DNA of 64,000 nt from Aquabacterium humicola (lineage in GTDB: Bacteria; Pseudomonadota; Gammaproteobacteria; Burkholderiales; Burkholderiaceae_C), in the NCBI RefSeq assembly GCF_030167915.1, contig NZ_JARGNB010000005.1, forward strand, positions 1-64,000, given 5' to 3'. A model generated the notes under the pieces. The model did no database searches and was not told the origin of the DNA. It saw nothing but the letters and a program-made list of their open reading frames with translations. The position numbers and the translations under genes were made by a program. Shown here piece after piece: positions 1 through 64,000 of this stretch (position 1 is its first letter; every line of letters starts with the position of its first letter).

Positions 1-2
1 CG

Positions 3-89
3 CTCCTGGTGGAGCTGCCCAAGGCCAAGACCGCCGACGACTTCGAAGCCCTGCTGCCCTGGCGGCTCACGCCTCCTAGCGCCAAATAG
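3..89 (+). CDS. IS66-like transposase, C-terminal tail (partial)
   Basis: Only the last 28 codons are present, in reading frame 3, ending in TAG at 87-89. The tail contains ADDFEALLPWRL. IS66 TnpC proteins characteristically end in a segment with LLPW close to the stop, and the IS66-type end lies 37 bases downstream. The assignment rests on that short motif plus the terminal repeat. No catalytic residue is in view, so activity cannot be judged. Confidence 0.5.
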   Translation, partial: LLVELPKAKTADDFEALLPWRLTPPSAK

Positions 90-110
90 ACACGTCCGCA
101 AGGGACGTGT
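90..110 (+). terminator. Hairpin just after the transposase stop
   Basis: ACACGTCC (90-97) pairs perfectly with GGACGTGT (103-110) around the 5-base loop GCAAG. It begins one base after the transposase stop codon and lies inside the IS, before the terminal repeat. There is no T-run after it, so it may be a subterminal structure of the IS rather than a true intrinsic terminator. Confidence 0.4.
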
Positions 111-126
111 CTGGAGGAGCGCTTAC

Positions 127-1971
127 CAGTGGTCCATCCCCCTGGATCGGTCAAGCTCGCCGCCAGCGCTCCGCGTCCTGGCGCGAGACACGAGGGCGGG
201 CGACGCGCTCAGGATCAGCCGTGATGGAAAGTGGCTGGCGGCCGAAGCCTCCAATCGCACAGTCAGTCTCTGGCGTCGTGAACAGGACGGTGCCCTGAGC
301 TTCGTGACGAGCCTGGCAGGGCATGACGGCAACTTCGTTGCCGACATCGAGTTCAGCGCCGACAGCCGATACCTGGCCACGACAGGAGGCATGATCATCC
401 TGCTGTGGGACCTCGCCCGCGCGACCAGCGGGATGGCGGCGCGCGTGCTGCGCGGACATGACCACACGGTCAAGGACCTCCTCTTTCTGCCGAACAGCAG
501 GCTGCTCGCCAGCGCGGGAAGCGATGCGCATGTGCGCCTATGGGGACTCGACGAGGAGCCGGTGATCCTGCCGGACCATGAGGACCTTGCCAGCAGCTAC
601 TACTACGACTTCGAGGCCGTCTTCAGCGACGACGGGCGAAGGGTAGCGACGTCCAGCCGCACGCTGCAGAAGACCCGGGTCTGGGACCTGCGGGAGCGTG
701 CGCCGGGACTGTCTCCGCTGGTGCTCGAGGGAAAGGCTCACATGGCCAGCAAGCTGGCCTTCTCCGCAGACGGAAACCGGCTTGTGGGATCGGATGCACA
801 GGACTTCATCGATTCCAAGAAGCCGCGCAGCATCTGGGTCTGGTCCCTCGGCCCAGCCGAGGGGGGCTTGGCCGCGCCCCTCACCGTGGACACCGGCATG
901 CCTCTCATTGAAGCCGGCATCAGCCGGACGGGCGAACTGATTGCGGTGGCCTCGGAAGAGGCGGTCTGGCTCTGGAAGGCGACCGAATCCGATCTCGTGA
1001 GTGCCGGCAAGCTGCCGCTGCCGAAGGTCAGGGCGCTCGCTTTCGATCCGCTGGGCAAGAGATTGATAACTGGCAGCGCCTCGGGTGAAGTGCATCTATG
1101 GGAACTGGATGCGTCGGGCGCCCCGAGATCCAGCCACCTGCTCGGCAAGCACAAGCGGGACGTGATGTCGGTCGTCGTCAGCGAGGATGGGCGCTGGTTC
1201 GCGGCCGCGGGTTACGATCACGAGGCCACGATGTGGCAGCAGGCTGCGGACGGGAGCTTTCGGCAGGTCGTGCTCAGCGGTCACTCCGACTGGATATCCG
1301 CCCTGGCGTTCAGCGAGAAGAACGAATTGGTCAGCGGCGGCGCCGACGGCACAGCGCGGTTCTGGCAAGTGGACCCACGGGACCTGTCGGTGCGCTCCAC
1401 CGAGCTGAGAGGCCACAACGGGTTGGTCTTTGACGTGGCCGTGCGCGGCAACCTCATCGTCACGGGCGGCATGGATCGGACCGCCAGACTATGGAGGCGC
1501 GACAGCCAAGGCGCCGTGGTAAGCGTGCTGCTTCCAGGCCACACCGGCTACGTCCGCAGGGTTCGGATCTCGAAGGACGGGGCAAGAGTGCTTACCGCCA
1601 GCTTCGACGGAGCAGTCCGGATCTGGAGGGCGCGGATCGATGACCTCCTGGAGGCAGCCGATCGAAGGGCGATCCGCAACCTGTGCGATGCCGAGTGGTC
1701 GCGGCACATGGGTGAGGCAGGCCCGCATCGTCCCACCTTCCCGCGCTTGACGACCGAAGAATCCGGGCACGTTGAAGCGGCGACCTGCAATACGACCAGG
1801 CGAGGTCTCGGATTCGCAATCACCGGTCGTACGTCGGGCAAGCCAGAGCCAAGTTCGGCCGCGTCCGCCGCGCATCGCTGCACCAGTACCTCTTCGACAT
1901 CGGCATGCAGCGGCGGTCGAGCTGTGACCCCGAGGATTTCTGAGCCGGCTCCCAAGAAACAGAAGCCCTGA
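127..1971 (+). pseudogene. WD40-repeat protein, 5' end removed by the IS insertion
   Basis: The frame is open from the IS end through 1971. It carries a series of WD40 blades recognisable by the spacing SxDG(R/K)xLAxA..D..(V/I)xLW, for example TVSLWRR just before 304, then IILLWDL, HVRLWGL, EVHLWEL, TARLWRR and VRIWRAR. A GTG at 304 could be read as a start, but WD40 sequence continues in frame upstream of it, so the true N-terminus is missing. WD40 proteins of this type are scaffolds and often follow an NTPase, protease or kinase domain; that part is lost. After the last blade a segment RNLCDAEWSRHM resembles the usual closing stretch of such proteins (RNLTxxEW). The remaining ~75 residues are low-complexity and look like read-through in a wrong frame. 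Probably non-functional. Confidence 0.7.
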
Positions 1972-2291
1972 CGTTGACGTTTGTTGGTGTAGCCTTTCAT
2001 TTCGAAAGAGCACGAGACTTCTGGGCGATCCACGAGATCATCAAGGTCAGAACCGCCTCCAGCTCTCGGCCGGGCTGGCGCGAGCGGGCCTCGTCGCACA
2101 CCCGACGCACGTCGCCCTGGACAGCGGAAGAATCTCGTGCCGCACCCCACTTGCGGGCGACCTACCTCCGGCGGCAGAACCTGACTTCGACACGTGTCTT
2201 CTTGCGATGACTCGCAGCGCGCCCTGGGCATCGGCACCCGACGCTCGCACCGGCTGACGCGATCTCCGTCCTTCCGCCTCTTGCCTGATCA
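1972..2291. other. Gene-free interval
   Basis: No convincing gene is visible on either strand between the WD40 remnant and the toxin-antitoxin promoter. Open frames here have arginine- and serine-rich composition typical of antisense reading of GC-rich DNA. The first ~70 bases are less GC-rich than the surroundings. Confidence 0.5.
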
Positions 2292-2330
2292 GCGTTTCGT
2301 TTATTGCGTTTTTCGTTTGTTTCGATTAGG
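2292..2330 (+). promoter_or_regulatory. AT-rich promoter/operator with repeated CGTTT words
   Basis: A T-rich stretch stands out in this GC-rich DNA about 30-70 bases before the antitoxin start. The word CGTTT occurs four times (starting at 2293, 2298, 2307 and 2314). Toxin-antitoxin operons are usually autorepressed by the antitoxin binding repeated sites over its promoter, so this is a plausible operator. No clear -35/-10 pair could be fixed. Confidence 0.35.
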
Positions 2331-2360
2331 ATCGAGCCATCGAACCCTTCGGAATTCGCC

Positions 2361-2828
2361 ATGACCCAGGCCCCCACCATCGACACCACGCTGCCGCTCG
2401 CGCGCGAGGTCGCGGCGGCCATGCAGAGCCAACGCGCGCTGGCTGCCTACCTGAGTACCCGGGTCGAGACCCAGCGTATCCAGATCTTCGACGACAAGAA
2501 CCAAGCTCACCAAGTCGAGCTGCCGACGTCCGCCCTCCGCCTGCTGGTTGACATCCTGGCGGAGTTGGCAGAGGGCAACGCCGTCAAAGTCGTGCCGATC
2601 CACGCCGAGCTGACGACCCAGGAGGCCGCCGACATGTTGAACGTGTCCCGCCCGCATCTCGTGAAGCTGCTGGAGACCGGTGCGCTGCCCTTCCACAAGG
2701 CCGGCAAGCATCGGCGTATCCGATTCGCCGACCTGATGGGATTCAAGGCTGAGCGTGACCGTGCCAGCGCTGAAGCGATGGATGATCTGGCGAAGCAAGC
2801 CCAGGAGCTTCGGCTGGGCTACGAATGA
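2361..2828 (+). CDS. Antitoxin with excisionase-type HTH DNA-binding domain
   Basis: A 155-residue protein and the first gene of a type II toxin-antitoxin pair. The middle part TTQEAADMLNVSRPHLVKL (about residues 92-110) followed by HKAGKHRRIRFADL is the winged helix-turn-helix of the excisionase/MerR-like (HTH_17) family, which reads DNA and would autorepress the operon. The N-terminal ~80 residues are probably the oligomerisation part, and the C-terminal tail probably neutralises the toxin. An earlier ATG at 2304 lies inside the T-rich promoter; the ATG at 2361 gives the sensible start. Its stop overlaps the toxin start by four bases (ATGA), so the two are translationally coupled. Confidence 0.75.
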   Translation: MTQAPTIDTTLPLAREVAAAMQSQRALAAYLSTRVETQRIQIFDDKNQAHQVELPTSALRLLVDILAELAEGNAVKVVPIHAELTTQEAADMLNVSRPHLVKLLETGALPFHKAGKHRRIRFADLMGFKAERDRASAEAMDDLAKQAQELRLGYE

Positions 2829-3400
2829 GGAACTCGCCCTTCACCGCGGTCTACGACGCCTGCGTGCTCTACCCCGCGCCGCTACGAGACTTCCTCATGT
2901 GGCTCGGCCTGTCCGGGCGGTTTCGCGCGCGGTGGAGCGCCGAGATCCACGAGGAGTGGAAGCGCAACGTGCTGAAGAACCGACCGGACCTCACGGCCGC
3001 GCAACTCGATCGAACTTCGGAGCTGATGGATCGAGCGATCCCCGACGCGATGGTGACAGGGCATTCGGCCCTGATCGAGGGCCTCGCACTTCCAGACCCC
3101 GACGACCGGCACGTGCTCGCAGCCGCGATTCGCTGCCATGCGAGCGTCATCGTGACCTTCAACGAGAAGGACTTCCCGGCAGAAGTTCTGCAGTCGTTCG
3201 GGCTCGAAGCCCAACACCCTGACGTGTTCGTCGAGAACCTCTTCGATCTCGATCCGGCCGCGGTCGTCGCCGCTGCGCAGCGGCAGCGCCAGCAGCTCAA
3301 GAACCCGCCGATGGAGATCGACCGATATCTCGACATCCTGCTCAAGCAGGGCCTGACGCAGACCGTGAAGGGGCTGGCGACGTTTCGAGGTGTGCTGTGA
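2825..3400 (+). CDS. PIN-domain toxin (putative ribonuclease)
   Basis: A 191-residue protein with PIN-fold features. The N-terminus reads VYDACVLYPAPLRDFL with the first conserved acidic residue. A central LPDPDDRHVLAAAI supplies further acidic metal ligands, and VTFNEKDFP matches the usual V(T/V)x(D/N)xxDFP motif. PIN toxins are Mg-dependent RNases that cleave RNA when free of antitoxin. The C-terminal ~60 residues form a helical extension, as in the VapC-like subfamily that pairs with excisionase-type antitoxins. It is coupled to the antitoxin by ATGA. Such modules are common passengers on mobile DNA, in line with the IS end and conjugation genes nearby. Confidence 0.75.
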   Translation: MRNSPFTAVYDACVLYPAPLRDFLMWLGLSGRFRARWSAEIHEEWKRNVLKNRPDLTAAQLDRTSELMDRAIPDAMVTGHSALIEGLALPDPDDRHVLAAAIRCHASVIVTFNEKDFPAEVLQSFGLEAQHPDVFVENLFDLDPAAVVAAAQRQRQQLKNPPMEIDRYLDILLKQGLTQTVKGLATFRGVL

Positions 3401-3462
3401 GTCCGAGGAAGATGCGAGCGGGGCGGCGGAACTGCCGAACCATGACCTGAGCGAGGAGACCG

Positions 3463-4200
3463 GTGCAGTTCTTCGTCCCGCCCCGCGAACAGTTCTTCCG
3501 TCCGCTCGCGCAAGACAACCGCGAGCTCTGTGCAGCCGCTTTGCGTGCTCTGTAGTTGGAGGACTATCGCGACCCCGTCGATCTCAAGCCAACGCTCAAG
3601 CTCACCCGGGCGGGCAAGGCCTTCAGCGAAAGCTTCGCCTATCTCGACGACTCCAACGGCAACGCGCGCTTGGTCTCGCCGAGAACGCCCATTCGCTCAT
3701 TGAGGCCGAGAGCGGCTTCAACCACGTCTTTACCAGCGGCTTCTGCTTCAAGGTACGCGATGACGTGAAGCAGGGTGCCGCTACGCTGACCCGACTCAAT
3801 CGGCAGCTGAAGGACATTCGCTTCGGAAACGACAGTTTCCAGTTGGAGTGGGACTGGATACCGCGCATGCAGGGCGTGCACGAATTCTTCGATGCTGTCG
3901 AGGGCGCCGTGGACGGTCTCGAGCAGGACCGCGGCTCGATCTTCGAGTCGCCCCGTCTCACTGACAAGCAACGCACCGCCGCCGAAGAAATTCGTCGACT
4001 GCTGCTTGCCAACGATCAGGGTGCGGCGAGCGTGCGCTGAAGGAGCTTGCCGACTACCGCAACTACCGGCGCTACGAAATAGTCCGCACCAGCCCCGTTG
4101 GCACGACTCGGCTGTCAACCTGGGGCACAGGCTCCGGCGGCGAACTGGAGACGCCGTTCTATGTGGTCCGCTCGCAGTGCTGGCCCATGCTGTTGCGCCC
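3463..4200 (+). pseudogene. Decayed Wadjet-like locus (JetA N-terminus and JetC SMC-type ATPase C-terminus)
   Basis: Pieces of protein appear in successive frames. A GTG at 3463, preceded by GAGGAGA, starts a frame with QFFRPLAQDNREL, resembling the beginning of JetA-type Wadjet subunits; it meets TAG at 3553-3555. Reading resumes in the same frame, then shifts near 3680 to LNRQLKDIRFGNDSF. It shifts again near 4030 to DYRNYRRYEI and LSTWGTGSGGELETPFYVV. The last piece matches the ABC signature region (GTGSGGE..TPFYVA) of JetC/COG4913 SMC-like ATPases. Wadjet systems recognise and cut foreign circular plasmids. At least one stop and two frameshifts plus a large internal deletion make this a relic. 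The family call is from remembered motifs and is moderately sure for JetC, weaker for JetA. Confidence 0.45.
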
Positions 4201-4597
4201 GTTGCTTGACGGAGGCGGTCACATGCCAGACCAAGCGTCCAAGGCCCAGCAATCTGATCCCGAGGAGACCGGCTGTGCGTACGCCGATCAAGACCTCTTG
4301 CCGACAATGCGCCACCATGGCCGTTTCGTCGACCAGGAGGCCTTCGATGCGGTGCAGTGCCGTAGTAGCCGCAAGCCGAGGCAGCCCGACCGAACAAACC
4401 GAGGCAGCCCGACCGAACAAGCTGTAGTTTTCAGAGCCAGTAGTCCGGTCCATCGTCCACGGACTCTGAGGCTCGTGATCCGAATGTGCGGTGGAGGCGC
4501 CTGCGTGAAGCCCGCAACGCGATCTGAGCTCGAAACCCCACCGAGCTACGCCCTTCTTCCGGCCTGACAGCGCGCTGCGCCGGCACCACGATGGGCT
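4201..4597. other. Gene-free interval before traN
   Basis: About 400 bases without a supported gene. It contains the tandem repeat listed separately. Short open frames on both strands have no recognisable motif. It probably marks a junction between the decayed Wadjet remnant and the conjugation block. Confidence 0.45.
4376..4420. repeat. Two-copy 22-bp direct repeat
   Basis: A 22-base unit beginning CCGAGGCAGCCCGACC and ending GAACAA occurs at 4376-4397 and again, identical, at 4399-4420, with a single A between them (period 23). It lies in gene-free DNA between the Wadjet remnant and traN. No third copy was noticed. It could be a small duplication or a protein-binding iteron-like site. Confidence 0.7.
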
Positions 4598-7066
4598 GTG
4601 CGAACAAGCCCACACCCCAAGACCGCAGGCACGCCGGCCGCGCGGCTGTGCGCGACATCGCGACGCGCATCGGCGCTGCGCAAGCTGGTGGCCTGCCTCA
4701 CGGCTGCATGCCTCGCGCTCACTCAGGCGAAGCTGCGAGCCGATCCGCACGCTGAAGGTGTAAATGCGGGGCGGGTCGCAAACACGACCGCCGGCAGCAC
4801 CGTCAACGCACCCAGCGCAGCGACGGTCGTCCCCGGCTACACCACCACGCCACCCGAGCGCAGCCACTACCGCCAGCCCAACCTGGCCGCCAAGGGCAGC
4901 GCCCGGCTCGCAGCCTGCGCCCTGACGCCCACCGACCCGGTCTGCCAGGACCAGCAGGGCGCCGTCACCTCGGCCAACACGCCGCGTCCCTACGTAGGAA
5001 CCGACGACCCTGCCGTCGCCGCAGCGCGCGCCATCAACCGCAGCCCCTCCATGGAGCTCGGCAGCCTGGCGAGCTACTACAGCGGCTGCAAGACAACGGT
5101 CACCACGACTCCCGGAGGTGTGAAGCCGCAGGCCTGCCTGCGTCACGTCGGCATCGGCAACTACCAGTGCTCGAGCACCCTGGACGTCTCGGTGACGCGC
5201 ACGACCAGTTGCAAGCCCGGCGACTGGGTCGGGCATGCGGAAGTCGATCACTACGGGCTCGACGTCCAGTGCCTGCCGGATCGCTCCGTTGCACGGCAGC
5301 ACTTCCGCGTGACCCGCAACGGCGAAGCGCTGAGCTTCTTCGACGTGGACATGAGCGCGCCTGCCGTGTTCCCGATCCTCGCCGCCACCCTGGAAACGTC
5401 CACGGGCATGCAGGGCCAGCCGATCCGCACCGGGCTATGGGTGGTCGAGAACAGCTGCAGCGGAGCCTCCTGCAGCCTCAAGGCGATGGTCGCGCCAGAG
5501 CTGATCCGCACATGCACCGGGGGCGGCGACGCGGACATCACCTGCACCGAGGCCGAGCCCTTCCTCAAGGTCTACGGCCCCTGCCCCAGCGGCACCCAGT
5601 CGGGCGGCAACATCGTGAACTCCACCTGCCAGGGGGATGCCGGCTGCTCGGCCACGTCACTGGATCCCAACACCTGCTACGCGCCGTCGGAAGAGCCGAC
5701 GCCCCTGGTCGGCAGCGACGTCACCGGATCGATCCCCGGCATCTACTGGAACCTGCACAGCACACGTGCGGTCGTCGGCTGGCTGCCCAACCCCGCGGTT
5801 GGTCCGATCCCGACGATGCTGCTCACGTACGACCGCGCCACATCCTCCTTCGTCCAGGCGGATCGCTGGGACGATCACTGCCCGCCGCTCGCAGGCGACG
5901 GTCGCTGCACGGTGGCCAGCGAACCGACCTGCACCGACGGACCATCGACGAAGACCATCGATGGCGTGCCCGTCACCCGCGCCTGCTGGGAGCAGACGCG
6001 GACGATGTCCTGCGCAGGCAGCACACCGCCCGACCAATGCGCATCTCTGGCCGCCGCCGGCTGCACGTTCAAGACCTCCACCTGTCGACGCACGAATGCC
6101 GGCACCGGCGCCTGCGAACTCTTCGAGGACGTCTACGAGTGCGCGACCGCGCCCGAGACGGTCACCACGGCCAGCAACTGCCCCACCAACGTCTACTGCC
6201 TCGGCACGAGCTGCTTCGACATCTCGGCGCCGAAGGACCCGGACTTCGCTCGCACGATGTCGATGCTCGAGGCAACGCGCGAGGCGGGCGTGTACCTCGA
6301 CGCGGACCGCATGCAGGTCTTCAAGGGCGAGGACAACCGTTGCCGCGACCGACTGCTGAAGAACTGCTGCTACGCGGATGGCGCCGGCGCCGGCATGAAC
6401 AACCAGAGCATCTTCGGCACCGGATCCCGCCTCGTCTACGACATCCTGATGGACTCGCAGAACCAGCAGTTCATCTACCAGGGTCTCTCCGCGCTGCTGA
6501 TGAGCGGCGGGTTCAGCGGCACGTTCACGAGCTATGGCGTCACCATCGCGGTCAACGGCGCCGCCCTGCCCGCCGGCTCGGTCGCCGTCTACTCGGGCGA
6601 GAGCGTTGTCGTCGCCTTCGACCCCTGGTCCCTGGTGATCGCGATCATCATCTACATCGTCCTGTCGATGATGTCCTGCAACGAGCCGGAAGGCCGGCTC
6701 GCGATGAAGGAAGGCGCGGGCCTCTGCCACACCGTAGGCACCTACTGCTCCTCGTGCCTCATGGTCCTGGGCAAGTGCGTGTCCTGCGTCGAGCACACCA
6801 CCTCGAAGTGCTGCTTCAACTCGAAGCTCGCCCGCATCGTCAACGAACAGGGCCGCGCGCAGGTCGGCAAGGGCTGGGGAATGGCTGGCAGCCCGGACTG
6901 CTCCGGCTTCACGCTGGCCCAGCTGCAGCGGCTCGACTTCGCGGCCATGGACCTGTCGGAGTTCTACGCATCGCTCGTTCCCGTCCTGCCCGACCTCGGC
7001 TCCCTCCAGGGAGGCAACGCCGCCCGGATCCCGGCCTGCTACTACGGCCAGGGGAGATGCCAGTGA
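4598..7066 (+). CDS. traN: TraN, F-type mating-pair stabilisation protein
   Basis: A large (~822 residues), cysteine-rich exported protein. After a basic N-terminus comes a hydrophobic signal-like stretch (LVACLTAACLALTQA, about residues 31-45), then many scattered Cys residues, including dense clusters near the C-terminus (YCSSC, GKCVSC, SKCC). The closing section with CSGFTLAQLQRLDF is typical of F-family TraN. TraN sits in the outer membrane and stabilises donor-recipient contact during conjugation. A hydrophobic segment (about 682-694, LVIAIIIYIVLSMM) precedes the last Cys cluster. The start is a GTG without a strong ribosome site and is uncertain. It heads a traN-x-traF-traH-traG run in F-like order. 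No traB/C/K/U/W gene is in view. Confidence 0.85.
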   Translation: MRTSPHPKTAGTPAARLCATSRRASALRKLVACLTAACLALTQAKLRADPHAEGVNAGRVANTTAGSTVNAPSAATVVPGYTTTPPERSHYRQPNLAAKGSARLAACALTPTDPVCQDQQGAVTSANTPRPYVGTDDPAVAAARAINRSPSMELGSLASYYSGCKTTVTTTPGGVKPQACLRHVGIGNYQCSSTLDVSVTRTTSCKPGDWVGHAEVDHYGLDVQCLPDRSVARQHFRVTRNGEALSFFDVDMSAPAVFPILAATLETSTGMQGQPIRTGLWVVENSCSGASCSLKAMVAPELIRTCTGGGDADITCTEAEPFLKVYGPCPSGTQSGGNIVNSTCQGDAGCSATSLDPNTCYAPSEEPTPLVGSDVTGSIPGIYWNLHSTRAVVGWLPNPAVGPIPTMLLTYDRATSSFVQADRWDDHCPPLAGDGRCTVASEPTCTDGPSTKTIDGVPVTRACWEQTRTMSCAGSTPPDQCASLAAAGCTFKTSTCRRTNAGTGACELFEDVYECATAPETVTTASNCPTNVYCLGTSCFDISAPKDPDFARTMSMLEATREAGVYLDADRMQVFKGEDNRCRDRLLKNCCYADGAGAGMNNQSIFGTGSRLVYDILMDSQNQQFIYQGLSALLMSGGFSGTFTSYGVTIAVNGAALPAGSVAVYSGESVVVAFDPWSLVIAIIIYIVLSMMSCNEPEGRLAMKEGAGLCHTVGTYCSSCLMVLGKCVSCVEHTTSKCCFNSKLARIVNEQGRAQVGKGWGMAGSPDCSGFTLAQLQRLDFAAMDLSEFYASLVPVLPDLGSLQGGNAARIPACYYGQGRCQ

Positions 7067-7461
7067 TCCGCCCGGTGTCCGCCCGCCACGTCGCGGCAGT
7101 GCTGGCCACGGTGCTCGCCGGCAGCGCGCCTTCCCTCTCCGCATCGGGGCCGGAACGAACCCCGGTCGAGGACATCAAGAGCTTGATGCTCGCGGCGATC
7201 GAGGCACCCGACGGCCGCGCCAAGGGGACGCTCTCCGGCCAGGTGGCCGACGCGCTCACCCAGCGCTTCCGTGGAACGTCTCCGGTCTACATCGACGTCT
7301 CCACCGAGCGACGGTTCGCGCAGCCCGGTTGCAGCCGGCTCCAGCTTCGCATCTGGCAGGAGGGCGTGCGCCTGCCTGGCTCCCGGGAAGGTCGACGGCA
7401 GACCATCGAGATCGGCATCAACTACTGCCGCGACGGCAAGCCACCGCGGTCGCTGCAATGA
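7063..7461 (+). CDS. Small exported protein between traN and traF, function unknown
   Basis: About 132 residues. GTG at 7063 overlaps the traN stop as GTGA and has GGGGAG six bases upstream, so it is preferred over ATG at 7057, which abuts that site. The N-terminus (RHVAAVLATVLAGSAPSLSA) looks like a signal peptide. The mature part has two cysteines (in AQPGCSRLQL and GINYCRDG) that could form a disulfide in the periplasm, matching a TraF thioredoxin-like neighbour. I do not recognise the family. The stop overlaps the traF start (ATGA), so it is translated as part of the transfer operon and probably belongs to the mating-pair apparatus. Confidence 0.65.
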   Translation: MIRPVSARHVAAVLATVLAGSAPSLSASGPERTPVEDIKSLMLAAIEAPDGRAKGTLSGQVADALTQRFRGTSPVYIDVSTERRFAQPGCSRLQLRIWQEGVRLPGSREGRRQTIEIGINYCRDGKPPRSLQ

Positions 7462-8363
7462 AGCGTCAGGATCCTCCACGGCCGAAGGGACGGTTGCAGG
7501 CAGGCTTGCGCCAGCGTCGCCTTGTCGTCCTCCTGCTGGCGGCCCTTTCAACGCTGGCCGCGCCCGCGCAAGACCTGGACTCATCGCGGGCGTACTGGCA
7601 GGACGCATGGCGGGGCTGGCACTTCTACGAGGAACCGGAAGCAAAGCCGCTCGCGCCTGCACGGCCCACACCCCGCCAGCCGAAGCCTGGTGCACGCGTA
7701 CCCAGCCACGAGAACAAGCCGCCCGAGGTGCGCGAGCTTGAGCGCCTGCAGCGCGAGCTGGACGAAGCCCGCAGCGTCGCGATCATTCGCCCCACGGAGT
7801 CCAACGTGCGCCGCTACATGGCGATCGAGGCACGCGTGGTCTCGCAGGCCTCGACGTTCGCCGACGTCGCCCAGCGCATTGCATGGTCGGACCCGGAGCT
7901 TGACCCGACGCTGCAGGGCCGCCCCGTGAACGCCAGGGCGCTGGAGGTCTTCGAGCAGGCCCAGGCCGCGGAGCGCTCGCGCCAGGTCGCTTCCCTCGGC
8001 CGCGACCACGTGCTGCTGTTCTTCTTCCGCAGCGACTGCTCCTACTGCCACGCGTTCGCGCCGACGCTCGAGGCCTTCAGCGCGAAGCATGGCCTCAAGG
8101 TGATTGCGGTCACCATCGACGGCGGCACCCTGCCCGGGTTCGAGGATGCCCGGCGAGACAACGGTATCGCCACGACGCTGCGCGTCGGCCAGGTGCCCGC
8201 GGTCTATCTCGCCCAGCCCTACAGCGGCCTGATCACGCCCATCGGTTTCGGCGTGCTGTCCGAGGCTCAGCTCATCGAGCGCATCGCGACGGTCGCTTCG
8301 CCCCCTCCGGCGGCACCACTCGATTCCCCCACCCTCGCTTCGGCCACCGGCCGGTCTCGCTGA
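7458..8363 (+). CDS. traF: TraF, thioredoxin-fold conjugation protein
   Basis: A 301-residue periplasmic protein. It has an uncleaved or cleaved signal segment (RLVVLLLAALSTLAAPAQ, about residues 21-38), a helical N-terminal part including YWQDAWRGWHFYEEP, and a C-terminal thioredoxin fold with the redox motif CSYC (Cys194, Cys197) in FFFRSDCSYCHAFAP. F-plasmid TraF lacks the CxxC pair, but many relatives keep it and are thought to help disulfide formation in TraN, TraH and TraU. The many cysteines of TraN fit that role. The start ATG at 7458 overlaps the preceding stop as ATGA; a longer frame begins upstream at 7329 but has no signal peptide at its start. Confidence 0.85.
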   Translation: MKRQDPPRPKGRLQAGLRQRRLVVLLLAALSTLAAPAQDLDSSRAYWQDAWRGWHFYEEPEAKPLAPARPTPRQPKPGARVPSHENKPPEVRELERLQRELDEARSVAIIRPTESNVRRYMAIEARVVSQASTFADVAQRIAWSDPELDPTLQGRPVNARALEVFEQAQAAERSRQVASLGRDHVLLFFFRSDCSYCHAFAPTLEAFSAKHGLKVIAVTIDGGTLPGFEDARRDNGIATTLRVGQVPAVYLAQPYSGLITPIGFGVLSEAQLIERIATVASPPPAAPLDSPTLASATGRSR

Positions 8364-8381
8364 CGAAGAAGGGAACCCATC

Positions 8382-9836
8382 ATGCAAGGTCATCGTCCAG
8401 CCAGGCGTCAAGCCCGGCATCTGCTTTCGCTCGTCACTGTCATCTCGATGACGGCATCGCAGCAACAGGCGTTCGCCGGCGACCTGAACAGCGAAGTCAA
8501 CAGCATGTTCGACAACCTGGGCACGATCGGCAACTACACCGCGCCGGGCGCCTTCCGCGGCCAGGCCTTCAACACCTACACCGGTGGCAGCCTCTTCATG
8601 CGCTCGCCGAGCAAGGTCTACCAGCTCGCCGCGATCCAGTTCCCGAGCGCCCGCGCCGGCTGCGGCGGCATCGACGTGTTCGGCGGATCCTTCTCCCACA
8701 TCTCGGCGACCGAGTTCAAGAACATGCTGAAGAACATCACGGCCGCGTTGCCTGGTGTCGCATTCCAGCTGGCGCTCGAGTCCGTCTCCCCGATGCTCGG
8801 CGGCCTGACGAAGTGGGCCAAGGGCCTCGAGACCTGGATCAACAACGCCCGCATCAATTCCTGCGAGACCGCGAAGGCGATCGTCAGCACGGCCGCCGAC
8901 GCAGCCGGCTTCAGCTCGCAGGAAGCCTGCGCTGACCTGGCCATCACGATGGGCATGGAGAGTGACCGGGATGCCGCGCGGCGCCGCTGCGCCAGCGACC
9001 GGCCCGGCGTCCTGGGCACTGCGCGCTCCTCCGGCGACCCGAACATCCGGAACCGGGCGCCCTTCGTCGGCAACCTCACCTGGAAGGCACTCCAGCGCGC
9101 CGGCAGCTACCTCGACGACCAGGAGCGCGAGCTCATCATGAGCATCGTCGGCACGGTGATCTACTTCCCCGAGGAAGCCGGCCGCGACCCCGAGCCCATC
9201 GCCCCCACCATCACCTCGATCGGCCAGCTGCTCTACGGCCAGGCCGCCGGGGCGGGATCCGGCGTCACGCAGCACCTGCTTCGCTGCAACAACTACTCGG
9301 AGTGCGACGCGGTCTCGCTGAACACCGCGTACGCGCACACACCCTTCACCGCGAAGGTCGAGGCCATGATGCGCTCGATCGCGGACAAGATCGCGACGCG
9401 CACCGCGATCCCGAACAACTCGGCCGAGGTCGGCTTCGTCAACCAGACGACGGAGCCGGTCTACCGCATGCTGTCGATCGGCTCGACGATCCCCGGCTCC
9501 GGCCTCGCGGACAGCCTGATCGCACAGTACCGCGACGTCATCGCCGCCGACTACGCCTACGTGTTCCTGGAACGCAACCTGCGCCTGGGCATGGCGGCGC
9601 TCGACAAGACCTACACGCTGCAGCAGGACCAGCGCGAGATGGCCAGCCAGGTGCGCCAGCGCGCGCAGTCCATGCTCCTGCAGCTGTCCCAGGAGAAGAG
9701 CGTGCTGTACCAGAAGGTCGGCTCGTTCCGCGCTGTCTCCGGACACCTGGAGGAACTGGAGCGCCAGCTGCGCTCCAGCATGCCCCAGCACGTGATGGAC
9801 ATGCTGGGCCAGCAGGCCGCGCTCCAGCGGCGCTAG
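8382..9836 (+). CDS. traH: TraH, F-type pilus assembly / mating-pair formation protein
   Basis: A 484-residue exported protein with a basic N-terminus and signal peptide ending around AFAGDLN. The region FRGQAFNTYTGGSLFMR, followed by ARAGCGGIDVFGGSFSHI, is the conserved N-terminal signature of TraH proteins. Conserved Cys residues occur in SCETAKAIV and further on, and the C-terminal third is helical. TraH works in the periplasm or outer membrane for pilus extension and retraction with TraF, TraW and TrbI. A ribosome site AAGGGA precedes the ATG. It lies 18 bases after traF and 22 before traG, consistent with one operon. Confidence 0.88.
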   Translation: MQGHRPARRQARHLLSLVTVISMTASQQQAFAGDLNSEVNSMFDNLGTIGNYTAPGAFRGQAFNTYTGGSLFMRSPSKVYQLAAIQFPSARAGCGGIDVFGGSFSHISATEFKNMLKNITAALPGVAFQLALESVSPMLGGLTKWAKGLETWINNARINSCETAKAIVSTAADAAGFSSQEACADLAITMGMESDRDAARRRCASDRPGVLGTARSSGDPNIRNRAPFVGNLTWKALQRAGSYLDDQERELIMSIVGTVIYFPEEAGRDPEPIAPTITSIGQLLYGQAAGAGSGVTQHLLRCNNYSECDAVSLNTAYAHTPFTAKVEAMMRSIADKIATRTAIPNNSAEVGFVNQTTEPVYRMLSIGSTIPGSGLADSLIAQYRDVIAADYAYVFLERNLRLGMAALDKTYTLQQDQREMASQVRQRAQSMLLQLSQEKSVLYQKVGSFRAVSGHLEELERQLRSSMPQHVMDMLGQQAALQRR

Positions 9837-9858
9837 CAGCGCATCGCCCGGAGCAGCC

Positions 9859-12636
9859 ATGTGGGAGATCTACGCCTACCAGAACGCCGACAGCCTCTTC
9901 GGCATCTTCAACGCGGCAGCCGCGATCCACTCCTCCCCCGACTACATGGCCGCGGTCGCCGCGGTCGCGTTCTGCGGCTTTGCCGCTGCGCTCGTGGCCT
10001 ACGCGTTCGCACCGGAGAAGCTGCAGGGCTGGAAATGGCTCGCCACGGTGGTCCTCGTCTTCTCGGTCCTGATCGTTCCCCGCGTCGACGTGGGCATCGT
10101 CGACAAGACGGGTGGCTCCGCCGTCAAGGTCGTGTCGAACGTCCCCTTCGGGATCGCATTCCTCGGCAGCGTCTCCAGCACCATCGGCCACACGCTGACG
10201 AACCTCTTCGAGACCGCGTTCCAGGTGATACCTGGCGCTGGCGCGCTGCCCTCCGAGCTCAGCTACGAGAAGAACGGCCTGATGTTCGGCAACCGGCTGG
10301 TCCGCAGCACCGGTGCAGTCGTCTTCCAGGACCCGGCGTTCAGGACCGACCTGATCAACTTCATCCACAACTGCACCATGTACGACCTGGTCGACGGCAC
10401 GCTCGATCCGGGCGTCTTCTCGCGATCCGCGGACGTGTGGGCCCTGATGGGCTCGCCCAATCCTGCTCGATTCACGACGCTCTCGAGCACAGGTAGCAGC
10501 ATGACCGTCGAGACCTGTCCCGTGGCGCGGTCCAACCTCGACGGGCGCCTGCCGGTGCAGCTCTCGCGCATCCAGGGCAAGCTGGCGTTCCAGATGCAGC
10601 CAACCCTCCCCGGAGCGACGGCAGCGTCGGTCATCGCCGGACAGATCCAGCAGGCCTACCTGCGCAATGGCCTGGCCACCGCGGCATCCACCGCATCCGA
10701 CCTCATTCGCCAGAACGCAGTCCTCAACGCGATCGACGACACCAGCAGCATCATCGGGCAGAAGGTGAACGACCCGGCGGCCATGGTGCTGGCGGTCGGG
10801 CGTGCGCAGGCCGTGGCCCAGCAGAACGCTGCCTGGATCACCTACGGCAAGGTGGCGGAACAGTCCCTGCCGGTCCTGCGCAACGTCGTCGAAGCGATCA
10901 CCTACGCTGTGTTCCCGCTGATGGTGCTGCTGCTCCTGCTGACCAACGGGCGCGAGACGATGCTGGCGTTCAAGGGCTATGCCTCGGTCCTCATCTGGAT
11001 CCAGCTGTGGCCGCCGCTGTACGCCATCCTCAACTACATGGCGTCGATCTACGCGGCCTACGACCTGGCCGCTGCGGCCGACCTGGGAACGGGAACGAAG
11101 GCGCTTGCCCTCCAGACGGCTTCAACGATCTACTCCCGCGCCGTCTCCGGCGAGGCCGTGGTCGGGTACATGGCCATCAGCATCCCCTTCCTCGCCTGGG
11201 CGGCGCTCAAGCGCATGGAGACCTTCGGCACTGCACTGGTGGGCGGCCTCTCCGGCCTGCAGGGGATGGTCTCGGGGGCCACGGGAAGCGCAGCCGCCGG
11301 CAACCTCTCGATGGGCAACGTCTCGATGGACCAGATGCGACTGTCGCCCGACCGCAGTTCCGCCTTCATGAGCACGTGGCAGAGCGATCTCACCGGGAAT
11401 ACAACAACGACGAACGTGCTCACCGGCAAGACCGCGATGAGCCTCATGAGGAACCAGGGCTTCGCGTCACGGGTGGTCTCCGTGCGCGTCAGCGAGCAGG
11501 ACGTGCAGGACGCCGGCAGGCAGGTCGACGCAGCAAGAAGCGAAGCCGTCGCGGCCACGAACGAACGATCCGCCGTCCTCACCGAAGCATTCTCAAAGGG
11601 TGTCGCGAAACTGCGATCGACCAGAACCTCGACAGGTTCGACATCGAGCAGCTTCGAGCAGTTCGGACAGGCACTCGACCGGCTCGACCAGATCACCAGG
11701 TCGGTCTCGGACACCACTGGACTAGCGCAATCGCAGGTTGCCCAGATCGCTTTCGGTGCGCATGGCCAACTTGGAATCTCCACCCCAATTGCGGGGGCAA
11801 GGATCACGGGCGATGCCACGAAGGGCTACTCCACAGCGTTGTCTGACGACCAACGAAAGATTCTCGGCGCGATGACGTCGAAGCAACTGTCGGAATTCAA
11901 GCAGTTCGGCGATCGCATCTCTCGCGATACGGCATTTTCAACCGTCGCTGCCCAGGACGAACGTGAAGCCAGGGAACTGGCGTCGCGCCTGAGCACCAGC
12001 GCGGCACGCGCCGCGCGTGCGGACGCGAGCCTGGCCGAGAGAACCTCCTACTCCGAGCGCGTGGCCTCTGCCTACGAACGAGGCGAAGTCATCTCGATTG
12101 ACCTGGCCCAGGATCCGCACAACCTCGCAATGTTCAGGCGCTACGCCGAAGACTACGGAGGAACAAGCGCTGCTGCGCGCGCCCTCATGGAAGCCGAGCT
12201 TGCCCGCCAGTCGCTCCGTCCCAGCCGAACGTTCTCGGATCGAACCGCCATCCCCGTATCGTTCGAGCCCGTGAGGGAGCAGCACCGGCAGGAGGCGACA
12301 ACCCTCGCGTCGAAAGCCGATCCGGACTTGCAGCGCCAGCGCAATGACGCCGATGTCGCAAGATCCGCACAGGAGGCTCGGTCAGGAAAGCCGCCAGGAT
12401 ATCGCCGGTCGAATGTTCGTGAACAGATTCGGACGCAAGGCGCAAGCATCCAGCAAGACACGCGCGATCGAGACGACACATTCGAGCGAAAGGTCGATGC
12501 GTCCCGAACAGAGGACGGGACGCTGCTCTCGCGCACGTCACTCCTCAAACGATCCGCCCAGCGAGTGGCCGCTGACGCAAAGGATTCAGTCGACACGGCC
12601 AAGGAGGCGGTCCGACGGCTACTCGATCGCAAGTGA
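9859..12636 (+). CDS. traG: TraG, F-type inner-membrane mating-pair stabilisation protein
   Basis: A 925-residue protein. It begins with MWEIYAYQN followed by hydrophobic segments (about residues 31-52 and 57-75). A further membrane block sits around residues 345-460, including VFPLMVLLLLLTNGRE and the region with MASIYAAYDL. The long C-terminal half (after ~470) is hydrophilic, Gln/Ser/Arg-rich and helical, like the periplasmic TraG part that acts in entry exclusion and donor-recipient contact. Sequence from about 11.4 kb onward is less GC-rich and less biased in codon third positions than the N-terminal half, as seen where this domain diversifies. The stop codon lies directly against the stop of the opposite-strand gene (TGATCA). 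Confidence 0.88.
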   Translation: MWEIYAYQNADSLFGIFNAAAAIHSSPDYMAAVAAVAFCGFAAALVAYAFAPEKLQGWKWLATVVLVFSVLIVPRVDVGIVDKTGGSAVKVVSNVPFGIAFLGSVSSTIGHTLTNLFETAFQVIPGAGALPSELSYEKNGLMFGNRLVRSTGAVVFQDPAFRTDLINFIHNCTMYDLVDGTLDPGVFSRSADVWALMGSPNPARFTTLSSTGSSMTVETCPVARSNLDGRLPVQLSRIQGKLAFQMQPTLPGATAASVIAGQIQQAYLRNGLATAASTASDLIRQNAVLNAIDDTSSIIGQKVNDPAAMVLAVGRAQAVAQQNAAWITYGKVAEQSLPVLRNVVEAITYAVFPLMVLLLLLTNGRETMLAFKGYASVLIWIQLWPPLYAILNYMASIYAAYDLAAAADLGTGTKALALQTASTIYSRAVSGEAVVGYMAISIPFLAWAALKRMETFGTALVGGLSGLQGMVSGATGSAAAGNLSMGNVSMDQMRLSPDRSSAFMSTWQSDLTGNTTTTNVLTGKTAMSLMRNQGFASRVVSVRVSEQDVQDAGRQVDAARSEAVAATNERSAVLTEAFSKGVAKLRSTRTSTGSTSSSFEQFGQALDRLDQITRSVSDTTGLAQSQVAQIAFGAHGQLGISTPIAGARITGDATKGYSTALSDDQRKILGAMTSKQLSEFKQFGDRISRDTAFSTVAAQDEREARELASRLSTSAARAARADASLAERTSYSERVASAYERGEVISIDLAQDPHNLAMFRRYAEDYGGTSAAARALMEAELARQSLRPSRTFSDRTAIPVSFEPVREQHRQEATTLASKADPDLQRQRNDADVARSAQEARSGKPPGYRRSNVREQIRTQGASIQQDTRDRDDTFERKVDASRTEDGTLLSRTSLLKRSAQRVAADAKDSVDTAKEAVRRLLDRK

Positions 12637-12951
12637 TCACTCGACCTTGTCCGGATCAAGCATGTGTCGATCCGGCAGAGCATCCCACGGCTTCGTGAAG
12701 GGAGGATGGCCTCGGTCCCGCCAGAAGTTCGCAGCCAATTCGTCTGACCAACTTGCTGGAACGCCGTCATCGAGCTTGAGCCGACGCCGCCCTCCGCTTC
12801 CGCGACCGGTAGCGGCTCCCCCCATCGCAGTTCCGAACAGCGCCCCGACGCCGGCCATCACCACTCGCGTTCCCCAATCGTCATTGATCGCCCAGAGCAT
12901 CCCGACGAGCGCGCCAAGCGCGATGGCACCGAAGAAGATCAGCTTTCGCAT
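12637..12951 (-). CDS. Small inner-membrane protein convergent to traG, function unknown
   Basis: 104 residues. The N-terminus MRKLIFFGAIALGALVGMLWAI is a strong membrane or signal segment. A second hydrophobic, glycine-rich stretch (VVMAGVGALFGTAMGGAATG) gives a two-helix hairpin with a glycine-zipper look, followed by a basic linker and a soluble tail ending in DPDKVE. The ribosome site GGAG lies seven bases before the ATG. It converges on traG with touching stop codons. In F-like systems the partner of TraG in entry exclusion is a small inner-membrane protein (TraS, Eex), so that role is possible, but I see no sequence signature that proves it. Confidence 0.6.
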   Translation of the reverse strand: MRKLIFFGAIALGALVGMLWAINDDWGTRVVMAGVGALFGTAMGGAATGRGSGGRRRLKLDDGVPASWSDELAANFWRDRGHPPFTKPWDALPDRHMLDPDKVE

Positions 12952-13317
12952 GGCGAAGCTCCAGTCTGCTTGAAAGGCTCAATGCTTGAGCGGGCCATGC
13001 GTTGTCGCAAGGGTCGACGCGTGGCAAGGCCTCTCGGGAACGAGAGTCGATCCGAGCATAGGCCATCGCCATCGACTTTGCGAGCATGGGCCGCTACTCC
13101 TGCCGGTCTCCGAACAACAACGTCGTCATTGGCCGCGCGGCAGCGCCCGGCAGCGCACGTCATTCCTCATGCGGCTGCCACCGCCTTGCCTTCCCCCGAA
13201 CGTGAGCGGCCATCCCGCCGAGGCACTGGTCCGGGCGGGGCATCGCCCCTAACGTGGAACCGCCTGAGGCATTCGGCCAAGGGCAAAGCCAACGCAACCA
13301 ACGTGAAGGAAGTTCCC
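12952..13317 (+). promoter_or_regulatory. Upstream region of the lasso peptide precursor
   Basis: About 365 bases without a supported gene. The promoters of the minus-strand membrane protein and of the lasso cluster should both lie here, but I could not fix -35/-10 boxes. A short hairpin (GGGCG 13233-13237, CGCCC 13244-13248) lies about 70 bases before the precursor start. The precursor ribosome site AAGGAAG lies at about 13306-13312, with a short spacer to the ATG at 13318. Confidence 0.4.
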
Positions 13318-13443
13318 ATGAACAAGGACCAGCAGCAGGCGCAGGACGCCGAAGTCGTCGACCTCGGCGACGCGAAGGAAGTGACGGAGGGCCCGAAGGG
13401 GCCCAACCCCGAGGACCACCCGGTCCTGAAGTTCCAGGACTGA
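13318..13443 (+). CDS. Lasso peptide precursor (A gene)
   Basis: A 41-residue peptide. The leader (24 residues) ends with VVDLGDAKEVTE, which closely follows the proteobacterial lasso leader pattern (DLGDA...xTx), with the required Thr at position -2. The predicted core is GPKGPNPEDHPVLKFQD (17 residues). Gly1 would form a lactam with Glu8 (8-residue ring) or Asp9 (9-residue ring), leaving a tail of nine or eight residues. Lys14, Phe15 and Gln16 are candidate steric plugs. Summing residue masses gives 1873.93 Da linear and 1855.92 Da after lactam formation. Three prolines in the ring segment are unusual. A good ribosome site precedes the ATG. The B, C, D genes follow directly, which makes the call strong although the peptide is tiny. 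Confidence 0.92.
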   Translation: MNKDQQQAQDAEVVDLGDAKEVTEGPKGPNPEDHPVLKFQD

Positions 13444-13466
13444 TCGGCCGCCGCTAGGCGACCCGG

Positions 13467-13486
13467 AGGCGTGCCGCGGCACGCCT
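13467..13486 (+). terminator. Palindromic hairpin between precursor and B gene
   Basis: AGGCGTGCCGCGGCACGCCT is a perfect 20-base palindrome, able to form an 8-bp stem with a CGCG loop. It starts 23 bases after the precursor stop. It is GC-rich and followed by TTCCTCC rather than a T-run, so it may act as a partial terminator, attenuator or mRNA 3'-end stabiliser that makes precursor mRNA more abundant than the enzyme mRNA. Confidence 0.6.
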
Positions 13487-13599
13487 TCCTCCGATAGCCC
13501 AGGCGCCCCCCGCACCGGGAGAGATGTGCCCGGTGCCCGTCCCTTGCCATCCCGGCAGTCCGGGCGCCTCCCGCGACCGCCAGCCAACCGGCCTCCAGC

Positions 13600-14364
13600 A
13601 TGCTCACGCGCGTTCAAGCTCCTCGTGCCCCGGCATCCGAAGGCGATGCACGCCTTCACCTTGCAAGCCATGTGCGCGCATGCGAAGTCGATGGCCAGGT
13701 GATCCTCCTCGACCTCCTTCGTGGTCGGTACCTTGGTGTCGGTCCCAGCCAGGCGCTGGCGTTGGCGAGTCTCGTCACCGGCTGGCCCCTTGCCTCCAGG
13801 CCGACGGATGGCGCCGAAGCACCCATCGAGTCCGTGAACGTCTCACGGCTCGCCGCCAGGCTTGTCGCCCAGGACCTCCTGTCCGACGAGCCTCGCGACG
13901 AGCCCGTACCTGCGCCGTTCGAACGCCCCGAGGCAACGCTTCAAGGGCAGCACGCGTCCCCCGATCGCGCACCGATCACAACGGCGACGCTCTTCCGATT
14001 CCTCAAGGCCGCCTCGAAGGCCTACCTGTCGTTGCGCTTCCGCTCCCTGCAGTCCATCGCCACCACGGTGTCGGCGCGGCGCCAGCGGTCGGCATCGCGG
14101 ACTTCCGTCGACAAGGCCGCGCTGCGCGATGCCGTCGCGGTCTACCTGCGGCTGCGTCCGCTCGCCTTCACCGTCCGCGACAAGTGCCTCTTCGACTCGC
14201 TCGCGCTGCTCGAGTTTCTCGCGGCCGAGGACATGCATCCGCATTGGATCATCGGCGTGAAGGCCCATCCCTTCACGGCGCATTCGTGGGTCCAGAGCGG
14301 TCCGCTCGTGCTCAACGACCACCACGAGCACGTGCGCAGCTACCGCCCGATCCTGCGCGCCTGA
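13600..14364 (+). CDS. Lasso peptide B protein: RRE leader-binding domain fused to leader peptidase
   Basis: 254 residues. The N-terminal part (about 20-95) is a PqqD-like RiPP recognition element: HLASHVRACEVDGQVILLDL, then GRYLGVGPSQALAL. It binds the precursor leader. The C-terminal part (about 125-254) is the transglutaminase-like cysteine protease of the McjB/B2 family that removes the leader. The catalytic residues are visible as Cys196 (VRDKCLFDSLALLEF), His228 (AHSWVQSGPLVLND) and Asp240. Both domains in one chain is the usual proteobacterial form, unlike the split B1/B2 of actinobacteria. No strong ribosome site precedes the ATG. The gene lies 156 bases after the precursor, past the hairpin, and 21 bases before the C gene. 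Confidence 0.92.
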   Translation: MLTRVQAPRAPASEGDARLHLASHVRACEVDGQVILLDLLRGRYLGVGPSQALALASLVTGWPLASRPTDGAEAPIESVNVSRLAARLVAQDLLSDEPRDEPVPAPFERPEATLQGQHASPDRAPITTATLFRFLKAASKAYLSLRFRSLQSIATTVSARRQRSASRTSVDKAALRDAVAVYLRLRPLAFTVRDKCLFDSLALLEFLAAEDMHPHWIIGVKAHPFTAHSWVQSGPLVLNDHHEHVRSYRPILRA

Positions 14365-14385
14365 GCGTCCCGGAAGCAGCCGGCC

Positions 14386-16169
14386 ATGTTCCGCTTCCTC
14401 GGCATCGCCTGGAACGACGCCAGCGAAGCCGCCAACGCCGCGGCGGCGCGCCTTTGCGCCACGGTCAAGGACCGCGCCGACTGGACACGCGTCGCCGGAA
14501 CCCCGGGCCTGGATGTGTTCATGACCGGCGCCCGCGGGGGGGCCAACCGCCACTACGACCTCGGGCCTCGCGGCGTCATCCTGGGCAAGCTGTTCCTGCG
14601 CGTCCGGCTCGACACATTCACGGTGCCCGTCCATGTCGATTCCATCGATGACCCGGAGCGCCTGCAGGAGAGCGGCGGCCGGGCGCTCGTCGGCGGGTAC
14701 TGGGGACGATATGTCGCCTTCGTGCGATCGCCGACCGGCATCACCTCCATCGTCAGGGACCCCAGCGGCACCCTGCCCTGCCACCTCATGCAGCACGACG
14801 GCGTGTACATCGCCTTCTCCTGGCTGGAGGACGTGATCGACCTGATGCCCTCGATTCCCCGCCCGGCGATCAGGTGGAGCGCGCTCGCCGCACAGGTCCG
14901 GCTTGGCGAGCCGAGTGGCCGCGAGACCGCGCTCGAGGGCGTCACTCAGGTCGTCGCGGGTGAAGCGGTCTACCTCGTTCATCCGAGGCCGGAACGTGCG
15001 CTCGTCTGGAACGCCACCGACCATGCGCGCGTCGTCGCCACCGAGGACCTGGCCGAGGCGGCCACGCTGCTCAGGCGAACCATGCTCCACTGCGCAGCTT
15101 CATGGGCCTCGTGCTATCCCAGGGTGCTGCTGCGCCTGTCGGGCGGCGTCGACTCTTCCATGCTGCTCGCCTGCCTGGCGCATGAAGAGATCGAAGCCGA
15201 CGTCACCTGCCTGAACTACCACTCGCCGGGCGCAAACAGCGACGAGCGTGCATATGCCAGGCTTGCCGCTGCCAGGTTCGATCGCAAGCTGGTGGAGCTT
15301 GAACGACCGTCCGCCACTCTCCTCGATGGGGTACTTCGCATTGCGAGGACGCCGAGCCCGACCAGCTACGTCGGCCGCATCGGCACCGCCCGTTCGGACG
15401 CGGAGGTCGCCCGGGCGCATGGTGCTCCTGCCATGTTCACGGGGGGTGGCGGCGACCAGCTGTTCTTCGAGCTTCACCACTGGTGGCCGGCAGCGGACTA
15501 CCTTCGCCTGCGCGGTCTCGACGGAGGCTTCCTGGGCGCGGCGCTGGATGCAGCGCGCCTCGGTGGTCTCTCGCTCTGGAAGACATTGCGGCTCGCGCTC
15601 GCCGACCGCTTTCGCTCCGGCCCACTTCCGCATGACTCGCCTGGCGCGGGGTCGCTCATCGACCCCGAGGCTCTGGCTGCCGACGCACTGGCGCCCTTCG
15701 AGCATCCGGCCATGCGTCACGTCGACGGCTTGCCGATCGGCAAGCTCATGCAGTTGCAAATCCTGCTGGCGCATGGCGGCTACTACGACCCCTTCGAGGG
15801 CGCTCGCGCTCCCGAGCTCGTCAACCCCTTCCTGTCCCAGCCGCTCATCGAGCTGTGCCTGGCCCTGCCCACCTACGTGCTGGCGCATGGCGGCCACGGC
15901 CGCGCGCTGGCCCGGCAGGCCTTCGCGTCCGACCTGCCCCCCGAGATTGCGGCGCGGCGGTCCAAGGGCGGCATGTCGGAGATGGTCAAGGCACTGCTGC
16001 TGGACAACCTCGCCTTCGCGCGCTCCCTCCTGCTCGACGGAGAGCTCGTCCGCCGCGGCATCCTCCGCCGCGACAAGGTCGAGGAGGCCTTGTCCGGCCG
16101 CCCGTCGACCCTCTCCGGCAATGTCGTGGAGATCCACGACCTCATCTCGACCGAGGCGTGGATACGACG

Positions 16170-16182
<13 letters not shown>
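14386..16182 (+). CDS. Lasso peptide C protein: ATP-dependent lactam synthetase (asparagine synthetase-like)
   Basis: 598 residues. It activates the side-chain carboxylate of ring residue 8 or 9 with ATP and closes the isopeptide bond with Gly1. The C-terminal synthetase domain has the PP-loop LSGGVDSS (252-258) and a downstream FTGGGGDQLFFE. The N-terminal ~200 residues correspond to the glutaminase-like domain of asparagine synthetase B but start MFRFLGIAWN without the catalytic Cys2, so no ammonia is made from glutamine, as expected for McjC-type cyclases. GGAAG precedes the ATG. Its stop overlaps the exporter start region (ATGA at 16179), so C and D are coupled. Confidence 0.92.
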
Positions 16183-18041
<1,859 letters not shown>

Positions 18042-18188
18042 CCTGGGCACCATCCCCAATGTCCGTGCGTCCCAAGGCCTTGGGCGAGCGCATGAATTCC
18101 AGGGGTGCCGCGTCCTTCATGCGTTTGTATGATTTCACGTCGAATCTTCCCGAGCCAACCTCCTCCTCCCTCCCGGCTCGGGCTTCCG

Positions 18189-18217
18189 GCCTTCCCTGCA
18201 ACGATTGCAGGGAAGGC
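18189..18217. terminator. Bidirectional terminator between exporter and isopeptidase genes
   Basis: GCCTTCCCTGCAA (18189-18201) pairs perfectly over 13 bp with TTGCAGGGAAGGC (18205-18217) around a three-base loop CGA, followed on the plus strand by AGCTTTCT. It lies between two genes that converge and is the only strong hairpin there, so it can stop transcription from both sides. Confidence 0.7.
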
Positions 18218-18260
18218 AGCTTTCTCGCATCTTTCATCCCGTGGGAAGCCGGACCAGCTG

Positions 18261-20615
18261 CTACCAGGGGCTGACGTCCGAACAGCGCGGCTTCCTGTCC
18301 TCGACCTGCTTCAACTCCGCCATCTGCCGCCACCGCGCATATTGCGTGCGCAAGGTTTCGGTGCTCTCGTCGGGCAGGAATGGTTCCGAGCGCTCCTCGC
18401 CCTTCAGCCAGAAGCGATACCAGTCGACGTTGCCCTGCAGGGAGATCATCCGGTCGCCCGGACGGCCGAGGTTGTGCGTGCCCCCGGGCAGGACGACCAT
18501 CTCCGCCGGCTTGTACTGGCGACGCAGCAGCGCATGGATGTCCCAGTTGTTCAGCACCCAGGGGCCGTAGGTCTCGATGCGCATCGCCGCCCGCACGCAA
18601 TGGGTGTGAAGGGCCGGGTCGGTCCGGATCCAGCGCTCCAGCCCTGCCCCGAAGGGCCCCCCGCCGTTGGTCGCCTCCTTCTTCGACAGGATGCCGTCCC
18701 TGGCGCCATAGGACACGGTCATCGAGAACAAGGTATTGGCATCGCCGTCGATCAAGGATGCGGCACGGATGGGGGCGTCGGAGAAGGTCACGAGGTTCAG
18801 CACCTGCTCGCCGGTCATGCTGAAGCCGATGATGCCGATCCTGCCGGGATCGGCCGTGCCGTCCGCCACCAGAGACTTGATGGCGGACTCGGTCGAATCC
18901 AGGAAGGCCTGCATGCGCTCGCGAAAGTCCGCACGCGCCCTGCCGACCGGCCTGGTCGGCAGGGCCAGCACCAGGATGCCCTCGCGCAGGAAGGCCCGTC
19001 CCGGGAACCCGCTGGTGTAGCCGTCGGCGACGTTCGAACCGTCGAGGTAGAACCTCTCAGGCGAATAGCCGTAGGTCTGGATGACCAGGGGATGGCGCCT
19101 GCCCGGGACGAAGCCCGCGGGCAGCATCAGGCCGCCCACCCACTGGCGATTCCTTGCATCCGTCCAGGCGTAGGAGCGGGTGGTGCCCCAGTCGCCCGCG
19201 GAGTACTGCGGGTTGAGGTGGGTCAGGCGCACATGCTTCCCGGCGGGACCGACGGCAATCACATCGGCCGGCTGGTCTGGCTTCTGGTCGATGCGCAGCC
19301 TCCAGGCTGCGGTCGCCTGTGCTGCGGACGAGGCCGCAGGACTCGCTGCATCGGCCCTGCCGAGCTCGAGCCAGCCGCCACCATCGCGTCGCACGAAGCG
19401 CCGGCTCTTCTCGCCATCGAGCACGACGAAGCCGTCCTGCCCGCCGCCGGTGCCGTATGCATTGTCCAGGCGGTGCTCGAGCGCAGCGACCACCTCCCAC
19501 CTGTTGCTGTCCGGCCAGTACTCGACCACGTGCGATGCACCGTCCCGCGCACCGGTGCCCCTGGGAAGCAGGGTCCCAGCAAGGATCACCGAGCGGCCGT
19601 CACGCAGCCAGAGGCGGTCGGAGCGCATCTGCGACGCAGGGCTCGCAGCATCATCGGGCGCATCGACGATGGCCTGCGCGCTGCCATCGGACAGGCGGTA
19701 CGCGACCAGTCGACGCGGGATGTAGCTGCCCGGGCTGGTGAAATACCCGAGCGGGTCGATCGACACCGCCGGCCCGAATCGGGCGGTCATCTCCCTGACC
19801 CATGGGAACATGCCTGCCCACTCGAGCTGCCGCTGCGGCGTCGGAACCGGCAGCACCGCCCAGCGACCGTCCGGCGATATGTCCACGCGCGGCCGCAAGC
19901 CGTTCTCCGGCATCGACTCGCCAAGCTGCCGCGCGGGCTTGCGCGAGCCGCTCTCGGTGGTGAGGAAGAGATAGCGCCGCCGCTGCGCCCGCAAGTCGTT
20001 CTGGCCGAACTTCACGTCCCAGAACGAGTTGTTCCCGACGACGACGCTGCGCGCACCCGGCTTCAGCGCCGGGTTCGGATCGAAGGATGTGTAGACGATG
20101 CGCCGCAGGTCCTCGGAGATCGCGAAGCTCTCGATGCCGCGAGGCTCGCGGGTCAACTGCTCGAGCCGGCGCGTCGCCACGTCCAGCTTGAACACCTGGC
20201 GGGCCGAGCCATCGAGCCGCGCCAGGAAGACAAGCGCACCGTTGCCTGCCCACCTGGGCTCGCGGACGACGGGGTCGACGGAATCGTTGTCCTGCGAGGA
20301 CTCGATCGTGAACACTGTCCGGGGAGGTCGTGGCCGGCCGGCGGCCAGTCGATCGCGGTCGAGGTCCAGCATGCGGACCTCGTAACGGGTGCAGTCGCCT
20401 CGCACGTCCGCGCGGCGCGTCACGATGAAGGCACGGCTGCCGTCGGGCGAGACCTGCCGGTTCAACTCGTCCTCGTCCTGGCCGTGCACGATCGATGTGA
20501 ACTCCACGACATCCCTGACCGTGGGGCCGACCGCCGTCGCGGCGGCACTTCGAGGCACGCCCCCGGCGCACAACAGAAGCACGGCGAAGACTGCGGTGAT
20601 GAGTCGGTGCGGCAT
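18261..20615 (-). CDS. Lasso peptide isopeptidase (E protein), prolyl-oligopeptidase-like
   Basis: 784 residues from the ATG at 20615 (an earlier in-frame start at 20648 lacks a signal-peptide-like beginning). The N-terminus MPHRLITAVFAVLLLCAGG is a signal peptide, so the enzyme is exported. The middle ~500 residues form a beta-propeller. The C-terminal ~250 residues are an S9 alpha/beta hydrolase with the nucleophile Ser599 in GIIGFSMTGEQ and His714 in LPGGTHNL. In known proteobacterial clusters (astexin, caulonodin types) this family opens the isopeptide bond of the matching lasso peptide and linearises it. It is downstream of the receptor gene on the same strand, convergent with the biosynthetic genes. 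Confidence 0.85.
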   Translation of the reverse strand: MPHRLITAVFAVLLLCAGGVPRSAAATAVGPTVRDVVEFTSIVHGQDEDELNRQVSPDGSRAFIVTRRADVRGDCTRYEVRMLDLDRDRLAAGRPRPPRTVFTIESSQDNDSVDPVVREPRWAGNGALVFLARLDGSARQVFKLDVATRRLEQLTREPRGIESFAISEDLRRIVYTSFDPNPALKPGARSVVVGNNSFWDVKFGQNDLRAQRRRYLFLTTESGSRKPARQLGESMPENGLRPRVDISPDGRWAVLPVPTPQRQLEWAGMFPWVREMTARFGPAVSIDPLGYFTSPGSYIPRRLVAYRLSDGSAQAIVDAPDDAASPASQMRSDRLWLRDGRSVILAGTLLPRGTGARDGASHVVEYWPDSNRWEVVAALEHRLDNAYGTGGGQDGFVVLDGEKSRRFVRRDGGGWLELGRADAASPAASSAAQATAAWRLRIDQKPDQPADVIAVGPAGKHVRLTHLNPQYSAGDWGTTRSYAWTDARNRQWVGGLMLPAGFVPGRRHPLVIQTYGYSPERFYLDGSNVADGYTSGFPGRAFLREGILVLALPTRPVGRARADFRERMQAFLDSTESAIKSLVADGTADPGRIGIIGFSMTGEQVLNLVTFSDAPIRAASLIDGDANTLFSMTVSYGARDGILSKKEATNGGGPFGAGLERWIRTDPALHTHCVRAAMRIETYGPWVLNNWDIHALLRRQYKPAEMVVLPGGTHNLGRPGDRMISLQGNVDWYRFWLKGEERSEPFLPDESTETLRTQYARWRQMAELKQVEDRKPRCSDVSPW

Positions 20616-20714
20616 GCCCAGCGGGTGCCAAGGAGTCCGGTTCAGCATATTCGATGGTCGCGGCTCTGCGCAGGGCCTGCCTGCCGGCAGGCCACTGTGC
20701 TTGCGTGTTAGGGA

Positions 20715-20732
20715 GCGCGGCGTGCGCCGCGC
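20715..20732 (-). terminator. Hairpin in the gap between receptor and isopeptidase genes
   Basis: GCGCGGC (20715-20721) pairs with GCCGCGC (20726-20732) around GTGC, 21 bases beyond the receptor stop on the minus strand. A second palindrome, GCCTGCCGGCAGGC, lies at 20679-20692. Neither has a T-run. They could attenuate transcription from receptor into isopeptidase. Confidence 0.4.
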
Positions 20733-20753
20733 GTTCGGATCCTGCGCCGGGCG

Positions 20754-23700
20754 CTACCAGTTGACCGTCAGCCGGGCCGTGCCGTAGCGCCCCCGCCAGT
20801 CAGACTGCGTGACGTCGTAGTGCGGGTGCGTGCCGACGAAGTCAGGCTGCCGGTCGGCGAGGTTCAGGATGCCAAGCGTCAACGATGCCGAGCGTGCCCC
20901 CGCCATGGAGAGTCCGAGCCGCTTCAGGTCAAGCGTGGCCGACAGGTCGTGCACCCAGTCGCCGCCGAGTTCCCGACCGCTTCCGCCGATGTCAAGGTAG
21001 GTGCCCACGTGCCTGCTCGCCAATGCCAGGCTCCATGCCCCGAGGTCCAGGGCGGCGGACAGGCGGCCCTTCCACCTGGGAGACCAGAAGTCCGTCGCCC
21101 GGCGCCCGAGCCGATGCTCCACCGGAGAGCCCGGCGCCAGCATGACGTCGTAGCGGATCGTGCGTGTGGCGCTGGCCGCGACGGTCCACTTCCCGAGGTC
21201 CGAGCGTCCGGAGGCGGAAGCCTCCAGGTCCACGCCGGCGGTGTCGAGCCTGCCGAAGTTCACCTCCGAGTACAGGACCCGGGTCACCGCACCCGGTACC
21301 CCGGCGCCCTCCGAAGGCTGGCGCAGGACGAACCCCGGGAACAGGGCCTCGTGGTCCAGCGCGGACTGCGGCGCCAGCGTCGCGATCATGTCCTTGATCC
21401 TGACGCGCCACGCCGACAGCCCGAGGCGCAGTCCTGGATCCGGCTCCCAGAGTCCGCCCAGCGACAGCGCGCGCCCGCGCTCGGGCTTCAGGCCGGGGTT
21501 TGGCCCGCGGACAACCTCGCCACCGATGATGGGTGCACCGGCCAGGGCCGGGTCCACGAGCCCGAAGAGTTCGGTCGTGAACGTGGAGGTGTCGAACCCC
21601 GTCTGCAGCAGCGTGGGCGGCTTGAACGAGGTCGCCCCCGCAGCGCGGATCAATGCCGTGGGCAGCGGGCGGAACTCGAGCCCGGCCTGCCAGGTGTTCG
21701 CGCCGCCGAAGTCGCTGTAGTTGTCGCGGCGACCCGCCAGTGTCAGGGCGGCGATGGTCCGGCCGCGTCCCTCGGCTGCCTGTCCTCGCAGCAGCGGAAG
21801 GCGCACCTCCCCGAACACGGCACTCGCACTCCGGCTGCGGTCGATCCGGAAGCCGAGCGGCCCGGCCTGCGACGTCTCGTAGCGGTCGCGCGACGCCTCG
21901 GCGCCGGCGACGACCTCGACGGGGGTGCCGAGCAGCATGCCCGTGGTGCCGGTCGCGAAGACCGACGCGATGTCCTTCCTCCCGCGGAAGTCCCGCACGG
22001 TGTCGGACCAGATGGCATGCAGGACGTCGTCGCTCGCGGCGCGCCCTGTGGTGAACGGGTTCAGCGCAGTGGACGGGTCGGCCGACGCCAGGGCCGAGGT
22101 CCGAGCCGCCGCATTCACGGTGTCGTTCGGCAGCCGCCTTGTCCCGTCGTCGATGGACGATGACAGCGCGGCCTCCACATCCCACCCCGAGCCGAGCCCG
22201 CCCTGGACACCGAGCACCGCGCGCGTGAAGTCGGAAGTGCGATCGATGCCGGTCATGCCGTTGCCGGTCCCCAGTCGCGCAGTCACCCTGACCGGAGCAC
22301 CGAACGGGTTGTGGGGATTGCCGGGGCCCACGAGGACATTGTTCAGCAGGAGTGCGCTCTCCTGCGAGCGCGCGCTGTTGTGGTTGAAGGTCAGTTCGCC
22401 GAAGACCGACCAGTCCTGCGAGATGCGCCGCTGCCCGGCTGCATGCAGCGCCGTGTCCTCCGTCTCGTGAACGAGGGCGAATCCGTTGCCGTTGGCCACT
22501 GTGCTGCAGAGGTTCGGCTGTCCGGCTGTCGCGAGGAAATCACTGATCGTGAGTGGCGAGTCCGCGCTTGCGCGAGGTATGCCTGCCAGGCTTGCGTTCA
22601 GGCCCGGCAGGCTCCCCGCATTGCCGCTCGTGACCGTCCCGGGCGCGCAGTTCCGCGTGCGGGCATCCGGTCCGCCGAAGCGCCTGTAGTCCATGTCCCT
22701 GAAGAAGGATCTCTCGGCCATCATCAGCGGCGTCGTCCTGCCATGCGAGCCGATCAGCACGAAGGAGCCCTGCGCATCGCCACCGCCCGTCGCGAACGAG
22801 ATGCTGCCGTCTCCGATGCCCTTCCCGCTCCCCATGCGCGCGTCCAGGACGAAGCCGTCGATCGACTTGCGCAGGATGACGTTCACCACGCCGGCGAGTG
22901 CATCGCCACCGTAGATGGCCGACGAGCCGACGGGCACGATCTCGATGCGCTCGATGGCAGTGATGGGGATCAGGTTCAGGTTGAAGAAGTTCGCCGAGGA
23001 CGAACCGACCGCATGGACGCGCCGCCCGTTGATCATGACCAGCGTCGAGCCGACCGGCATCCCGCGCAGCTGCACCGAGCCCTGGCCGATCAGGGCGCTC
23101 TGGCCGCCCTCGCCGGCGCTGACCGATGCCTCGTTCAGCCCGCTCAGGAAGCGCTCCAGCGTCGGTTGCCCGCTGCGCAGCAGGTCCTCCCTGCCGTACA
23201 CGTTCACCGGAAGGGGTCCCTCGGACTCGATCCGCTTGATGCGTGATCCGGTGATCTCGATCTTCGTGGGTTCGATCGCATTCTTGGCCGTTGCCGTCGG
23301 CACGGGGCCGCCTTCCTGGGCTTGCCGGGAAGGCGCCTGGGCGAGCCTGCCGGCGGCATCAGGCGCACCGGGTGAATCGCCGACGGAACTGCGCGGACCG
23401 GGCCGCGCGGTGTCCGGCGCACCGCCTTCGCCAGGGGCGGCCCTCACCACGACGGAGCCGTCCTCCATCACCGACGCTGTGAGGCCGGTGCCGTCCAGGG
23501 CACGGGCAACGGCCTCGGCACCGGTCAGGCGGCCTGAGAAGGCACGGCAGACACGGTTCGAGACCACGCCCGGATCGAACAGTATCGACATGCCGGTCTG
23601 CCTCGCGATCGACCTCAGCGAATCCGCCAACGGCTGTGCCGGGCTCTCGATGGCAAAGCGCTCGCCCGGAGGCCGCTGCGCCGCGGCGAGGGTGGCGTGC

Positions 23701-23789
23701 GAAAACAGCAGCGCCACCAGCGCGACGGAACTGCCCCTGCATCGCTTCGGCTCCATGGAACGACGGGGAGGATGTACTCCGAACGACAT
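20754..23789 (-). CDS. TonB-dependent outer-membrane receptor with N-terminal STN signalling domain
   Basis: About 1011 residues from the ATG at 23789, chosen because GAGGA lies five bases upstream on the coding strand; a GTG at 23843 extends the frame but lacks this support. The signal segment is SSVALVALLFSHATLAAAQ. An STN/secretin-like domain follows (FAIESPAQPLADSLRSIARQ to SVMEDGSVVV, about residues 45-115). After a Pro/Gly-rich linker come the plug (VQLRGMPVGSTLVMINGRRV, IYGGDALAGVVNVIL) and a long beta-barrel ending in W. Lasso clusters with an isopeptidase usually carry such a receptor for energy-dependent uptake of the peptide. STN domains normally talk to an inner-membrane anti-sigma (FecR) partner, but no FecI/FecR genes are adjacent. 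Confidence 0.88.
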   Translation of the reverse strand: MSFGVHPPRRSMEPKRCRGSSVALVALLFSHATLAAAQRPPGERFAIESPAQPLADSLRSIARQTGMSILFDPGVVSNRVCRAFSGRLTGAEAVARALDGTGLTASVMEDGSVVVRAAPGEGGAPDTARPGPRSSVGDSPGAPDAAGRLAQAPSRQAQEGGPVPTATAKNAIEPTKIEITGSRIKRIESEGPLPVNVYGREDLLRSGQPTLERFLSGLNEASVSAGEGGQSALIGQGSVQLRGMPVGSTLVMINGRRVHAVGSSSANFFNLNLIPITAIERIEIVPVGSSAIYGGDALAGVVNVILRKSIDGFVLDARMGSGKGIGDGSISFATGGGDAQGSFVLIGSHGRTTPLMMAERSFFRDMDYRRFGGPDARTRNCAPGTVTSGNAGSLPGLNASLAGIPRASADSPLTISDFLATAGQPNLCSTVANGNGFALVHETEDTALHAAGQRRISQDWSVFGELTFNHNSARSQESALLLNNVLVGPGNPHNPFGAPVRVTARLGTGNGMTGIDRTSDFTRAVLGVQGGLGSGWDVEAALSSSIDDGTRRLPNDTVNAAARTSALASADPSTALNPFTTGRAASDDVLHAIWSDTVRDFRGRKDIASVFATGTTGMLLGTPVEVVAGAEASRDRYETSQAGPLGFRIDRSRSASAVFGEVRLPLLRGQAAEGRGRTIAALTLAGRRDNYSDFGGANTWQAGLEFRPLPTALIRAAGATSFKPPTLLQTGFDTSTFTTELFGLVDPALAGAPIIGGEVVRGPNPGLKPERGRALSLGGLWEPDPGLRLGLSAWRVRIKDMIATLAPQSALDHEALFPGFVLRQPSEGAGVPGAVTRVLYSEVNFGRLDTAGVDLEASASGRSDLGKWTVAASATRTIRYDVMLAPGSPVEHRLGRRATDFWSPRWKGRLSAALDLGAWSLALASRHVGTYLDIGGSGRELGGDWVHDLSATLDLKRLGLSMAGARSASLTLGILNLADRQPDFVGTHPHYDVTQSDWRGRYGTARLTVNW

Positions 23790-24481
23790 CTGCTTCCTCA
23801 CGAGACTCGTTGTGCTGATGCATGGATGACGTCGCGATGCCACCCACTTCCTCTGGGACTTGCCCTAGTTGGAGGCAACAAGCCCGAATACGTCCGGCTC
23901 ACAGCTGCGTTCGGACTGCCCGGCGTGCGCCTGCCACCGTGACCAACCCGCCAGGACCTGCACGCAGGCGACGAGGACCAGTGTTATGACCACATGAGCT
24001 CGTGCGCCACAACGACCCAGGCGTTCGGCAAGGAAGGCCATTGACGCGTACCTTGACTGATATCTACCGGAAGCCGACCAATCCAGGAGCGGGATCTCCA
24101 GCCGAGGCCGACAGCGACTCCCTGCATCCGCATATGCGCCCCAGCCAAGGCACTGGCGGGCGCCGTTGCGGCCCCGAGCACTCCGTCAAGCGCATTCACC
24201 GGCTCGACAGCCGGCAACCGATGGCGTGTGCGACGTCTGCGACTTTCGGTCGACTCGACGCGCGCTGAACATCCCGACTATGTCGGAGCACGTCGACGCG
24301 AGGCACCCCCCCACATCGCCTCGCGGCAATTGCCTGGCCACCATCAGACCTTGCTTCGCGAGTCCGGTTCGGCGTGCGCTGCGCTCGCAGGCGGGCCCGG
24401 GACCCGCACAGCGCATGAGAGTCCGTCGGGTACGCGGCGTGCGCGCCGGCTACGCCGGCGGTCCTGCGCGTCGCGCGACCG
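23790..24481. other. Gene-free interval between lasso cluster and amidase
   Basis: About 690 bases with no supported gene. The receptor promoter must lie in its left part. A small hairpin (CGCCGGC 24444-24450, GCCGGCG 24454-24460) lies just past the amidase stop on the minus strand and could terminate it. Short frames here have antisense-like composition. Confidence 0.45.
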
Positions 24482-25858
24482 TCAGCGCGGCCAGCGCGGT
24501 GAACCCAGGACCGCTTCGACGGCCCGGCCGGCCGCCAGCAGCGCACCATCCTCGAAGCGCCGGCCAACCAGTTGCAACCCGACGGGAAGGCCTTGCGGCG
24601 CCAGACCACAGAAGAGGCTCGCCGCCGGCAGCCCGAGCTGGTTGCACCACTGCGTGAAGACAGGCGTCGGCGGGTGCTTCGGATCGATCTCGTCCAGCTT
24701 CGGCGCGCTGCCCGTGTGCGTGGGGCACAGGAGCACGTCGTAGCGCTGCATGAACTCGTTGACCGACCTGCCGATCTCTCCACGCTGCAGCAACGCCGTC
24801 ATCAAGGTCGCCGCGTCGATGCTCTCGCCGATCGACGCGAGCTCGCGCAACGAGTCGTCAAGCAGCTTGCGCGCCTCGCCGATTCGCTCGGCCAGGCGGG
24901 CGCAGAAGACGCACCAGAGGATCCCGTGGATGCGGCTGCACTCGGCCATCAGCGGAGGGTCGACCTCCTCGACCGACATGCCGGCGCTGCGCAGCCTGTC
25001 GACGGCCGCGCGCATCACCTCCACAGCCTCAGGGTCCGCCGGCGCATCCAGGCCGAGCCGCGGGCTGTAGGCCACTGCGAGGTCTGCGACGCCGCCGGGC
25101 AGCTTCATCGCGTAGTCGTCCTGCAGCGGTGGCAAGGAATACCAGTCGCGCACGTCCGGCCTTGCGATGACCGACATCATGGTCGCTGCATCGTCCACGG
25201 TGCGCGAGATCGGGCCGACGTGGCTGAGCAGCGCGAACGGTCCGCGCGGATAGTGCGGAACGCGTCCGAAGCTGGGCTTGAAGCCGAAGGTGCCGGTGAA
25301 CGCCGCCGGGATCCGGATCGAGCCGCCACCGTCGGTCGCCAGGGCCAGGGGCCCGATGCCCGCTGCGACGGCAGCGGCCGCCCCTCCACTGGAGCCGCCC
25401 GGCGAATGCAGCTCGCTCCAGGGGTTGCGGGTGACGCCATGGCCGGGACTGTCCGTCACGATCTTGTGCGCGAAGTCAGGCAGCGTCGTCTTGGCGAAAA
25501 GGACGGCGCCCGCTTCGCGCAGGCGCGCGACGGCGGGGCTGTCGGGCAGCGCGGCATCGCACGCTGACACCGCGCGCGACCCGAACAGCGTGGGGCTGCC
25601 CTGCAGTCCCAGGTTGTCCTTGATCGAGATCGGCACGCCGTCGAGCGGGCTGAGGGCGGCGTTTGCGCGCCAGCGCCGCTCCGCTGCCTTCGCCTGCGCG
25701 AGCGCACCGTCGCGATCGATCCAGGTGAACGCATTGAGGCGCGCGCTCGATTCTTCCGCCGCGGCGACCACCGCCTCGGTCACCTCCACAGGCGAGATCG
25801 CCCCAGCCTCGTAGGCCGCGCGCAGCTCGGCTGCGCTCAGGACTAGCAGGTCCCTCAT
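24482..25858 (-). CDS. Amidase (amidase signature family)
   Basis: 458 residues. It has the hallmarks of amidase-signature hydrolases with the Ser-cis-Ser-Lys triad: Lys in PISIKDNLG (about residue 80), the glycine/serine loop SPGGSSGGAAAAV (about 153-165) and TDGGGSIRIPAAF (about 175-187) with the nucleophile Ser. These enzymes cleave carboxamides to acid and ammonia; the exact substrate cannot be read from sequence. It is divergent from the GntR regulator with an operator-like palindrome between them, and it is clearly a paralogue of the second amidase at the far end of the transport operon (shared KTT..F.HKIVTDSP, GGSSGG and ALxTDGGGSIRIPA). Confidence 0.88.
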   Translation of the reverse strand: MRDLLVLSAAELRAAYEAGAISPVEVTEAVVAAAEESSARLNAFTWIDRDGALAQAKAAERRWRANAALSPLDGVPISIKDNLGLQGSPTLFGSRAVSACDAALPDSPAVARLREAGAVLFAKTTLPDFAHKIVTDSPGHGVTRNPWSELHSPGGSSGGAAAAVAAGIGPLALATDGGGSIRIPAAFTGTFGFKPSFGRVPHYPRGPFALLSHVGPISRTVDDAATMMSVIARPDVRDWYSLPPLQDDYAMKLPGGVADLAVAYSPRLGLDAPADPEAVEVMRAAVDRLRSAGMSVEEVDPPLMAECSRIHGILWCVFCARLAERIGEARKLLDDSLRELASIGESIDAATLMTALLQRGEIGRSVNEFMQRYDVLLCPTHTGSAPKLDEIDPKHPPTPVFTQWCNQLGLPAASLFCGLAPQGLPVGLQLVGRRFEDGALLAAGRAVEAVLGSPRWPR

Positions 25859-25890
25859 GTTGCATGTCTCCCAGTAGTCAATGCGCGTTA

Positions 25891-25906
25891 ATTTATAGGC
25901 ATAAAT
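25891..25906. promoter_or_regulatory. Operator-like palindrome (site 1) between amidase and gntR
   Basis: ATTTATAGGCATAAAT has perfect 6-bp arms around AGGC. It stands out as AT-rich and lies 33-48 bases upstream of the amidase start on the minus strand, in the 145-base divergent promoter region. A related half (ATAAAT preceded by a TAT..GC block) occurs at site 2 near the gntR start. It is a plausible binding site for the adjacent FadR-type regulator. Confidence 0.5.
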
Positions 25907-25968
25907 CTGGAACGCCTAGCGGTCACCGTATGGGTGATTGCCCTAGTGGCCGTCGCCGCCTGCACTTC

Positions 25969-25986
25969 ATTACTATGCGTATAAAT
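25969..25986. promoter_or_regulatory. Operator-like dyad (site 2) near the gntR start
   Basis: ATTACTATGCGTATAAAT is an imperfect dyad that shares ATAAAT and a TAT..GC block with site 1. It ends 17 bases before the ATG of the regulator gene, where binding would repress gntR and the downstream transport operon. Confidence 0.4.
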
Positions 25987-26003
25987 AAGCACCGGCCAGC
26001 CAC

Positions 26004-26834
26004 ATGCCCGCACCCTCCAACGATCCGCAGTTCGATGCCAAGGCGCTCAAGCGCGGCGACCTTGTCGCAGAGCAGGTCAAGCGCTGGATCACCGAGAAGA
26101 ACCTGCGTCCGGGCGACAAGCTGATGAAGGAAGGCGAGCTGCAGGCGCACTTCGGCGTCGCCAAGGGGACGATGCGCGAAGCACTGAAGGCGCTCGAGGT
26201 GCAGGGCCTCGTGCGAATCAGCACCGGGCCCAACGGCGGCGCCACCGTCGTCGAGGTTCCGCTGCAGCGCACCGTGCAGTCGGTGCAGAACTACCTGTTC
26301 TTCAAGGAAGTCGACGTTGAAAGCATCTATGCGCTTCGGCGCCTGGTCGAGCCGGAGCTCGCCGCGGGCGCGCTGCCGCACCTGACGATGGCCGACGTGG
26401 CCGCGCTCGAACGCAGCATCGCGTTCTGCTCGCCCATGTCCTCATCCGAGGACGTCAGCGCGCAGCAGCGCCAGGAGGACCTGCACTTCCACGAGATCCT
26501 CGCCAACGCGAACCCGAATCCGCTGCTGAGGCTCGTCGCGCAGCTCATCAACCAGTTGCTGCGGCACGTCGTCGAACTCGGAGGCGCGACGACGCACCAG
26601 CAGTACCAGCGCTTCGGTTCGGCCAACGTGCACGCACATCGCGGCATCCTCGATGCCATCAAGCGCAACGACGCCGATGCCGTGCGCCAGCTGATGCTCG
26701 AGCACATTGACGAAGCGGAGGCGCACGTGCGCAAGCTCCAGGGCGTGGTCAAGCAACGCCTGCTCCTCGACTCGGATCTGGACCTTCGCGTGCGCCCGAG
26801 CCGCGCTGGCCGCAAGACCAGCACCAAGGAGTGA
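26004..26834 (+). CDS. GntR family regulator, FadR subfamily (FCD domain)
   Basis: 276 residues. The N-terminal winged helix (about 18-85) contains DLVAEQVKRWITEKNLRPGDKL with KEGELQAHFGVAKGTMREAL, the typical GntR recognition helix. The C-terminal FCD ligand-binding domain (about 100-245) shows the metal/ligand His and Asp positions in DLHFHEILANANPNPLL and HRGILDAIKRND. FadR-type proteins repress nearby catabolic genes until a carboxylate or amino acid ligand binds. It diverges from the amidase and lies directly upstream of livH with six bases between, so it probably controls the whole cluster. Confidence 0.88.
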   Translation: MPAPSNDPQFDAKALKRGDLVAEQVKRWITEKNLRPGDKLMKEGELQAHFGVAKGTMREALKALEVQGLVRISTGPNGGATVVEVPLQRTVQSVQNYLFFKEVDVESIYALRRLVEPELAAGALPHLTMADVAALERSIAFCSPMSSSEDVSAQQRQEDLHFHEILANANPNPLLRLVAQLINQLLRHVVELGGATTHQQYQRFGSANVHAHRGILDAIKRNDADAVRQLMLEHIDEAEAHVRKLQGVVKQRLLLDSDLDLRVRPSRAGRKTSTKE

Positions 26835-26839
26835 GGGCG

Positions 26840-27718
26840 ATGCTGACCGTGATCCTCAACGTGCTGAGCGTCGTCTCGATCCTGGCGCTCGTGGCGCTGG
26901 GCCTGGCGATCGTTTTCGGCGTCATGGACATCGTCAACCTCGCGCACGGCGAGTTCGTGACGATCGGCGCGTTCACGCTCGCCGTGGCGCAGGGTGTCGG
27001 CGGATCGACAGCGTACTGGGCGGCGCTGCTGCTCGCGCCGCTCATCGGCGCCGCACTCGGACTGCTGCTGGAAGCCACCGTGATCCGGTTCCTCTATCAC
27101 CGGCCGCTCGACACGCTGCTGGCCACCTACGCCCTGAGCCTCATCCTGCAGAAGGCGCTCGAGCTCACGTTCGGCAAGCATCCGCAGGCGGTGCAGACAC
27201 CGCTGCCGGGCACGCTCACCTTCCTTGGCACGACGTACCCCTCATACCGGCTGTTCGCGATCGCGGTCGCGGCACTGGCGATCGCCGGTTGCATCCACGT
27301 CTTCGCGCGCACCCGGTTCGGCATCGAGCTGCGCGCCGTGATCCAGAACCCCTCCATGGCGGAAGCCGTCGGCATCGACACGAAGCGCCTGAAGCGGTTG
27401 GCCTTCTGCGTCGGCGCCGGCATGGCCTCGCTCGCCGGCGTGCTGGTCGCACCCTTCGCCGCGGTCGAATCGCAGCTCGGCCTGACCTATCTCGGCAAGG
27501 CCTTCTTCGTGATCGTGGTGGGCGGCATCGGCTCGGTCGCGGGCAGTGTCGTCGGAAGCGCCCTGGTCGGAAGCGTCGAGACACTGCTGAACTACCAGCT
27601 CGACCCGTCCTTGTCGTCGGCCCTCGTGCTGGTGCTCGCGATCGCGCTCATCCGCTGGCGACCGCAAGGCCTGCTGCCTGGCTTCAGCGCGACCCACCAC
27701 ATGCTGGGCAAGGGCTGA
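26840..27718 (+). CDS. livH: LivH-type branched-chain amino acid ABC transporter permease
   Basis: 292 residues, very hydrophobic with about eight membrane helices. The N-terminus (LALVALGLAIVFGVMDIVNLAHGEF) is the classical LivH signature, where the protein meets the NLAHGEF loop. ATG 26840 has AAGGAG eight bases upstream, so it is favoured over the GTG at 26831. The conserved EAA-like loop for contact with the ATPases is around the segment with GIDTKRLKRLAF. With livM it forms the channel of a HAAT-family importer for amino acids, amides or aromatic acids. Confidence 0.9.
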   Translation: MLTVILNVLSVVSILALVALGLAIVFGVMDIVNLAHGEFVTIGAFTLAVAQGVGGSTAYWAALLLAPLIGAALGLLLEATVIRFLYHRPLDTLLATYALSLILQKALELTFGKHPQAVQTPLPGTLTFLGTTYPSYRLFAIAVAALAIAGCIHVFARTRFGIELRAVIQNPSMAEAVGIDTKRLKRLAFCVGAGMASLAGVLVAPFAAVESQLGLTYLGKAFFVIVVGGIGSVAGSVVGSALVGSVETLLNYQLDPSLSSALVLVLAIALIRWRPQGLLPGFSATHHMLGKG

Positions 27719-27722
27719 CGCG

Positions 27723-28766
27723 ATGCACCGGCAAGTTCACCACCCGCTGCTGCGCTGGCTGCAGCAACCCAGGCTCACCCGTAGCGACGCCGTGTTCCTC
27801 GGTGCGACAGGATGTGCGCTGGCAGCGTTGGCCATGCTCCCTCTGTTTGCGTCGCCGTACGCCACGATGGCGATGCGGGACGCCATGATCCTGGGCCTCT
27901 TCGCGCTGAGCTACGACCTCGTCTGGGGCAAGGGGTGGCTGCTGACGCTCGGCCACACGGCGTTCCTGGGCATCGGCGCCTATGCCTTCGCGATCGCGAC
28001 GACGCAATGGGGCGTCGCTCCCCTGCCGGGAATGCTGCTCGGGGTCGCGTGCAGCGCCGGCATCGCCGCGTTGTTCGGCGGACTGCTGCTCTTCGCGGGC
28101 GTGCGGCTGCAGTTCTTCGCGATCATGACGATCGCGCTGCTGATGATCGTGCAGCAGATCGCGACGAGCTGGCAGTCAGTGACCGGCGGCGACGTCGGCA
28201 TCCTCTCGGTCCCGCCGATCGTGGGCGGGGACGCGCGACAGCAGGTGCTCGGATCGTACGCGTTGGTCGTCGGGTGCCTGGCCGGCGTGCTGCTCGCCTC
28301 CTGGCTCGTGTTCCGCGGACCCTACGGCCGCATCCTCGCGGCCATCGGCATGAACGAGCTGCGCGCGCGCAGCTGCGGCTACCGGACCGCGGCCCACCTG
28401 CTGGCGATATTCAGCGCATCGGCCGCGGTGGCCGGATTTGCCGGCGCGCTGATGGCGGGCGTCTCGGGTGTCGTCGCGCCGGACGTGTTCTCGATCACGC
28501 TGGCCACCGAGGTGATGTTGTGGGTCGCGATCGGCGGCCGCGGCACGCTGCTCGGGCCGGTGCTCGCCGCCGTGGCGCTGACGCGCCTGCAGCAGCAGCT
28601 CAGCAGCCACGCCACCGAATGGTGGCCGCTGATCCTGGGCGTCACGTTCCTCGCATTCGTGATGTTTGCGCCGCGCGGCCTGGCCGGGCTGCTCGGCGGA
28701 TGGCGGCGCCGCGAGCGGTCGCCCGCGGCCAAGGTCGACGGCAAGCCGGGCGAGGTGACCGCATGA
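27723..28766 (+). CDS. livM: LivM-type branched-chain amino acid ABC transporter permease
   Basis: 347 residues with about nine membrane helices. It has the LivM landmarks LGLFALSYDLVWGKGWLLTLGH near the N-terminus (about 57-79) and GPYGRILAAIGMNELRARSCGY (about 200-221), the loop that docks on the ATPase subunits. It starts four bases after livH and overlaps the livG start by ATGA. It is the second half of the importer channel. The C-terminus is basic and cytoplasmic. Confidence 0.9.
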   Translation: MHRQVHHPLLRWLQQPRLTRSDAVFLGATGCALAALAMLPLFASPYATMAMRDAMILGLFALSYDLVWGKGWLLTLGHTAFLGIGAYAFAIATTQWGVAPLPGMLLGVACSAGIAALFGGLLLFAGVRLQFFAIMTIALLMIVQQIATSWQSVTGGDVGILSVPPIVGGDARQQVLGSYALVVGCLAGVLLASWLVFRGPYGRILAAIGMNELRARSCGYRTAAHLLAIFSASAAVAGFAGALMAGVSGVVAPDVFSITLATEVMLWVAIGGRGTLLGPVLAAVALTRLQQQLSSHATEWWPLILGVTFLAFVMFAPRGLAGLLGGWRRRERSPAAKVDGKPGEVTA

Positions 28767-29505
28767 CCGCGCCGTCGACGATCCTGCAGGTGGCGGGACT
28801 CGGCATTCGCTTCGGCGGTATTGCCGCGGTGCAGGAGGTGGCCCTCACGATCGGCGAGAACGAGCTGGTGTGCGTGATCGGTCCCAACGGCGCGGGCAAG
28901 AGCAGCCTGATCGGCCTGGTCTCGGGCTTCCTGAAGCCCGGCAGCGGCCGCGTGCATGTCGGCGGCCGCGACGCGACCGGCCGGCCGGTCGAGCACTTCG
29001 TGCGCGAGGGCGTCGTGCGCAAGTTCCAGGGCACCAATGTGTTTCCGTGGTTGAGCGCGCACGACAACCTGCTGGTCGCCGGGCTCGGCGTGGCCTCGTC
29101 TCGCAGCGGCGAGTCCGCCAGCGTGGACAGCGTCCTGGCGCTCGTCGGGCTGGCAGACCGGGCGGACGTGGTCGCCGAGGTGCTGTCCCACGGCGAACGC
29201 CAGTGGCTGGAGCTCGGCATGGCGCTGATGTGCCGACCGCGACTGCTGCTGCTTGACGAACCGGCCGCCGGCCTGAACCCCGACGAGACCCAGCGCCTTG
29301 CCGCGCTGCTGCGCGACACCGCGCGCGGCTGCGCCGTCGTCGTTGTCGAGCACGACATGGGTTTCGTGAGGCGGCTGGCCTGCCGCACGCTCGTCATGCA
29401 CCAGGGTCGCCTGGTGCGCGACGGCCGCTTCGAGGACATCGAGGCCGACGCCGAGATCCGCGAGCTGTACCTCGGGCGGCAGCGCGTGCGCGCGGGGAGC
29501 GCCAC

Positions 29506-29512
<7 letters not shown>
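28763..29512 (+). CDS. livG: LivG-type ATP-binding subunit of the amino acid importer
   Basis: 249 residues. The Walker A motif GPNGAGKSS lies at about residues 40-48. The signature is degenerate: LSHGERQWLELGMAL, with His in place of the usual Gly (LSxGxxQ), a form common in urea/amide-type Liv ATPases. Walker B is LLLLDEPAAGL. The start overlaps the livM stop as ATGA, and its own end overlaps livF by seven bases. It pairs with LivF to drive uptake. Confidence 0.9.
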
Positions 29513-30198
<686 letters not shown>

Positions 30199-30240
30199 AC
30201 CGGCGCTCGACAACCCGTCATTCCACGAGAGGAGACGTCG

Positions 30241-31458
30241 ATGAGCACGACACCCGTGAAGCCCGCGGCGATGGCCGGCCACCCGATCGACCGGCGCCGC
30301 GCGGCGTGCGGCATGCTGGCCTCCGTTGCCGGCCTGGCCGTGCCGATGGGCGCGCGGGCTGCCGGCCCGGTGAAGATCGGCTTCGTCGGCCCGCTGTCCG
30401 GCCCGCTGGCACGCGTGGGCGAGACGAACCGGAACTGCCTGCTGCTCGCGGTGAACGAGATCAATGCCGCCGGAGGCCTGCTCGGCCAGAAGATCGAGGT
30501 GATCGCCGAGGACAGCCAGATGTCGAGCAAGGTGACGCTCGACAAGGCGCGCAAGCTCGTCATGAACGACAGCGTCGCGATGCTGACCGGCATGGTCCTG
30601 CCGATGGAGCGCGAGGCCGCCTTGCAGGCGGTCGCGGGCACCGACCGCCTCGTCGTCTTTCCGAACTTCGACGAGGGGCGCTGCCATCCGCAGCTGCTGA
30701 CCACGGGGCTCGCGAGCAACCAGCGCGTCGAGCCCCTGGTGGAATGGGTGGTCAGCAACGTCGGCAAGACGATGTACATCATCGCCAGCGACTTCGGCAC
30801 CACGCGCTACACGCTGATCCCCCAGGTCACCGCGGCCCTGCAACGCCACGGCGGCCGGCTGATGGGCGTGCGCTTCTTCCCGTTCGGCACGCGCGACTTC
30901 GCGCCCACCCTGCAGCAGGTGCAGTCGCTCGGGCCTGAACTGGTGTGGCACAGCATCGGCGACGACCCGATCACGTTCGTCAAGCAGTACCACAGCTTCG
31001 GCATGAAGCCGCAGCTCGTCACCGACATCACGCATGAATCGCTCGCGCTGGCCACCGAAGGGGCGTCGGCCGGCAACATCGGCGTGTCGCCATACTTCAT
31101 GAGCGTGGCCGGTGACGCGAACAAGCGCTTCCTCGACGGCTACACGCGCCAGTTCGCCGACTCGACGCCGCTGCGTATCGGATCGCATGTCGTGATGCTG
31201 CCGCACGGCGAGAGCACCTACGTCGGTGCGAAGCTGTTCGCCGCCGCCGCCAAGGCCGCGGGTTCCGTTGACGGGGCGAAGGTCAAGGCAGCGCTGGCCG
31301 GCGTCACGCTGGCCGCGCCGCGCGGCGAGGTACGGGTCGCCCCAGGCGGCGGCCACCTGCTGTGCCAGAGCCTGATCGCACGAGCGAAGCCAGACTCGAG
31401 CTTCGCGCTGCTGAGCGCGATGGGCCCGGTGGCCCCGCAGTGCGCCGCAGCGACCTGA
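30241..31458 (+). CDS. Periplasmic amino acid/amide-binding protein of the Liv importer
   Basis: 405 residues, type I periplasmic binding protein. The N-terminus contains DRRRAACGMLASVAGLAVP before the mature part, an RR-type (Tat-like) or Sec signal. The mature protein opens with VKIGFVGPLSGPLARVGE, the characteristic first strand of this family, followed by LAVNEINAAGGLLGQKIEV. It captures the substrate in the periplasm and delivers it to LivHM. GAGGAGA lies eight bases before the ATG. Its length, with a C-terminal region like FmdD/AmiC-type amide sensors, fits an amide ligand better than leucine, but this is inference. Confidence 0.87.
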   Translation: MSTTPVKPAAMAGHPIDRRRAACGMLASVAGLAVPMGARAAGPVKIGFVGPLSGPLARVGETNRNCLLLAVNEINAAGGLLGQKIEVIAEDSQMSSKVTLDKARKLVMNDSVAMLTGMVLPMEREAALQAVAGTDRLVVFPNFDEGRCHPQLLTTGLASNQRVEPLVEWVVSNVGKTMYIIASDFGTTRYTLIPQVTAALQRHGGRLMGVRFFPFGTRDFAPTLQQVQSLGPELVWHSIGDDPITFVKQYHSFGMKPQLVTDITHESLALATEGASAGNIGVSPYFMSVAGDANKRFLDGYTRQFADSTPLRIGSHVVMLPHGESTYVGAKLFAAAAKAAGSVDGAKVKAALAGVTLAAPRGEVRVAPGGGHLLCQSLIARAKPDSSFALLSAMGPVAPQCAAAT

Positions 31459-31474
31459 GCGGGGCAACGACGTG

Positions 31475-32884
31475 ATGGATGAGCTGCAGATGACAGCGGC
31501 CGAGCTGGTGGCCGCCTACTCGACAGGCGGGCTTTCGCCGCTGGAGGTGTTGCAGGCGGTGCTGGACCACGCGCATGCCAGCCAGCCCGACGTGAACGCC
31601 TTCCGGGAGATCGATGTCGACGGCTCTCTCGCCGCCGCCACGGCGTCCGAGCGCCGCTGGCGTGCCGGTGCCCCGCGCGGGCCGCTCGACGGCGTTCCCG
31701 TGTCGGTGAAGGACATGATCGCCACGCGCGGCATGGCCACGCGCTTCGGCTCGCGTACCTTGCCGGCCAACCATCTGATCGACGTCGACGCGCCGGCCGT
31801 GGCCGCCCTGCGCGAGGCGGGGGCCATCATCTTCGGCAAGACGACCACATCGGAGTTCGGCCACAAGATCGTCACCGACAGTCCGCTGACCGGCTGCACG
31901 CGCAACCCCTGGGACCGGACGCTCACCTCGGGAGGCAGCAGCGGCGGCGCCGGCGCGGCGCTGGCACTGGGCATCGGGCCGCTGGCGCTGGGCACCGACG
32001 GCGGCGGCTCGATCCGCATCCCCGCCTGCTGGAACGGCGTGTTCGGCTTCAAGCCCTCGTTCAAGCGGGTGCCCACCGCCGCGGGCGACGACCCTACCCG
32101 CTTGTCCAACATCGGACCGATGTCGCGCAGCGTCGACGATGCCGCGCTGATGCTGCAGGTGTTGTGCGGCGCCAGGCACGACGACTGGGAGATCGCGCCG
32201 CACGCGCCGCTGCACTGGCGCGACGGACTGCAGGATGGCGTGCAGGGCCTGCGCATCGCGTTCAGCCCGGACCTCGGCCTGACCAAGGTCGACGACGAGA
32301 TCGCCAGCAGCGTGGCGGCCGCCGCCAGCGTCTTCGAGGACCTCGGCGCACATGTGGACATCGTCGACCGACCGCCACCGCTGCACGGCTACATGAGCAG
32401 CCGCATGCATTCGATCCAGTGGATGTGCCGCGTGTCGCACACTGTCCGCGCCGCGGCCCCGCACCAGCGCAGCGAGTTCGACCCCGATCTGCTGGAACTG
32501 GCCGACATCGCGCATTGCCTGCCGGCCAGCGCCTTGACCGATGCGCTTCAGGCACGGCATGAGCTCGCTTGGGGAATGCACCGCTTCTTCCACCGCTACG
32601 ACCTGCTGCTGACACCGGCTTTCCACCGGCATCCGCCACCGGTACCCGGGCTGCCGGCTGACCTGCGCTGCGCGCCACCGCTGACCTCGTGGTGCAACCA
32701 GACGATGCAGCCTGCGGCCAGCATTCCGTGCGGGCGCAGCGCGAAGGGCCTGCCCATCGGCCTGCAGGTGGTGGCACAGCGCTATCGCGACGACCTGGTC
32801 CTGCGCGCCTGCCATGCCTACGAGGAGGCGCGCGGGCGGTTTCCTTGCGCACCGCTCGCGTCCGCCCAGCGCCTCGGAGCGTGA
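31475..32884 (+). CDS. Second amidase (amidase signature family)
   Basis: 469 residues, paralogous to the divergent amidase at the start of the cluster. The catalytic Lys lies in PVSVKDMIA (about residue 75), the SGGSSGGAGAAL loop follows, and the nucleophile Ser is in TDGGGSIRIPACW. A GTG directly before (31472) could also start it. It is probably co-transcribed with the importer genes, 16 bases after the binding protein. The expected role is hydrolysis of the imported amide to a carboxylic acid and ammonia. Two related amidases in one cluster may act on different bonds or different enantiomers. Confidence 0.87.
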   Translation: MDELQMTAAELVAAYSTGGLSPLEVLQAVLDHAHASQPDVNAFREIDVDGSLAAATASERRWRAGAPRGPLDGVPVSVKDMIATRGMATRFGSRTLPANHLIDVDAPAVAALREAGAIIFGKTTTSEFGHKIVTDSPLTGCTRNPWDRTLTSGGSSGGAGAALALGIGPLALGTDGGGSIRIPACWNGVFGFKPSFKRVPTAAGDDPTRLSNIGPMSRSVDDAALMLQVLCGARHDDWEIAPHAPLHWRDGLQDGVQGLRIAFSPDLGLTKVDDEIASSVAAAASVFEDLGAHVDIVDRPPPLHGYMSSRMHSIQWMCRVSHTVRAAAPHQRSEFDPDLLELADIAHCLPASALTDALQARHELAWGMHRFFHRYDLLLTPAFHRHPPPVPGLPADLRCAPPLTSWCNQTMQPAASIPCGRSAKGLPIGLQVVAQRYRDDLVLRACHAYEEARGRFPCAPLASAQRLGA

Positions 32885-32886
32885 CC

Positions 32887-33435
32887 ATGCTGGCAATCCG
32901 CAAGCTGCTCACCTTCGTCGAGGACGTGCAGGGCGAAGCCGGGCAGGCCTTGCAACGGCCGGTGCGGCGCACGGTTGCTGCTGCCGTCGTCTGCAACCCG
33001 ATGGCCGGACGGTTCGTCGCGGACCTGAGCGCGATGCACGAAGAGGGTGCGCTGCTGGCCGACCGGCTGCTGGACCTGGCGCTGGCCGCCTGGCCACGCG
33101 ACGCCGCCACCTGCATAGAGAGCTACGGCAAGGCAGGCATCGTCGGCACCGGCGGAGAGCTCGAGCACCTCGCGGCGCTGCTGCATCCGTGCTTCGGCCG
33201 CCAGGTACGCACCCGGCTGCGGCATGCCACGTCGATCATGCCCTCGACCGCGAAGCGCGCCGCCCCGGGCACCGGCATAGACGTTCCGTTGCACAACGTC
33301 GGCGACATGTGGAGCTTCGACCACTTCGACACGGTGACGCTGCAGACCGGCGACGCGCCCGCGCCGGACGAATTGCTGATCGCCCTTGCGCTGGCCGATG
33401 GTGGTCGGCCGCTCGCGCGCACGGCAAGACCGTGA
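32887..33435 (+). CDS. 'Amino acid synthesis' family protein (PF06684-like), function unclear
   Basis: 182 residues. It resembles the small family named amino acid synthesis protein: IRKLLTFVEDVQGEAG at the start, AVVCNPMAGRFVADLS in the centre, SYGKAGIVGTGGELEH, then SIMPSTAKRAAPGTGIDVPL and DHFDTVTLQ. Members form a YjgF/chorismate-mutase-like trimer fold and often sit beside amidases and amino acid importers; their reaction is not known to me. It starts two bases after the amidase stop, so it is probably translated from the same mRNA and may process the product of the amidase. Confidence 0.75.
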   Translation: MLAIRKLLTFVEDVQGEAGQALQRPVRRTVAAAVVCNPMAGRFVADLSAMHEEGALLADRLLDLALAAWPRDAATCIESYGKAGIVGTGGELEHLAALLHPCFGRQVRTRLRHATSIMPSTAKRAAPGTGIDVPLHNVGDMWSFDHFDTVTLQTGDAPAPDELLIALALADGGRPLARTARP

Positions 33436-33453
33436 CCCACCCGGAGCGTGCAC

Positions 33454-34590
33454 ATGCATGCAAGACGTCGTTGGCGCATTGCGCTGGCCCTGCTGTGGCT
33501 CACCGCCGTCACCCCGGCCGGCGCCGAGATCGTCCTCGCGCAGGTGGCGCCGTTCTCGGGGCCGCTGGCCCGTGCCGGACAGGAGTACCACGACGGCGCG
33601 ATGCTGTACTTCCGGCGCGTCAACGAGTCGGGCGGCGTGCATGGCGAACGCATCCGCCTGACCCGGCGTGATGACGGCTACGTTCCGGAGCGGACGGTGG
33701 CGCTGGTGAACGAGGCCCTGCAGCAGGACCGGCCGCTCGCATTGCTCGGGCTGGTCGGCACGCAGAACATGCGGGCGTTGCTGGAGGCCCGGCTCATCGA
33801 GCGCGAGCAGGTTCCCGTGGTGGGCATCAGCTCGGGCGCCACGATGCTGCGATCACCGATGCACCCGCTGCTGTTTCATCTCAGGGCGAGCTACCGCGAC
33901 GAGGCGGCTCGCATCGCGCGGCAGTTCGCCGTGATGGGCGTGAAGAACCTGGGCGTGCTGTACCAGGACGATGCGCTGGGCGCAGATGCGCTCGTGGGAC
34001 TGGAGTCGGCTGCCGCATCGCTGGGCCTGGCGATCGTCGCGAAGGCCGCGTATCGCCGCAACACGAGCGAGATCGATGCGGCCGTGCAGACGCTTGCGCA
34101 GGCGTCGCCGCAGGCACTCGTCCTGTTGTCGAACACACCGGCGAGTATCGGGTTCCTCAAGCGCTATCGCACAGGCGAGCGCTCGGCGACTCCGGTCCTA
34201 GCCCTGTCGATCACCGATGCTTCGGCACTCGGGCCGGCCCTGGGTCCCGAAAGGGCGCGTGGCATCGGCGTCGCGCAGGTCGTGCCCAGCCCGCTCGGCA
34301 GGACGCACGGCCTGGTGCGCGACTTCGAGATCGATCTGGCACGCCATGCGCCCAAGGGGACCGAGGCGTCGCATTCGCTGCTCGAAGGCTACGTGGCAGC
34401 ACGCGTGCTGGCCGAGGCGCTGCGCAGGACGGGACCGGGCGCGACGCGCCAGCGCCTGATCGCCGCGCTGGAGTCGATGCATGAGTTCGACCTCGGCGGG
34501 TTCGTCGTGCGCTTCACGCCGACGAGGCGCGACGGCTCGCGCTTCGTCGACTTGAGCGTCATCGGCGACGGCGGACGCTTGCTGAACTGA
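33454..34590 (+). CDS. Second ABC periplasmic binding protein (type I, Leu/Ile/Val-like)
   Basis: 378 residues. It has a signal peptide (RRRWRIALALLWLTAVTPAGA). The mature part begins EIVLAQVAPFSGPLARAG and has the family's LALLGLVGTQNMRALL and PVVGISSGATMLR segments. ATG 33454 has GGAG seven bases upstream; a GTG at 33448 is an alternative. It is only distantly similar to the first binding protein of this operon and resembles the shorter type found next to histidine kinase or extra-cytoplasmic sensors. It may broaden substrate range or deliver another ligand to the same channel. Last gene of the cluster. Confidence 0.83.
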   Translation: MHARRRWRIALALLWLTAVTPAGAEIVLAQVAPFSGPLARAGQEYHDGAMLYFRRVNESGGVHGERIRLTRRDDGYVPERTVALVNEALQQDRPLALLGLVGTQNMRALLEARLIEREQVPVVGISSGATMLRSPMHPLLFHLRASYRDEAARIARQFAVMGVKNLGVLYQDDALGADALVGLESAAASLGLAIVAKAAYRRNTSEIDAAVQTLAQASPQALVLLSNTPASIGFLKRYRTGERSATPVLALSITDASALGPALGPERARGIGVAQVVPSPLGRTHGLVRDFEIDLARHAPKGTEASHSLLEGYVAARVLAEALRRTGPGATRQRLIAALESMHEFDLGGFVVRFTPTRRDGSRFVDLSVIGDGGRLLN

Positions 34591-34828
34591 AGCTCTCGGC
34601 CCCGGATCACCGAACGGCCGGATGGCACGCAAAGTGCGCAGGCTAGCGAACGGCCGGCAGAAATTGTGCGCGATCCAAAGCCGCTGCACCGCGTCATTGG
34701 CGTGATATGAGGTGGCTTGGATCGAATGAATTCGAGCCGAGATCCGTTGAGCGGCTCTCTGCGAACGCCAGGCCCCCCGCCCGCCGAGGCGTGGCGATTC
34801 CAGCCACTCGCAAGCGGCAATGACGCTG

Positions 34829-35862
34829 TCAAGCGCGACCGGGCACCTCCTCGCGGCCGTCCGGAAACCTCGCGAAGCGCCTCGGCTCGCTGCCATGGAC
34901 CGGGCCGGCGTCGCCGAAGGGCCAGCCGCCGAACCGGGTGCGCCGGTATTCCTCGATCGCCTGTATCAGTTCCTGCTGCGTGTTCATCACGAACGGCCCA
35001 TGGTGCGCCACCGGCTCGGCGATCGGCCGGCCCTGCAACAGCAGGAACTCGCAGGCCGTGTCGCCGCTGGCCAGCGCCACGTCGGCATCAGCGCGCAGCG
35101 TGATCGCCACTGGCCCGCGAACCGGCTGGGTGGCGACAGTGGCTGAAGTGCCCTGAAGAAGTAGAGCGTGCGGCGCGTTCCCGTGCCCGCTGCGGCGGGC
35201 AGCGCGAGGCTCGCGCCGGCTTCCATGCGCAGCAGCCAGATCGCGACGTCGGCTTCGGCCTGCGCGGCCCACGAATCAGGCGGCGGCGGCAAGGCCACGG
35301 CGTCGCCGAAGCGGCCGGCCACGATCGTGACCTCCGTGCTGCGGCCGGCGGCATCGCGTAGCACGCGGCGCGGAATCTGCTCGCGCCACAGCATCGTGAA
35401 GTGGGGCTCGGCCATCTTGCTGCGCGCGGGCAGGTTCAGCCACACCTGGAACAGCTCCAGCGGGTTGGCATGGTCCACGTTCAGCAGCGGGAACATCTCC
35501 GAGTGCACGATGCCGCGGCCGGCAGTGACCCACTGCACGTCACCGCCGCCGAAGCGCGCGGTCGCGCCCAGCGAGTCGCTGTGGTCGATCAGGCCACGGC
35601 GGACGATGGTCACCGTCTCGAAGCCGCGGTGCGGATGCGCCGGGAAGCCGGGCACGGCGTCGCCGTGGTACATGCTCCAGCCATCCTTTCGGCTGAAGTC
35701 CTGGCCGATGTCACGGCCGGCGAGCGATGCAGCCGGGCCCATCTTGCCGTTGCCGCGCGGATAGCCGTCGTCGTGGTGCACGCAGAACAGGAACGGGTCG
35801 TCGGTTTCCCACGGGAAGCCCAGCGGCCTGACGGCAAGGATGGGCGACGGAGCGGAAGTCAT
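34829..35862 (-). pseudogene. Pirin-family protein with a single-base frameshift
   Basis: The frame from ATG 35862 encodes a good pirin: [12 protein letters not shown], then [13 protein letters not shown] with the metal-binding His pair, [30 protein letters not shown] and the beta-barrel to RRTLYFF. At about 35151-35153 (CCC on the plus strand) homology jumps to the next frame, which continues [14 protein letters not shown] and ends with the normal tail EEYRRTRFGGWPFGDAGP and the stop at 34829. One extra C in that run would restore a full-length ~344-codon gene. Pirins are cupin metal proteins, some with quercetinase activity. It is either a recent pseudogene or a sequencing error. Confidence 0.85.
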
Positions 35863-35976
35863 GGCTGGCTGTACTCGTCGAAGATGGTCATGCACGACAT
35901 CTTCCATCGGATGGGCGCGCTCGGGCGTACGAAGGGCCAAGCCCCGGCCTGCGCCAGGGGCGGTGGCTGGTTCAGC

Positions 35977-36657
35977 CTAGGCAACACTGCGAACTCTCTG
36001 CCTCCGAGTCGGCAGCGTGTCTCTTTGAATCAGCCAGTCTCCATCAATGTTGGCCTCGAAGGTCGAGAACTTGAAAGGAATCAGCCGCTGCGTCAGCGGA
36101 TTCGGGGAGGCCATCAGATGAAAGTGCAGATGAGGAAGCATGGATTGCCCGCTATCCCCCACTTCGGCAACAGCCTGAAGTGCATTCACGACGTCTCCAG
36201 CCGCGCACTTCAGAGATCCCAGTCGCGCATGAGCCAGGAAGGCAAAGACTCCTGAATGTTCAAGCGACTCGATGACAAGGTGATTGCCCGCGAACTCCCT
36301 GATGTCTCCCGATTGACTTGCGCTCAGATCTTCCAACCTGCGTTTGTCTCGCGGTGAATACAATGACCGGACGCTGCCCAGAAGCTTGCTCAAGTAGCTC
36401 TTCGGGGATTCCGGGCAGCCGTCGACGGCGGTGACTACCTTGCCCTTGAATGGGCTGAGGATCGGTTGCCCCCAGCCATGGTAGTCTCCATAGGGAACGG
36501 CCAGCAGCAGTTCCTGCCACGCAGCACGGCGCGTCGCCTTGAGATGCTTGTCCAGGCGCATGAAGTCAAACGCGAGTTCGTGCCCCGGCTCAGTTCCATC
36601 GGCACCAACATACCACTCTCCAGAGAGCGGGAAGAGAATGCTCGGCGGCGGTGTCAT
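35977..36657 (-). CDS. M23/LytM-type metallopeptidase-like protein without signal peptide
   Basis: 226 residues. Residues with the spacing of the M23 zinc site are visible: H and D in GTEPGHELAFDF (about 24-32) and HLHFHLM (HxH, about 176-182), with the LytM pattern GDSGQSMLPHLHFHL. The insert between them includes a charged segment (SPRDKRRLEDLSASQSGD) longer than in minimal LytM domains. There is no signal peptide or membrane helix, unlike typical peptidoglycan-cutting M23 enzymes. It may work in the cytoplasm or be released otherwise. Base composition is less GC-rich than its neighbours. No operon partner is evident. Confidence 0.7.
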   Translation of the reverse strand: MTPPPSILFPLSGEWYVGADGTEPGHELAFDFMRLDKHLKATRRAAWQELLLAVPYGDYHGWGQPILSPFKGKVVTAVDGCPESPKSYLSKLLGSVRSLYSPRDKRRLEDLSASQSGDIREFAGNHLVIESLEHSGVFAFLAHARLGSLKCAAGDVVNALQAVAEVGDSGQSMLPHLHFHLMASPNPLTQRLIPFKFSTFEANIDGDWLIQRDTLPTRRQRVRSVA

Positions 36658-36802
36658 CGTGTGCCAAACAAACCTGTTGAAAATGCCCTCGACTTTGTCC
36701 CCGCGATGCTCGCCTGTCTCGCAGCAGCAGTCGAGGCTGGCAATGCCCCGATCTGTTGAATCCGTAAGTCATGCGAGGGGGTTCCTGTCCCCGGATGCCA
36801 AT

Positions 36803-37072
36803 TCAAGGGGAGCTGCCATGCAAAGAAGCGAACAACCGAATGAAGTCTCGCACGAAGTCATTGTCAATGGACATCCCTGCCCGCATCGCCTCGATGGCCG
36901 TCACGCAGCCGACCGCCCCAGAGCTGATCACGACAGCGCGCAGCCCGGCCTCCGCAGTCACGTTGGTCATGCTCGAGAGCCCGCAGAACCATCGGATCGG
37001 GAGCCAAGCCAGCGGCGCGTCGCCCGTCGCGACGTCCGGCACCGTTCGACAAGCCGTCCACACTGCCACCAT
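36803..37072 (-). CDS. Possible small protein, unrecognised
   Basis: An 89-codon frame with residues such as RWFCGLSSMTNVTAEAGL and MSIDNDFVRDFIRLFASLHG, whose amino acid balance is less arginine-rich than the surrounding shadow frames. The start is uncertain (also 37111 or 37234). I do not recognise it. It is the only candidate in the ~470 bases between the LytM-like gene and the Nudix gene. Coding status is doubtful. Confidence 0.25.
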   Translation of the reverse strand: MVAVWTACRTVPDVATGDAPLAWLPIRWFCGLSSMTNVTAEAGLRAVVISSGAVGCVTAIEAMRAGMSIDNDFVRDFIRLFASLHGSSP

Positions 37073-37130
37073 GCTCCCACGCGCCGGGGTCGAACACGGC
37101 GCGTGACACATTGCCGTGTAGGCTGGCGGC

Positions 37131-37604
37131 ATGTTGAAAGTCGTCTCCTGCGGTGTGGTCCTGCTCAACTCCCAAGGCGAACTGTTCCTTTGCCACGCCA
37201 CGGGCACAGCCCGCTGGGACCTTCCCAAGGGCATCCCGGATCCGGGAGAGTCGACGCTGCAGGCCGCGGTCCGCGAAACCTGGGAGGAGACGTCGCTGGC
37301 TCTCGACCCTTCAACCTTGTCAGACCTCGGTGACTTCGACTACCTGCCTGCCAAGCGCCTGCACCTCTATGCGGCGCACGTAGCGGTCAATGCCTTTCGG
37401 GTCGACGACTGCCGGTGCCATACGACGTTTCCGCACCGCGTCACCGGCAGGCCGACACTTGAGGTCGACGCCTACGCATGGAAGCCACTGGACGACCTCG
37501 ACGCATGGTGCGGCAGGAACCTGTCGCGTGTCCTGATGGCCCTCGACTGGCCGCTGATCAAGCACTTGCCTGAACTCACCGCAGTGGCAGTGAAGCCGGC
37601 CTGA
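37131..37604 (+). CDS. Nudix hydrolase
   Basis: 157 residues. A full Nudix box is present: GIPDPGESTLQAAVRETWEE (about residues 34-53), which satisfies GX5EX7REXXEEXGU apart from T-S for the final G-U. The box binds Mg and hydrolyses nucleoside diphosphate derivatives. The start VVSCGVVLLNSQGELFLC and WDLPKG before the box are typical of the MutT/bis-tetraphosphatase-like group. The substrate is not predictable. It is an isolated gene with no clear operon partner. Confidence 0.85.
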   Translation: MLKVVSCGVVLLNSQGELFLCHATGTARWDLPKGIPDPGESTLQAAVRETWEETSLALDPSTLSDLGDFDYLPAKRLHLYAAHVAVNAFRVDDCRCHTTFPHRVTGRPTLEVDAYAWKPLDDLDAWCGRNLSRVLMALDWPLIKHLPELTAVAVKPA

Positions 37605-38147
37605 GCAATGACCGCGTCGCAGCCCACGCCCCGCCCCTGGCAGCTGCACCCGGGTTGGTGTCGCTTTGACCAGCCGACACGGCTCCGGGTCGATCGACAA
37701 GCAAGGCGTCCGCGCCGCGGAGTTTCACGAGTTCGGAAGCAACGTCGACGCGCTGCGGAATGCCTCGAAGATGTCGGCACTACCGTGACGTCGGACTACC
37801 AGCGGAGTCCGAAGTCGTGCGGCGATCTCGTTCCCGACCTGGGTGAAGACCTGTTCCGGGAGATGGCGCTTCTAATCCGACGTCAGGAACAGGCCGCCAC
37901 CGTAGCAGTCGTAGAGGAAGACCTCTTTCACTGTTCTTCATGCTTTCAACGAATGTTGAAATACACAAACCCTGAAGGGCGGCTTTCAGTCTGGCTTGAG
38001 GACACAGCGCGGCCCATCTGGCTCAGAGCTGGCAGAGCGACAAGAGGCGCCCTCCCCGCGCGGGCGCGCGCCGTCCGCCTGCCCCCATGGACCTCCTCCT
38101 CGAGGCCCCCTTGCAGCCACTGGAGGGGACGCTTCCCGACGCCGCTA
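37605..38147. other. Gene-free, probably decayed interval
   Basis: About 540 bases between the Nudix gene and the integrase relic with no supported gene on either strand. Composition is mixed, with AT-richer patches near 37900-37970, as in decaying mobile DNA. Confidence 0.45.
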
Positions 38148-38340
38148 CCGGTCCTCAAGATCAGCCTCACACGTCACGAAGAACCGCACCCAAGTCGCCA
38201 GCGCCTGGCGACGTTGTTCGGGAAAATAGGTGTGCTGGTCGTACATGCCCTCCACGCCGCTCAGCTTGTGGTTCAGGCACATCTCGGAGGATGTCGCGGG
38301 GCACGCCCAGGGCACGCATGTGCGCTCAAGTCGACCGGCT
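38148..38340 (-). pseudogene. C-terminal relic of a P4-type tyrosine integrase
   Basis: On the minus strand, CLNHKLSGVEGMYDQHTYF followed by PEQRRQALATWVRFF (38282 to about 38148) matches the end of P4-family integrases, where (L)NHK.GGVEG.Y.RH.Y contains the catalytic Tyr and is followed by the closing helix. Just upstream, in a shifted frame, RALGVPRDI (about 38290-38320) fits the preceding part of the same domain, so there is a frameshift. The rest of the enzyme is absent. The 5' remainder up to 38467 has no other gene. It indicates a former genomic island end here. Confidence 0.6.
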
Positions 38341-38467
38341 CTTGGTCAAGCCGGTCAGACGCTTCGCCTTGTAGTCATTGATCAGCTCGCACACGCGCCG
38401 CCTTCGTTCCTCGCAAGGAGAGGCGGCACGCAAGGCTGCCGGTCGGCAGGCGCGGCGTCGAGTGGCG

Positions 38468-38854
38468 CTATCGCCCGGCCGCCTGCGCTTGCGCAGCCAG
38501 GTCCTGCTGGCCTGCGCGCGTGCCCGCCTGGCCCGTCGCCTCTTCGTACGCCTGGTAGCCCTCCTCGATCGTCGGGACCACGAGGACGAGCTCGAAGTAT
38601 TCGTCCGCGACCAGCTCGGAGTCGCGCAACGACTCGATGAAGAAGTGGTGCTCGCGTGGTTCCGAGGCCTCGACCATCAGCACGTCGCTGCAGTGGGCCG
38701 TGAAGGCCTCGGCATCGAAGTACCGGATCTTGACGCCAGGCACTCGCCGGAGCGCCTCGCCGAGATGGCGGCCCGCTCGCTCGCGTCGCTCCTGCCGGGA
38801 CAAGCGAAGCCAGCGCGGCGTGGCCCGCAGGTGAATGAAGTTCACATGGTTCAT
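38468..38854 (-). CDS. Darcynin family protein
   Basis: 128 residues. The opening MNHVNFIHLRATPRWLRLSRQER is typical of darcynins, small alpha/beta (ferredoxin-like dimeric barrel) proteins of unknown role. EHHFFIESLRDSEL and YFELVLVVPTIEEGYQAYEE complete the family pattern. The last ~20 residues are Gln/Ala-rich and disordered. The start overlaps the stop of the dienelactone hydrolase gene (ATGA), so it is the last gene of an SDR-hydrolase-darcynin operon. Confidence 0.8.
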   Translation of the reverse strand: MNHVNFIHLRATPRWLRLSRQERRERAGRHLGEALRRVPGVKIRYFDAEAFTAHCSDVLMVEASEPREHHFFIESLRDSELVADEYFELVLVVPTIEEGYQAYEEATGQAGTRAGQQDLAAQAQAAGR

Positions 38855-39771
38855 GGCGCGACCTTCAGCGTCCGGCCGAAGAAGCTCGCCGCTTCGCTGA
38901 CCGAGTCCTGGCGAGCGGCTGGCAACGGGGTAGATCCGCCCTCGCCCCCCTTGCCCTGGTCGTGGTACGGATCGAGGTATCGCCGCGGCCGGTCGAGGTT
39001 GTTGAACCCATGCTCCGCGCCGTCGTAGACCTTCACCCGGACATGCGGCCGATGCTTGTCCGGCAGCGAGTCCGCCAGCTTGTCGCAGGCGCGCGGGTCC
39101 ACGTCGTAGCGGTCGTTCGCGCCAGTCAAGATGTAGATGGGTGCGCCCGTCAGCTCGCGGAAGGGGTAGCCCGGAATCCGGTTGTATGCGAAGCAGATGG
39201 GATAGAACGGCATGTGAGCGGCGAACCGCTGCCCGGCCTGCGCGTGCTCGGCCGCGCTGGCCTCGTCGGCCGCCAGCATGCTCAGCACGCCGCCCCACGA
39301 GAAGCCCATGATGCCGACCCGCCGGCCGTCGATGCGCGGATGGGCTGCAAGGAATGCCAGCGCGCCGAACGCATCCGGCAAGTTCTCGCGGACATGCTTC
39401 GGGCGGCCATCCCACCCACCCGAGAGGCCCCTCGGGCTCCAGAGGTCGACCTCGAGCGTGGCAATGCCGGCGGAGTTCAGCGCGCGGGCGTACATGATCC
39501 CCTTCGCGTCCATGCCGCCCGTGCCGTGCACGATGACCACCGCCGGCACCTTCGTCGCGGCGGAAGCGCGCGTCGCCTCCGCGGAAGAGAGATCCGTCGG
39601 GACCTGAAGCCTGCCGACGCCGGAGAGCTTGGTCCCCGGCAAGGGATAGACGACCAGCTGGGTCTTGAGGTCAGGCTCGTAGCCCGCGTGCCGGGCCCCG
39701 ACGATGGCAGGTGAAGACAGCGAAAGCAGGCAGGTGACGAGCGACGCGGATCGGCGCAGTAGCTGTGTCAT
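38851..39771 (-). CDS. Exported dienelactone hydrolase-like alpha/beta hydrolase
   Basis: 306 residues. The N-terminal signal-like segment (SASLVTCLLSLSSPAIVGA) suggests export. The fold is alpha/beta hydrolase: VVIVHGTGGMD (oxyanion region), nucleophile Ser in GIMGFSWGG (about residue 158), an acidic residue in TGANDRYDVD and His in DGAEHGFNN. DLH-type enzymes have Cys as nucleophile; this one has Ser, like many exported relatives. It lies 26 bases after the SDR gene and overlaps the darcynin gene by four bases. The substrate is unknown. Confidence 0.82.
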   Translation of the reverse strand: MTQLLRRSASLVTCLLSLSSPAIVGARHAGYEPDLKTQLVVYPLPGTKLSGVGRLQVPTDLSSAEATRASAATKVPAVVIVHGTGGMDAKGIMYARALNSAGIATLEVDLWSPRGLSGGWDGRPKHVRENLPDAFGALAFLAAHPRIDGRRVGIMGFSWGGVLSMLAADEASAAEHAQAGQRFAAHMPFYPICFAYNRIPGYPFRELTGAPIYILTGANDRYDVDPRACDKLADSLPDKHRPHVRVKVYDGAEHGFNNLDRPRRYLDPYHDQGKGGEGGSTPLPAARQDSVSEAASFFGRTLKVAP

Positions 39772-39797
39772 GAGTGTGTGTCGAAAGGAGTGAGCGA

Positions 39798-40562
39798 TCA
39801 GCCCGCGCTCATCAGGCGGGCCAGGAGGCCGGGGGCAACGCGACGCAGGATCGGCAATGCCCTGGCCTGCCCGATGTGGAAGACACCACCGGGCAGCGAC
39901 AGGCCGGCGAGCAGGGCTGCGGCCGCTTCGTCCGCAGCCAGCTTCCGGCGGCCCCGGCCCAGGGTCATCGGCGTGTCCACGAGCGGCATCACGGCCTCAA
40001 GCACTCGAACCGATGTCCCGCGGAGCTGCAAGCGCAGCCCCGCGCCGAAGAGGTGCAACGCCGCCTTGGAGGCGCTGTACACCGCGGACGTGCGCTTCGG
40101 GGCATAGGCCAGGCCCGACGACACGTGCACGATCCATGACCGCTCCCGCGACTGCAGGGCTGGCAGCAGCGCCCGGGTCAGCGCAATGGGCGCAAGCAAG
40201 TTGGTGTCGAGCTCCTCCTCGATCGCGCGCAGGTCGTAGCCCTCGTCATCGACACGAACGTTGTGCTGGATGCCCGCGTTGTGGATCACGCAGTTCAGCT
40301 CGGGCGCTGCCGCGCCGATTCGCATCGCGAGGCCCGGCAGCGAGTTCACGTCCGCGAGGTCCGCCTCCAGCGCGAGGATGCATGGTTTCAAGCGCGACAA
40401 CTCCGCCAGCTTGTGGCGGTTGCGCCCGAGCGCCACGACGCGCACGCCGGCGTCGGCGAGCTGCAGCGCGAGGTGCCAGCCTATGCCCGAGGTGGCGCCG
40501 GTGACGAGCGCGGCTCGAAGCCCGAGGTTGGTGGCCGCAGCAGTGTCCAGTCGGTTCGTCAT
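39798..40562 (-). CDS. Short-chain dehydrogenase/reductase
   Basis: 254 residues from ATG 40562. The NAD(P)-binding motif TGATSGIG (about 21-28), HNAG in the middle, and the catalytic Tyr/Lys in YSASKAAL (YxxxK) with the upstream Ser in HVSSG are all present. It is similar to DltE/oxidoreductases that act on acyl or alcohol substrates. It is the first gene of the operon that continues into the hydrolase and darcynin genes, and it is divergent from the Crp/Fnr-type regulator with 26 bases between starts, so that regulator likely controls it. Confidence 0.87.
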   Translation of the reverse strand: MTNRLDTAAATNLGLRAALVTGATSGIGWHLALQLADAGVRVVALGRNRHKLAELSRLKPCILALEADLADVNSLPGLAMRIGAAAPELNCVIHNAGIQHNVRVDDEGYDLRAIEEELDTNLLAPIALTRALLPALQSRERSWIVHVSSGLAYAPKRTSAVYSASKAALHLFGAGLRLQLRGTSVRVLEAVMPLVDTPMTLGRGRRKLAADEAAAALLAGLSLPGGVFHIGQARALPILRRVAPGLLARLMSAG

Positions 40563-40588
40563 GCGGATGAATGTAGGAAACTCATCCG

Positions 40589-41224
40589 ATGGCTGCATCA
40601 ACCCAGGTTAATCGCGAGGCCGCTGCGCCCTGGGTGCTGCTCGACCTCTTCCACGGCGCTGCCGGCTTGCCTTCCCTCCCTGAGTCCGCCGCCCTCGCAA
40701 GCGAGTTCCGACTTTGCGATGTCGGCCGCGGCGGCACGCTGTTCATGCAGGACAGTGCCCATCCCTACGTCTATGCCGTCAGGAGCGGGTTGCTCAAGCT
40801 GGTCTACCTCGATGAAGGCGGGAACGAGTGGATCAAGTCCTTCACCTTCGAAGGGCGCTACTTCGCGAGCATCGCGGCGCTGGTCCCCGGCGGCCGGGCG
40901 AGCTTCATGGTCAGGGCCATCGAGGACTCCATCGTCGAGCGGGTGGACTACCGCCTGCTCGAGCAATTGGCAGCCCGGCACCTTGAATGGGCGCGGGCCC
41001 TGCTCGTGCTGACGCAGCAGTTCGCGGCCCGGAAGGAGTTGCGCGAGAAGGAGTTGCTGACCCTGACTGCAGAGGAGCGCTACGTCGCCTTTGCCGACCA
41101 GCACCCCGGCCTGGCGAAGCGAATCCACCAGAAGGACCTGGCGCTGCACCTCGGCCTGACACCGGTCGGCCTGAACCGGATCGTGGCAAGGCTCAGGCGG
41201 TCTGCGGCGCCAACCCCGGAGTAG
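40589..41224 (+). CDS. Crp/Fnr family transcriptional regulator
   Basis: 211 residues. The N-terminal cyclic-nucleotide-binding-like barrel (about 30-120: GRGGTLFMQDSAHPYVYAVRSGLLKL, FTFEGRYFAS) is followed by a long dimer helix and a C-terminal winged helix (RIHQKDLALHLGLTPVGLNRIVARLRR). The cysteines needed for an Fnr iron-sulfur cluster are absent. It resembles regulators that sit divergently to oxidoreductase operons. It overlaps the promoter region of the SDR operon. Confidence 0.85.
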   Translation: MAASTQVNREAAAPWVLLDLFHGAAGLPSLPESAALASEFRLCDVGRGGTLFMQDSAHPYVYAVRSGLLKLVYLDEGGNEWIKSFTFEGRYFASIAALVPGGRASFMVRAIEDSIVERVDYRLLEQLAARHLEWARALLVLTQQFAARKELREKELLTLTAEERYVAFADQHPGLAKRIHQKDLALHLGLTPVGLNRIVARLRRSAAPTPE

Positions 41225-41753
41225 CCAGGATCGCCAGCGCGCCCGCGGCGGTTCCGAGTGGCGTCGGAACCAGCGAGGCGGCTCCGCGACATCGACTGCG
41301 CGACGCGATCCGGCTTCCTGCCGAGCGACCGGCGTGCGTTCCTGGGCGACGCAGGCATTGCGCACGATCCACAAGTCCTCGACGAAGTTGTACGGGATCG
41401 CGAACATCCACCACGCCTTTCGGGCTCGCCGTCCGATTCGCTGCGGCGAGGACCAGTGTCCGGCGCAGTTCGACGCAATACGGCGACCGCGGCCAGCAAC
41501 GCGCCGACCAGCACGGCGCTCCCTGCCAGGCCAGACGCCACCGGAACGCATCCGGGTGAATAAGCTTGGCCAGGTTCGGCACCGCTGCTGTCAGTGCCGG
41601 CGGGCCAGCGCTCCGCACGTGCGCGGGGCAAAGGGGGCGTGAAACATCGACGGCCGTCTGCATTGCAACGCCTTTTCAACGCCCCGCGACCACAGTGGTG
41701 CCGGCCTCGCGACATCGCGAGCAGACAACCGCCCACCACCGAGGACTCGCACC
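41225..41753. other. Gene-free interval with decayed membrane-protein remnants
   Basis: About 530 bases. On the minus strand, pieces such as IHPDAFRWRLAWQGA, VLVGALLAAVAVL and WWMFAIPYNFVEDLWIVRN appear in three different frames between about 41570 and 41340 and together look like a small multi-helix membrane protein broken by frameshifts. I cannot name the family with confidence. The right side should hold the promoter of the exported protein; its ribosome site is GAGGA, about ten bases before 41754. Confidence 0.35.
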
Positions 41754-42263
41754 ATGCAGATCGATCATCTCCGCAGCGCCCTGATCGCCGCGGCCGCGCT
41801 GGCCGCCCAGGCCGGCGTGCCGGCACTGGCCGGCACCACCGTGCTGCCCGGCACGATGTGCACGTCCGAAGGCGCGGTCGGCCGCTCGCTGACCGGGCTG
41901 ATGACCAACAAGGTCGCCGGCACCGGCACCACCTACTTCGTCTGCCCGATCATCCGCACGCAGGCCCACGGCTTCACGCCGGGCAGCATGAGCATCACGG
42001 TGCACGTGAAGACCGCCGCCAACGTCGCGGAATTCAACTGCTACATGCGCTCGATGACGGCCACCAACGTGACCTACGACCAGGTGAAGATCGTCTTCCC
42101 GGGCTCGCTCGCCGGCGACTACGCCACCACGGCCGGCGCGCAGCTCAACCTGCCGCCGGTCGGCGTCACGCCGTGGTCGGCCAGCGTCAACATGCGCTGC
42201 GCGGTGCCGAACGTGATCGGCGGCGTCGAGGCCGGCATCGTGTCGTACAGCTTCGAGCAGTAG
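41754..42263 (+). CDS. Exported protein of unknown function
   Basis: 169 residues. A clear signal peptide (IAAAALAAQAGVPALA, cleavage near ALAGTT) is followed by a Thr/Val-rich mature domain probably of beta-structure (MSITVHVKTAANVAEFNC, VKIVFPGSLAGDY, WSASVNMRCAVP). Four cysteines (in GTMCTSE, FVCPII, FNCYMR and NMRCAV) could form two disulfides. I do not recognise the family. It is divergently oriented... its stop faces the end of the large BTAD regulator 22 bases away, so the two genes converge and need not be related. Confidence 0.75.
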   Translation: MQIDHLRSALIAAAALAAQAGVPALAGTTVLPGTMCTSEGAVGRSLTGLMTNKVAGTGTTYFVCPIIRTQAHGFTPGSMSITVHVKTAANVAEFNCYMRSMTATNVTYDQVKIVFPGSLAGDYATTAGAQLNLPPVGVTPWSASVNMRCAVPNVIGGVEAGIVSYSFEQ

Positions 42264-42285
42264 TCGCCGCCCGGCGCCTGCGCGT

Positions 42286-45200
42286 TCACCGCGGCGCGGC
42301 GGCCACCGCGGCGCGCAGGCGCTCGCGCAGCAGCACCGGCACGCTGCCCCCGGCGAGCAGCGCTTCGGCGCGTGCCAGTGCCGGCTGGTCGGCGCGCGCG
42401 GTCGCGGCCGCCAGCATCAGCCGCTGCTCCAGCCAGCAGGCCAGCGGATGCACCGGCGCGTCGTCGTCGAAGGCCACGGTGTCCAGCCAGCGCCGCGCCT
42501 CGTCGGGCCGGCCCTGCGCACGGGCGGCCGCGCTGCCGAGGTAGGCGCAGTGGAAGCGCACGTCGACCTCGTCCTGCACGTTCGTCGGCAGAAGCGCCAG
42601 CGCGTCTGCCTGCCGGCCTTCGGCCAGCGCCAGCGTCGCCTGCTTGATCGCCATGTTGGACGCGAACCAGCCCGCGTCGCCCACCGCAGCGGACGCGGCG
42701 AACGCTTCGTCCAGCAGCGGCCGCACCGCGGCCCACTCGCCGAGGTCGACGTGCAGGTCGGCCACCATCAGCAGGTAGCCGATGCGGGCCAGCGTGTTCG
42801 ACTGGGAGCGCGACATGCGCAGCAGGTCGGCCGCCGCCGTGCGCGCCGCCTCGACTTCGCCGCGCAGGAAGTGCACGAAGAAGCGTGCCGCCTGGTAGTT
42901 GGTGCGGCCGCGGTTGTCGGCCGCCGGTGCCAGCGCGTCGCCTTCGTCCAGCAGCCGCAGCACGGCGTCGGTCTCGCCGGCGTCCAGGTAGGCCTGCAGC
43001 AACTGGAAATTCACTTCGCGGTGCACCGGCACGTTGCCGCTGCGCGCCGCGAGGGCGCGTGCCCGCTCGCCGACCGCCAGCGCCTGCTCGCGCTCGCCCT
43101 TCACGTTGTGCAGCAGGCACAGCGAGGACAGCGCACTGGCCAGGCCGGCCGTATTGCCGATCGATTCATGCACCGCCACCGCGCGCCGGGCATGGCGCTC
43201 GCAGGCGTCGAGGTCGCCGTGCCAGTTGCTGCACCGCGCCAGGTCGAGCAGCAGCGTCGCCAGTTCCTGCCGTTGCGCCGGCAGCGTCTCCAGCAGGGCC
43301 GCGGCGTCGCCCAGCGCGGCCATCGCTTCAGGCAGGCGGCCGGTGCGCATCAGTCCCGAGCCGCGCACGGCGAGCGCCATCGCGCGCTGGGCGGGGGTCG
43401 CACCGGCCAGCTCCGGCGCCAGCGCCTCCAGCACCGCGAGGCCCTCGGGAATGCGGTCGGTCAGGCACAGGTGCTCGGCGCGCGCGAGCTGCACGCCCAG
43501 CACATCGAGCACGGCCGATGCCGCATCGGCGGGCGCCGCGCCGGGCGCCGCATCGCGCTCGGAGGCCGCGGCCACGGCGGCCGCGAACGCCGCATCGGCG
43601 GCGGCCATGTCGCTGCGCCGGCGATGCACCGCGGCGCACGCGAGGTGTATCCGGGCCGCGTCCGCCCCACGCGCCCCATCGGCCAGTGCCTGCTCGAAGT
43701 GCATCAGGGCTTCAGCCAGCGCATGCACCTCGAGCGCCGCCTGCGCCGCGGCCAGGCGCCAGGGCAGCGCGCTGGCCGGCTGCATCGCGGCTTCCCACTG
43801 CGCGGCGGTCAGCGCGGGCGCGGCGCCGACGGACTCCAGCCGGCGCGCCAGCCGCTCGTGCAGCAGCCGGCGGCGGCCGCCCGACAGGCCCTGCACCAGC
43901 GACTGGCGCACGAGGTCGTGCGCGAAGCGCCAGCCGTTCGCGGTCTCGTGCACCAGCTGCGCCGAGCGTGCATGCTCGAGCGCCGAGATCACCGCCTCTT
44001 CGTCGTCGACGGCGTGGTGGGCCCCGGCCTCGCCGAAGCTCGCCAGCAGCCGCGCATCGATCTCGCCGCCGAGCAGGCTGGCCGCCTCGAGCACCCGCTG
44101 CACCGGGGCACCCAGCGCGCGCACCCGCGCCAGCACCGCGGCGCGCACGCTCGGCGGCACCGGCAGTTCCTCGTAGGCCTCGGTCTGCTCGTCGAACGGT
44201 GTGCTCCAGCCCTCGCCGCCACTGTCGGCGAAGAGCAGGCCCTGCTCGAACAGGTGGCGCAGCGTCTCGAGCATGAAGAAGGGGTTGCCTTCGGTGGCCC
44301 GGTGCAGGCGCTGCGAGAACAGCCGCCCGCCACCGGCGCCGGACAGCGCGTGCGTCAGCGCCAGCACCTCGGCCTCGGCGAAGCCTTCGAGCGCCACGGC
44401 CGCTCCGCGCTGGTGGTCGATGTCGCTGCGCATGCGTTCGAGCGCGGTGCGCGGCAGCTCGGCACTGCGGTAGCCGACGATCCACGCGACACCGTTGCCG
44501 CCGCCGGCCTCGCCGCTGTCCAGCCGCGACCACAGCTCGATGCTGGCCGCGTCGCTCCAGTGCCAGTCGTCGAGCACGAAGGCGCTGAAGTTGTCGAGCA
44601 TCAGCAGCCGCCAGGCTTCGGCCGCGGCGCCGAGCAGGCGCTGCCGCGCTTCGTCGGTGGCCAGGGCCTGCACCGGCTCGCCCCATTCGGGCATCAGCTG
44701 CGCGAGCTCGCGCCGCACCCATTCCGGCAGATCGACCTCCGGCGCCGATGCGCGCAGCGCACGCAGCACGCGCACCACCGAGGCCCAGGGCTGCAGCGCG
44801 TCGTGCGGCTCGCAGGCGACGCGCAGCCAGGGCCCGCGCGAGGCGGCCAGCTCGCTGGCCAGGCGCGTCTTGCCGGTGCCGGCCGGCCCGTGCAGGTAGA
44901 CGCGCTGGCCACGTCCCCAGGCGGTCAGCACGCGCTGCATCGCGGCATGGCGCGGTACGAACGGCACCTGCACCGGCAGCCCGGTGTTCGGCATCGGGGC
45001 GCTCGCCACCGGGGCACTCGCCACCGGGTCCCTCACGATGGCCACCGCCGGGCGCGCGGCGGGCTCGGCCGGCGCCTTCTCCGCCCCGCGCAGCGAGGCG
45101 GCCAGCACCTGCGCCGCGGGCGACGGCGCGGTCTCCAGCTCGGCCTGCAGCGCCGCGGTGAGCCGGGCATAAGCCGCCAGGGCCGCGGCGCGATGGCCGG

Positions 45201-45780
45201 ACGCGGCCTGCAGGCGCATCACGGCGATCGCCGCTCGTTCGTTGCACGGGTCGGCGTCCCAGCGCCGGCCCTGCAGCTCGAGCGCGCGGTGGAGGTCGCC
45301 GCCGCGCTCGGCGCTGTCGGCCGCGGCGCTCAGGGCCTCGTCGTGGCGATCGGCCAGGCGGATGCGCCAGCGCTGCAGCCAGGCGTCGAAATCGGGGCTG
45401 CCGACACCATCGAGCCCCTCCATCGTCACGCCCATGCGCTCGGGCACGCGGCCTTCGTGCAGCAGCGACAACGCATCGACGGCCAGCGCCGTTTCGAGCG
45501 CCAGGCCGCCGCCGTCGGACTCGGCGATGCCCAGGCCCACGCGGCGCAGGCGGAACAGCTCGCGGCGCAGGTTGCGGCGGGCCGCGCCGGCCTCGGCATC
45601 GGGCCACAGCATCGACGACAGCGTGCTGCGCGCCATGGCGCCTTCGAACGCGATCAGCGCCAGCAGTGCCAGCGCCTTGCGCGTGCCGACGTGCTGCACG
45701 CGGCCGTCGTCACGCAGCAGGCAGGCAGGTCCCAGCAGCTGCAGCCGCAGCATCGGTTCGCGCGGGGCGACGGCAGCCAT
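42286..45780 (-). CDS. BTAD-AAA ATPase transcriptional activator (SARP-like, MalT/AfsR type)
   Basis: 1164 residues. The N-terminal winged helix (about 10-95) with GTRKALALLALIAFEGAMAR and LRRELFRLRR is the OmpR-like DNA-binding part. It is followed by a bacterial transcriptional activator domain (BTAD, about 100-235) with YARLTAALQAEL. A NTPase domain starts at about 280, with Walker A HGPAGTGKT and a Walker-B-like FVLDDWHWSD. The C-terminal ~500 residues are TPR-like Ala-rich helical repeats that probably sense a ligand or protein. Such STAND regulators switch on nearby secretion or metabolic genes. It stands alone with convergent neighbours, so its target is unknown. Confidence 0.85.
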   Translation of the reverse strand: MAAVAPREPMLRLQLLGPACLLRDDGRVQHVGTRKALALLALIAFEGAMARSTLSSMLWPDAEAGAARRNLRRELFRLRRVGLGIAESDGGGLALETALAVDALSLLHEGRVPERMGVTMEGLDGVGSPDFDAWLQRWRIRLADRHDEALSAAADSAERGGDLHRALELQGRRWDADPCNERAAIAVMRLQAASGHRAAALAAYARLTAALQAELETAPSPAAQVLAASLRGAEKAPAEPAARPAVAIVRDPVASAPVASAPMPNTGLPVQVPFVPRHAAMQRVLTAWGRGQRVYLHGPAGTGKTRLASELAASRGPWLRVACEPHDALQPWASVVRVLRALRASAPEVDLPEWVRRELAQLMPEWGEPVQALATDEARQRLLGAAAEAWRLLMLDNFSAFVLDDWHWSDAASIELWSRLDSGEAGGGNGVAWIVGYRSAELPRTALERMRSDIDHQRGAAVALEGFAEAEVLALTHALSGAGGGRLFSQRLHRATEGNPFFMLETLRHLFEQGLLFADSGGEGWSTPFDEQTEAYEELPVPPSVRAAVLARVRALGAPVQRVLEAASLLGGEIDARLLASFGEAGAHHAVDDEEAVISALEHARSAQLVHETANGWRFAHDLVRQSLVQGLSGGRRRLLHERLARRLESVGAAPALTAAQWEAAMQPASALPWRLAAAQAALEVHALAEALMHFEQALADGARGADAARIHLACAAVHRRRSDMAAADAAFAAAVAAASERDAAPGAAPADAASAVLDVLGVQLARAEHLCLTDRIPEGLAVLEALAPELAGATPAQRAMALAVRGSGLMRTGRLPEAMAALGDAAALLETLPAQRQELATLLLDLARCSNWHGDLDACERHARRAVAVHESIGNTAGLASALSSLCLLHNVKGEREQALAVGERARALAARSGNVPVHREVNFQLLQAYLDAGETDAVLRLLDEGDALAPAADNRGRTNYQAARFFVHFLRGEVEAARTAAADLLRMSRSQSNTLARIGYLLMVADLHVDLGEWAAVRPLLDEAFAASAAVGDAGWFASNMAIKQATLALAEGRQADALALLPTNVQDEVDVRFHCAYLGSAAARAQGRPDEARRWLDTVAFDDDAPVHPLACWLEQRLMLAAATARADQPALARAEALLAGGSVPVLLRERLRAAVAAAPR

Positions 45781-45869
45781 CGCGCCGGATCATAAGCAGC
45801 CGGCGCGGCCGCAGCCATGGCGCCCGCCCGGGCGCGGGCCGTCGCCCGGGCTTGCGTGCTTCAGGTGGC

Positions 45870-46403
45870 TCAGTGCTTGTGGCCGCCGCCTTCGCCCTTG
45901 CCGATCTGGCCGCGGATCTCGCCACCCGGGAATTGCTGGCTGTGCACGTTGGCGTAGGTGACGCCGGAACGCATGGCCGCGAGCAGTTCGTCGAACTCGC
46001 TCGCCGCGAGCCCCTGGCCGCCCGGGCCGAGCACATCGACCGCGGTGATGGTGCCGCTCAGCGTCGCCTGGCCCGCTGGGCAGGCCTGCGTGCCGGCCGG
46101 TCCATTGCCGAGGTTCGTGCACAGGAACACCGAGATGCCGCCATTGACCGAGTGCTGGCCGAAGTGGATGTGCGCCTGCAGCACCGGGGTCTCGATGCCT
46201 TCGTAATGCAGCTCCCAGGCGATCGTCGCGTCCTGGCGGTCGATGCGCATCTTGAAGTACCCGCTCGCCTTGGTCGATACCGCCGGCACCTCGTTGTAGC
46301 CGGACAGTTGCGCGCGCATCTCCGGCGGACCGTCGGCCCGGGCGGTCACCGCGAAAGCGCCCAGCACGACCATCGACACGCCCATCCAGGGGAAACGTTT
46401 CAT
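45870..46403 (-). CDS. Exported CHRD domain protein
   Basis: 177 residues from the ATG at 46403, which has AAGGAG six bases upstream; a start at 46421 is less likely. A signal peptide (WMGVSMVVLGAFAVTARA) precedes a CHRD domain: MRAQLSGYNEVPAVSTKASG, ELHYEGIETPVLQAHIHFG, then SGVTYANVHSQQFPGGEIRGQI, a chordin-like beta fold found in many secreted bacterial proteins. The tail is Gly/His/Lys-rich (GEGGGHKH) and could bind metal. Its role is unknown. Confidence 0.87.
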   Translation of the reverse strand: MKRFPWMGVSMVVLGAFAVTARADGPPEMRAQLSGYNEVPAVSTKASGYFKMRIDRQDATIAWELHYEGIETPVLQAHIHFGQHSVNGGISVFLCTNLGNGPAGTQACPAGQATLSGTITAVDVLGPGGQGLAASEFDELLAAMRSGVTYANVHSQQFPGGEIRGQIGKGEGGGHKH

Positions 46404-46494
46404 CGCATGCTCCTTCCGCACGTTGCACCACGACCGTGGTGCAGACGTCTACGCGGCGGGCAGCGTGTCTATTCCCGCGGGGCTTGCATGCGCT

Positions 46495-46986
46495 TCAGCC
46501 GCGCCGGGCCTTCTCGATCGCCGCGATGTCGATCTTCTTCATCGTCATCATCGCGTCGAACGCCCGCTTGGCCACCGCCGGGTCGGCATCGGTGACCGCA
46601 TCGATCAGCACGCGCGGCGTGATCTGCCACGACAGGCCCCACTTGTCCTTGCACCAGCCGCATTCACTTTCCTGGCCGCCGTTGCCGACGATGGCGTTCC
46701 ACAGCCGGTCGGTCTCGGCCTGGTCGTCGGTGGCGATCTGGAACGAGAAGGCCTCGGTCTGCTTGAACGTGGGACCGCCGTTCAGGCCGATGCACGGGAT
46801 GCCGGCGACGGTGAACTCCACCGTCAGCACGTCGCCCTGCTTGCCCGACGGGTAGTCGCCGGGCGCACGGTGGATCGCGCCGACCCGGCTGTCCGGAATG
46901 GTCTCGGCATAGAAGCGGGCCGCCGCTTCGGCGTCACGGTCGTACCAGATGCAGATGGTGTTCTTGGGCGCTTTCTTGGAGGGCAT
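46495..46986 (-). CDS. VOC superfamily protein (PhnB / 3-demethylubiquinone methyltransferase-like)
   Basis: 163 residues. It starts with NTICIWYDRDAEAAARFYAET, typical of the PhnB-like group annotated as 3-demethylubiquinone-9 methyltransferase domain proteins; the CGWCKDKWGLSWQI motif near residue 117 and the closing MMTMKKIDIAAIEKA are characteristic of it. These proteins have the glyoxalase/bleomycin-resistance fold and no proven methyltransferase activity. AAGGAA precedes the ATG. It is an isolated gene divergent from the alpha/beta hydrolase. Confidence 0.87.
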   Translation of the reverse strand: MPSKKAPKNTICIWYDRDAEAAARFYAETIPDSRVGAIHRAPGDYPSGKQGDVLTVEFTVAGIPCIGLNGGPTFKQTEAFSFQIATDDQAETDRLWNAIVGNGGQESECGWCKDKWGLSWQITPRVLIDAVTDADPAVAKRAFDAMMTMKKIDIAAIEKARRG

Positions 46987-47185
46987 GGCATTTCCTTCGA
47001 TCGCAGCGCGCGAACCGCGCGGACCTGCGATCTTCCACCCGGGTGGCCGGCGGTGGGAGTCGGAGTGCTCCTACACAGGTTGAACCAAAAAAACCTTGTG
47101 GGCGGCTGTCGATTCCGGCCGGGTTCGATCGTCGTGCAGATGAGCGCCTGCAACAGGCTGCCATCCACCACCCGAGGAGCTTCCG

Positions 47186-48190
47186 ATGAACCTGACATTC
47201 CACCCCGCCCGGCGCGCGCGCCGCCCGCATGCGACCCTGCTCACCGGCCTGATGGCCCTGCTCGCGACGCTGGCACTGCTCTGGGCCGCGCCGGCGCAGG
47301 CCGCCGAGCCGGCGGCGCGGCCCGCCGCGAAGTCCGCCGCAGAGGCGGCCCAGCCGCGCCCGGCCGCCAGCGGCCGGATCACGGCCAACGGCATTGCCTA
47401 CTATTACGAGATCCACGGCCGGACCGGCGAGCCGCTGCTGCTGCTGCACGGCGGCCTCGGCTCGATCGACATGTTCGGCCCGGTGTTGCCGGCGCTGGCG
47501 AAGTCGCGGCGCGTGATCGCCGTCGACCTGCACGGCCACGGCCGCACGCCGCTGGGCGATCGCCCGATCAGCCTGCCCGACATGGGCAACGACCTGGCCG
47601 GCGTGCTCGACCAGCTGGGCTTCGGCCAGGTCGACGTGCTCGGCTATTCGATGGGCGCCGGCGTCGCGTTCCGCCTCGCAGTGCAGCACCCGCAGAAGGT
47701 GCGCCGCCTCGTGCTGGCCTCCGGTGCGTTCGCCCAGGACGGCTTCTACCCCGAGATGCTGCCGATGCAGGCGCAGGTCGGCGCCGCGATGGCCGACGCG
47801 ATGAAGGGCACGCCGATGTACGAGAGCTACGCCAAGGTGGCGCCGCGGCCGCAGGACTTCCCGAAGCTGCTCGACCGCATGGGCGAGCTGATGCGCCAGC
47901 CCTACGACTGGGCCGCGGACGTCAAGACGCTGAAGATGCCGGTGATGCTGGTCTACGGCGACAGCGACATGTTCCGGCCCGAGCACGTCGTGCGCTTCTA
48001 CCAGCTGCTCGGCGGCGGCCTGCGCGATGCCGGCTGGCAGCGCGAGCACATGTCGCGCAATCGCCTCGCGATCCTGCCGGACCTGACGCACTACGAGCTG
48101 TTCGTGTCGCCGCGGCTGGCAGCCACCGTACTGCCCTTCCTCGACGGGCGCAGCGATGTGCGCAGCTGGGCGTCGCAAGTGAAGCGCTGA
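47186..48190 (+). CDS. Exported alpha/beta hydrolase
   Basis: 334 residues. A long signal peptide (LLTGLMALLATLALLWAAPAQA) is followed by an Ala/Pro-rich linker. The hydrolase core shows HGGLGSIDMFG (oxyanion loop), the nucleophile Ser in VLGYSMGAGVAFRL (about residue 156), an Asp in YGDSDMFRPEH and the catalytic His in LTHYELF. GAGGAG lies before the ATG. The substrate is unknown; possibly esterase or lactonase. It is followed after 42 bases by the AHSA1 gene and may share its transcript. Confidence 0.83.
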   Translation: MNLTFHPARRARRPHATLLTGLMALLATLALLWAAPAQAAEPAARPAAKSAAEAAQPRPAASGRITANGIAYYYEIHGRTGEPLLLLHGGLGSIDMFGPVLPALAKSRRVIAVDLHGHGRTPLGDRPISLPDMGNDLAGVLDQLGFGQVDVLGYSMGAGVAFRLAVQHPQKVRRLVLASGAFAQDGFYPEMLPMQAQVGAAMADAMKGTPMYESYAKVAPRPQDFPKLLDRMGELMRQPYDWAADVKTLKMPVMLVYGDSDMFRPEHVVRFYQLLGGGLRDAGWQREHMSRNRLAILPDLTHYELFVSPRLAATVLPFLDGRSDVRSWASQVKR

Positions 48191-48232
48191 ATACTCTGCC
48201 AGCCGATCGAACCACTATCCCAGGAGCACCCC

Positions 48233-48682
48233 ATGTCCGGCAACACCGTCCGCCTGCACCGCGTCTTCACCGCGAAGCCCGACAAGCTCTACCGCGCCTT
48301 CACCGATCCCGACGCCTTCGCGCGCTGGCTGCCGCCCAATGGCTTCACGGGTCACGTGCATGAAATGGACGCCAAGGTGGGCGGCCGCTGGCGCATGTCG
48401 TTCACCAATTTCACGTCGGGCAACAGCCATTCGTTCGGCGGCCAGTACCTCGAGCTCCAGCCCGGCGAGCGCGTGCGCTACGACTGCCGCTTCGACGAGA
48501 ACCTCAACCTGCCCGGCCTGATGCAGACCACCGTCACGTTGAAGGCGGTGTCCTGCGGCACCGAGGTGACCATCGTGCAGGAAGGCATCCCCGAGTCGAT
48601 CCCGGTCGAGGCCTGCTACCTCGGCTGGCAGGAATCACTGCGCCACCTCGCGCGGCTGGTCGAGCCCGAGATCCCGGGCTGA
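48233..48682 (+). CDS. AHSA1-type SRPBCC domain protein
   Basis: 149 residues. The helix-grip fold of the START/SRPBCC superfamily is indicated by RVFTAKPDKLYRAFTDPDAFARW, GGRWRMSFTNF, GGQYLELQPGERVRYDCRFDE and the C-terminal GWQESLRHLARLVEPE. The cavity of these proteins binds a hydrophobic ligand. There is no catalytic signature. AGGAG precedes the ATG. Confidence 0.85.
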   Translation: MSGNTVRLHRVFTAKPDKLYRAFTDPDAFARWLPPNGFTGHVHEMDAKVGGRWRMSFTNFTSGNSHSFGGQYLELQPGERVRYDCRFDENLNLPGLMQTTVTLKAVSCGTEVTIVQEGIPESIPVEACYLGWQESLRHLARLVEPEIPG

Positions 48683-48698
48683 TCGGCGGCCCCGACGA

Positions 48699-49625
48699 TC
48701 AGGCCGCCGGCGCCAGCACGGCCGACAGCCGCAGGCGCAGCAGCGCGGCCGGCACCTGCCGGTCGTCCGCATCGGTGACCAGCCACACGGTGTCGGCCAC
48801 CGGGTCCGGATCGATCGTGATGCCCTCGACCTTGGCCGTCGATGCCAGCGCGTGCACGGCACGCACGCGCCCGTGCGCATCCACATGGCCGACCACCGAG
48901 CCGGCATTCGCGCCGTCGAGGTAGCTGTCGGCGGTGTCCTCGGCGGCCGCGCAGAACAGCCAGCCGCCGCCGGGCAGCGCGGCGCCGTCGGTAAAGCCCA
49001 GCGGCACCCCGCCGATCGCGCCGAGGTCATGGTGCTCGATCGTGCGCGGCGCGGGCGCCGCCGCTTCGCCGGCGAGCCAGCGCAGCACGCCCGCCAGGCG
49101 ATAACGCACGCAGGCCCCCACCGGCAGGCCGCGGTGCGCGCGCTGCAGCAGGCAGACATCGTCGTCGGCGACCAGCAGGCCCTCGAGGTTCAGCTCGCCC
49201 AGCGTCGTGCGCAGCGCCTCGTGCAGCGGCGACAGGTCGACGATGCGAACAGGGCCCGCCGGCAGGCCGTGCCCGTCCAGCGCCAACAGCGCGCCGCGCC
49301 GGCGATTCGGCGTCGAGCCCGAGCCGGCCGCGAAGAGCGCGCCGTGCGGGTGGCCGGCGAAGGGTGGCAGCACGGTCAGCGCCTCGAGGTCCGGCTTGGC
49401 CGCCTTGCGCGCATGGTGCTCGGCCGGCAAGCCGCCCGCGAACAGCGGCAGCAGCCGGCCGGGTCCCGCGTCGCCGATGCGGAACAGCCCGAGCGTGTGC
49501 TCGTCGTCGGCGACCACCGCCAGGTGGCCGCGCAACGCGACGAGGCCGCTGGCCGCGCTGAGCGGCATGGCCGCACCCGCGGCATCGGCGACGGTCAGAT
49601 GGCGGACGAGCTCGACGGACAACAT
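48699..49625 (-). CDS. Hypothetical protein, probable beta-propeller (DUF6929-like)
   Basis: 308 residues without signal peptide. Repeated strands such as ASGLVALRGHLAVVADDE, LNLEGLLVADDDVCLL and KVEGITIDPD are like esterase/SMP-30-type propellers. I associate it with the DUF6929 family from the opening LSVELVRHL but am not certain. It converges on AHSA1 with 16 bases between stops and diverges from the diguanylate cyclase. No function can be given. Confidence 0.65.
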   Translation of the reverse strand: MLSVELVRHLTVADAAGAAMPLSAASGLVALRGHLAVVADDEHTLGLFRIGDAGPGRLLPLFAGGLPAEHHARKAAKPDLEALTVLPPFAGHPHGALFAAGSGSTPNRRRGALLALDGHGLPAGPVRIVDLSPLHEALRTTLGELNLEGLLVADDDVCLLQRAHRGLPVGACVRYRLAGVLRWLAGEAAAPAPRTIEHHDLGAIGGVPLGFTDGAALPGGGWLFCAAAEDTADSYLDGANAGSVVGHVDAHGRVRAVHALASTAKVEGITIDPDPVADTVWLVTDADDRQVPAALLRLRLSAVLAPAA

Positions 49626-49815
49626 CGCGCGATTCTGCCGCCCGGCCCTGCGTACGGCAGCGGACCTGCGCGCCGTCGAACGCGGCCGGGTGCACCACTT
49701 CGGCGCACTTCAGACCCCCGCGGGCCACGGCATCAGGGTTCGTCGCGATGGGTCGATGGCGCCCGCCCGGTAACCATCACGCCTCGCGCGCGCGGCCTGA
49801 CGCCGCGCGCGCCGG

Positions 49816-51639
49816 ATGGAGGTCGTCGTGGGCGTTGGGTGTGTGCGTTGGGGCCTGGCCGTGCTGGCATGGCTGGCCGCGGTGCTGCCGTGCTGGGCAC
49901 AGGGGGTGGTGGTCGGGCCGCAGGGCGTGACCGGGCCGCCGGCGGCCGGCACGACGGCCACCGCCGCCGCGCTGACCGGCCCGCTCGGCGCGCACGCCAG
50001 CCTGTTCGACGAGACGCCCGGCCGGCCGCTCGACCTGGCCGGTGCGCGCGCGCAGCTCGCCGCCGGGGCCTTCCGCCCGTCGGCTGCCGAGGTGCCCAAC
50101 CTCGGCAATGCCGCGCCGCCCCGCTGGATGCACCTGGTGGTGCACAACCCGGGCGACGTGCCACTGGCCTATCGCCTGTACGCGGCCGAGGGCTGGGTCG
50201 ACCGCATCGACGTCTGGCTGGTCGCCGGCGATGCCGCGCAGGACCGCGCGCAGCAGCACTGGTCCGCCGGCGACGAACGCTCGCCCGGCCGCTACCTGCG
50301 CATCGGCATGGGCTTCGGCTTCGACACGCTGCTGCCGCCGGGCCGCAGCGAGGTCTTCGTGCGCGCCGACAGCGTCGATGCCGCGGCGATGACGCTGCGC
50401 CTGATCCCGCTGCACGCCACTGCCGCGATCGAGGGCGACGTGCAGCACTGGATGGGGCTGGTGCACGGCTTCCTGCTGGCGCTGGTGGCCACCTATGGCC
50501 TGCTGTGGCTGGCGCTGCGCGACCGCAACCACCTGCGCTACGTCGGCTACGTCGGCGCCTACCTCTACATGCACCTGGCGTACTCCGGCATCGGCCCGCA
50601 GCTGGCCTGGCCCGACGCGCCGGGCATCGGCCGCTACGCGATCCTGCTCGGCATGGTGCTGTTCTCCAGCGCCGGGCTGACCTTCGCACGCAGCTTCCTG
50701 GCGCTGCAGGAACACGCGCCGCGGCTCGACCGCATCGTCTGCTGGACCGTGCGCGGCGCGCTGGCGACGATGGCGCTGTTCATCGCGGTGAACGTGCAGC
50801 TCGCCGCGGTGCACCTGGCCTTCGCCTACATCACGCTGTTCACGTTATCGATGGTCGGCCTCGGGCTGGTGGCGCAGCGGCGCGGCCGCGAGCAGGCCGG
50901 CATCTTCGTGGTCGCGACGCTGGCCAGCATGCTCGGCACGCTGGTGACGACGCTGGCGGTGATGGGCGTGCTGCCGTTCAACATCGTCACCTTCCACGCG
51001 GTCGAGGCCGGCGTGATGCTCGAAGCGACGATCTGGGCGCTGGCGCTGGGCCTGCGGCTGCGCCGCCAGCGCGAGGACGGCGCGCGCGCCCGCGAGCTGG
51101 CCGAGCACGACCCGCTGACCGGCCTGCACAACCGCCGCGGCTTCCTCGAGCAGGCGCTGCCGGTGTACCTCACCGCGTCGCGCAATGCGCGGCCGCTGTC
51201 GGCCATCGTGCTGGACATCGACCACTTCAAGCGCATCAACGACCGCCACGGCCACGCCGGCGGCGACCGCACGCTGACCGACGTCGCCGAGCGCATCCGC
51301 GCCGCCTGCCGCGGTGGCGACATCGTCGCGCGCTGGGGCGGCGAGGAGTTCGTGATGCTGCTGCCCGAGACCGGCGCCGAACAGGCCCGCATGCTCGCCG
51401 AGCGGCTGCGCGAGACCTTCGCGAAGACGCCGCTGGTGCTGGCCGACGGCCAGGCGGTGGCCTTCACCGCGAGCTTCGGCGTCGCGGTGCGCGCCGACGG
51501 CATGAGCCTGGACCAGCTGCTGCAGGCGGCCGACATGGCGCTCTACCGCGCAAAGGACGCGGGGCGCGATCGGGTCGCGATGGCCGGCGACGGCTCACGC
51601 GAGGGCGAGCCGGCCGAGCAGTCGCGGCAGGCCGGCTGA
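49816..51639 (+). CDS. Membrane diguanylate cyclase with 7TMR-DISM sensor
   Basis: 607 residues. It has a signal segment (AVLAWLAAVLPCWAQG), then an extracytoplasmic 7TMR-DISMED2-like ligand domain (about 50-200: NAAPPRWMHLVVHNPGDVPLA), seven membrane helices (about 215-415) and a GGDEF domain (about 430-600) starting HDPLTGLHNRRGF. The active site is RWGGEEF, the substrate-binding segment is LDIDHFKRINDRHGH, and an inhibitory I-site RGGD lies exactly five residues upstream of GGEEF. It should make c-di-GMP with product inhibition when the sensor binds a carbohydrate or similar ligand. Its end overlaps the convergent phosphatase gene by 45 bases. Confidence 0.9.
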   Translation: MEVVVGVGCVRWGLAVLAWLAAVLPCWAQGVVVGPQGVTGPPAAGTTATAAALTGPLGAHASLFDETPGRPLDLAGARAQLAAGAFRPSAAEVPNLGNAAPPRWMHLVVHNPGDVPLAYRLYAAEGWVDRIDVWLVAGDAAQDRAQQHWSAGDERSPGRYLRIGMGFGFDTLLPPGRSEVFVRADSVDAAAMTLRLIPLHATAAIEGDVQHWMGLVHGFLLALVATYGLLWLALRDRNHLRYVGYVGAYLYMHLAYSGIGPQLAWPDAPGIGRYAILLGMVLFSSAGLTFARSFLALQEHAPRLDRIVCWTVRGALATMALFIAVNVQLAAVHLAFAYITLFTLSMVGLGLVAQRRGREQAGIFVVATLASMLGTLVTTLAVMGVLPFNIVTFHAVEAGVMLEATIWALALGLRLRRQREDGARARELAEHDPLTGLHNRRGFLEQALPVYLTASRNARPLSAIVLDIDHFKRINDRHGHAGGDRTLTDVAERIRAACRGGDIVARWGGEEFVMLLPETGAEQARMLAERLRETFAKTPLVLADGQAVAFTASFGVAVRADGMSLDQLLQAADMALYRAKDAGRDRVAMAGDGSREGEPAEQSRQAG

Positions 51640-52176
51640 ATCGGCGTCCAGCAGCAGGCCCTCGCCGGAGCCGACGCCGGCGGCGAGCTGCGCCCCCAGC
51701 AGCGCCGTCAGCACGAACTGGTGCGTGACCCACGCGTCGAAGCGCCCGCGCCTGGCGCTCGCCACGGCGAGCGCCTGCCGCAGCGCGGTCAGCGCGGCCT
51801 CGCTGGTCGACTCGCTGCCGGCGCGCGGCGAGCCGAGCGCGGCCCACGGCTCCGCGCGGCCGAAGGCCAGGCGCGCGGTGTCCACGCAGCGGCACCACGG
51901 GCTCGAGCGCACCGCCGAGGGCTCGAGCCGCCGAGCGCGGAACCATGCGCCGATGCGCTGCGCCTGCGCGCGGCCCTCGTCGTTGAGGTTGCGCTGCGTG
52001 CCGCAGTCGTCGAGGCGGAAGCCGGGCGGGTCGTAGGTGCCGGGCGCGAGCGAGTGGCGGAAGGCGATCACCACGCCGCCGGCGGCCAGGCGCGCGGCGA
52101 TGTCGGCCTCGCTGGCAGCGTGCGCAGCGCCGCAGCCGGCGGCGAGGCCGGCGATCAACACGTCACGGCGCTGCAT
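51595..52176 (-). CDS. Histidine phosphatase family protein
   Basis: 193 residues with an export signal (RRDVLIAGLAAGCGAAHA, Tat/Sec-like). The RHG motif is present as FRHS (about residue 40), with the second conserved arginine in AVRSSPWCRCVDTARLAFG and the second His in THQFVLTAL. In the standard motif the residue after RH is Gly; here it is Ser. Many exported members of this branch have that change. Substrate unknown. It overlaps the pseudouridine synthase gene by 14 bases and is its downstream operon partner. Confidence 0.8.
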   Translation of the reverse strand: MQRRDVLIAGLAAGCGAAHAASEADIAARLAAGGVVIAFRHSLAPGTYDPPGFRLDDCGTQRNLNDEGRAQAQRIGAWFRARRLEPSAVRSSPWCRCVDTARLAFGRAEPWAALGSPRAGSESTSEAALTALRQALAVASARRGRFDAWVTHQFVLTALLGAQLAAGVGSGEGLLLDADSAGLPRLLGRLALA

Positions 52177-52915
52177 CGTGAACCTCCGGTGTGGCCGGTG
52201 CGGTGTCCGGCAGCAGGCGCCGCCACTCGTCGCCGGGCATCGCCTCTATCACACAACCGGCGCGGCCATCGAATGCCGGCAGCTGCAGGCGGGCCGCATG
52301 CAGCCACAGCCGCGCCGTGCCCAGCCACGCCGCCACCGCACGGTTGTGCGGCCCCTTGCCGTGCGTGCTGTCGCCGATCAGCGGATGGCCGATGTGCTTG
52401 AAGTGGCGGCGGATCTGGTGGCGGCGGCCGGTCAGCGGCTCGACCTCGACCAGCGCGTAACGGCTCGTCGCATGGCGCCCGTCGGGGAACGGCCATTCGT
52501 GGCGCGCGAGCGTTCGATAACGCGTGAACGCCTCGACATGCTGCTGGCCGGTGGACGGGCGCTCGGGGTCGCGCGCCAGCGGCTGGTCGATCTCGCCCTG
52601 CGCGTCCGGCCAGCCGCGCACCAGCGCGAGGTAGCGCTTGTGCACCTGCCCGGCCTCGAAGGCCGCGCCGATCGCGCGCGCGGCGTCGGCGCTGCGCGCG
52701 AACAGCAGCACGCCGGACGTGCCCTTGTCGAGCCGGTGCACGGTCCACAGCGGCAGCTCGAGCTGCGCGCGCAGCAGGTCCAGCGCGTTGAGGTCCTCGT
52801 GCGCGTCGAGCGCGCTGCGGTGCACCAGGAGGCCGGGCGGCTTGTCGATCGCCACCAGGTGCTCGTCGGCATGCAGCAGCCGCAGCGGCGCCGCTGCCGG
52901 ATCGCTGGCGTTCAC
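52163..52915 (-). CDS. RluA/TruC-family pseudouridine synthase
   Basis: 250 residues from GTG 52915, which overlaps the upstream stop as GTGA. The catalytic Asp lies in HRLDKGTSGVLLFA (about residue 58), with LVAIDKPPGLLVHRSA before it and VHKRYLALVRG after; PLTGRRHQIRRHFKHIGHPLIGD completes the family pattern. No N-terminal S4 domain is present, which fits TruC (tRNA U65) or RluA. The exact RNA target cannot be assigned. It is coupled to the TIR-like gene upstream and to the phosphatase downstream. Confidence 0.85.
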   Translation of the reverse strand: MNASDPAAAPLRLLHADEHLVAIDKPPGLLVHRSALDAHEDLNALDLLRAQLELPLWTVHRLDKGTSGVLLFARSADAARAIGAAFEAGQVHKRYLALVRGWPDAQGEIDQPLARDPERPSTGQQHVEAFTRYRTLARHEWPFPDGRHATSRYALVEVEPLTGRRHQIRRHFKHIGHPLIGDSTHGKGPHNRAVAAWLGTARLWLHAARLQLPAFDGRAGCVIEAMPGDEWRRLLPDTAPATPEVHDAAP

Positions 52916-53898
52916 GGCGCGGCCGTCCCCAGCTGCTGCAGTTCCCTCGTCAGCTGCGTCTCGAGCGAGCGGATGCTGTCGTAGACCAGGCAACGCTGGC
53001 CGCGCACGTCGAACAGCAGCTCCTTCTGGTCGCCGGCCAGCAGCACCGTGGGCACGCCGCGGCCCCAGGCGTAGCCGATCTCCAGGTAGACGTTCGCGTT
53101 GGCGCCGCTCAGGTCGGCCACCAGCAGCCGCGCGGAGTCGATGCGCTGCTTCACCCAGGCGATCACGTCGCCGGTGAACGAGGCCATGTCGGCCCGCTCG
53201 CACAGGTAGCCGGCGCTGCGGATCGCGGCTTCGATGCCGTAGTGGAAACGGTCGTCGAACTCCTTCGCGAACGGCATCGCGACGAAGACATGCGGCTTGT
53301 CGCGCGACGGCGCGCCGGCCGTGCGCAGCGCGGCGGTCGGCAGCGTCTGGTCGGCGCGGCCCTGCAGGCGCGGCACATCGATGGCGCCGCCCGGGAAGGT
53401 GACGGCCAGCTCGCGCTGCAGCCGCTGCGCGCGGCCCGGGTTGTGCTCGACGATGGCGATGCGGCGCAGCGCCGGCGGGAAGCGGCCGCGCTGCAACGCT
53501 TCCAGCAGGCCCGCCAGTTGCGCGCGGAAGGCCTCGGTCTCGTCGAGCCCGAAGCCGACGCCATGCACGGTCATCGCCACGCTCGACGTGTCCGGCAGCC
53601 GGTCAGCGAGGTCCTCGAGCGTGCGGCGCGCGAACGCGCGGATCTCGGCATAGCCGAAGTCGCCGAGCCGCTCGACGCCGATGAAGAGCAGGGCCGCGGC
53701 CCCGAGCAGGCCCCTGGAATCGACGAGGCTGGCCGAGCCCGGCGGCGGCAGCGGCACTTTCGGGAACACACCCGCCGCGTGGCTGTCCAGGCGCTGCACC
53801 ACCAGCGCGTCGACGCCGTACAGGCCCTGTGCGTGCTTGAGGACGAGCACATCGGCCGCCACGGCAAGCGCGTCGGCCTGGAGCACGGCAATGTCCAT
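52912..53898 (-). CDS. Two-domain protein: unrecognised alpha/beta N-terminal domain with C-terminal deoxyribosyltransferase/TIR-like domain
   Basis: 328 residues. The C-terminal ~130 residues (from about 200) begin HVFVAMPFAKEFDDRFHYGI and contain VADLSGANANVYLEIGYAWG (Glu273), as in nucleoside 2-deoxyribosyltransferase-like and TIR-like domains; the family sequence ADLTGxNxNVxYELGYA puts the nucleophilic or catalytic Glu there. These act on nucleotides or NAD. The N-terminal ~185 residues have VDALVVQRLDSHAAG, ALLFIGVERLGDFGYAEIRAF and TVHGVGFGLDE, reminiscent of the N-terminal domain of leucyl aminopeptidases or macro domains; I cannot name it firmly. GAGGG precedes the ATG. It is divergent from a TIR gene and coupled to a pseudouridine synthase by GTGA. 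Confidence 0.65.
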   Translation of the reverse strand: MDIAVLQADALAVAADVLVLKHAQGLYGVDALVVQRLDSHAAGVFPKVPLPPPGSASLVDSRGLLGAAALLFIGVERLGDFGYAEIRAFARRTLEDLADRLPDTSSVAMTVHGVGFGLDETEAFRAQLAGLLEALQRGRFPPALRRIAIVEHNPGRAQRLQRELAVTFPGGAIDVPRLQGRADQTLPTAALRTAGAPSRDKPHVFVAMPFAKEFDDRFHYGIEAAIRSAGYLCERADMASFTGDVIAWVKQRIDSARLLVADLSGANANVYLEIGYAWGRGVPTVLLAGDQKELLFDVRGQRCLVYDSIRSLETQLTRELQQLGTAAP

Positions 53899-54079
53899 CG
53901 GGCGGCCCTCGGATCGGTGATCGAGGGGCAGTGTAGGGCTCATCAACGTTGGGGACGATCGCCATCGGCGGCGCGGCGCTCGCCCCACGGGGCGCTTGAC
54001 GCGCAGACCGCCTGGGTCCAATGCTCGGCCTCGTCCGGGCGCATGCCGCCGGCTCGCCCACCAGACGGGGAGAAGCTCG

Positions 54080-55621
54080 ATGGAACGTTCCCTCACGCGC
54101 TGGCAGGTTCCGCTGCAGCCGGTCGGGTCATGGGAAGCCTCGGCGGTGCTCAGGCCGCTGTTCGGAACCATGTCGTACCTGCTGCCCGGCAGCCGTCCGC
54201 CGCCTCGATCGCGTGACAAGGCGCGTGAGATCGCGTTCACCGCCGACGAGGACTTCTGGCGCCAGGTGATCGATGACCAGTTGATCCCCGGAATGCGTGT
54301 CTTGCTGGACCGGTTTGTACTCTTCGATTGGTTTCCGCGTGCTCCTGGCCTCTACCACGCGCCGCACGCGAAATGGGTGCGCGACGAGGCTCTCCAATAC
54401 CGCATGCCCAGCCTTGAGCAGGGGAAGCCGGGCGTGCATCGCGAGCCTTCCACAGCCGCGGACTACACCGTGGTGCTTGCACCGAGAGGAAAGTTGTCGA
54501 TGCTGGAGGGGGGCGTCGGGTGCGTGCGGCTGAGGCCCATTCCGATCGAGGGCACGCTGCATTGGCTCGTCTCGGCTTCATCCGCCGGCGTGGCGCATGC
54601 CGGCATTCCGATCGCGATCCCGCAAGACCTGTACCTTGAACTGCTGGCGGACATCCGCGGGCGCAAGCCGTTCTGCGCGCGCGTGCGCGGCACGCTGGCG
54701 TTTCCGCCCGACCCCTTCTCGCGGCTGTTCGATGCCGCCGCGCGCATGCCTCGGCTGTACGTCAAGGTCGACGCGGTGGAGCGATGCCGGCCGAAGCCGC
54801 GCCTGGAGCCCGAGGCCACGGTGGCGGTGAGCTTCGTCAGCGCCTTCGAGGGCACCCCACGCACCTACGCCACCTATGTCACGTTCAGGCCGGACATCGA
54901 CGGTTCATTCGACGAGGCCGTCGACTGGATGAAGGACGTGTATGTCGAAGGTACGCACCGCGGCCGCATCCTGACCGACTTCGACCAGACCCGCACGATC
55001 TTCCCGGAAGCGCGACTCGCACTCGACCGAGTGATGCGACGCCACGTGTCGCGCGGGGAACTGCAGGAGGTGCTGGAGCTGATGCAGCTGCAAGGCGCTG
55101 CCGACCGTCTCTTCGACGAGATCGATCGGGCGAACCTTCTGCCACCGGCGGGCCAGGCTCAGCGCGACACGGTGTTCATCAGCTATTCGCACGCGGCGGA
55201 ACAGCGGACGGGGTGGGTCAAACGAATCCGGACCCACCTCGGGGCGTTGCCGCCGGACAAGGTCGAGGTGTGGGATGACTCGCGCATCCGGCCCGGCGAC
55301 CGCTGGCGTGCGGAGATCGACGCGGCCCTGCGCCGCGCGCGCGTGGCCATCGTGGTTCTGACGCCTGACTTCCTGGCCTCGAGCTTCATCCGCGAGTCCG
55401 AGCTTCCAGCGCTGCTTAGTGCAGCGGAAGCCGGCGGCGCACAGGTCCTGTGCGTCTACGGCGGCGACGTCCACCTGTCCGGCGACGCCGCGCGGCTCGA
55501 GCAATACCAGTTCGTCAACGACATGACCAAGCCGCTGCAGGGCATGGCCCCCGCCGAGCGCGAGGCCGTGTTCAAGCAGCTGGCGGCTTCGGTCGATCGC
55601 ATCGTCCAGCACGGGCGCTGA
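54080..55621 (+). CDS. TIR-domain protein with unrecognised N-terminal region
   Basis: 513 residues. The C-terminal TIR domain starts at about residue 363 (DTVFISYSHAAEQRT) and includes VEVWDDSRIRPGDRW, VAIVVLTPDFLASSFI and the expected catalytic Glu441 in RESELPALLS. Bacterial TIR domains of this kind are NADases that deplete NAD+ on infection, or scaffold domains. The N-terminal ~360 residues match nothing I know; they contain EGTLHWLVSASSAGVAHAG and FEGTPRTYATYVTF, a mixed alpha/beta region that may be the sensor. GGGGAG precedes the ATG. It is divergent (181 bases) from the TIR-like gene at 52912-53898. Confidence 0.75.
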   Translation: MERSLTRWQVPLQPVGSWEASAVLRPLFGTMSYLLPGSRPPPRSRDKAREIAFTADEDFWRQVIDDQLIPGMRVLLDRFVLFDWFPRAPGLYHAPHAKWVRDEALQYRMPSLEQGKPGVHREPSTAADYTVVLAPRGKLSMLEGGVGCVRLRPIPIEGTLHWLVSASSAGVAHAGIPIAIPQDLYLELLADIRGRKPFCARVRGTLAFPPDPFSRLFDAAARMPRLYVKVDAVERCRPKPRLEPEATVAVSFVSAFEGTPRTYATYVTFRPDIDGSFDEAVDWMKDVYVEGTHRGRILTDFDQTRTIFPEARLALDRVMRRHVSRGELQEVLELMQLQGAADRLFDEIDRANLLPPAGQAQRDTVFISYSHAAEQRTGWVKRIRTHLGALPPDKVEVWDDSRIRPGDRWRAEIDAALRRARVAIVVLTPDFLASSFIRESELPALLSAAEAGGAQVLCVYGGDVHLSGDAARLEQYQFVNDMTKPLQGMAPAEREAVFKQLAASVDRIVQHGR

Positions 55622-55648
55622 TTCGCGCCGACGCGCGGTCCAGCCGCT

Positions 55649-55933
55649 TCAGCGCCCTTCGGCGCGCTGCAGCACCCGCATCTCGTGGTCCAGCATGCGC
55701 CGGCGCAGCCCGTCGGTCGCCAGGCCGAGGAAGGTCACCGCGCCGTGGATCGCCAGGCCCAGGCCCCAGCCCAGCAGCGGGAACTGGTGCCAGCGGGTGT
55801 CGCCGGTGACCTGGTTCAGCAGGAACAGGCCCAGGTTCACCAGCACGTAGACGGTGGCGTGGATGAAGAAGCCGATCTTGCGGCGCACGCGGCGCTGGGC
55901 TCGGGCTTGCAGGCTGTCGCGGTCGGTGGTCAT
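55649..55933 (-). CDS. 2TM domain-containing small membrane protein
   Basis: 94 residues. The basic N-terminus RAQRRVRRKIGFFIHATVYV leads into two membrane helices (about 22-40 and 53-74), with GLGLAIHGAVTFLGL closing the second, as in the 2TM family (PF13239). No known function. It converges on the TIR gene with 27 bases between stops. Confidence 0.75.
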   Translation of the reverse strand: MTTDRDSLQARAQRRVRRKIGFFIHATVYVLVNLGLFLLNQVTGDTRWHQFPLLGWGLGLAIHGAVTFLGLATDGLRRRMLDHEMRVLQRAEGR

Positions 55934-56111
55934 CGTCGGTCTCCGGGTGTCGGTGGGAATGGACGCATCGTGCGTCGCCGCTCGGCGCCGGGCCAGCGAC
56001 CGGCGACGAAACGGCGGCCGGCGCGCGCGAAACGACGGCCCCGGGCCGCGAGACGCGGCCGGCGTCCGTGGCAGGATCGCCCGCTTCCCGCGCCCTGCCC
56101 TCCACCCCGCC

Positions 56112-57281
56112 GTGGCCCTGCACGCCGTCCGCCGCTTCGCCCTGCCGCTGCCCGCACACCGCCAGGTGTTCGCGGCCTTCTTCCTGTACGCGTTCAGCTT
56201 CGGCGGCTTCTTCCCGCGGCTGGCGGAGCTGCAGCGCTCGATGGGCGTCAGCGAAGGCGAGCTCGGCCTCGGCTTGATCGGTGCGGCCTGCGGCACCTTG
56301 ATCGCGCTGAGCGTCGCCGGCCGGCCGGTCGAGCGCCTCGGCCACCGGCGCACGCTGCTGTGGCTGATGCCGCTGCTGCCGGTGTTCTACGCGCTGGCCG
56401 CGCATGCGCGCGGGCCGCTGGCGCTGTTCCTGTGCCTGCTGCCGGCGGGGCTGTGCATCGGCACGATCGAGCTGGTGGTGAACCTGGAAGCCGACCGCGT
56501 CGAGCACCAGGGCGGCCGCCGCATCATGAACCGCGCGCACGCGTTCTGGAGCTTCGGCTTCTTCGGCGCCGGGCTGCTCGGTTCGCTGGCCGCACGGCTG
56601 GCGATCCCGCCGCAGTGGCACCTGGCGGCGATGGTGCCGCTGACCGCGCTGCTGGTGCTGGGGCTGCTGGGCCGCTTCGACGACGCGCCGCAGCGTGCCG
56701 GCACCAGCGACGAGCCCGCCCACCACGTCGCGCGGCCGACGCTGGCGATCATGGGCCTGGTGCTGTTCTCGCTGTCGGCGCTGGTGCTCGAAGGCGCGGG
56801 CATCGACTGGTCGGCGATCTACATGCGCGACGTCTTCGGCGCGGTGCCGTTCCAGGGCGCGCTGGCCGTCACCTGCGTCGCGCTGGCCCAGGGCATCGCG
56901 CGTTATGTCGCCGACCGCTTCGTCGAGCGCCACAGCCCGCGCGCGATCGCGCGCACCTTGCTCGCGGTGCTGGCGGCGGGCACCGCGCTGGTGGCCGGCG
57001 CCCCGGCGATGCCGCTGGCGCTGCTGGGCTTCGCACTGATCGGCATCGGCACCAGCGTGATGTTCCCGCTGGCGATGTCGGCGGCCGCGCAGCGCACGGA
57101 CCGGCCGGCGGCCACCAACGTCGCCGCGCTGGCGCAGATCTCCTTCGTCAGCTTCCTGCTGGCGCCGCCGCTGCTCGGCTTCGTCGCCGAGCACTGGGGC
57201 ATCCGATGGACCTTCGGCCTCGGGCTGCCGCTGGTGGTGCTGAGCGTCGCGTTGTCGCCGGTGCTCAGCCGATCTCGATGA
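56112..57281 (+). CDS. MFS transporter (YbjJ-like)
   Basis: 389 residues from GTG 56112; an earlier start is possible but reads through a low-complexity, arginine-rich segment. Twelve predicted helices; the first (RQVFAAFFLYAFSFGGFFPRLAE) and the segment GRPVERLGHRRTLLWLMP (loop 2-3, MFS motif A-like) are typical. YbjJ-like carriers of this type have an FxFGxWxxR start region. The substrate is unknown. Its 3' end overlaps the convergent dehydrogenase gene by 17 bases. Confidence 0.85.
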   Translation: MALHAVRRFALPLPAHRQVFAAFFLYAFSFGGFFPRLAELQRSMGVSEGELGLGLIGAACGTLIALSVAGRPVERLGHRRTLLWLMPLLPVFYALAAHARGPLALFLCLLPAGLCIGTIELVVNLEADRVEHQGGRRIMNRAHAFWSFGFFGAGLLGSLAARLAIPPQWHLAAMVPLTALLVLGLLGRFDDAPQRAGTSDEPAHHVARPTLAIMGLVLFSLSALVLEGAGIDWSAIYMRDVFGAVPFQGALAVTCVALAQGIARYVADRFVERHSPRAIARTLLAVLAAGTALVAGAPAMPLALLGFALIGIGTSVMFPLAMSAAAQRTDRPAATNVAALAQISFVSFLLAPPLLGFVAEHWGIRWTFGLGLPLVVLSVALSPVLSRSR

Positions 57282-58269
57282 GCACCTTGCCGAAGTGCTG
57301 CTGCGCGGCGAGGTGCTCGTAGGCCTGGCGCGCCTGGCCGAAGGGGAAGACGCGGTCGATCAGCGGCGCGAAGTGCGCGGTCTCGACGAAACGCAGCAGC
57401 GACTCCGCCATCGCACGGCTGCCGACCAGCACGCCGCGCAGCCGCAGCGCGCCGTCGATCAGCGCATCGGCATCCACTTCGCCGCCCCAGCCCGAGGTGC
57501 CGCCGATGACCGCGACGGTGCCGCCATGGCGCGTCGCGGCCATCGAGCGCGCCAGCGTCTCGCGGCCGGCGGTCTCCAGCACCCGGTCGACGCCGCGGCC
57601 GCCGGCGAGCTCGCGCACGCGTGGCGCCCAGTCGGGCATGCTGCGGTGGTTGATCGTCGCGAAGGCGCCGAGCGCCAGCGCCCGTTCGCGCTTGTGCTCG
57701 TCCGACGACGTCACGATCATGCGCAGCCCCGCGGCGCGGCCCAGCTGCAGCGCCCACAACGAGACGCCACCGGTGCCCAGCGCCAGCACGGTGTCGCCGG
57801 GCCGCGCCGGGTCGTCGCCGAAGAGCGCGTTCCAGGCGGTGACGCCGGCGCAGGGCAGCGTCGCGGCCTGGCGGAAGTCCAGGCCGTCGGGCAGCACCAC
57901 CCAGGCCGACTCCGGCAGCACCACCTCCTCGGCCAGCAGGCCGGGCCCGCGGCCGCCGAGCGCGCCGGCGGTCTTCTCCGGCGTCGGCGGGCCGTCGGCC
58001 CAGCGCGGGAAGAAGTTGCTCATCACGCGCTGGCCGACCGCGAGCCGCGTCACCGCCTCGCCCACCGCGACGACCACGCCGGCGCCGTCGGACAGCGGCA
58101 CGTGCGGCGGCACCGGCGCGGTCGATGCGGCGATCGTCAGGTCGCGGTGGTTCAGCGACACGGCATGCACGCGCACCCGCACGTCGTGCGGGCCGACCGG
58201 CGGCGTCGGCAGCTCGCAGCGTTCGAGGCCGGCCGGTCCCTGGCCGCGGTGAAGGTGGTAGGCCTGCAT
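57265..58269 (-). CDS. Zinc-type/quinone oxidoreductase-like alcohol dehydrogenase (MDR family)
   Basis: 334 residues. The medium-chain dehydrogenase fold is shown by RVRVHAVSLNHRDLTIAAS, the GDGAGVVVAVGEAVTRLAVG loop and the nucleotide-binding LALGTGGVSLWALQLGRAAG. The Cys that normally binds catalytic zinc is replaced by Asn in the SLNHRD position, so it is more like NADPH:quinone oxidoreductases than zinc enzymes. Divergent from the LysR regulator 123 bases away, which probably controls it. Confidence 0.87.
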   Translation of the reverse strand: MQAYHLHRGQGPAGLERCELPTPPVGPHDVRVRVHAVSLNHRDLTIAASTAPVPPHVPLSDGAGVVVAVGEAVTRLAVGQRVMSNFFPRWADGPPTPEKTAGALGGRGPGLLAEEVVLPESAWVVLPDGLDFRQAATLPCAGVTAWNALFGDDPARPGDTVLALGTGGVSLWALQLGRAAGLRMIVTSSDEHKRERALALGAFATINHRSMPDWAPRVRELAGGRGVDRVLETAGRETLARSMAATRHGGTVAVIGGTSGWGGEVDADALIDGALRLRGVLVGSRAMAESLLRFVETAHFAPLIDRVFPFGQARQAYEHLAAQQHFGKVLIEIG

Positions 58270-58392
58270 GGCAGATGCTCCTGGGGGTGACTTGTCTTGC
58301 CACGCACTCTAGGGGTCCACAGCATCGCCATTGATTCATCTTCGGACGATCAGAGTTGCCGATCTGGAACCAATCGAGCCGAGAATGCGCCA

Positions 58393-59322
58393 ATGACCCA
58401 TGCCGCAGACCGCCTCAAGGGCGTCGCCACCTTCGTGCAGGCAGCCGAGGCCGGCAGCTTCGCCGTCGCCGCCGAACGCCTGCGCATGACGCGCTCGGCC
58501 GTCGGCAAGCAGGTGGCCGGCCTGGAACGGCGGCTGGGCACGCGGCTTTTCAACCGCTCGACGCGGCGCCAGAGCCTGACCGAGGACGGCCAGGCCTACT
58601 TCGAGCGCTGCAAGCGCGCGCTGGCCGAGATCGACGCCGCCGAAGCCTCGCTGGACGCGAAGGACCGCCAGCTGACGGGGCGCCTGCGCGTCAGCGTGCC
58701 GCTGCACCTGGGGCGGCACCTCGCCGCGCCCATCCTCGCGCGGCTGCTGAACGCGCACCCGCGCCTGGACCTCGAGCTCTCGTTCAACGACCGCGTGATC
58801 GACCTGCTGGAGGACGGCATCGACCTCGCGCTGCGGCTGGGCCCGCTGCGCGACAGCAGCACGCTGGCGGCGCGTTCGCTGGGCCATTTCGACTTCCTGC
58901 TGTGCGCGGCGCCGCGCTACCTGCGCCGGCACGGCATGCCGAAGACGGCGGACGACTTCGAGCGCCACGTCGGCATCGTCTACGCGCGCAGCGGGCCCGA
59001 ATCGCCGTGGCTCGCGGCCGGCGCCGGCGGGGTCGAGCAGGAACTTCGCGTGCAGCGCCGCATCCGCATGGACGACCTCGACGCGATCGCCGACGCGGTG
59101 CTCGCGGGCCACGGCATCGCGCGGCTGCCGCGCTGGCTGGCCGCGGCGCACGTGCAGGCCGGCACGCTGCGCTGGGTGTGGGAAGGCCGGCATGCGCAGC
59201 GCATGGCAGTGCATGCCGTGTGGCCGCACACGCCGTTCCTGCCGATGAAGACGCGCGTGGCGATCGACCGCCTGGCGGCCGATCTGCCGCAGGCGCTGGA
59301 AAGCGGGCTCGTGTCCCGATGA
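58393..59322 (+). CDS. LysR family transcriptional regulator
   Basis: 309 residues. N-terminal winged helix: LKGVATFVQAAEAGSFAVAAERL, MTRSAVGKQVAGLERRLG (about 5-65), then the LysR substrate-binding domain. It probably controls the divergent dehydrogenase gene. Its stop overlaps the AraC-type gene start as ATGA, so the two regulators are coupled, which is unusual. Confidence 0.88.
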   Translation: MTHAADRLKGVATFVQAAEAGSFAVAAERLRMTRSAVGKQVAGLERRLGTRLFNRSTRRQSLTEDGQAYFERCKRALAEIDAAEASLDAKDRQLTGRLRVSVPLHLGRHLAAPILARLLNAHPRLDLELSFNDRVIDLLEDGIDLALRLGPLRDSSTLAARSLGHFDFLLCAAPRYLRRHGMPKTADDFERHVGIVYARSGPESPWLAAGAGGVEQELRVQRRIRMDDLDAIADAVLAGHGIARLPRWLAAAHVQAGTLRWVWEGRHAQRMAVHAVWPHTPFLPMKTRVAIDRLAADLPQALESGLVSR

Positions 59323-59825
59323 GCAAACCCGTCGCCCCGCCGCCGCAGGACCCCGAGCTGCTGCGCCGCCTGCTGCGCGCGAAGGACCGCATGGACGCCG
59401 CGTCGCAGGAGGCCTGGCCGGTGGCGCGGCTGGCGGACGTCAGCGGCGTGTCCGAGGCCCACTTCGCGCGTTCGTTCAAGCAGGCGTTCGGCGTGCCGCC
59501 GCACCGCTACCTGCTGACGCGCCGCATCGAGCGCGCGACCACGCTGCTGCGCGACACCGACCAGCCGATCATCGACATCGCGTTCCAGACCGGCTGGGAA
59601 AGCCTGGGCACCTTCGGCCGCACCTTCCGCGACATCACCGGCGAGAGCCCGCGCGCGGTGCGCGAACGCGCGCGTGCCGCCGCGAACGCGCTGGACCAGG
59701 TGCCGCCGTGCTTCCTGGCCGCCGGGCAGCGTCCCGACCTGACGACAGCAGTTTCGGAGAAGCGCCGCCAGGAGGACGCCGGTACAAACCGGTCTGTCGA
59801 AAACGGAACGGAGTCAAACAAATGA
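59319..59825 (+). CDS. AraC family helix-turn-helix regulator, DNA-binding part only
   Basis: 168 residues. It contains the two HTH motifs of the AraC DNA-binding domain: PVARLADVSGVSEAHFARSFKQ and PIIDIAFQTGWESLGTFGRTF, with the conserved GESPRAVRERA end. There is no N-terminal ligand domain, and the C-terminal ~50 residues are disordered. The ligand-free form may work with a partner. It is coupled to LysR (ATGA) upstream and to the VOC gene (ATGA) downstream, so LysR-AraC-VOC form one unit. Confidence 0.87.
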   Translation: MSKPVAPPPQDPELLRRLLRAKDRMDAASQEAWPVARLADVSGVSEAHFARSFKQAFGVPPHRYLLTRRIERATTLLRDTDQPIIDIAFQTGWESLGTFGRTFRDITGESPRAVRERARAAANALDQVPPCFLAAGQRPDLTTAVSEKRRQEDAGTNRSVENGTESNK

Positions 59826-60229
59826 CGCAAGGTGTTCAGGTGGTGGGTCTCTACGTGCGAGACCAGGACGAGGCGATCGCCTTCTATGTCGACAAGCTCG
59901 GCTTCCGCGTGCACACGGACGCCCGCAATGGCGACTACCGCTGGCTGACGGTGCAGCTTCCCGACCAGCCGTCGTTCCAGCTCGGGCTGTTCGTGCCCGG
60001 GCCGCCGACGGTGGACGCGGCCAGCGCGCAGACGCTGAAGGCGCTGGTCGCCAAGGGCGCGATGCCGCCGCTGGTGATGACGGTGGACGACTGCCGGGCG
60101 ACGTACGACCGCCTGCTCGGACGCGGCGTGGAGTTCACGCAGGAACCGGTGGAGCGCTACGGCAGCGTCGACGCGAGCTTCCGCGACCCGTCGGGCAACG
60201 GCTGGAAACTGATCCAGTCGCGCGGTTGA
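59822..60229 (+). CDS. VOC family protein (glyoxalase/bleomycin-resistance fold)
   Basis: 135 residues. The start VVGLYVRDQDEAIAFYVDKLGFRV and end FRDPSGNGWKLIQ are typical of two-module VOC domains. Likely metal-binding residues include Glu and the His in GFRVHTDARNGDYRWLTV. Proteins of this shape sit beside AraC regulators as lyase or dioxygenase-like enzymes; the reaction is unknown. Start overlaps the AraC stop as ATGA. Confidence 0.85.
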   Translation: MTQGVQVVGLYVRDQDEAIAFYVDKLGFRVHTDARNGDYRWLTVQLPDQPSFQLGLFVPGPPTVDAASAQTLKALVAKGAMPPLVMTVDDCRATYDRLLGRGVEFTQEPVERYGSVDASFRDPSGNGWKLIQSRG

Positions 60230-60289
60230 ACCCGGTGGCCACGATGTGCCTGGCCTACATCGCACTGATGACGACGAAAGGAGACCCTC

Positions 60290-60328
60290 GTGAACCGGAC
60301 CCAGGGACAGCGGCGGGTGGCCGCATGA
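60290..60328 (+). other. Possible 12-codon leader frame with strong ribosome site
   Basis: AAAGGAG (60277-60283) lies just before a GTG at 60290, whose frame reads only 12 codons to TGA at 60326-60328. That stop overlaps the ATG of the next gene as ATGA. Either a small leader couples translation of the DUF1801 gene, or the site is the relic of a longer gene. Confidence 0.35.
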
Positions 60329-60735
60329 AGCGCGAGCCGACGACGCCGGCCGGCACCGCCGGCTCGGCCAGCGCGCTGATCGACGGCCGCATCGCCGAAC
60401 TCGGCGACTGGCGCGGCGAGCTGCTGGCGACGCTGCGCGCGTTGATCCACGCCGCGCTGCCCGGAGTCACCGAGGAATGGAAGTGGAGCAATCCGGTGTG
60501 GTCGCAGGACGGCATCGTCTGCACCGGCGAGAGCTACAAGAAGGTCGTGAAGCTGACCTTCCCGCACGGCGCCTCGCTGCCCGACCCGGCGGGCCTGTTC
60601 AATTCGAGCCTCGACGGCAACGTGCGCCGCGCGATCGACTTCGCCGAAGTCGCCGAGCTCGACAGGAAGGCGCTGACCGCGCTGTTCAAGGCCGCCGCCG
60701 ACTTCAACCGCTCGGCCACGCAGCGCAAGCGGTGA
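60325..60735 (+). CDS. DUF1801 family protein
   Basis: 136 residues from ATG 60325; in-frame starts at 60226, 60244 and 60268 are alternatives that would add an unconserved N-terminal part. The domain reads SALIDGRIAELGDWRGELLATLRALIH, EWKWSNPVWSQDGIVC, then KLTFPHGASLPDP and closing RRAIDFAEVAELDRKALTALFKAA. DUF1801 proteins are small alpha/beta domains related to frataxin/YdhG; their function is unknown to me. Confidence 0.83.
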   Translation: MKREPTTPAGTAGSASALIDGRIAELGDWRGELLATLRALIHAALPGVTEEWKWSNPVWSQDGIVCTGESYKKVVKLTFPHGASLPDPAGLFNSSLDGNVRRAIDFAEVAELDRKALTALFKAAADFNRSATQRKR

Positions 60736-60841
60736 AACCGAGGGGGCGCTGACGAATCCCTGGGGAAGCCGCGCGACGATACTCGCGGCTTTCGGGCGCC
60801 CGCCCACCCGGCGGGCCGCCCTCAACTCACAGGCATTCCCC

Positions 60842-62728
60842 ATGAAGCGTGTCCTGCGACGGGCCCTGTCGCTGTTCCTGATCGCCGGCGCCGCCCTTGC
60901 CGGCGCCCAAGGGGCTTCCGCCCCGCCGTCGGCCTCCGCGCCGGCCCTCCATCCCGCCGCGGCACCAGCTCCGGCCGGCGCCCCGACGGCCACCGCGCCG
61001 AAGGTGCTGCGTTATGCGTTCCTGATCGCCGAGACCGGCTTCGACCCGGCGCAGATCAGCGACCTCTATTCGCGCATCGTCACCGCGCACCTGTTCGAGG
61101 CGCTCTACAAGTACGACTACCTCGCGCGGCCGTACAAGATCAAGCCGCACACCGCGGCCGCGCTGCCGGAGGTCACCAATGAATTCAAGACCTGGACCAT
61201 CCGCATCCAGCCCGGCATCCACTTCGTCGACGACCCGGCGTTCAAGGGCCGCAAGCGCGAGCTGGTGGCCGAGGACTACGTCTACGCGATCAAGCGCACC
61301 TTCGACCCGACGAACAAGAGCCCGGGCATCTCGACCTGGCAGGAAGCCGGCATCATCGGCCTCGACGAGCTGCGCGAGCGGGCGATCAAGAACAAGACGC
61401 CGTTCGACTACGACACGCCGATCGATGGCCTGAAGGCGCTGGACCGCTACACGCTGCAGTTCAACCTGAAGGCGCCGCGCCCGCGGCTGCTGTTCCAGCT
61501 GGCCGATTCGAGCACCGTGGGCGCGGTGGCGCGCGAGGTGATCGAGGCCTATGCCGGCGACACGATGGCCCACCCGGTCGGCACCGGCCCGTTCCGCCTC
61601 GCCGAGTGGCGGCGCAGTTCGCGCATCGTGCTCGAGCGCAACCCGAACTACCGCGAGCTGCTGTACGACGCCGAGCCCCAGGCCGACGATGCCGAAGGCC
61701 AGGCGATCCTGCAGCGCTTCAAGGGCCGGCGCCTGCCGATGGTCGACCGCGTCGAGATCAGCATCATCGAGGCCAGCCAGCCCCGCTGGCTCGCCTTCCT
61801 GAACGGCGAGATCGACTACATCTCGGTGCCGGGCGAGTTCGCCAGCATCGCGGCGCCGAACAACCAGCTGGCGCCCAACCTGGCCAAGCGCAACCTGAAG
61901 ATGTACCGCACGCTGCTGCCGGACCGCGTGCTGCTGTACTACAACATGGAAGACCCGGTGGTCGGCGGCTATACCGCCGACAAGGTCGCGCTGCGCCGCG
62001 CGCTGGGCCTGGCGATGGACATCAAGCGCGAGATCACGCTGGTGCGCCGCGGCCAGGCGATCCCCGCGCAGTCGATGATCTCGCCGCACACCTTCGGCTA
62101 CGACGACAACTTCAAGAGCGAGAACGGCGACTACAACCTGCCGCGCGCGAAGGCGCTGCTCGACCTGTTCGGTTATGTCGACCGCGACGGCGACGGCTGG
62201 CGCGACCGGCCCGACGGCCAGCCGCTGGTCATCGACTACGCGTCGCAACCCGACGAGTCGTCGCGCCAGTTCGACGAGCTGTGGAAGCACGACATGGATG
62301 CGCTGGGCGTGCGCACGAAGATCGTCACGGCGAAGTGGCCCGAGCAGCTCAAGCGCGCGCGGGCCGGCCAGCTGATGACCTGGCAGCTCGGCTACTCGGC
62401 CAGCAACCCGGACGTGCAGGATGCCTTCCAGGCCGTGTACGGCCCCGCCGCGGGCGGCCAGAACCTGCCGCGCTTCAAGCTCGACGCCTTCGACCGCCTG
62501 TACGACCGCATGCAGTCGCTGCCGGACGGACCCGAGCGCCTGCAGGCGATCAACGATGCCAACAAGCTGCTGCTGGCCTACGCGCCGATGAAGTACAGCG
62601 TGCACCGCGTCGCGCTGGAACTGGTGCACCCGTGGCTCGCCGGCTACCGCCGCCCGCCGTTCGGCAACCAGTGGTGGCAGTACGTGGACGTCGACGGCCC
62701 GAAGCGGGACGCGTCGAAGAAGCGCTAG
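60842..62728 (+). CDS. ABC transporter peptide/solute-binding protein (family 5)
   Basis: 628 residues. A signal peptide (SLFLIAGAALAGAQG) is followed by an Ala/Pro-rich linker, then the family-5 binding fold: LRYAFLIAETGFDPAQI, ELVAEDYVYAIKRTFDP, PVGTGPFRLAEWRRSSRIVLERNPNY, RRALGLAMDIKRE and LLDLFGYVDRDGDGWRD, then a C-terminal lobe with YAPMKYSVHRVAL. It should bind an oligopeptide or similar long solute in the periplasm; no permease or ATPase genes are next to it. It converges on the DUF1579-like gene with 18 bases between stops. Confidence 0.87.
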   Translation: MKRVLRRALSLFLIAGAALAGAQGASAPPSASAPALHPAAAPAPAGAPTATAPKVLRYAFLIAETGFDPAQISDLYSRIVTAHLFEALYKYDYLARPYKIKPHTAAALPEVTNEFKTWTIRIQPGIHFVDDPAFKGRKRELVAEDYVYAIKRTFDPTNKSPGISTWQEAGIIGLDELRERAIKNKTPFDYDTPIDGLKALDRYTLQFNLKAPRPRLLFQLADSSTVGAVAREVIEAYAGDTMAHPVGTGPFRLAEWRRSSRIVLERNPNYRELLYDAEPQADDAEGQAILQRFKGRRLPMVDRVEISIIEASQPRWLAFLNGEIDYISVPGEFASIAAPNNQLAPNLAKRNLKMYRTLLPDRVLLYYNMEDPVVGGYTADKVALRRALGLAMDIKREITLVRRGQAIPAQSMISPHTFGYDDNFKSENGDYNLPRAKALLDLFGYVDRDGDGWRDRPDGQPLVIDYASQPDESSRQFDELWKHDMDALGVRTKIVTAKWPEQLKRARAGQLMTWQLGYSASNPDVQDAFQAVYGPAAGGQNLPRFKLDAFDRLYDRMQSLPDGPERLQAINDANKLLLAYAPMKYSVHRVALELVHPWLAGYRRPPFGNQWWQYVDVDGPKRDASKKR

Positions 62729-62746
62729 GAAGCGGGACGCCGGGCT

Positions 62747-63214
62747 TCACGCCGCGCGCGTGAAGTCCATCTCCCAGTTGGTTTCCCAGCTGCGGCCGCC
62801 GTCGGGCGAGAAGGCCTGTTCCCAGCGCGCGGTGGTCGGCGTGATGGCCGACCACAGGAAGCGCACGGTGATCGGCCGGCCGCGGAAGGTCTCGTCGGCG
62901 AAGAAGGTGCCGATGCCGTTCTCGAAGCGCCCGAGCATCGGCGCATCGAGGGCATGCGGGTGGCGGCCGTCCAGCCACCAGATCGCCCACTGTCTCGTCG
63001 CCGGGTCGAACGAGCGCAGCGTCGCGGCACGGTAGGCGCCGCCGGGCAGGTCGATGACGTTGTCGTCGATGTTGGCGGCGCCGCCCAGCAGCGGCCGCAC
63101 GTCGCTGGTGCCGCCGAACAGCTCCCACTCGGTGCAGCCGGCGAGGCGGTCCTTCAGGCGGCGGTGGGCCACGGTCCAGCGGCCGTGAAAGAAATCGAAG
63201 TCGTGGGCGCTCAT
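62747..63214 (-). CDS. DUF1579-like/heme-binding-like cytosolic protein
   Basis: 155 residues from ATG 63214. It starts HDFDFFHGRWTVAHRRLKDRLAG, followed by GNID-type loop (ANIDDNVIDLPGG), SFDPATRQWAIWWLDGR and WEQAFSPDGGRSWETNWEMDF, as in the lipocalin-like DUF1579 group. No signal peptide. The function is unknown. Confidence 0.75.
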   Translation of the reverse strand: MSAHDFDFFHGRWTVAHRRLKDRLAGCTEWELFGGTSDVRPLLGGAANIDDNVIDLPGGAYRAATLRSFDPATRQWAIWWLDGRHPHALDAPMLGRFENGIGTFFADETFRGRPITVRFLWSAITPTTARWEQAFSPDGGRSWETNWEMDFTRAA

Positions 63215-63280
63215 GGCGGGTCTCCGGAGGGGTGGATGCACAGGCGCCGCAGCGTAGGCCCGTAACACTGACAGCGCATG

Positions 63281-64000
63281 TCAGCTATTCGCGTCGGCGG
63301 CGGTTCGGGCGCTCGTCTGCACCTCGCCCACGCCGCGCCGCGACGCCGCGCAGCCTGCAGGCTGCGACGAGACGCGTCGTGCGCGCAAGGGCCACACCAG
63401 CGCGGCCGCGGCCAGCGCGAGCGCGATGTCCACCATCCAGAACGGCGTGTCGCGGCCGGTGCGTTCGGCGAGCCAGCCGCTGAGCCAGATGCCGCCGAAT
63501 CCGCCGACCTGGTGCACCAGCATCACGATGCCGAGCAGGCTCGACAGCCGCGCGACGCCGTGCTGGCGCGCGACGAGCTGCGCCGTCGGCGGCAGCGTGG
63601 CCATGTGGCTGGCGCCCATCACCAGGGCCAGCGCGACCAGCGACGTGCGGCTCGGCGCGGCGCACAGGAAGGCCGCGATGCCCGCCGCCCGCACGGCGTA
63701 CAGCGCGGCCAGCAGGCGCGCGATGTCCACGTGCGGCATCGCACGGCCGACCGCCAGGCTGCCGGCGACGTTGGCCACGCCGGCCACCGCGATCCACGCG
63801 CCGGCCAGCGCGGCATCCTGGCCGCAGCGCTCGATCACGCCCGGCATGTGCACAGCGAGGAACGAGACATGGAAGCCGCAGATGCCGAAGCTCGCGGCCA
63901 CGCGCAGGAAGCGCGCATCGCGCAGCGCATCGCCCAGCGGCGCGGCCGGCGCGACGTCGCTCGATCCGGCCGGGCGGCGCAGCACGGCTGCCAGCGGCAA
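63281..64000 (-). CDS. MFS transporter, C-terminal part (5' end outside the window)
   Basis: At least 239 residues; the frame runs off the right edge of the window. It covers about six predicted helices: LRVAASFGICGFHVSFLAVH, AGAWIAVAGVANVAGSLAVG, LVALALVMGASHMATLPPT, GIVMLVHQVGGFGGIWLSGW and WMVDIALALAAAALVWPL. These match the C-terminal half of MFS permeases of the type with motif HMPG near the helix 7 end. The cytoplasmic tail is basic. Substrate unknown. Confidence 0.83.
   Translation of the reverse strand: MPLAAVLRRPAGSSDVAPAAPLGDALRDARFLRVAASFGICGFHVSFLAVHMPGVIERCGQDAALAGAWIAVAGVANVAGSLAVGRAMPHVDIARLLAALYAVRAAGIAAFLCAAPSRTSLVALALVMGASHMATLPPTAQLVARQHGVARLSSLLGIVMLVHQVGGFGGIWLSGWLAERTGRDTPFWMVDIALALAAAALVWPLRARRVSSQPAGCAASRRGVGEVQTSARTAADANS

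What the first reader, a model, noticed from the sequence alone, without database searches (positions are those of the whole stretch)
13318..23789. Complete lasso peptide gene cluster with import and hydrolysis genes
A 41-residue precursor, fused RRE-protease B (Cys196-His228-Asp240), C synthetase (SGGVDSS, no Cys2), ABC exporter, isopeptidase and STN-TonB receptor lie together. Every piece needed to make, export, re-import and open a lasso peptide is present and intact by sequence. The predicted core does not match any lasso peptide that I remember.
Basis: partly seen in the sequence, partly recalled or inferred. Interest (0 to 1): 0.92.

Follow-up and report, generated by a model that had tools for sequence, protein, structure and literature searches.

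The report
Lasso peptide cluster with exporter, isopeptidase
This bacterium carries genes that look able to make, export, recapture and cut open a small knotted (lasso) peptide; the peptide itself looks new, but the gene set recurs in related bacteria and resembles one already published cluster.

Summary
A (13318-13443), B, C and D lie in a row on +, facing E (isopeptidase) and T (TonB receptor) on -. B has Cys196-His228-Asp240, invariant in 25 of 25 clade proteins, and an RRE: its three best structure matches are the lasso RRE protein TbiB1. E's best structure match is the lasso isopeptidase SpI-IsoP. The lactam mass 1855.92 Da checks.

It is not alone. Of 24 named loci holding both C and E, 19 also have D; with the window, 20 of 25. 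Exporter plus isopeptidase, which a 2022 review knew only from rubrinodin, is thus usual in this clade.

'Complete' needs one correction: the sigma-FecR pair found beside T in 23 of 24 relatives with enough flank is missing here. A similar pair lies on contig C8, which holds the genome's only coupling-protein hit, while the window holds its only TraH hit; one split conjugative element is my inference.

Ring closure (Glu8 or Asp9) is open. No product, uptake or cleavage is shown. A new member of a known kind.

The parts
13318..13443 (+). A: 41-aa lasso precursor; core GPKGPNPEDHPVLKFQD at 13390-13440
   Evidence: Frame and leader/core; 23 distinct precursors of the clade, this one included, share LGDAK..T.G (the search pattern required part of that motif)
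13600..14364 (+). B: fused RRE (about residues 19-90) and leader peptidase (about 128-254), Cys196-His228-Asp240
   Evidence: NF033537 over cut-off; 25 of 25 invariant; model pLDDT 86.6, TbiB1 ranks 1-3
14386..16182 (+). C: lasso cyclase, asparagine-synthetase-like, no Cys2
   Evidence: PF00733; SGGVDSS; no Cys2 in 25 of 25
16170..18041 (+). D: ABC exporter, overlapping the end of C
   Evidence: PF00664 and PF00005; motifs; same place in 19 of 24 named loci with C and E
18261..20648 (-). E: lasso-type isopeptidase with an apparent signal peptide (by eye); Ser610 and His725
   Evidence: NF033523 under cut-off; Ser610 and His725 invariant in 15 of 15; AtxE2 and SpI-IsoP by profile; SpI-IsoP Foldseek ranks 1-6
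20754..23789 (-). T: TonB-dependent receptor with STN-like N-terminus (longest frame begins GTG at 23843)
   Evidence: PF07715 and PF00593 over cut-off, PF07660 STN under cut-off

Best explanation
A lasso peptide cluster of the isopeptidase type with its own exporter. The RRE of B holds the leader, its protease half cuts after Glu24, and C activates an acid (Glu8 or Asp9) and joins it to Gly1 around the threaded tail. D pumps the peptide out. T brings it back through the outer membrane with TonB energy, and E, periplasmic by the look of its N-terminus, opens the ring. The STN-like domain of T suggests that binding is also signalled through a FecR to a sigma factor, which here would have to act from elsewhere, perhaps the pair on contig C8. 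Shown by sequence or predicted fold: the families, the catalytic residues of B, the recurring gene order. Inferred: product, topology, export, uptake, cleavage, signalling. The benefit (ligand scavenging, self-sensing or turnover) is unknown.
For: B, C, D, E, T families and folds; catalytic residues; precursor features; the A-B-C-D / E-T order in 19 of 24 named loci with C and E; FecR and sigma beside T in 23 of 24 named loci with enough flank; a similar pair on C8 of the same genome.
Against: E, C and STN score under curated cut-offs. The E model superposes only loosely on SpI-IsoP (TM 0.56-0.59, rmsd 8-10 A) and an ordinary S9 carboxypeptidase is at rank 7; its catalytic acid is not assigned. 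No sigma/FecR at the locus. The C8 pair belongs to a subfamily that also occurs in genomes with no T match at E 1e-80 (G581, G656, G491, G526: 4 of 10 tested). No expression or product data.
Confidence: 0.75

Rival explanations
1. An antibacterial lasso peptide: D gives export and self-protection, and T and E clear re-entering peptide as a second immunity step rather than to recover or sense anything.
For: D is present, and a review links D genes to antibacterial lasso peptides (PMC7549694, passages). E with an apparent signal peptide would destroy peptide in the periplasm.
Against: A dedicated receptor would raise uptake of a toxic peptide. The review PMC9266682 says isopeptidase-type lasso peptides lack antimicrobial activity except astexin-1 (passages). 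FecR-sigma beside T in 23 of 24 relatives suits sensing or nutrient uptake.
Confidence: 0.12
2. A decaying cluster: having lost its sigma-FecR pair, it is no longer switched on and is on the way out.
For: Sigma and FecR are absent at the locus; STN is under cut-off; related loci show missing parts (L067 without FecR-sigma; L068 with a cut C).
Against: All six frames are open and the motifs of B, C, D and E intact; a similar sigma-FecR pair exists elsewhere in the genome.
Confidence: 0.1
3. The C8 sigma-FecR pair has nothing to do with this cluster and serves another, lost or unlinked, receptor.
For: The subfamily occurs in 4 of 10 tested genomes without a T match at E 1e-80; C8 FecR is unresolved among 24 lasso-cluster and 8 other rows (one 'other' row, L084, in fact lies beside a T); the ends of C8 share no 21-mer with the first 2 kb of the window.
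Against: No receptor was seen beside the C8 pair; sigma is 60-71% identical to those of four lasso clusters; C8 has the only coupling-protein hit and the window the only TraH hit of the genome.
Confidence: 0.4

Closest known systems
Rubrinodin cluster (Xiu et al. 2022; original paper not held, known here only through passages of the review PMC9266682)
   Same: ABC transporter, isopeptidase and TonB receptor in one lasso cluster
   Different: Rubrinodin's cluster has FecI/FecR-like regulators; the window has none at the locus. Sequence kinship not tested
Astexin/benenodin-type isopeptidase clusters of Alphaproteobacteria
   Same: A-B-C facing E-T, apparent signal peptide on E, STN-type receptor
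   Different: Those fetched (3) have GntR before A, FecR-sigma after T, and no transporter between C and E; the window has D, no GntR directly before A and no FecR-sigma
Rubrivinodin (Rubrivivax gelatinosus)
   Same: A single intact B protein (PMC5067487, passages); core acids at 9-10 as in many cores of this clade (rubrivinodin core recalled, from no call)
   Different: Different core (recalled); its cluster was not identified among the loci fetched. Rubrivivax benzoatilyticus (L044) has E and T but no D
Microcin J25-type clusters (A-B-C-D)
   Same: B, C and an ABC exporter D (PMC11006600, passages)
   Different: By established knowledge no isopeptidase or dedicated receptor; McjD was not among the 60 best of 290 PDB matches shown for D

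Membership tests
Lasso peptide biosynthetic cluster | Precursor with Thr at -2, Gly1 and an acid at 7-9 of the core | tested here: met
   Sequence; family models hit below cut-off
Lasso peptide biosynthetic cluster | B protein with RRE and Cys-His-Asp peptidase | tested here: met
Lasso peptide biosynthetic cluster | Asparagine-synthetase-like cyclase C without glutaminase Cys2 | tested here: met
   the NCBIfam cyclase model is under cut-off
Lasso peptide biosynthetic cluster | Threaded macrolactam product | not testable with these tools
   Needs expression and mass spectrometry
Isopeptidase cluster (astexin type) | S9-like isopeptidase related to AtxE2 / SpI-IsoP | tested here: met
   NCBIfam equivalog cut-off not reached
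Isopeptidase cluster (astexin type) | TonB-dependent receptor beside E | tested here: met
Isopeptidase cluster (astexin type) | Sigma/FecR pair beside the receptor | tested here: not met
   a similar pair lies on another contig
Isopeptidase cluster (astexin type) | GntR regulator directly before the precursor gene | tested here: not met
   Three alphaproteobacterial GntR queries gave no hit in the window or the 34 named loci; a GntR/FCD regulator of another kind lies at 26004-26834
Isopeptidase cluster (astexin type) | No ABC exporter gene | tested here: not met
   D present
Rubrinodin-type hybrid | ABC transporter, isopeptidase and TonB receptor together | tested here: met
   against the description in PMC9266682
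Rubrinodin-type hybrid | FecI/FecR-like pair at the locus | tested here: not met
Rubrinodin-type hybrid | Sequence kinship with rubrinodin proteins | not tested
   Original paper not held; no sequence at hand

The most novel reading that the evidence does not exclude
In this clade the uptake-and-opening half (E-T with sigma-FecR) is a module separable from the making half, and lasso peptides are shared signals or scavengers: makers export them with D, and any cell with T and E senses, recovers and opens them. Two metagenome-assembled loci (L056, L065) have E-T-FecR-sigma and no detectable A, B, C or D in the roughly 10 kb beyond E; in the window the sigma-FecR switch may sit on another part of a conjugative element.
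Probability: 0.2. Interest if true: 0.65.

Novelty: new member of a known kind. Interest (0 to 1): 0.4.

Why it matters
The role of isopeptidase-type lasso peptides is called enigmatic in the review read here in passages. Clusters that seem to export, recapture and reopen the peptide narrow the options: cytoplasmic clean-up alone would need neither an exporter nor an outer-membrane receptor. That 20 of 25 clusters of this clade, the window included, pair D with E suggests that rubrinodin is no oddity, and cultured relatives (for example Roseateles saccharophilus, Rubrivivax albus, Piscinibacter sakaiensis) make the question testable.

Tried and rejected
Rejected: chance, or another RiPP or an asparagine pathway. 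Rejected: D as a stray neighbour (same place in 19 of 24 named loci with C and E).

Not settled: the ring acceptor. Aligning the E-D-N/H-P motif favours Glu8; the acid at position 9 in all 22 distinct cores favours Asp9. Not settled: D lost or gained. On the C and E trees D presence needs 4 changes, at least 3 on well-supported branches, and is no more clustered than shuffled labels (147 of 500 as low on the C tree, 162 of 500 on the E tree). Not settled: the catalytic acid of E (the profile alignment is weak there).

Led nowhere: contig-end overlap between C8 and the first 2 kb of the window; promoter scan, 0 found, and terminator scan, no more than shuffles; tRNA scan, none; exact core in papers (none, but the comparison core was not found either); the FecR tree for placing C8.

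Rows dropped: the C and E trees used 24 rows (23 named loci and the window); L068 was left out for a cut C. Of 34 named loci, 10 were not in the D count because C or full E was not in the fetched stretch. L030 was left out of the B alignment because its stretch held a stop. The FecR tree left out ten loci that repeat E loci already in it. The precursor search required part of the leader motif, so leader likeness is partly by construction; core acids were not required.

Full report
What is there. On + strand A (13318-13443), B (13600-14364), C (14386-16182) and D (16170-18041) follow one another, D overlapping the end of C. Facing them on - are E (18261-20648) and T (20754 to about 23789). The precursor has the leader MNKDQQQAQDAEVVDLGDAKEVTE and the core GPKGPNPEDHPVLKFQD; the lactam mass computes to 1855.92 Da. 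The window is bases 1-64000 of a 454-kb contig (C40) in a 7.39-Mb genome of 44 contigs.

Are the parts what they seem? B scores over the cut-off of the lasso B2 family. Cys196, His228 and Asp240 are invariant in 25 of 25 (24 named loci and the window). Its model (pLDDT 86.6) finds the lasso RRE protein TbiB1 as its first three matches, E 0.008 to 0.02; a sequence profile also gave TbiB1 as best but weak hit, E 0.45. C matches Asn_synthase and has no Cys2, like all 25 examined. D is an ABC exporter with intact motifs. E is divergent, 150.8 bits against a cut-off of 400, but a clade profile finds AtxE2 and SpI-IsoP and the predicted fold has SpI-IsoP chains at ranks 1-6 and AtxE2 at ranks 8 and 10, with an ordinary S9 carboxypeptidase at 7 and 9 and loose superposition throughout. 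Ser610 and His725 are invariant in 15 of 15; in the profile alignment Ser610 meets the serine that is alanine in the S527A AtxE2 entry. The acid is not assigned. T has plug and barrel; its STN domain is under Pfam's cut-off.

How common is it? A search with E matched 14 of 399 family genomes at E 1e-40, the window's own included, and 2 of 21 of its genus, itself and G404. A search with C over 399 order genomes at E 1e-30 matched only the window's own, with at most three candidates scored per genome. A scan of named genomes with an E alignment gave 34 loci, which I place in Burkholderiales by their record titles. In 24 of them C and E are both present; 19 have D and 5 do not (L044, L052, L053, L067, L069). 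Some are near-duplicates: L048 and L049 have identical C and E rows. Of the 24 loci with B, 23 hold a precursor of this type; L064, whose B is cut, does not. Window included, there are 23 distinct precursors and 22 distinct cores; all 22 cores carry an acid at position 9 (19 Glu, 3 Asp, the window among the Asp), and 5 have Glu at position 8, the window among them.

What is missing. Of 24 named loci with at least 2 kb beyond T, 23 have FecR and a sigma factor there; only L067 lacks both. The window has neither. Its genome has three FecR hits. One, on the 26.5-kb contig C8, is 60% identical to the FecR of the Pelomonas Root1444 cluster and lies beside a sigma factor 60-71% identical to those of four clusters, with no receptor seen beside it. 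C8 also carries a type IV coupling protein, a primase-like protein and DUF932. In this genome the coupling-protein family PF12696 has its only hit on C8 and TraH its only hit in the window, 8496-9572, beside TraN, TraF and TraG. One conjugative element broken over two contigs would fit. Against it: the ends of C8 share no 21-mer with the first 2 kb of the window, this FecR subfamily occurs in 4 of 10 tested genomes that lack a T match at E 1e-80, and C8's FecR is unresolved on the tree.

Known or new? The review PMC9266682 (passages) says that isopeptidase clusters lack an ABC transporter except that of rubrinodin, which has ABC transporter, isopeptidase, TonB receptor and FecI/FecR. The original paper is not held. 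Three alphaproteobacterial clusters fetched show GntR-A-B-C facing E-T-FecR-sigma with no transporter between C and E; one of them (L076) has an ABC transporter gene farther on, beyond sigma. Passages of PMC7549694, PMC11006600, PMC5067487 and PMC13352647, and abstract and passages of PMC12670498, fit this background; PMC10926693, PMC12446376 and PMC12427821 were seen only in passages naming rubrinodin. Searches of the held library listed no paper that I recognised as describing the betaproteobacterial set; most listed papers were not opened beyond passages, and subscription journals are largely missing. The window is thus a new member of a published hybrid kind, without the local regulators.

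Evolution. D presence needs four changes on the C and E trees, three forced by well-supported branches, so D was gained or lost more than once. C and D distances correlate at 0.94 over 19 loci, but without a species-tree control this shows only joint descent. Other parts also come apart: L056 and L065 have E-T-FecR-sigma without A-D nearby, G628 has T directly beside C with no E between (L115), and L064 has E and D 5.8 kb apart.

Most likely working. Make with A, B and C; export with D; return through T; open with E in the periplasm. E's N-terminus looks like a signal peptide by eye, as do those of the three alphaproteobacterial isopeptidases; no predictor was run. Signalling through STN and FecR is the usual role of such receptors (general knowledge). 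Every step after the gene families is inference.

Noticed in passing
L078:8825-10368 (contig C8 of the same genome): Sigma factor and FecR like those of lasso clusters, without a receptor beside them, on a contig with conjugation-type genes.
   Followed up: partly
L056:5308-12370 and L065:4078-12823: E-T-FecR-sigma loci in two metagenome-assembled genomes with no detectable A, B, C or D in about 10 kb beyond E; possible receiver-only loci.
   Followed up: partly
L115:232-4604 (genome G628): T directly beside C with no E between them; E was not matched in this genome at E 1e-40.
   Followed up: no
L062 and L067: Piscinibacter sakaiensis 201-F6 has two such clusters, one with D and one without; the second also lacks FecR and sigma.
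   Followed up: no
window 4598-12636: F-type conjugation genes TraN, TraF, TraH, TraG directly before the lasso cluster, at the left end of the contig.
   Followed up: partly
L110:2648-4769: Multi-ubiquitin/E2 and ThiF-JAB genes side by side on contig C8, a bacterial ubiquitin-like set.
   Followed up: no
window 304-1971: Open frame of 555 codons full of WD40 repeats near the contig end.
   Followed up: no
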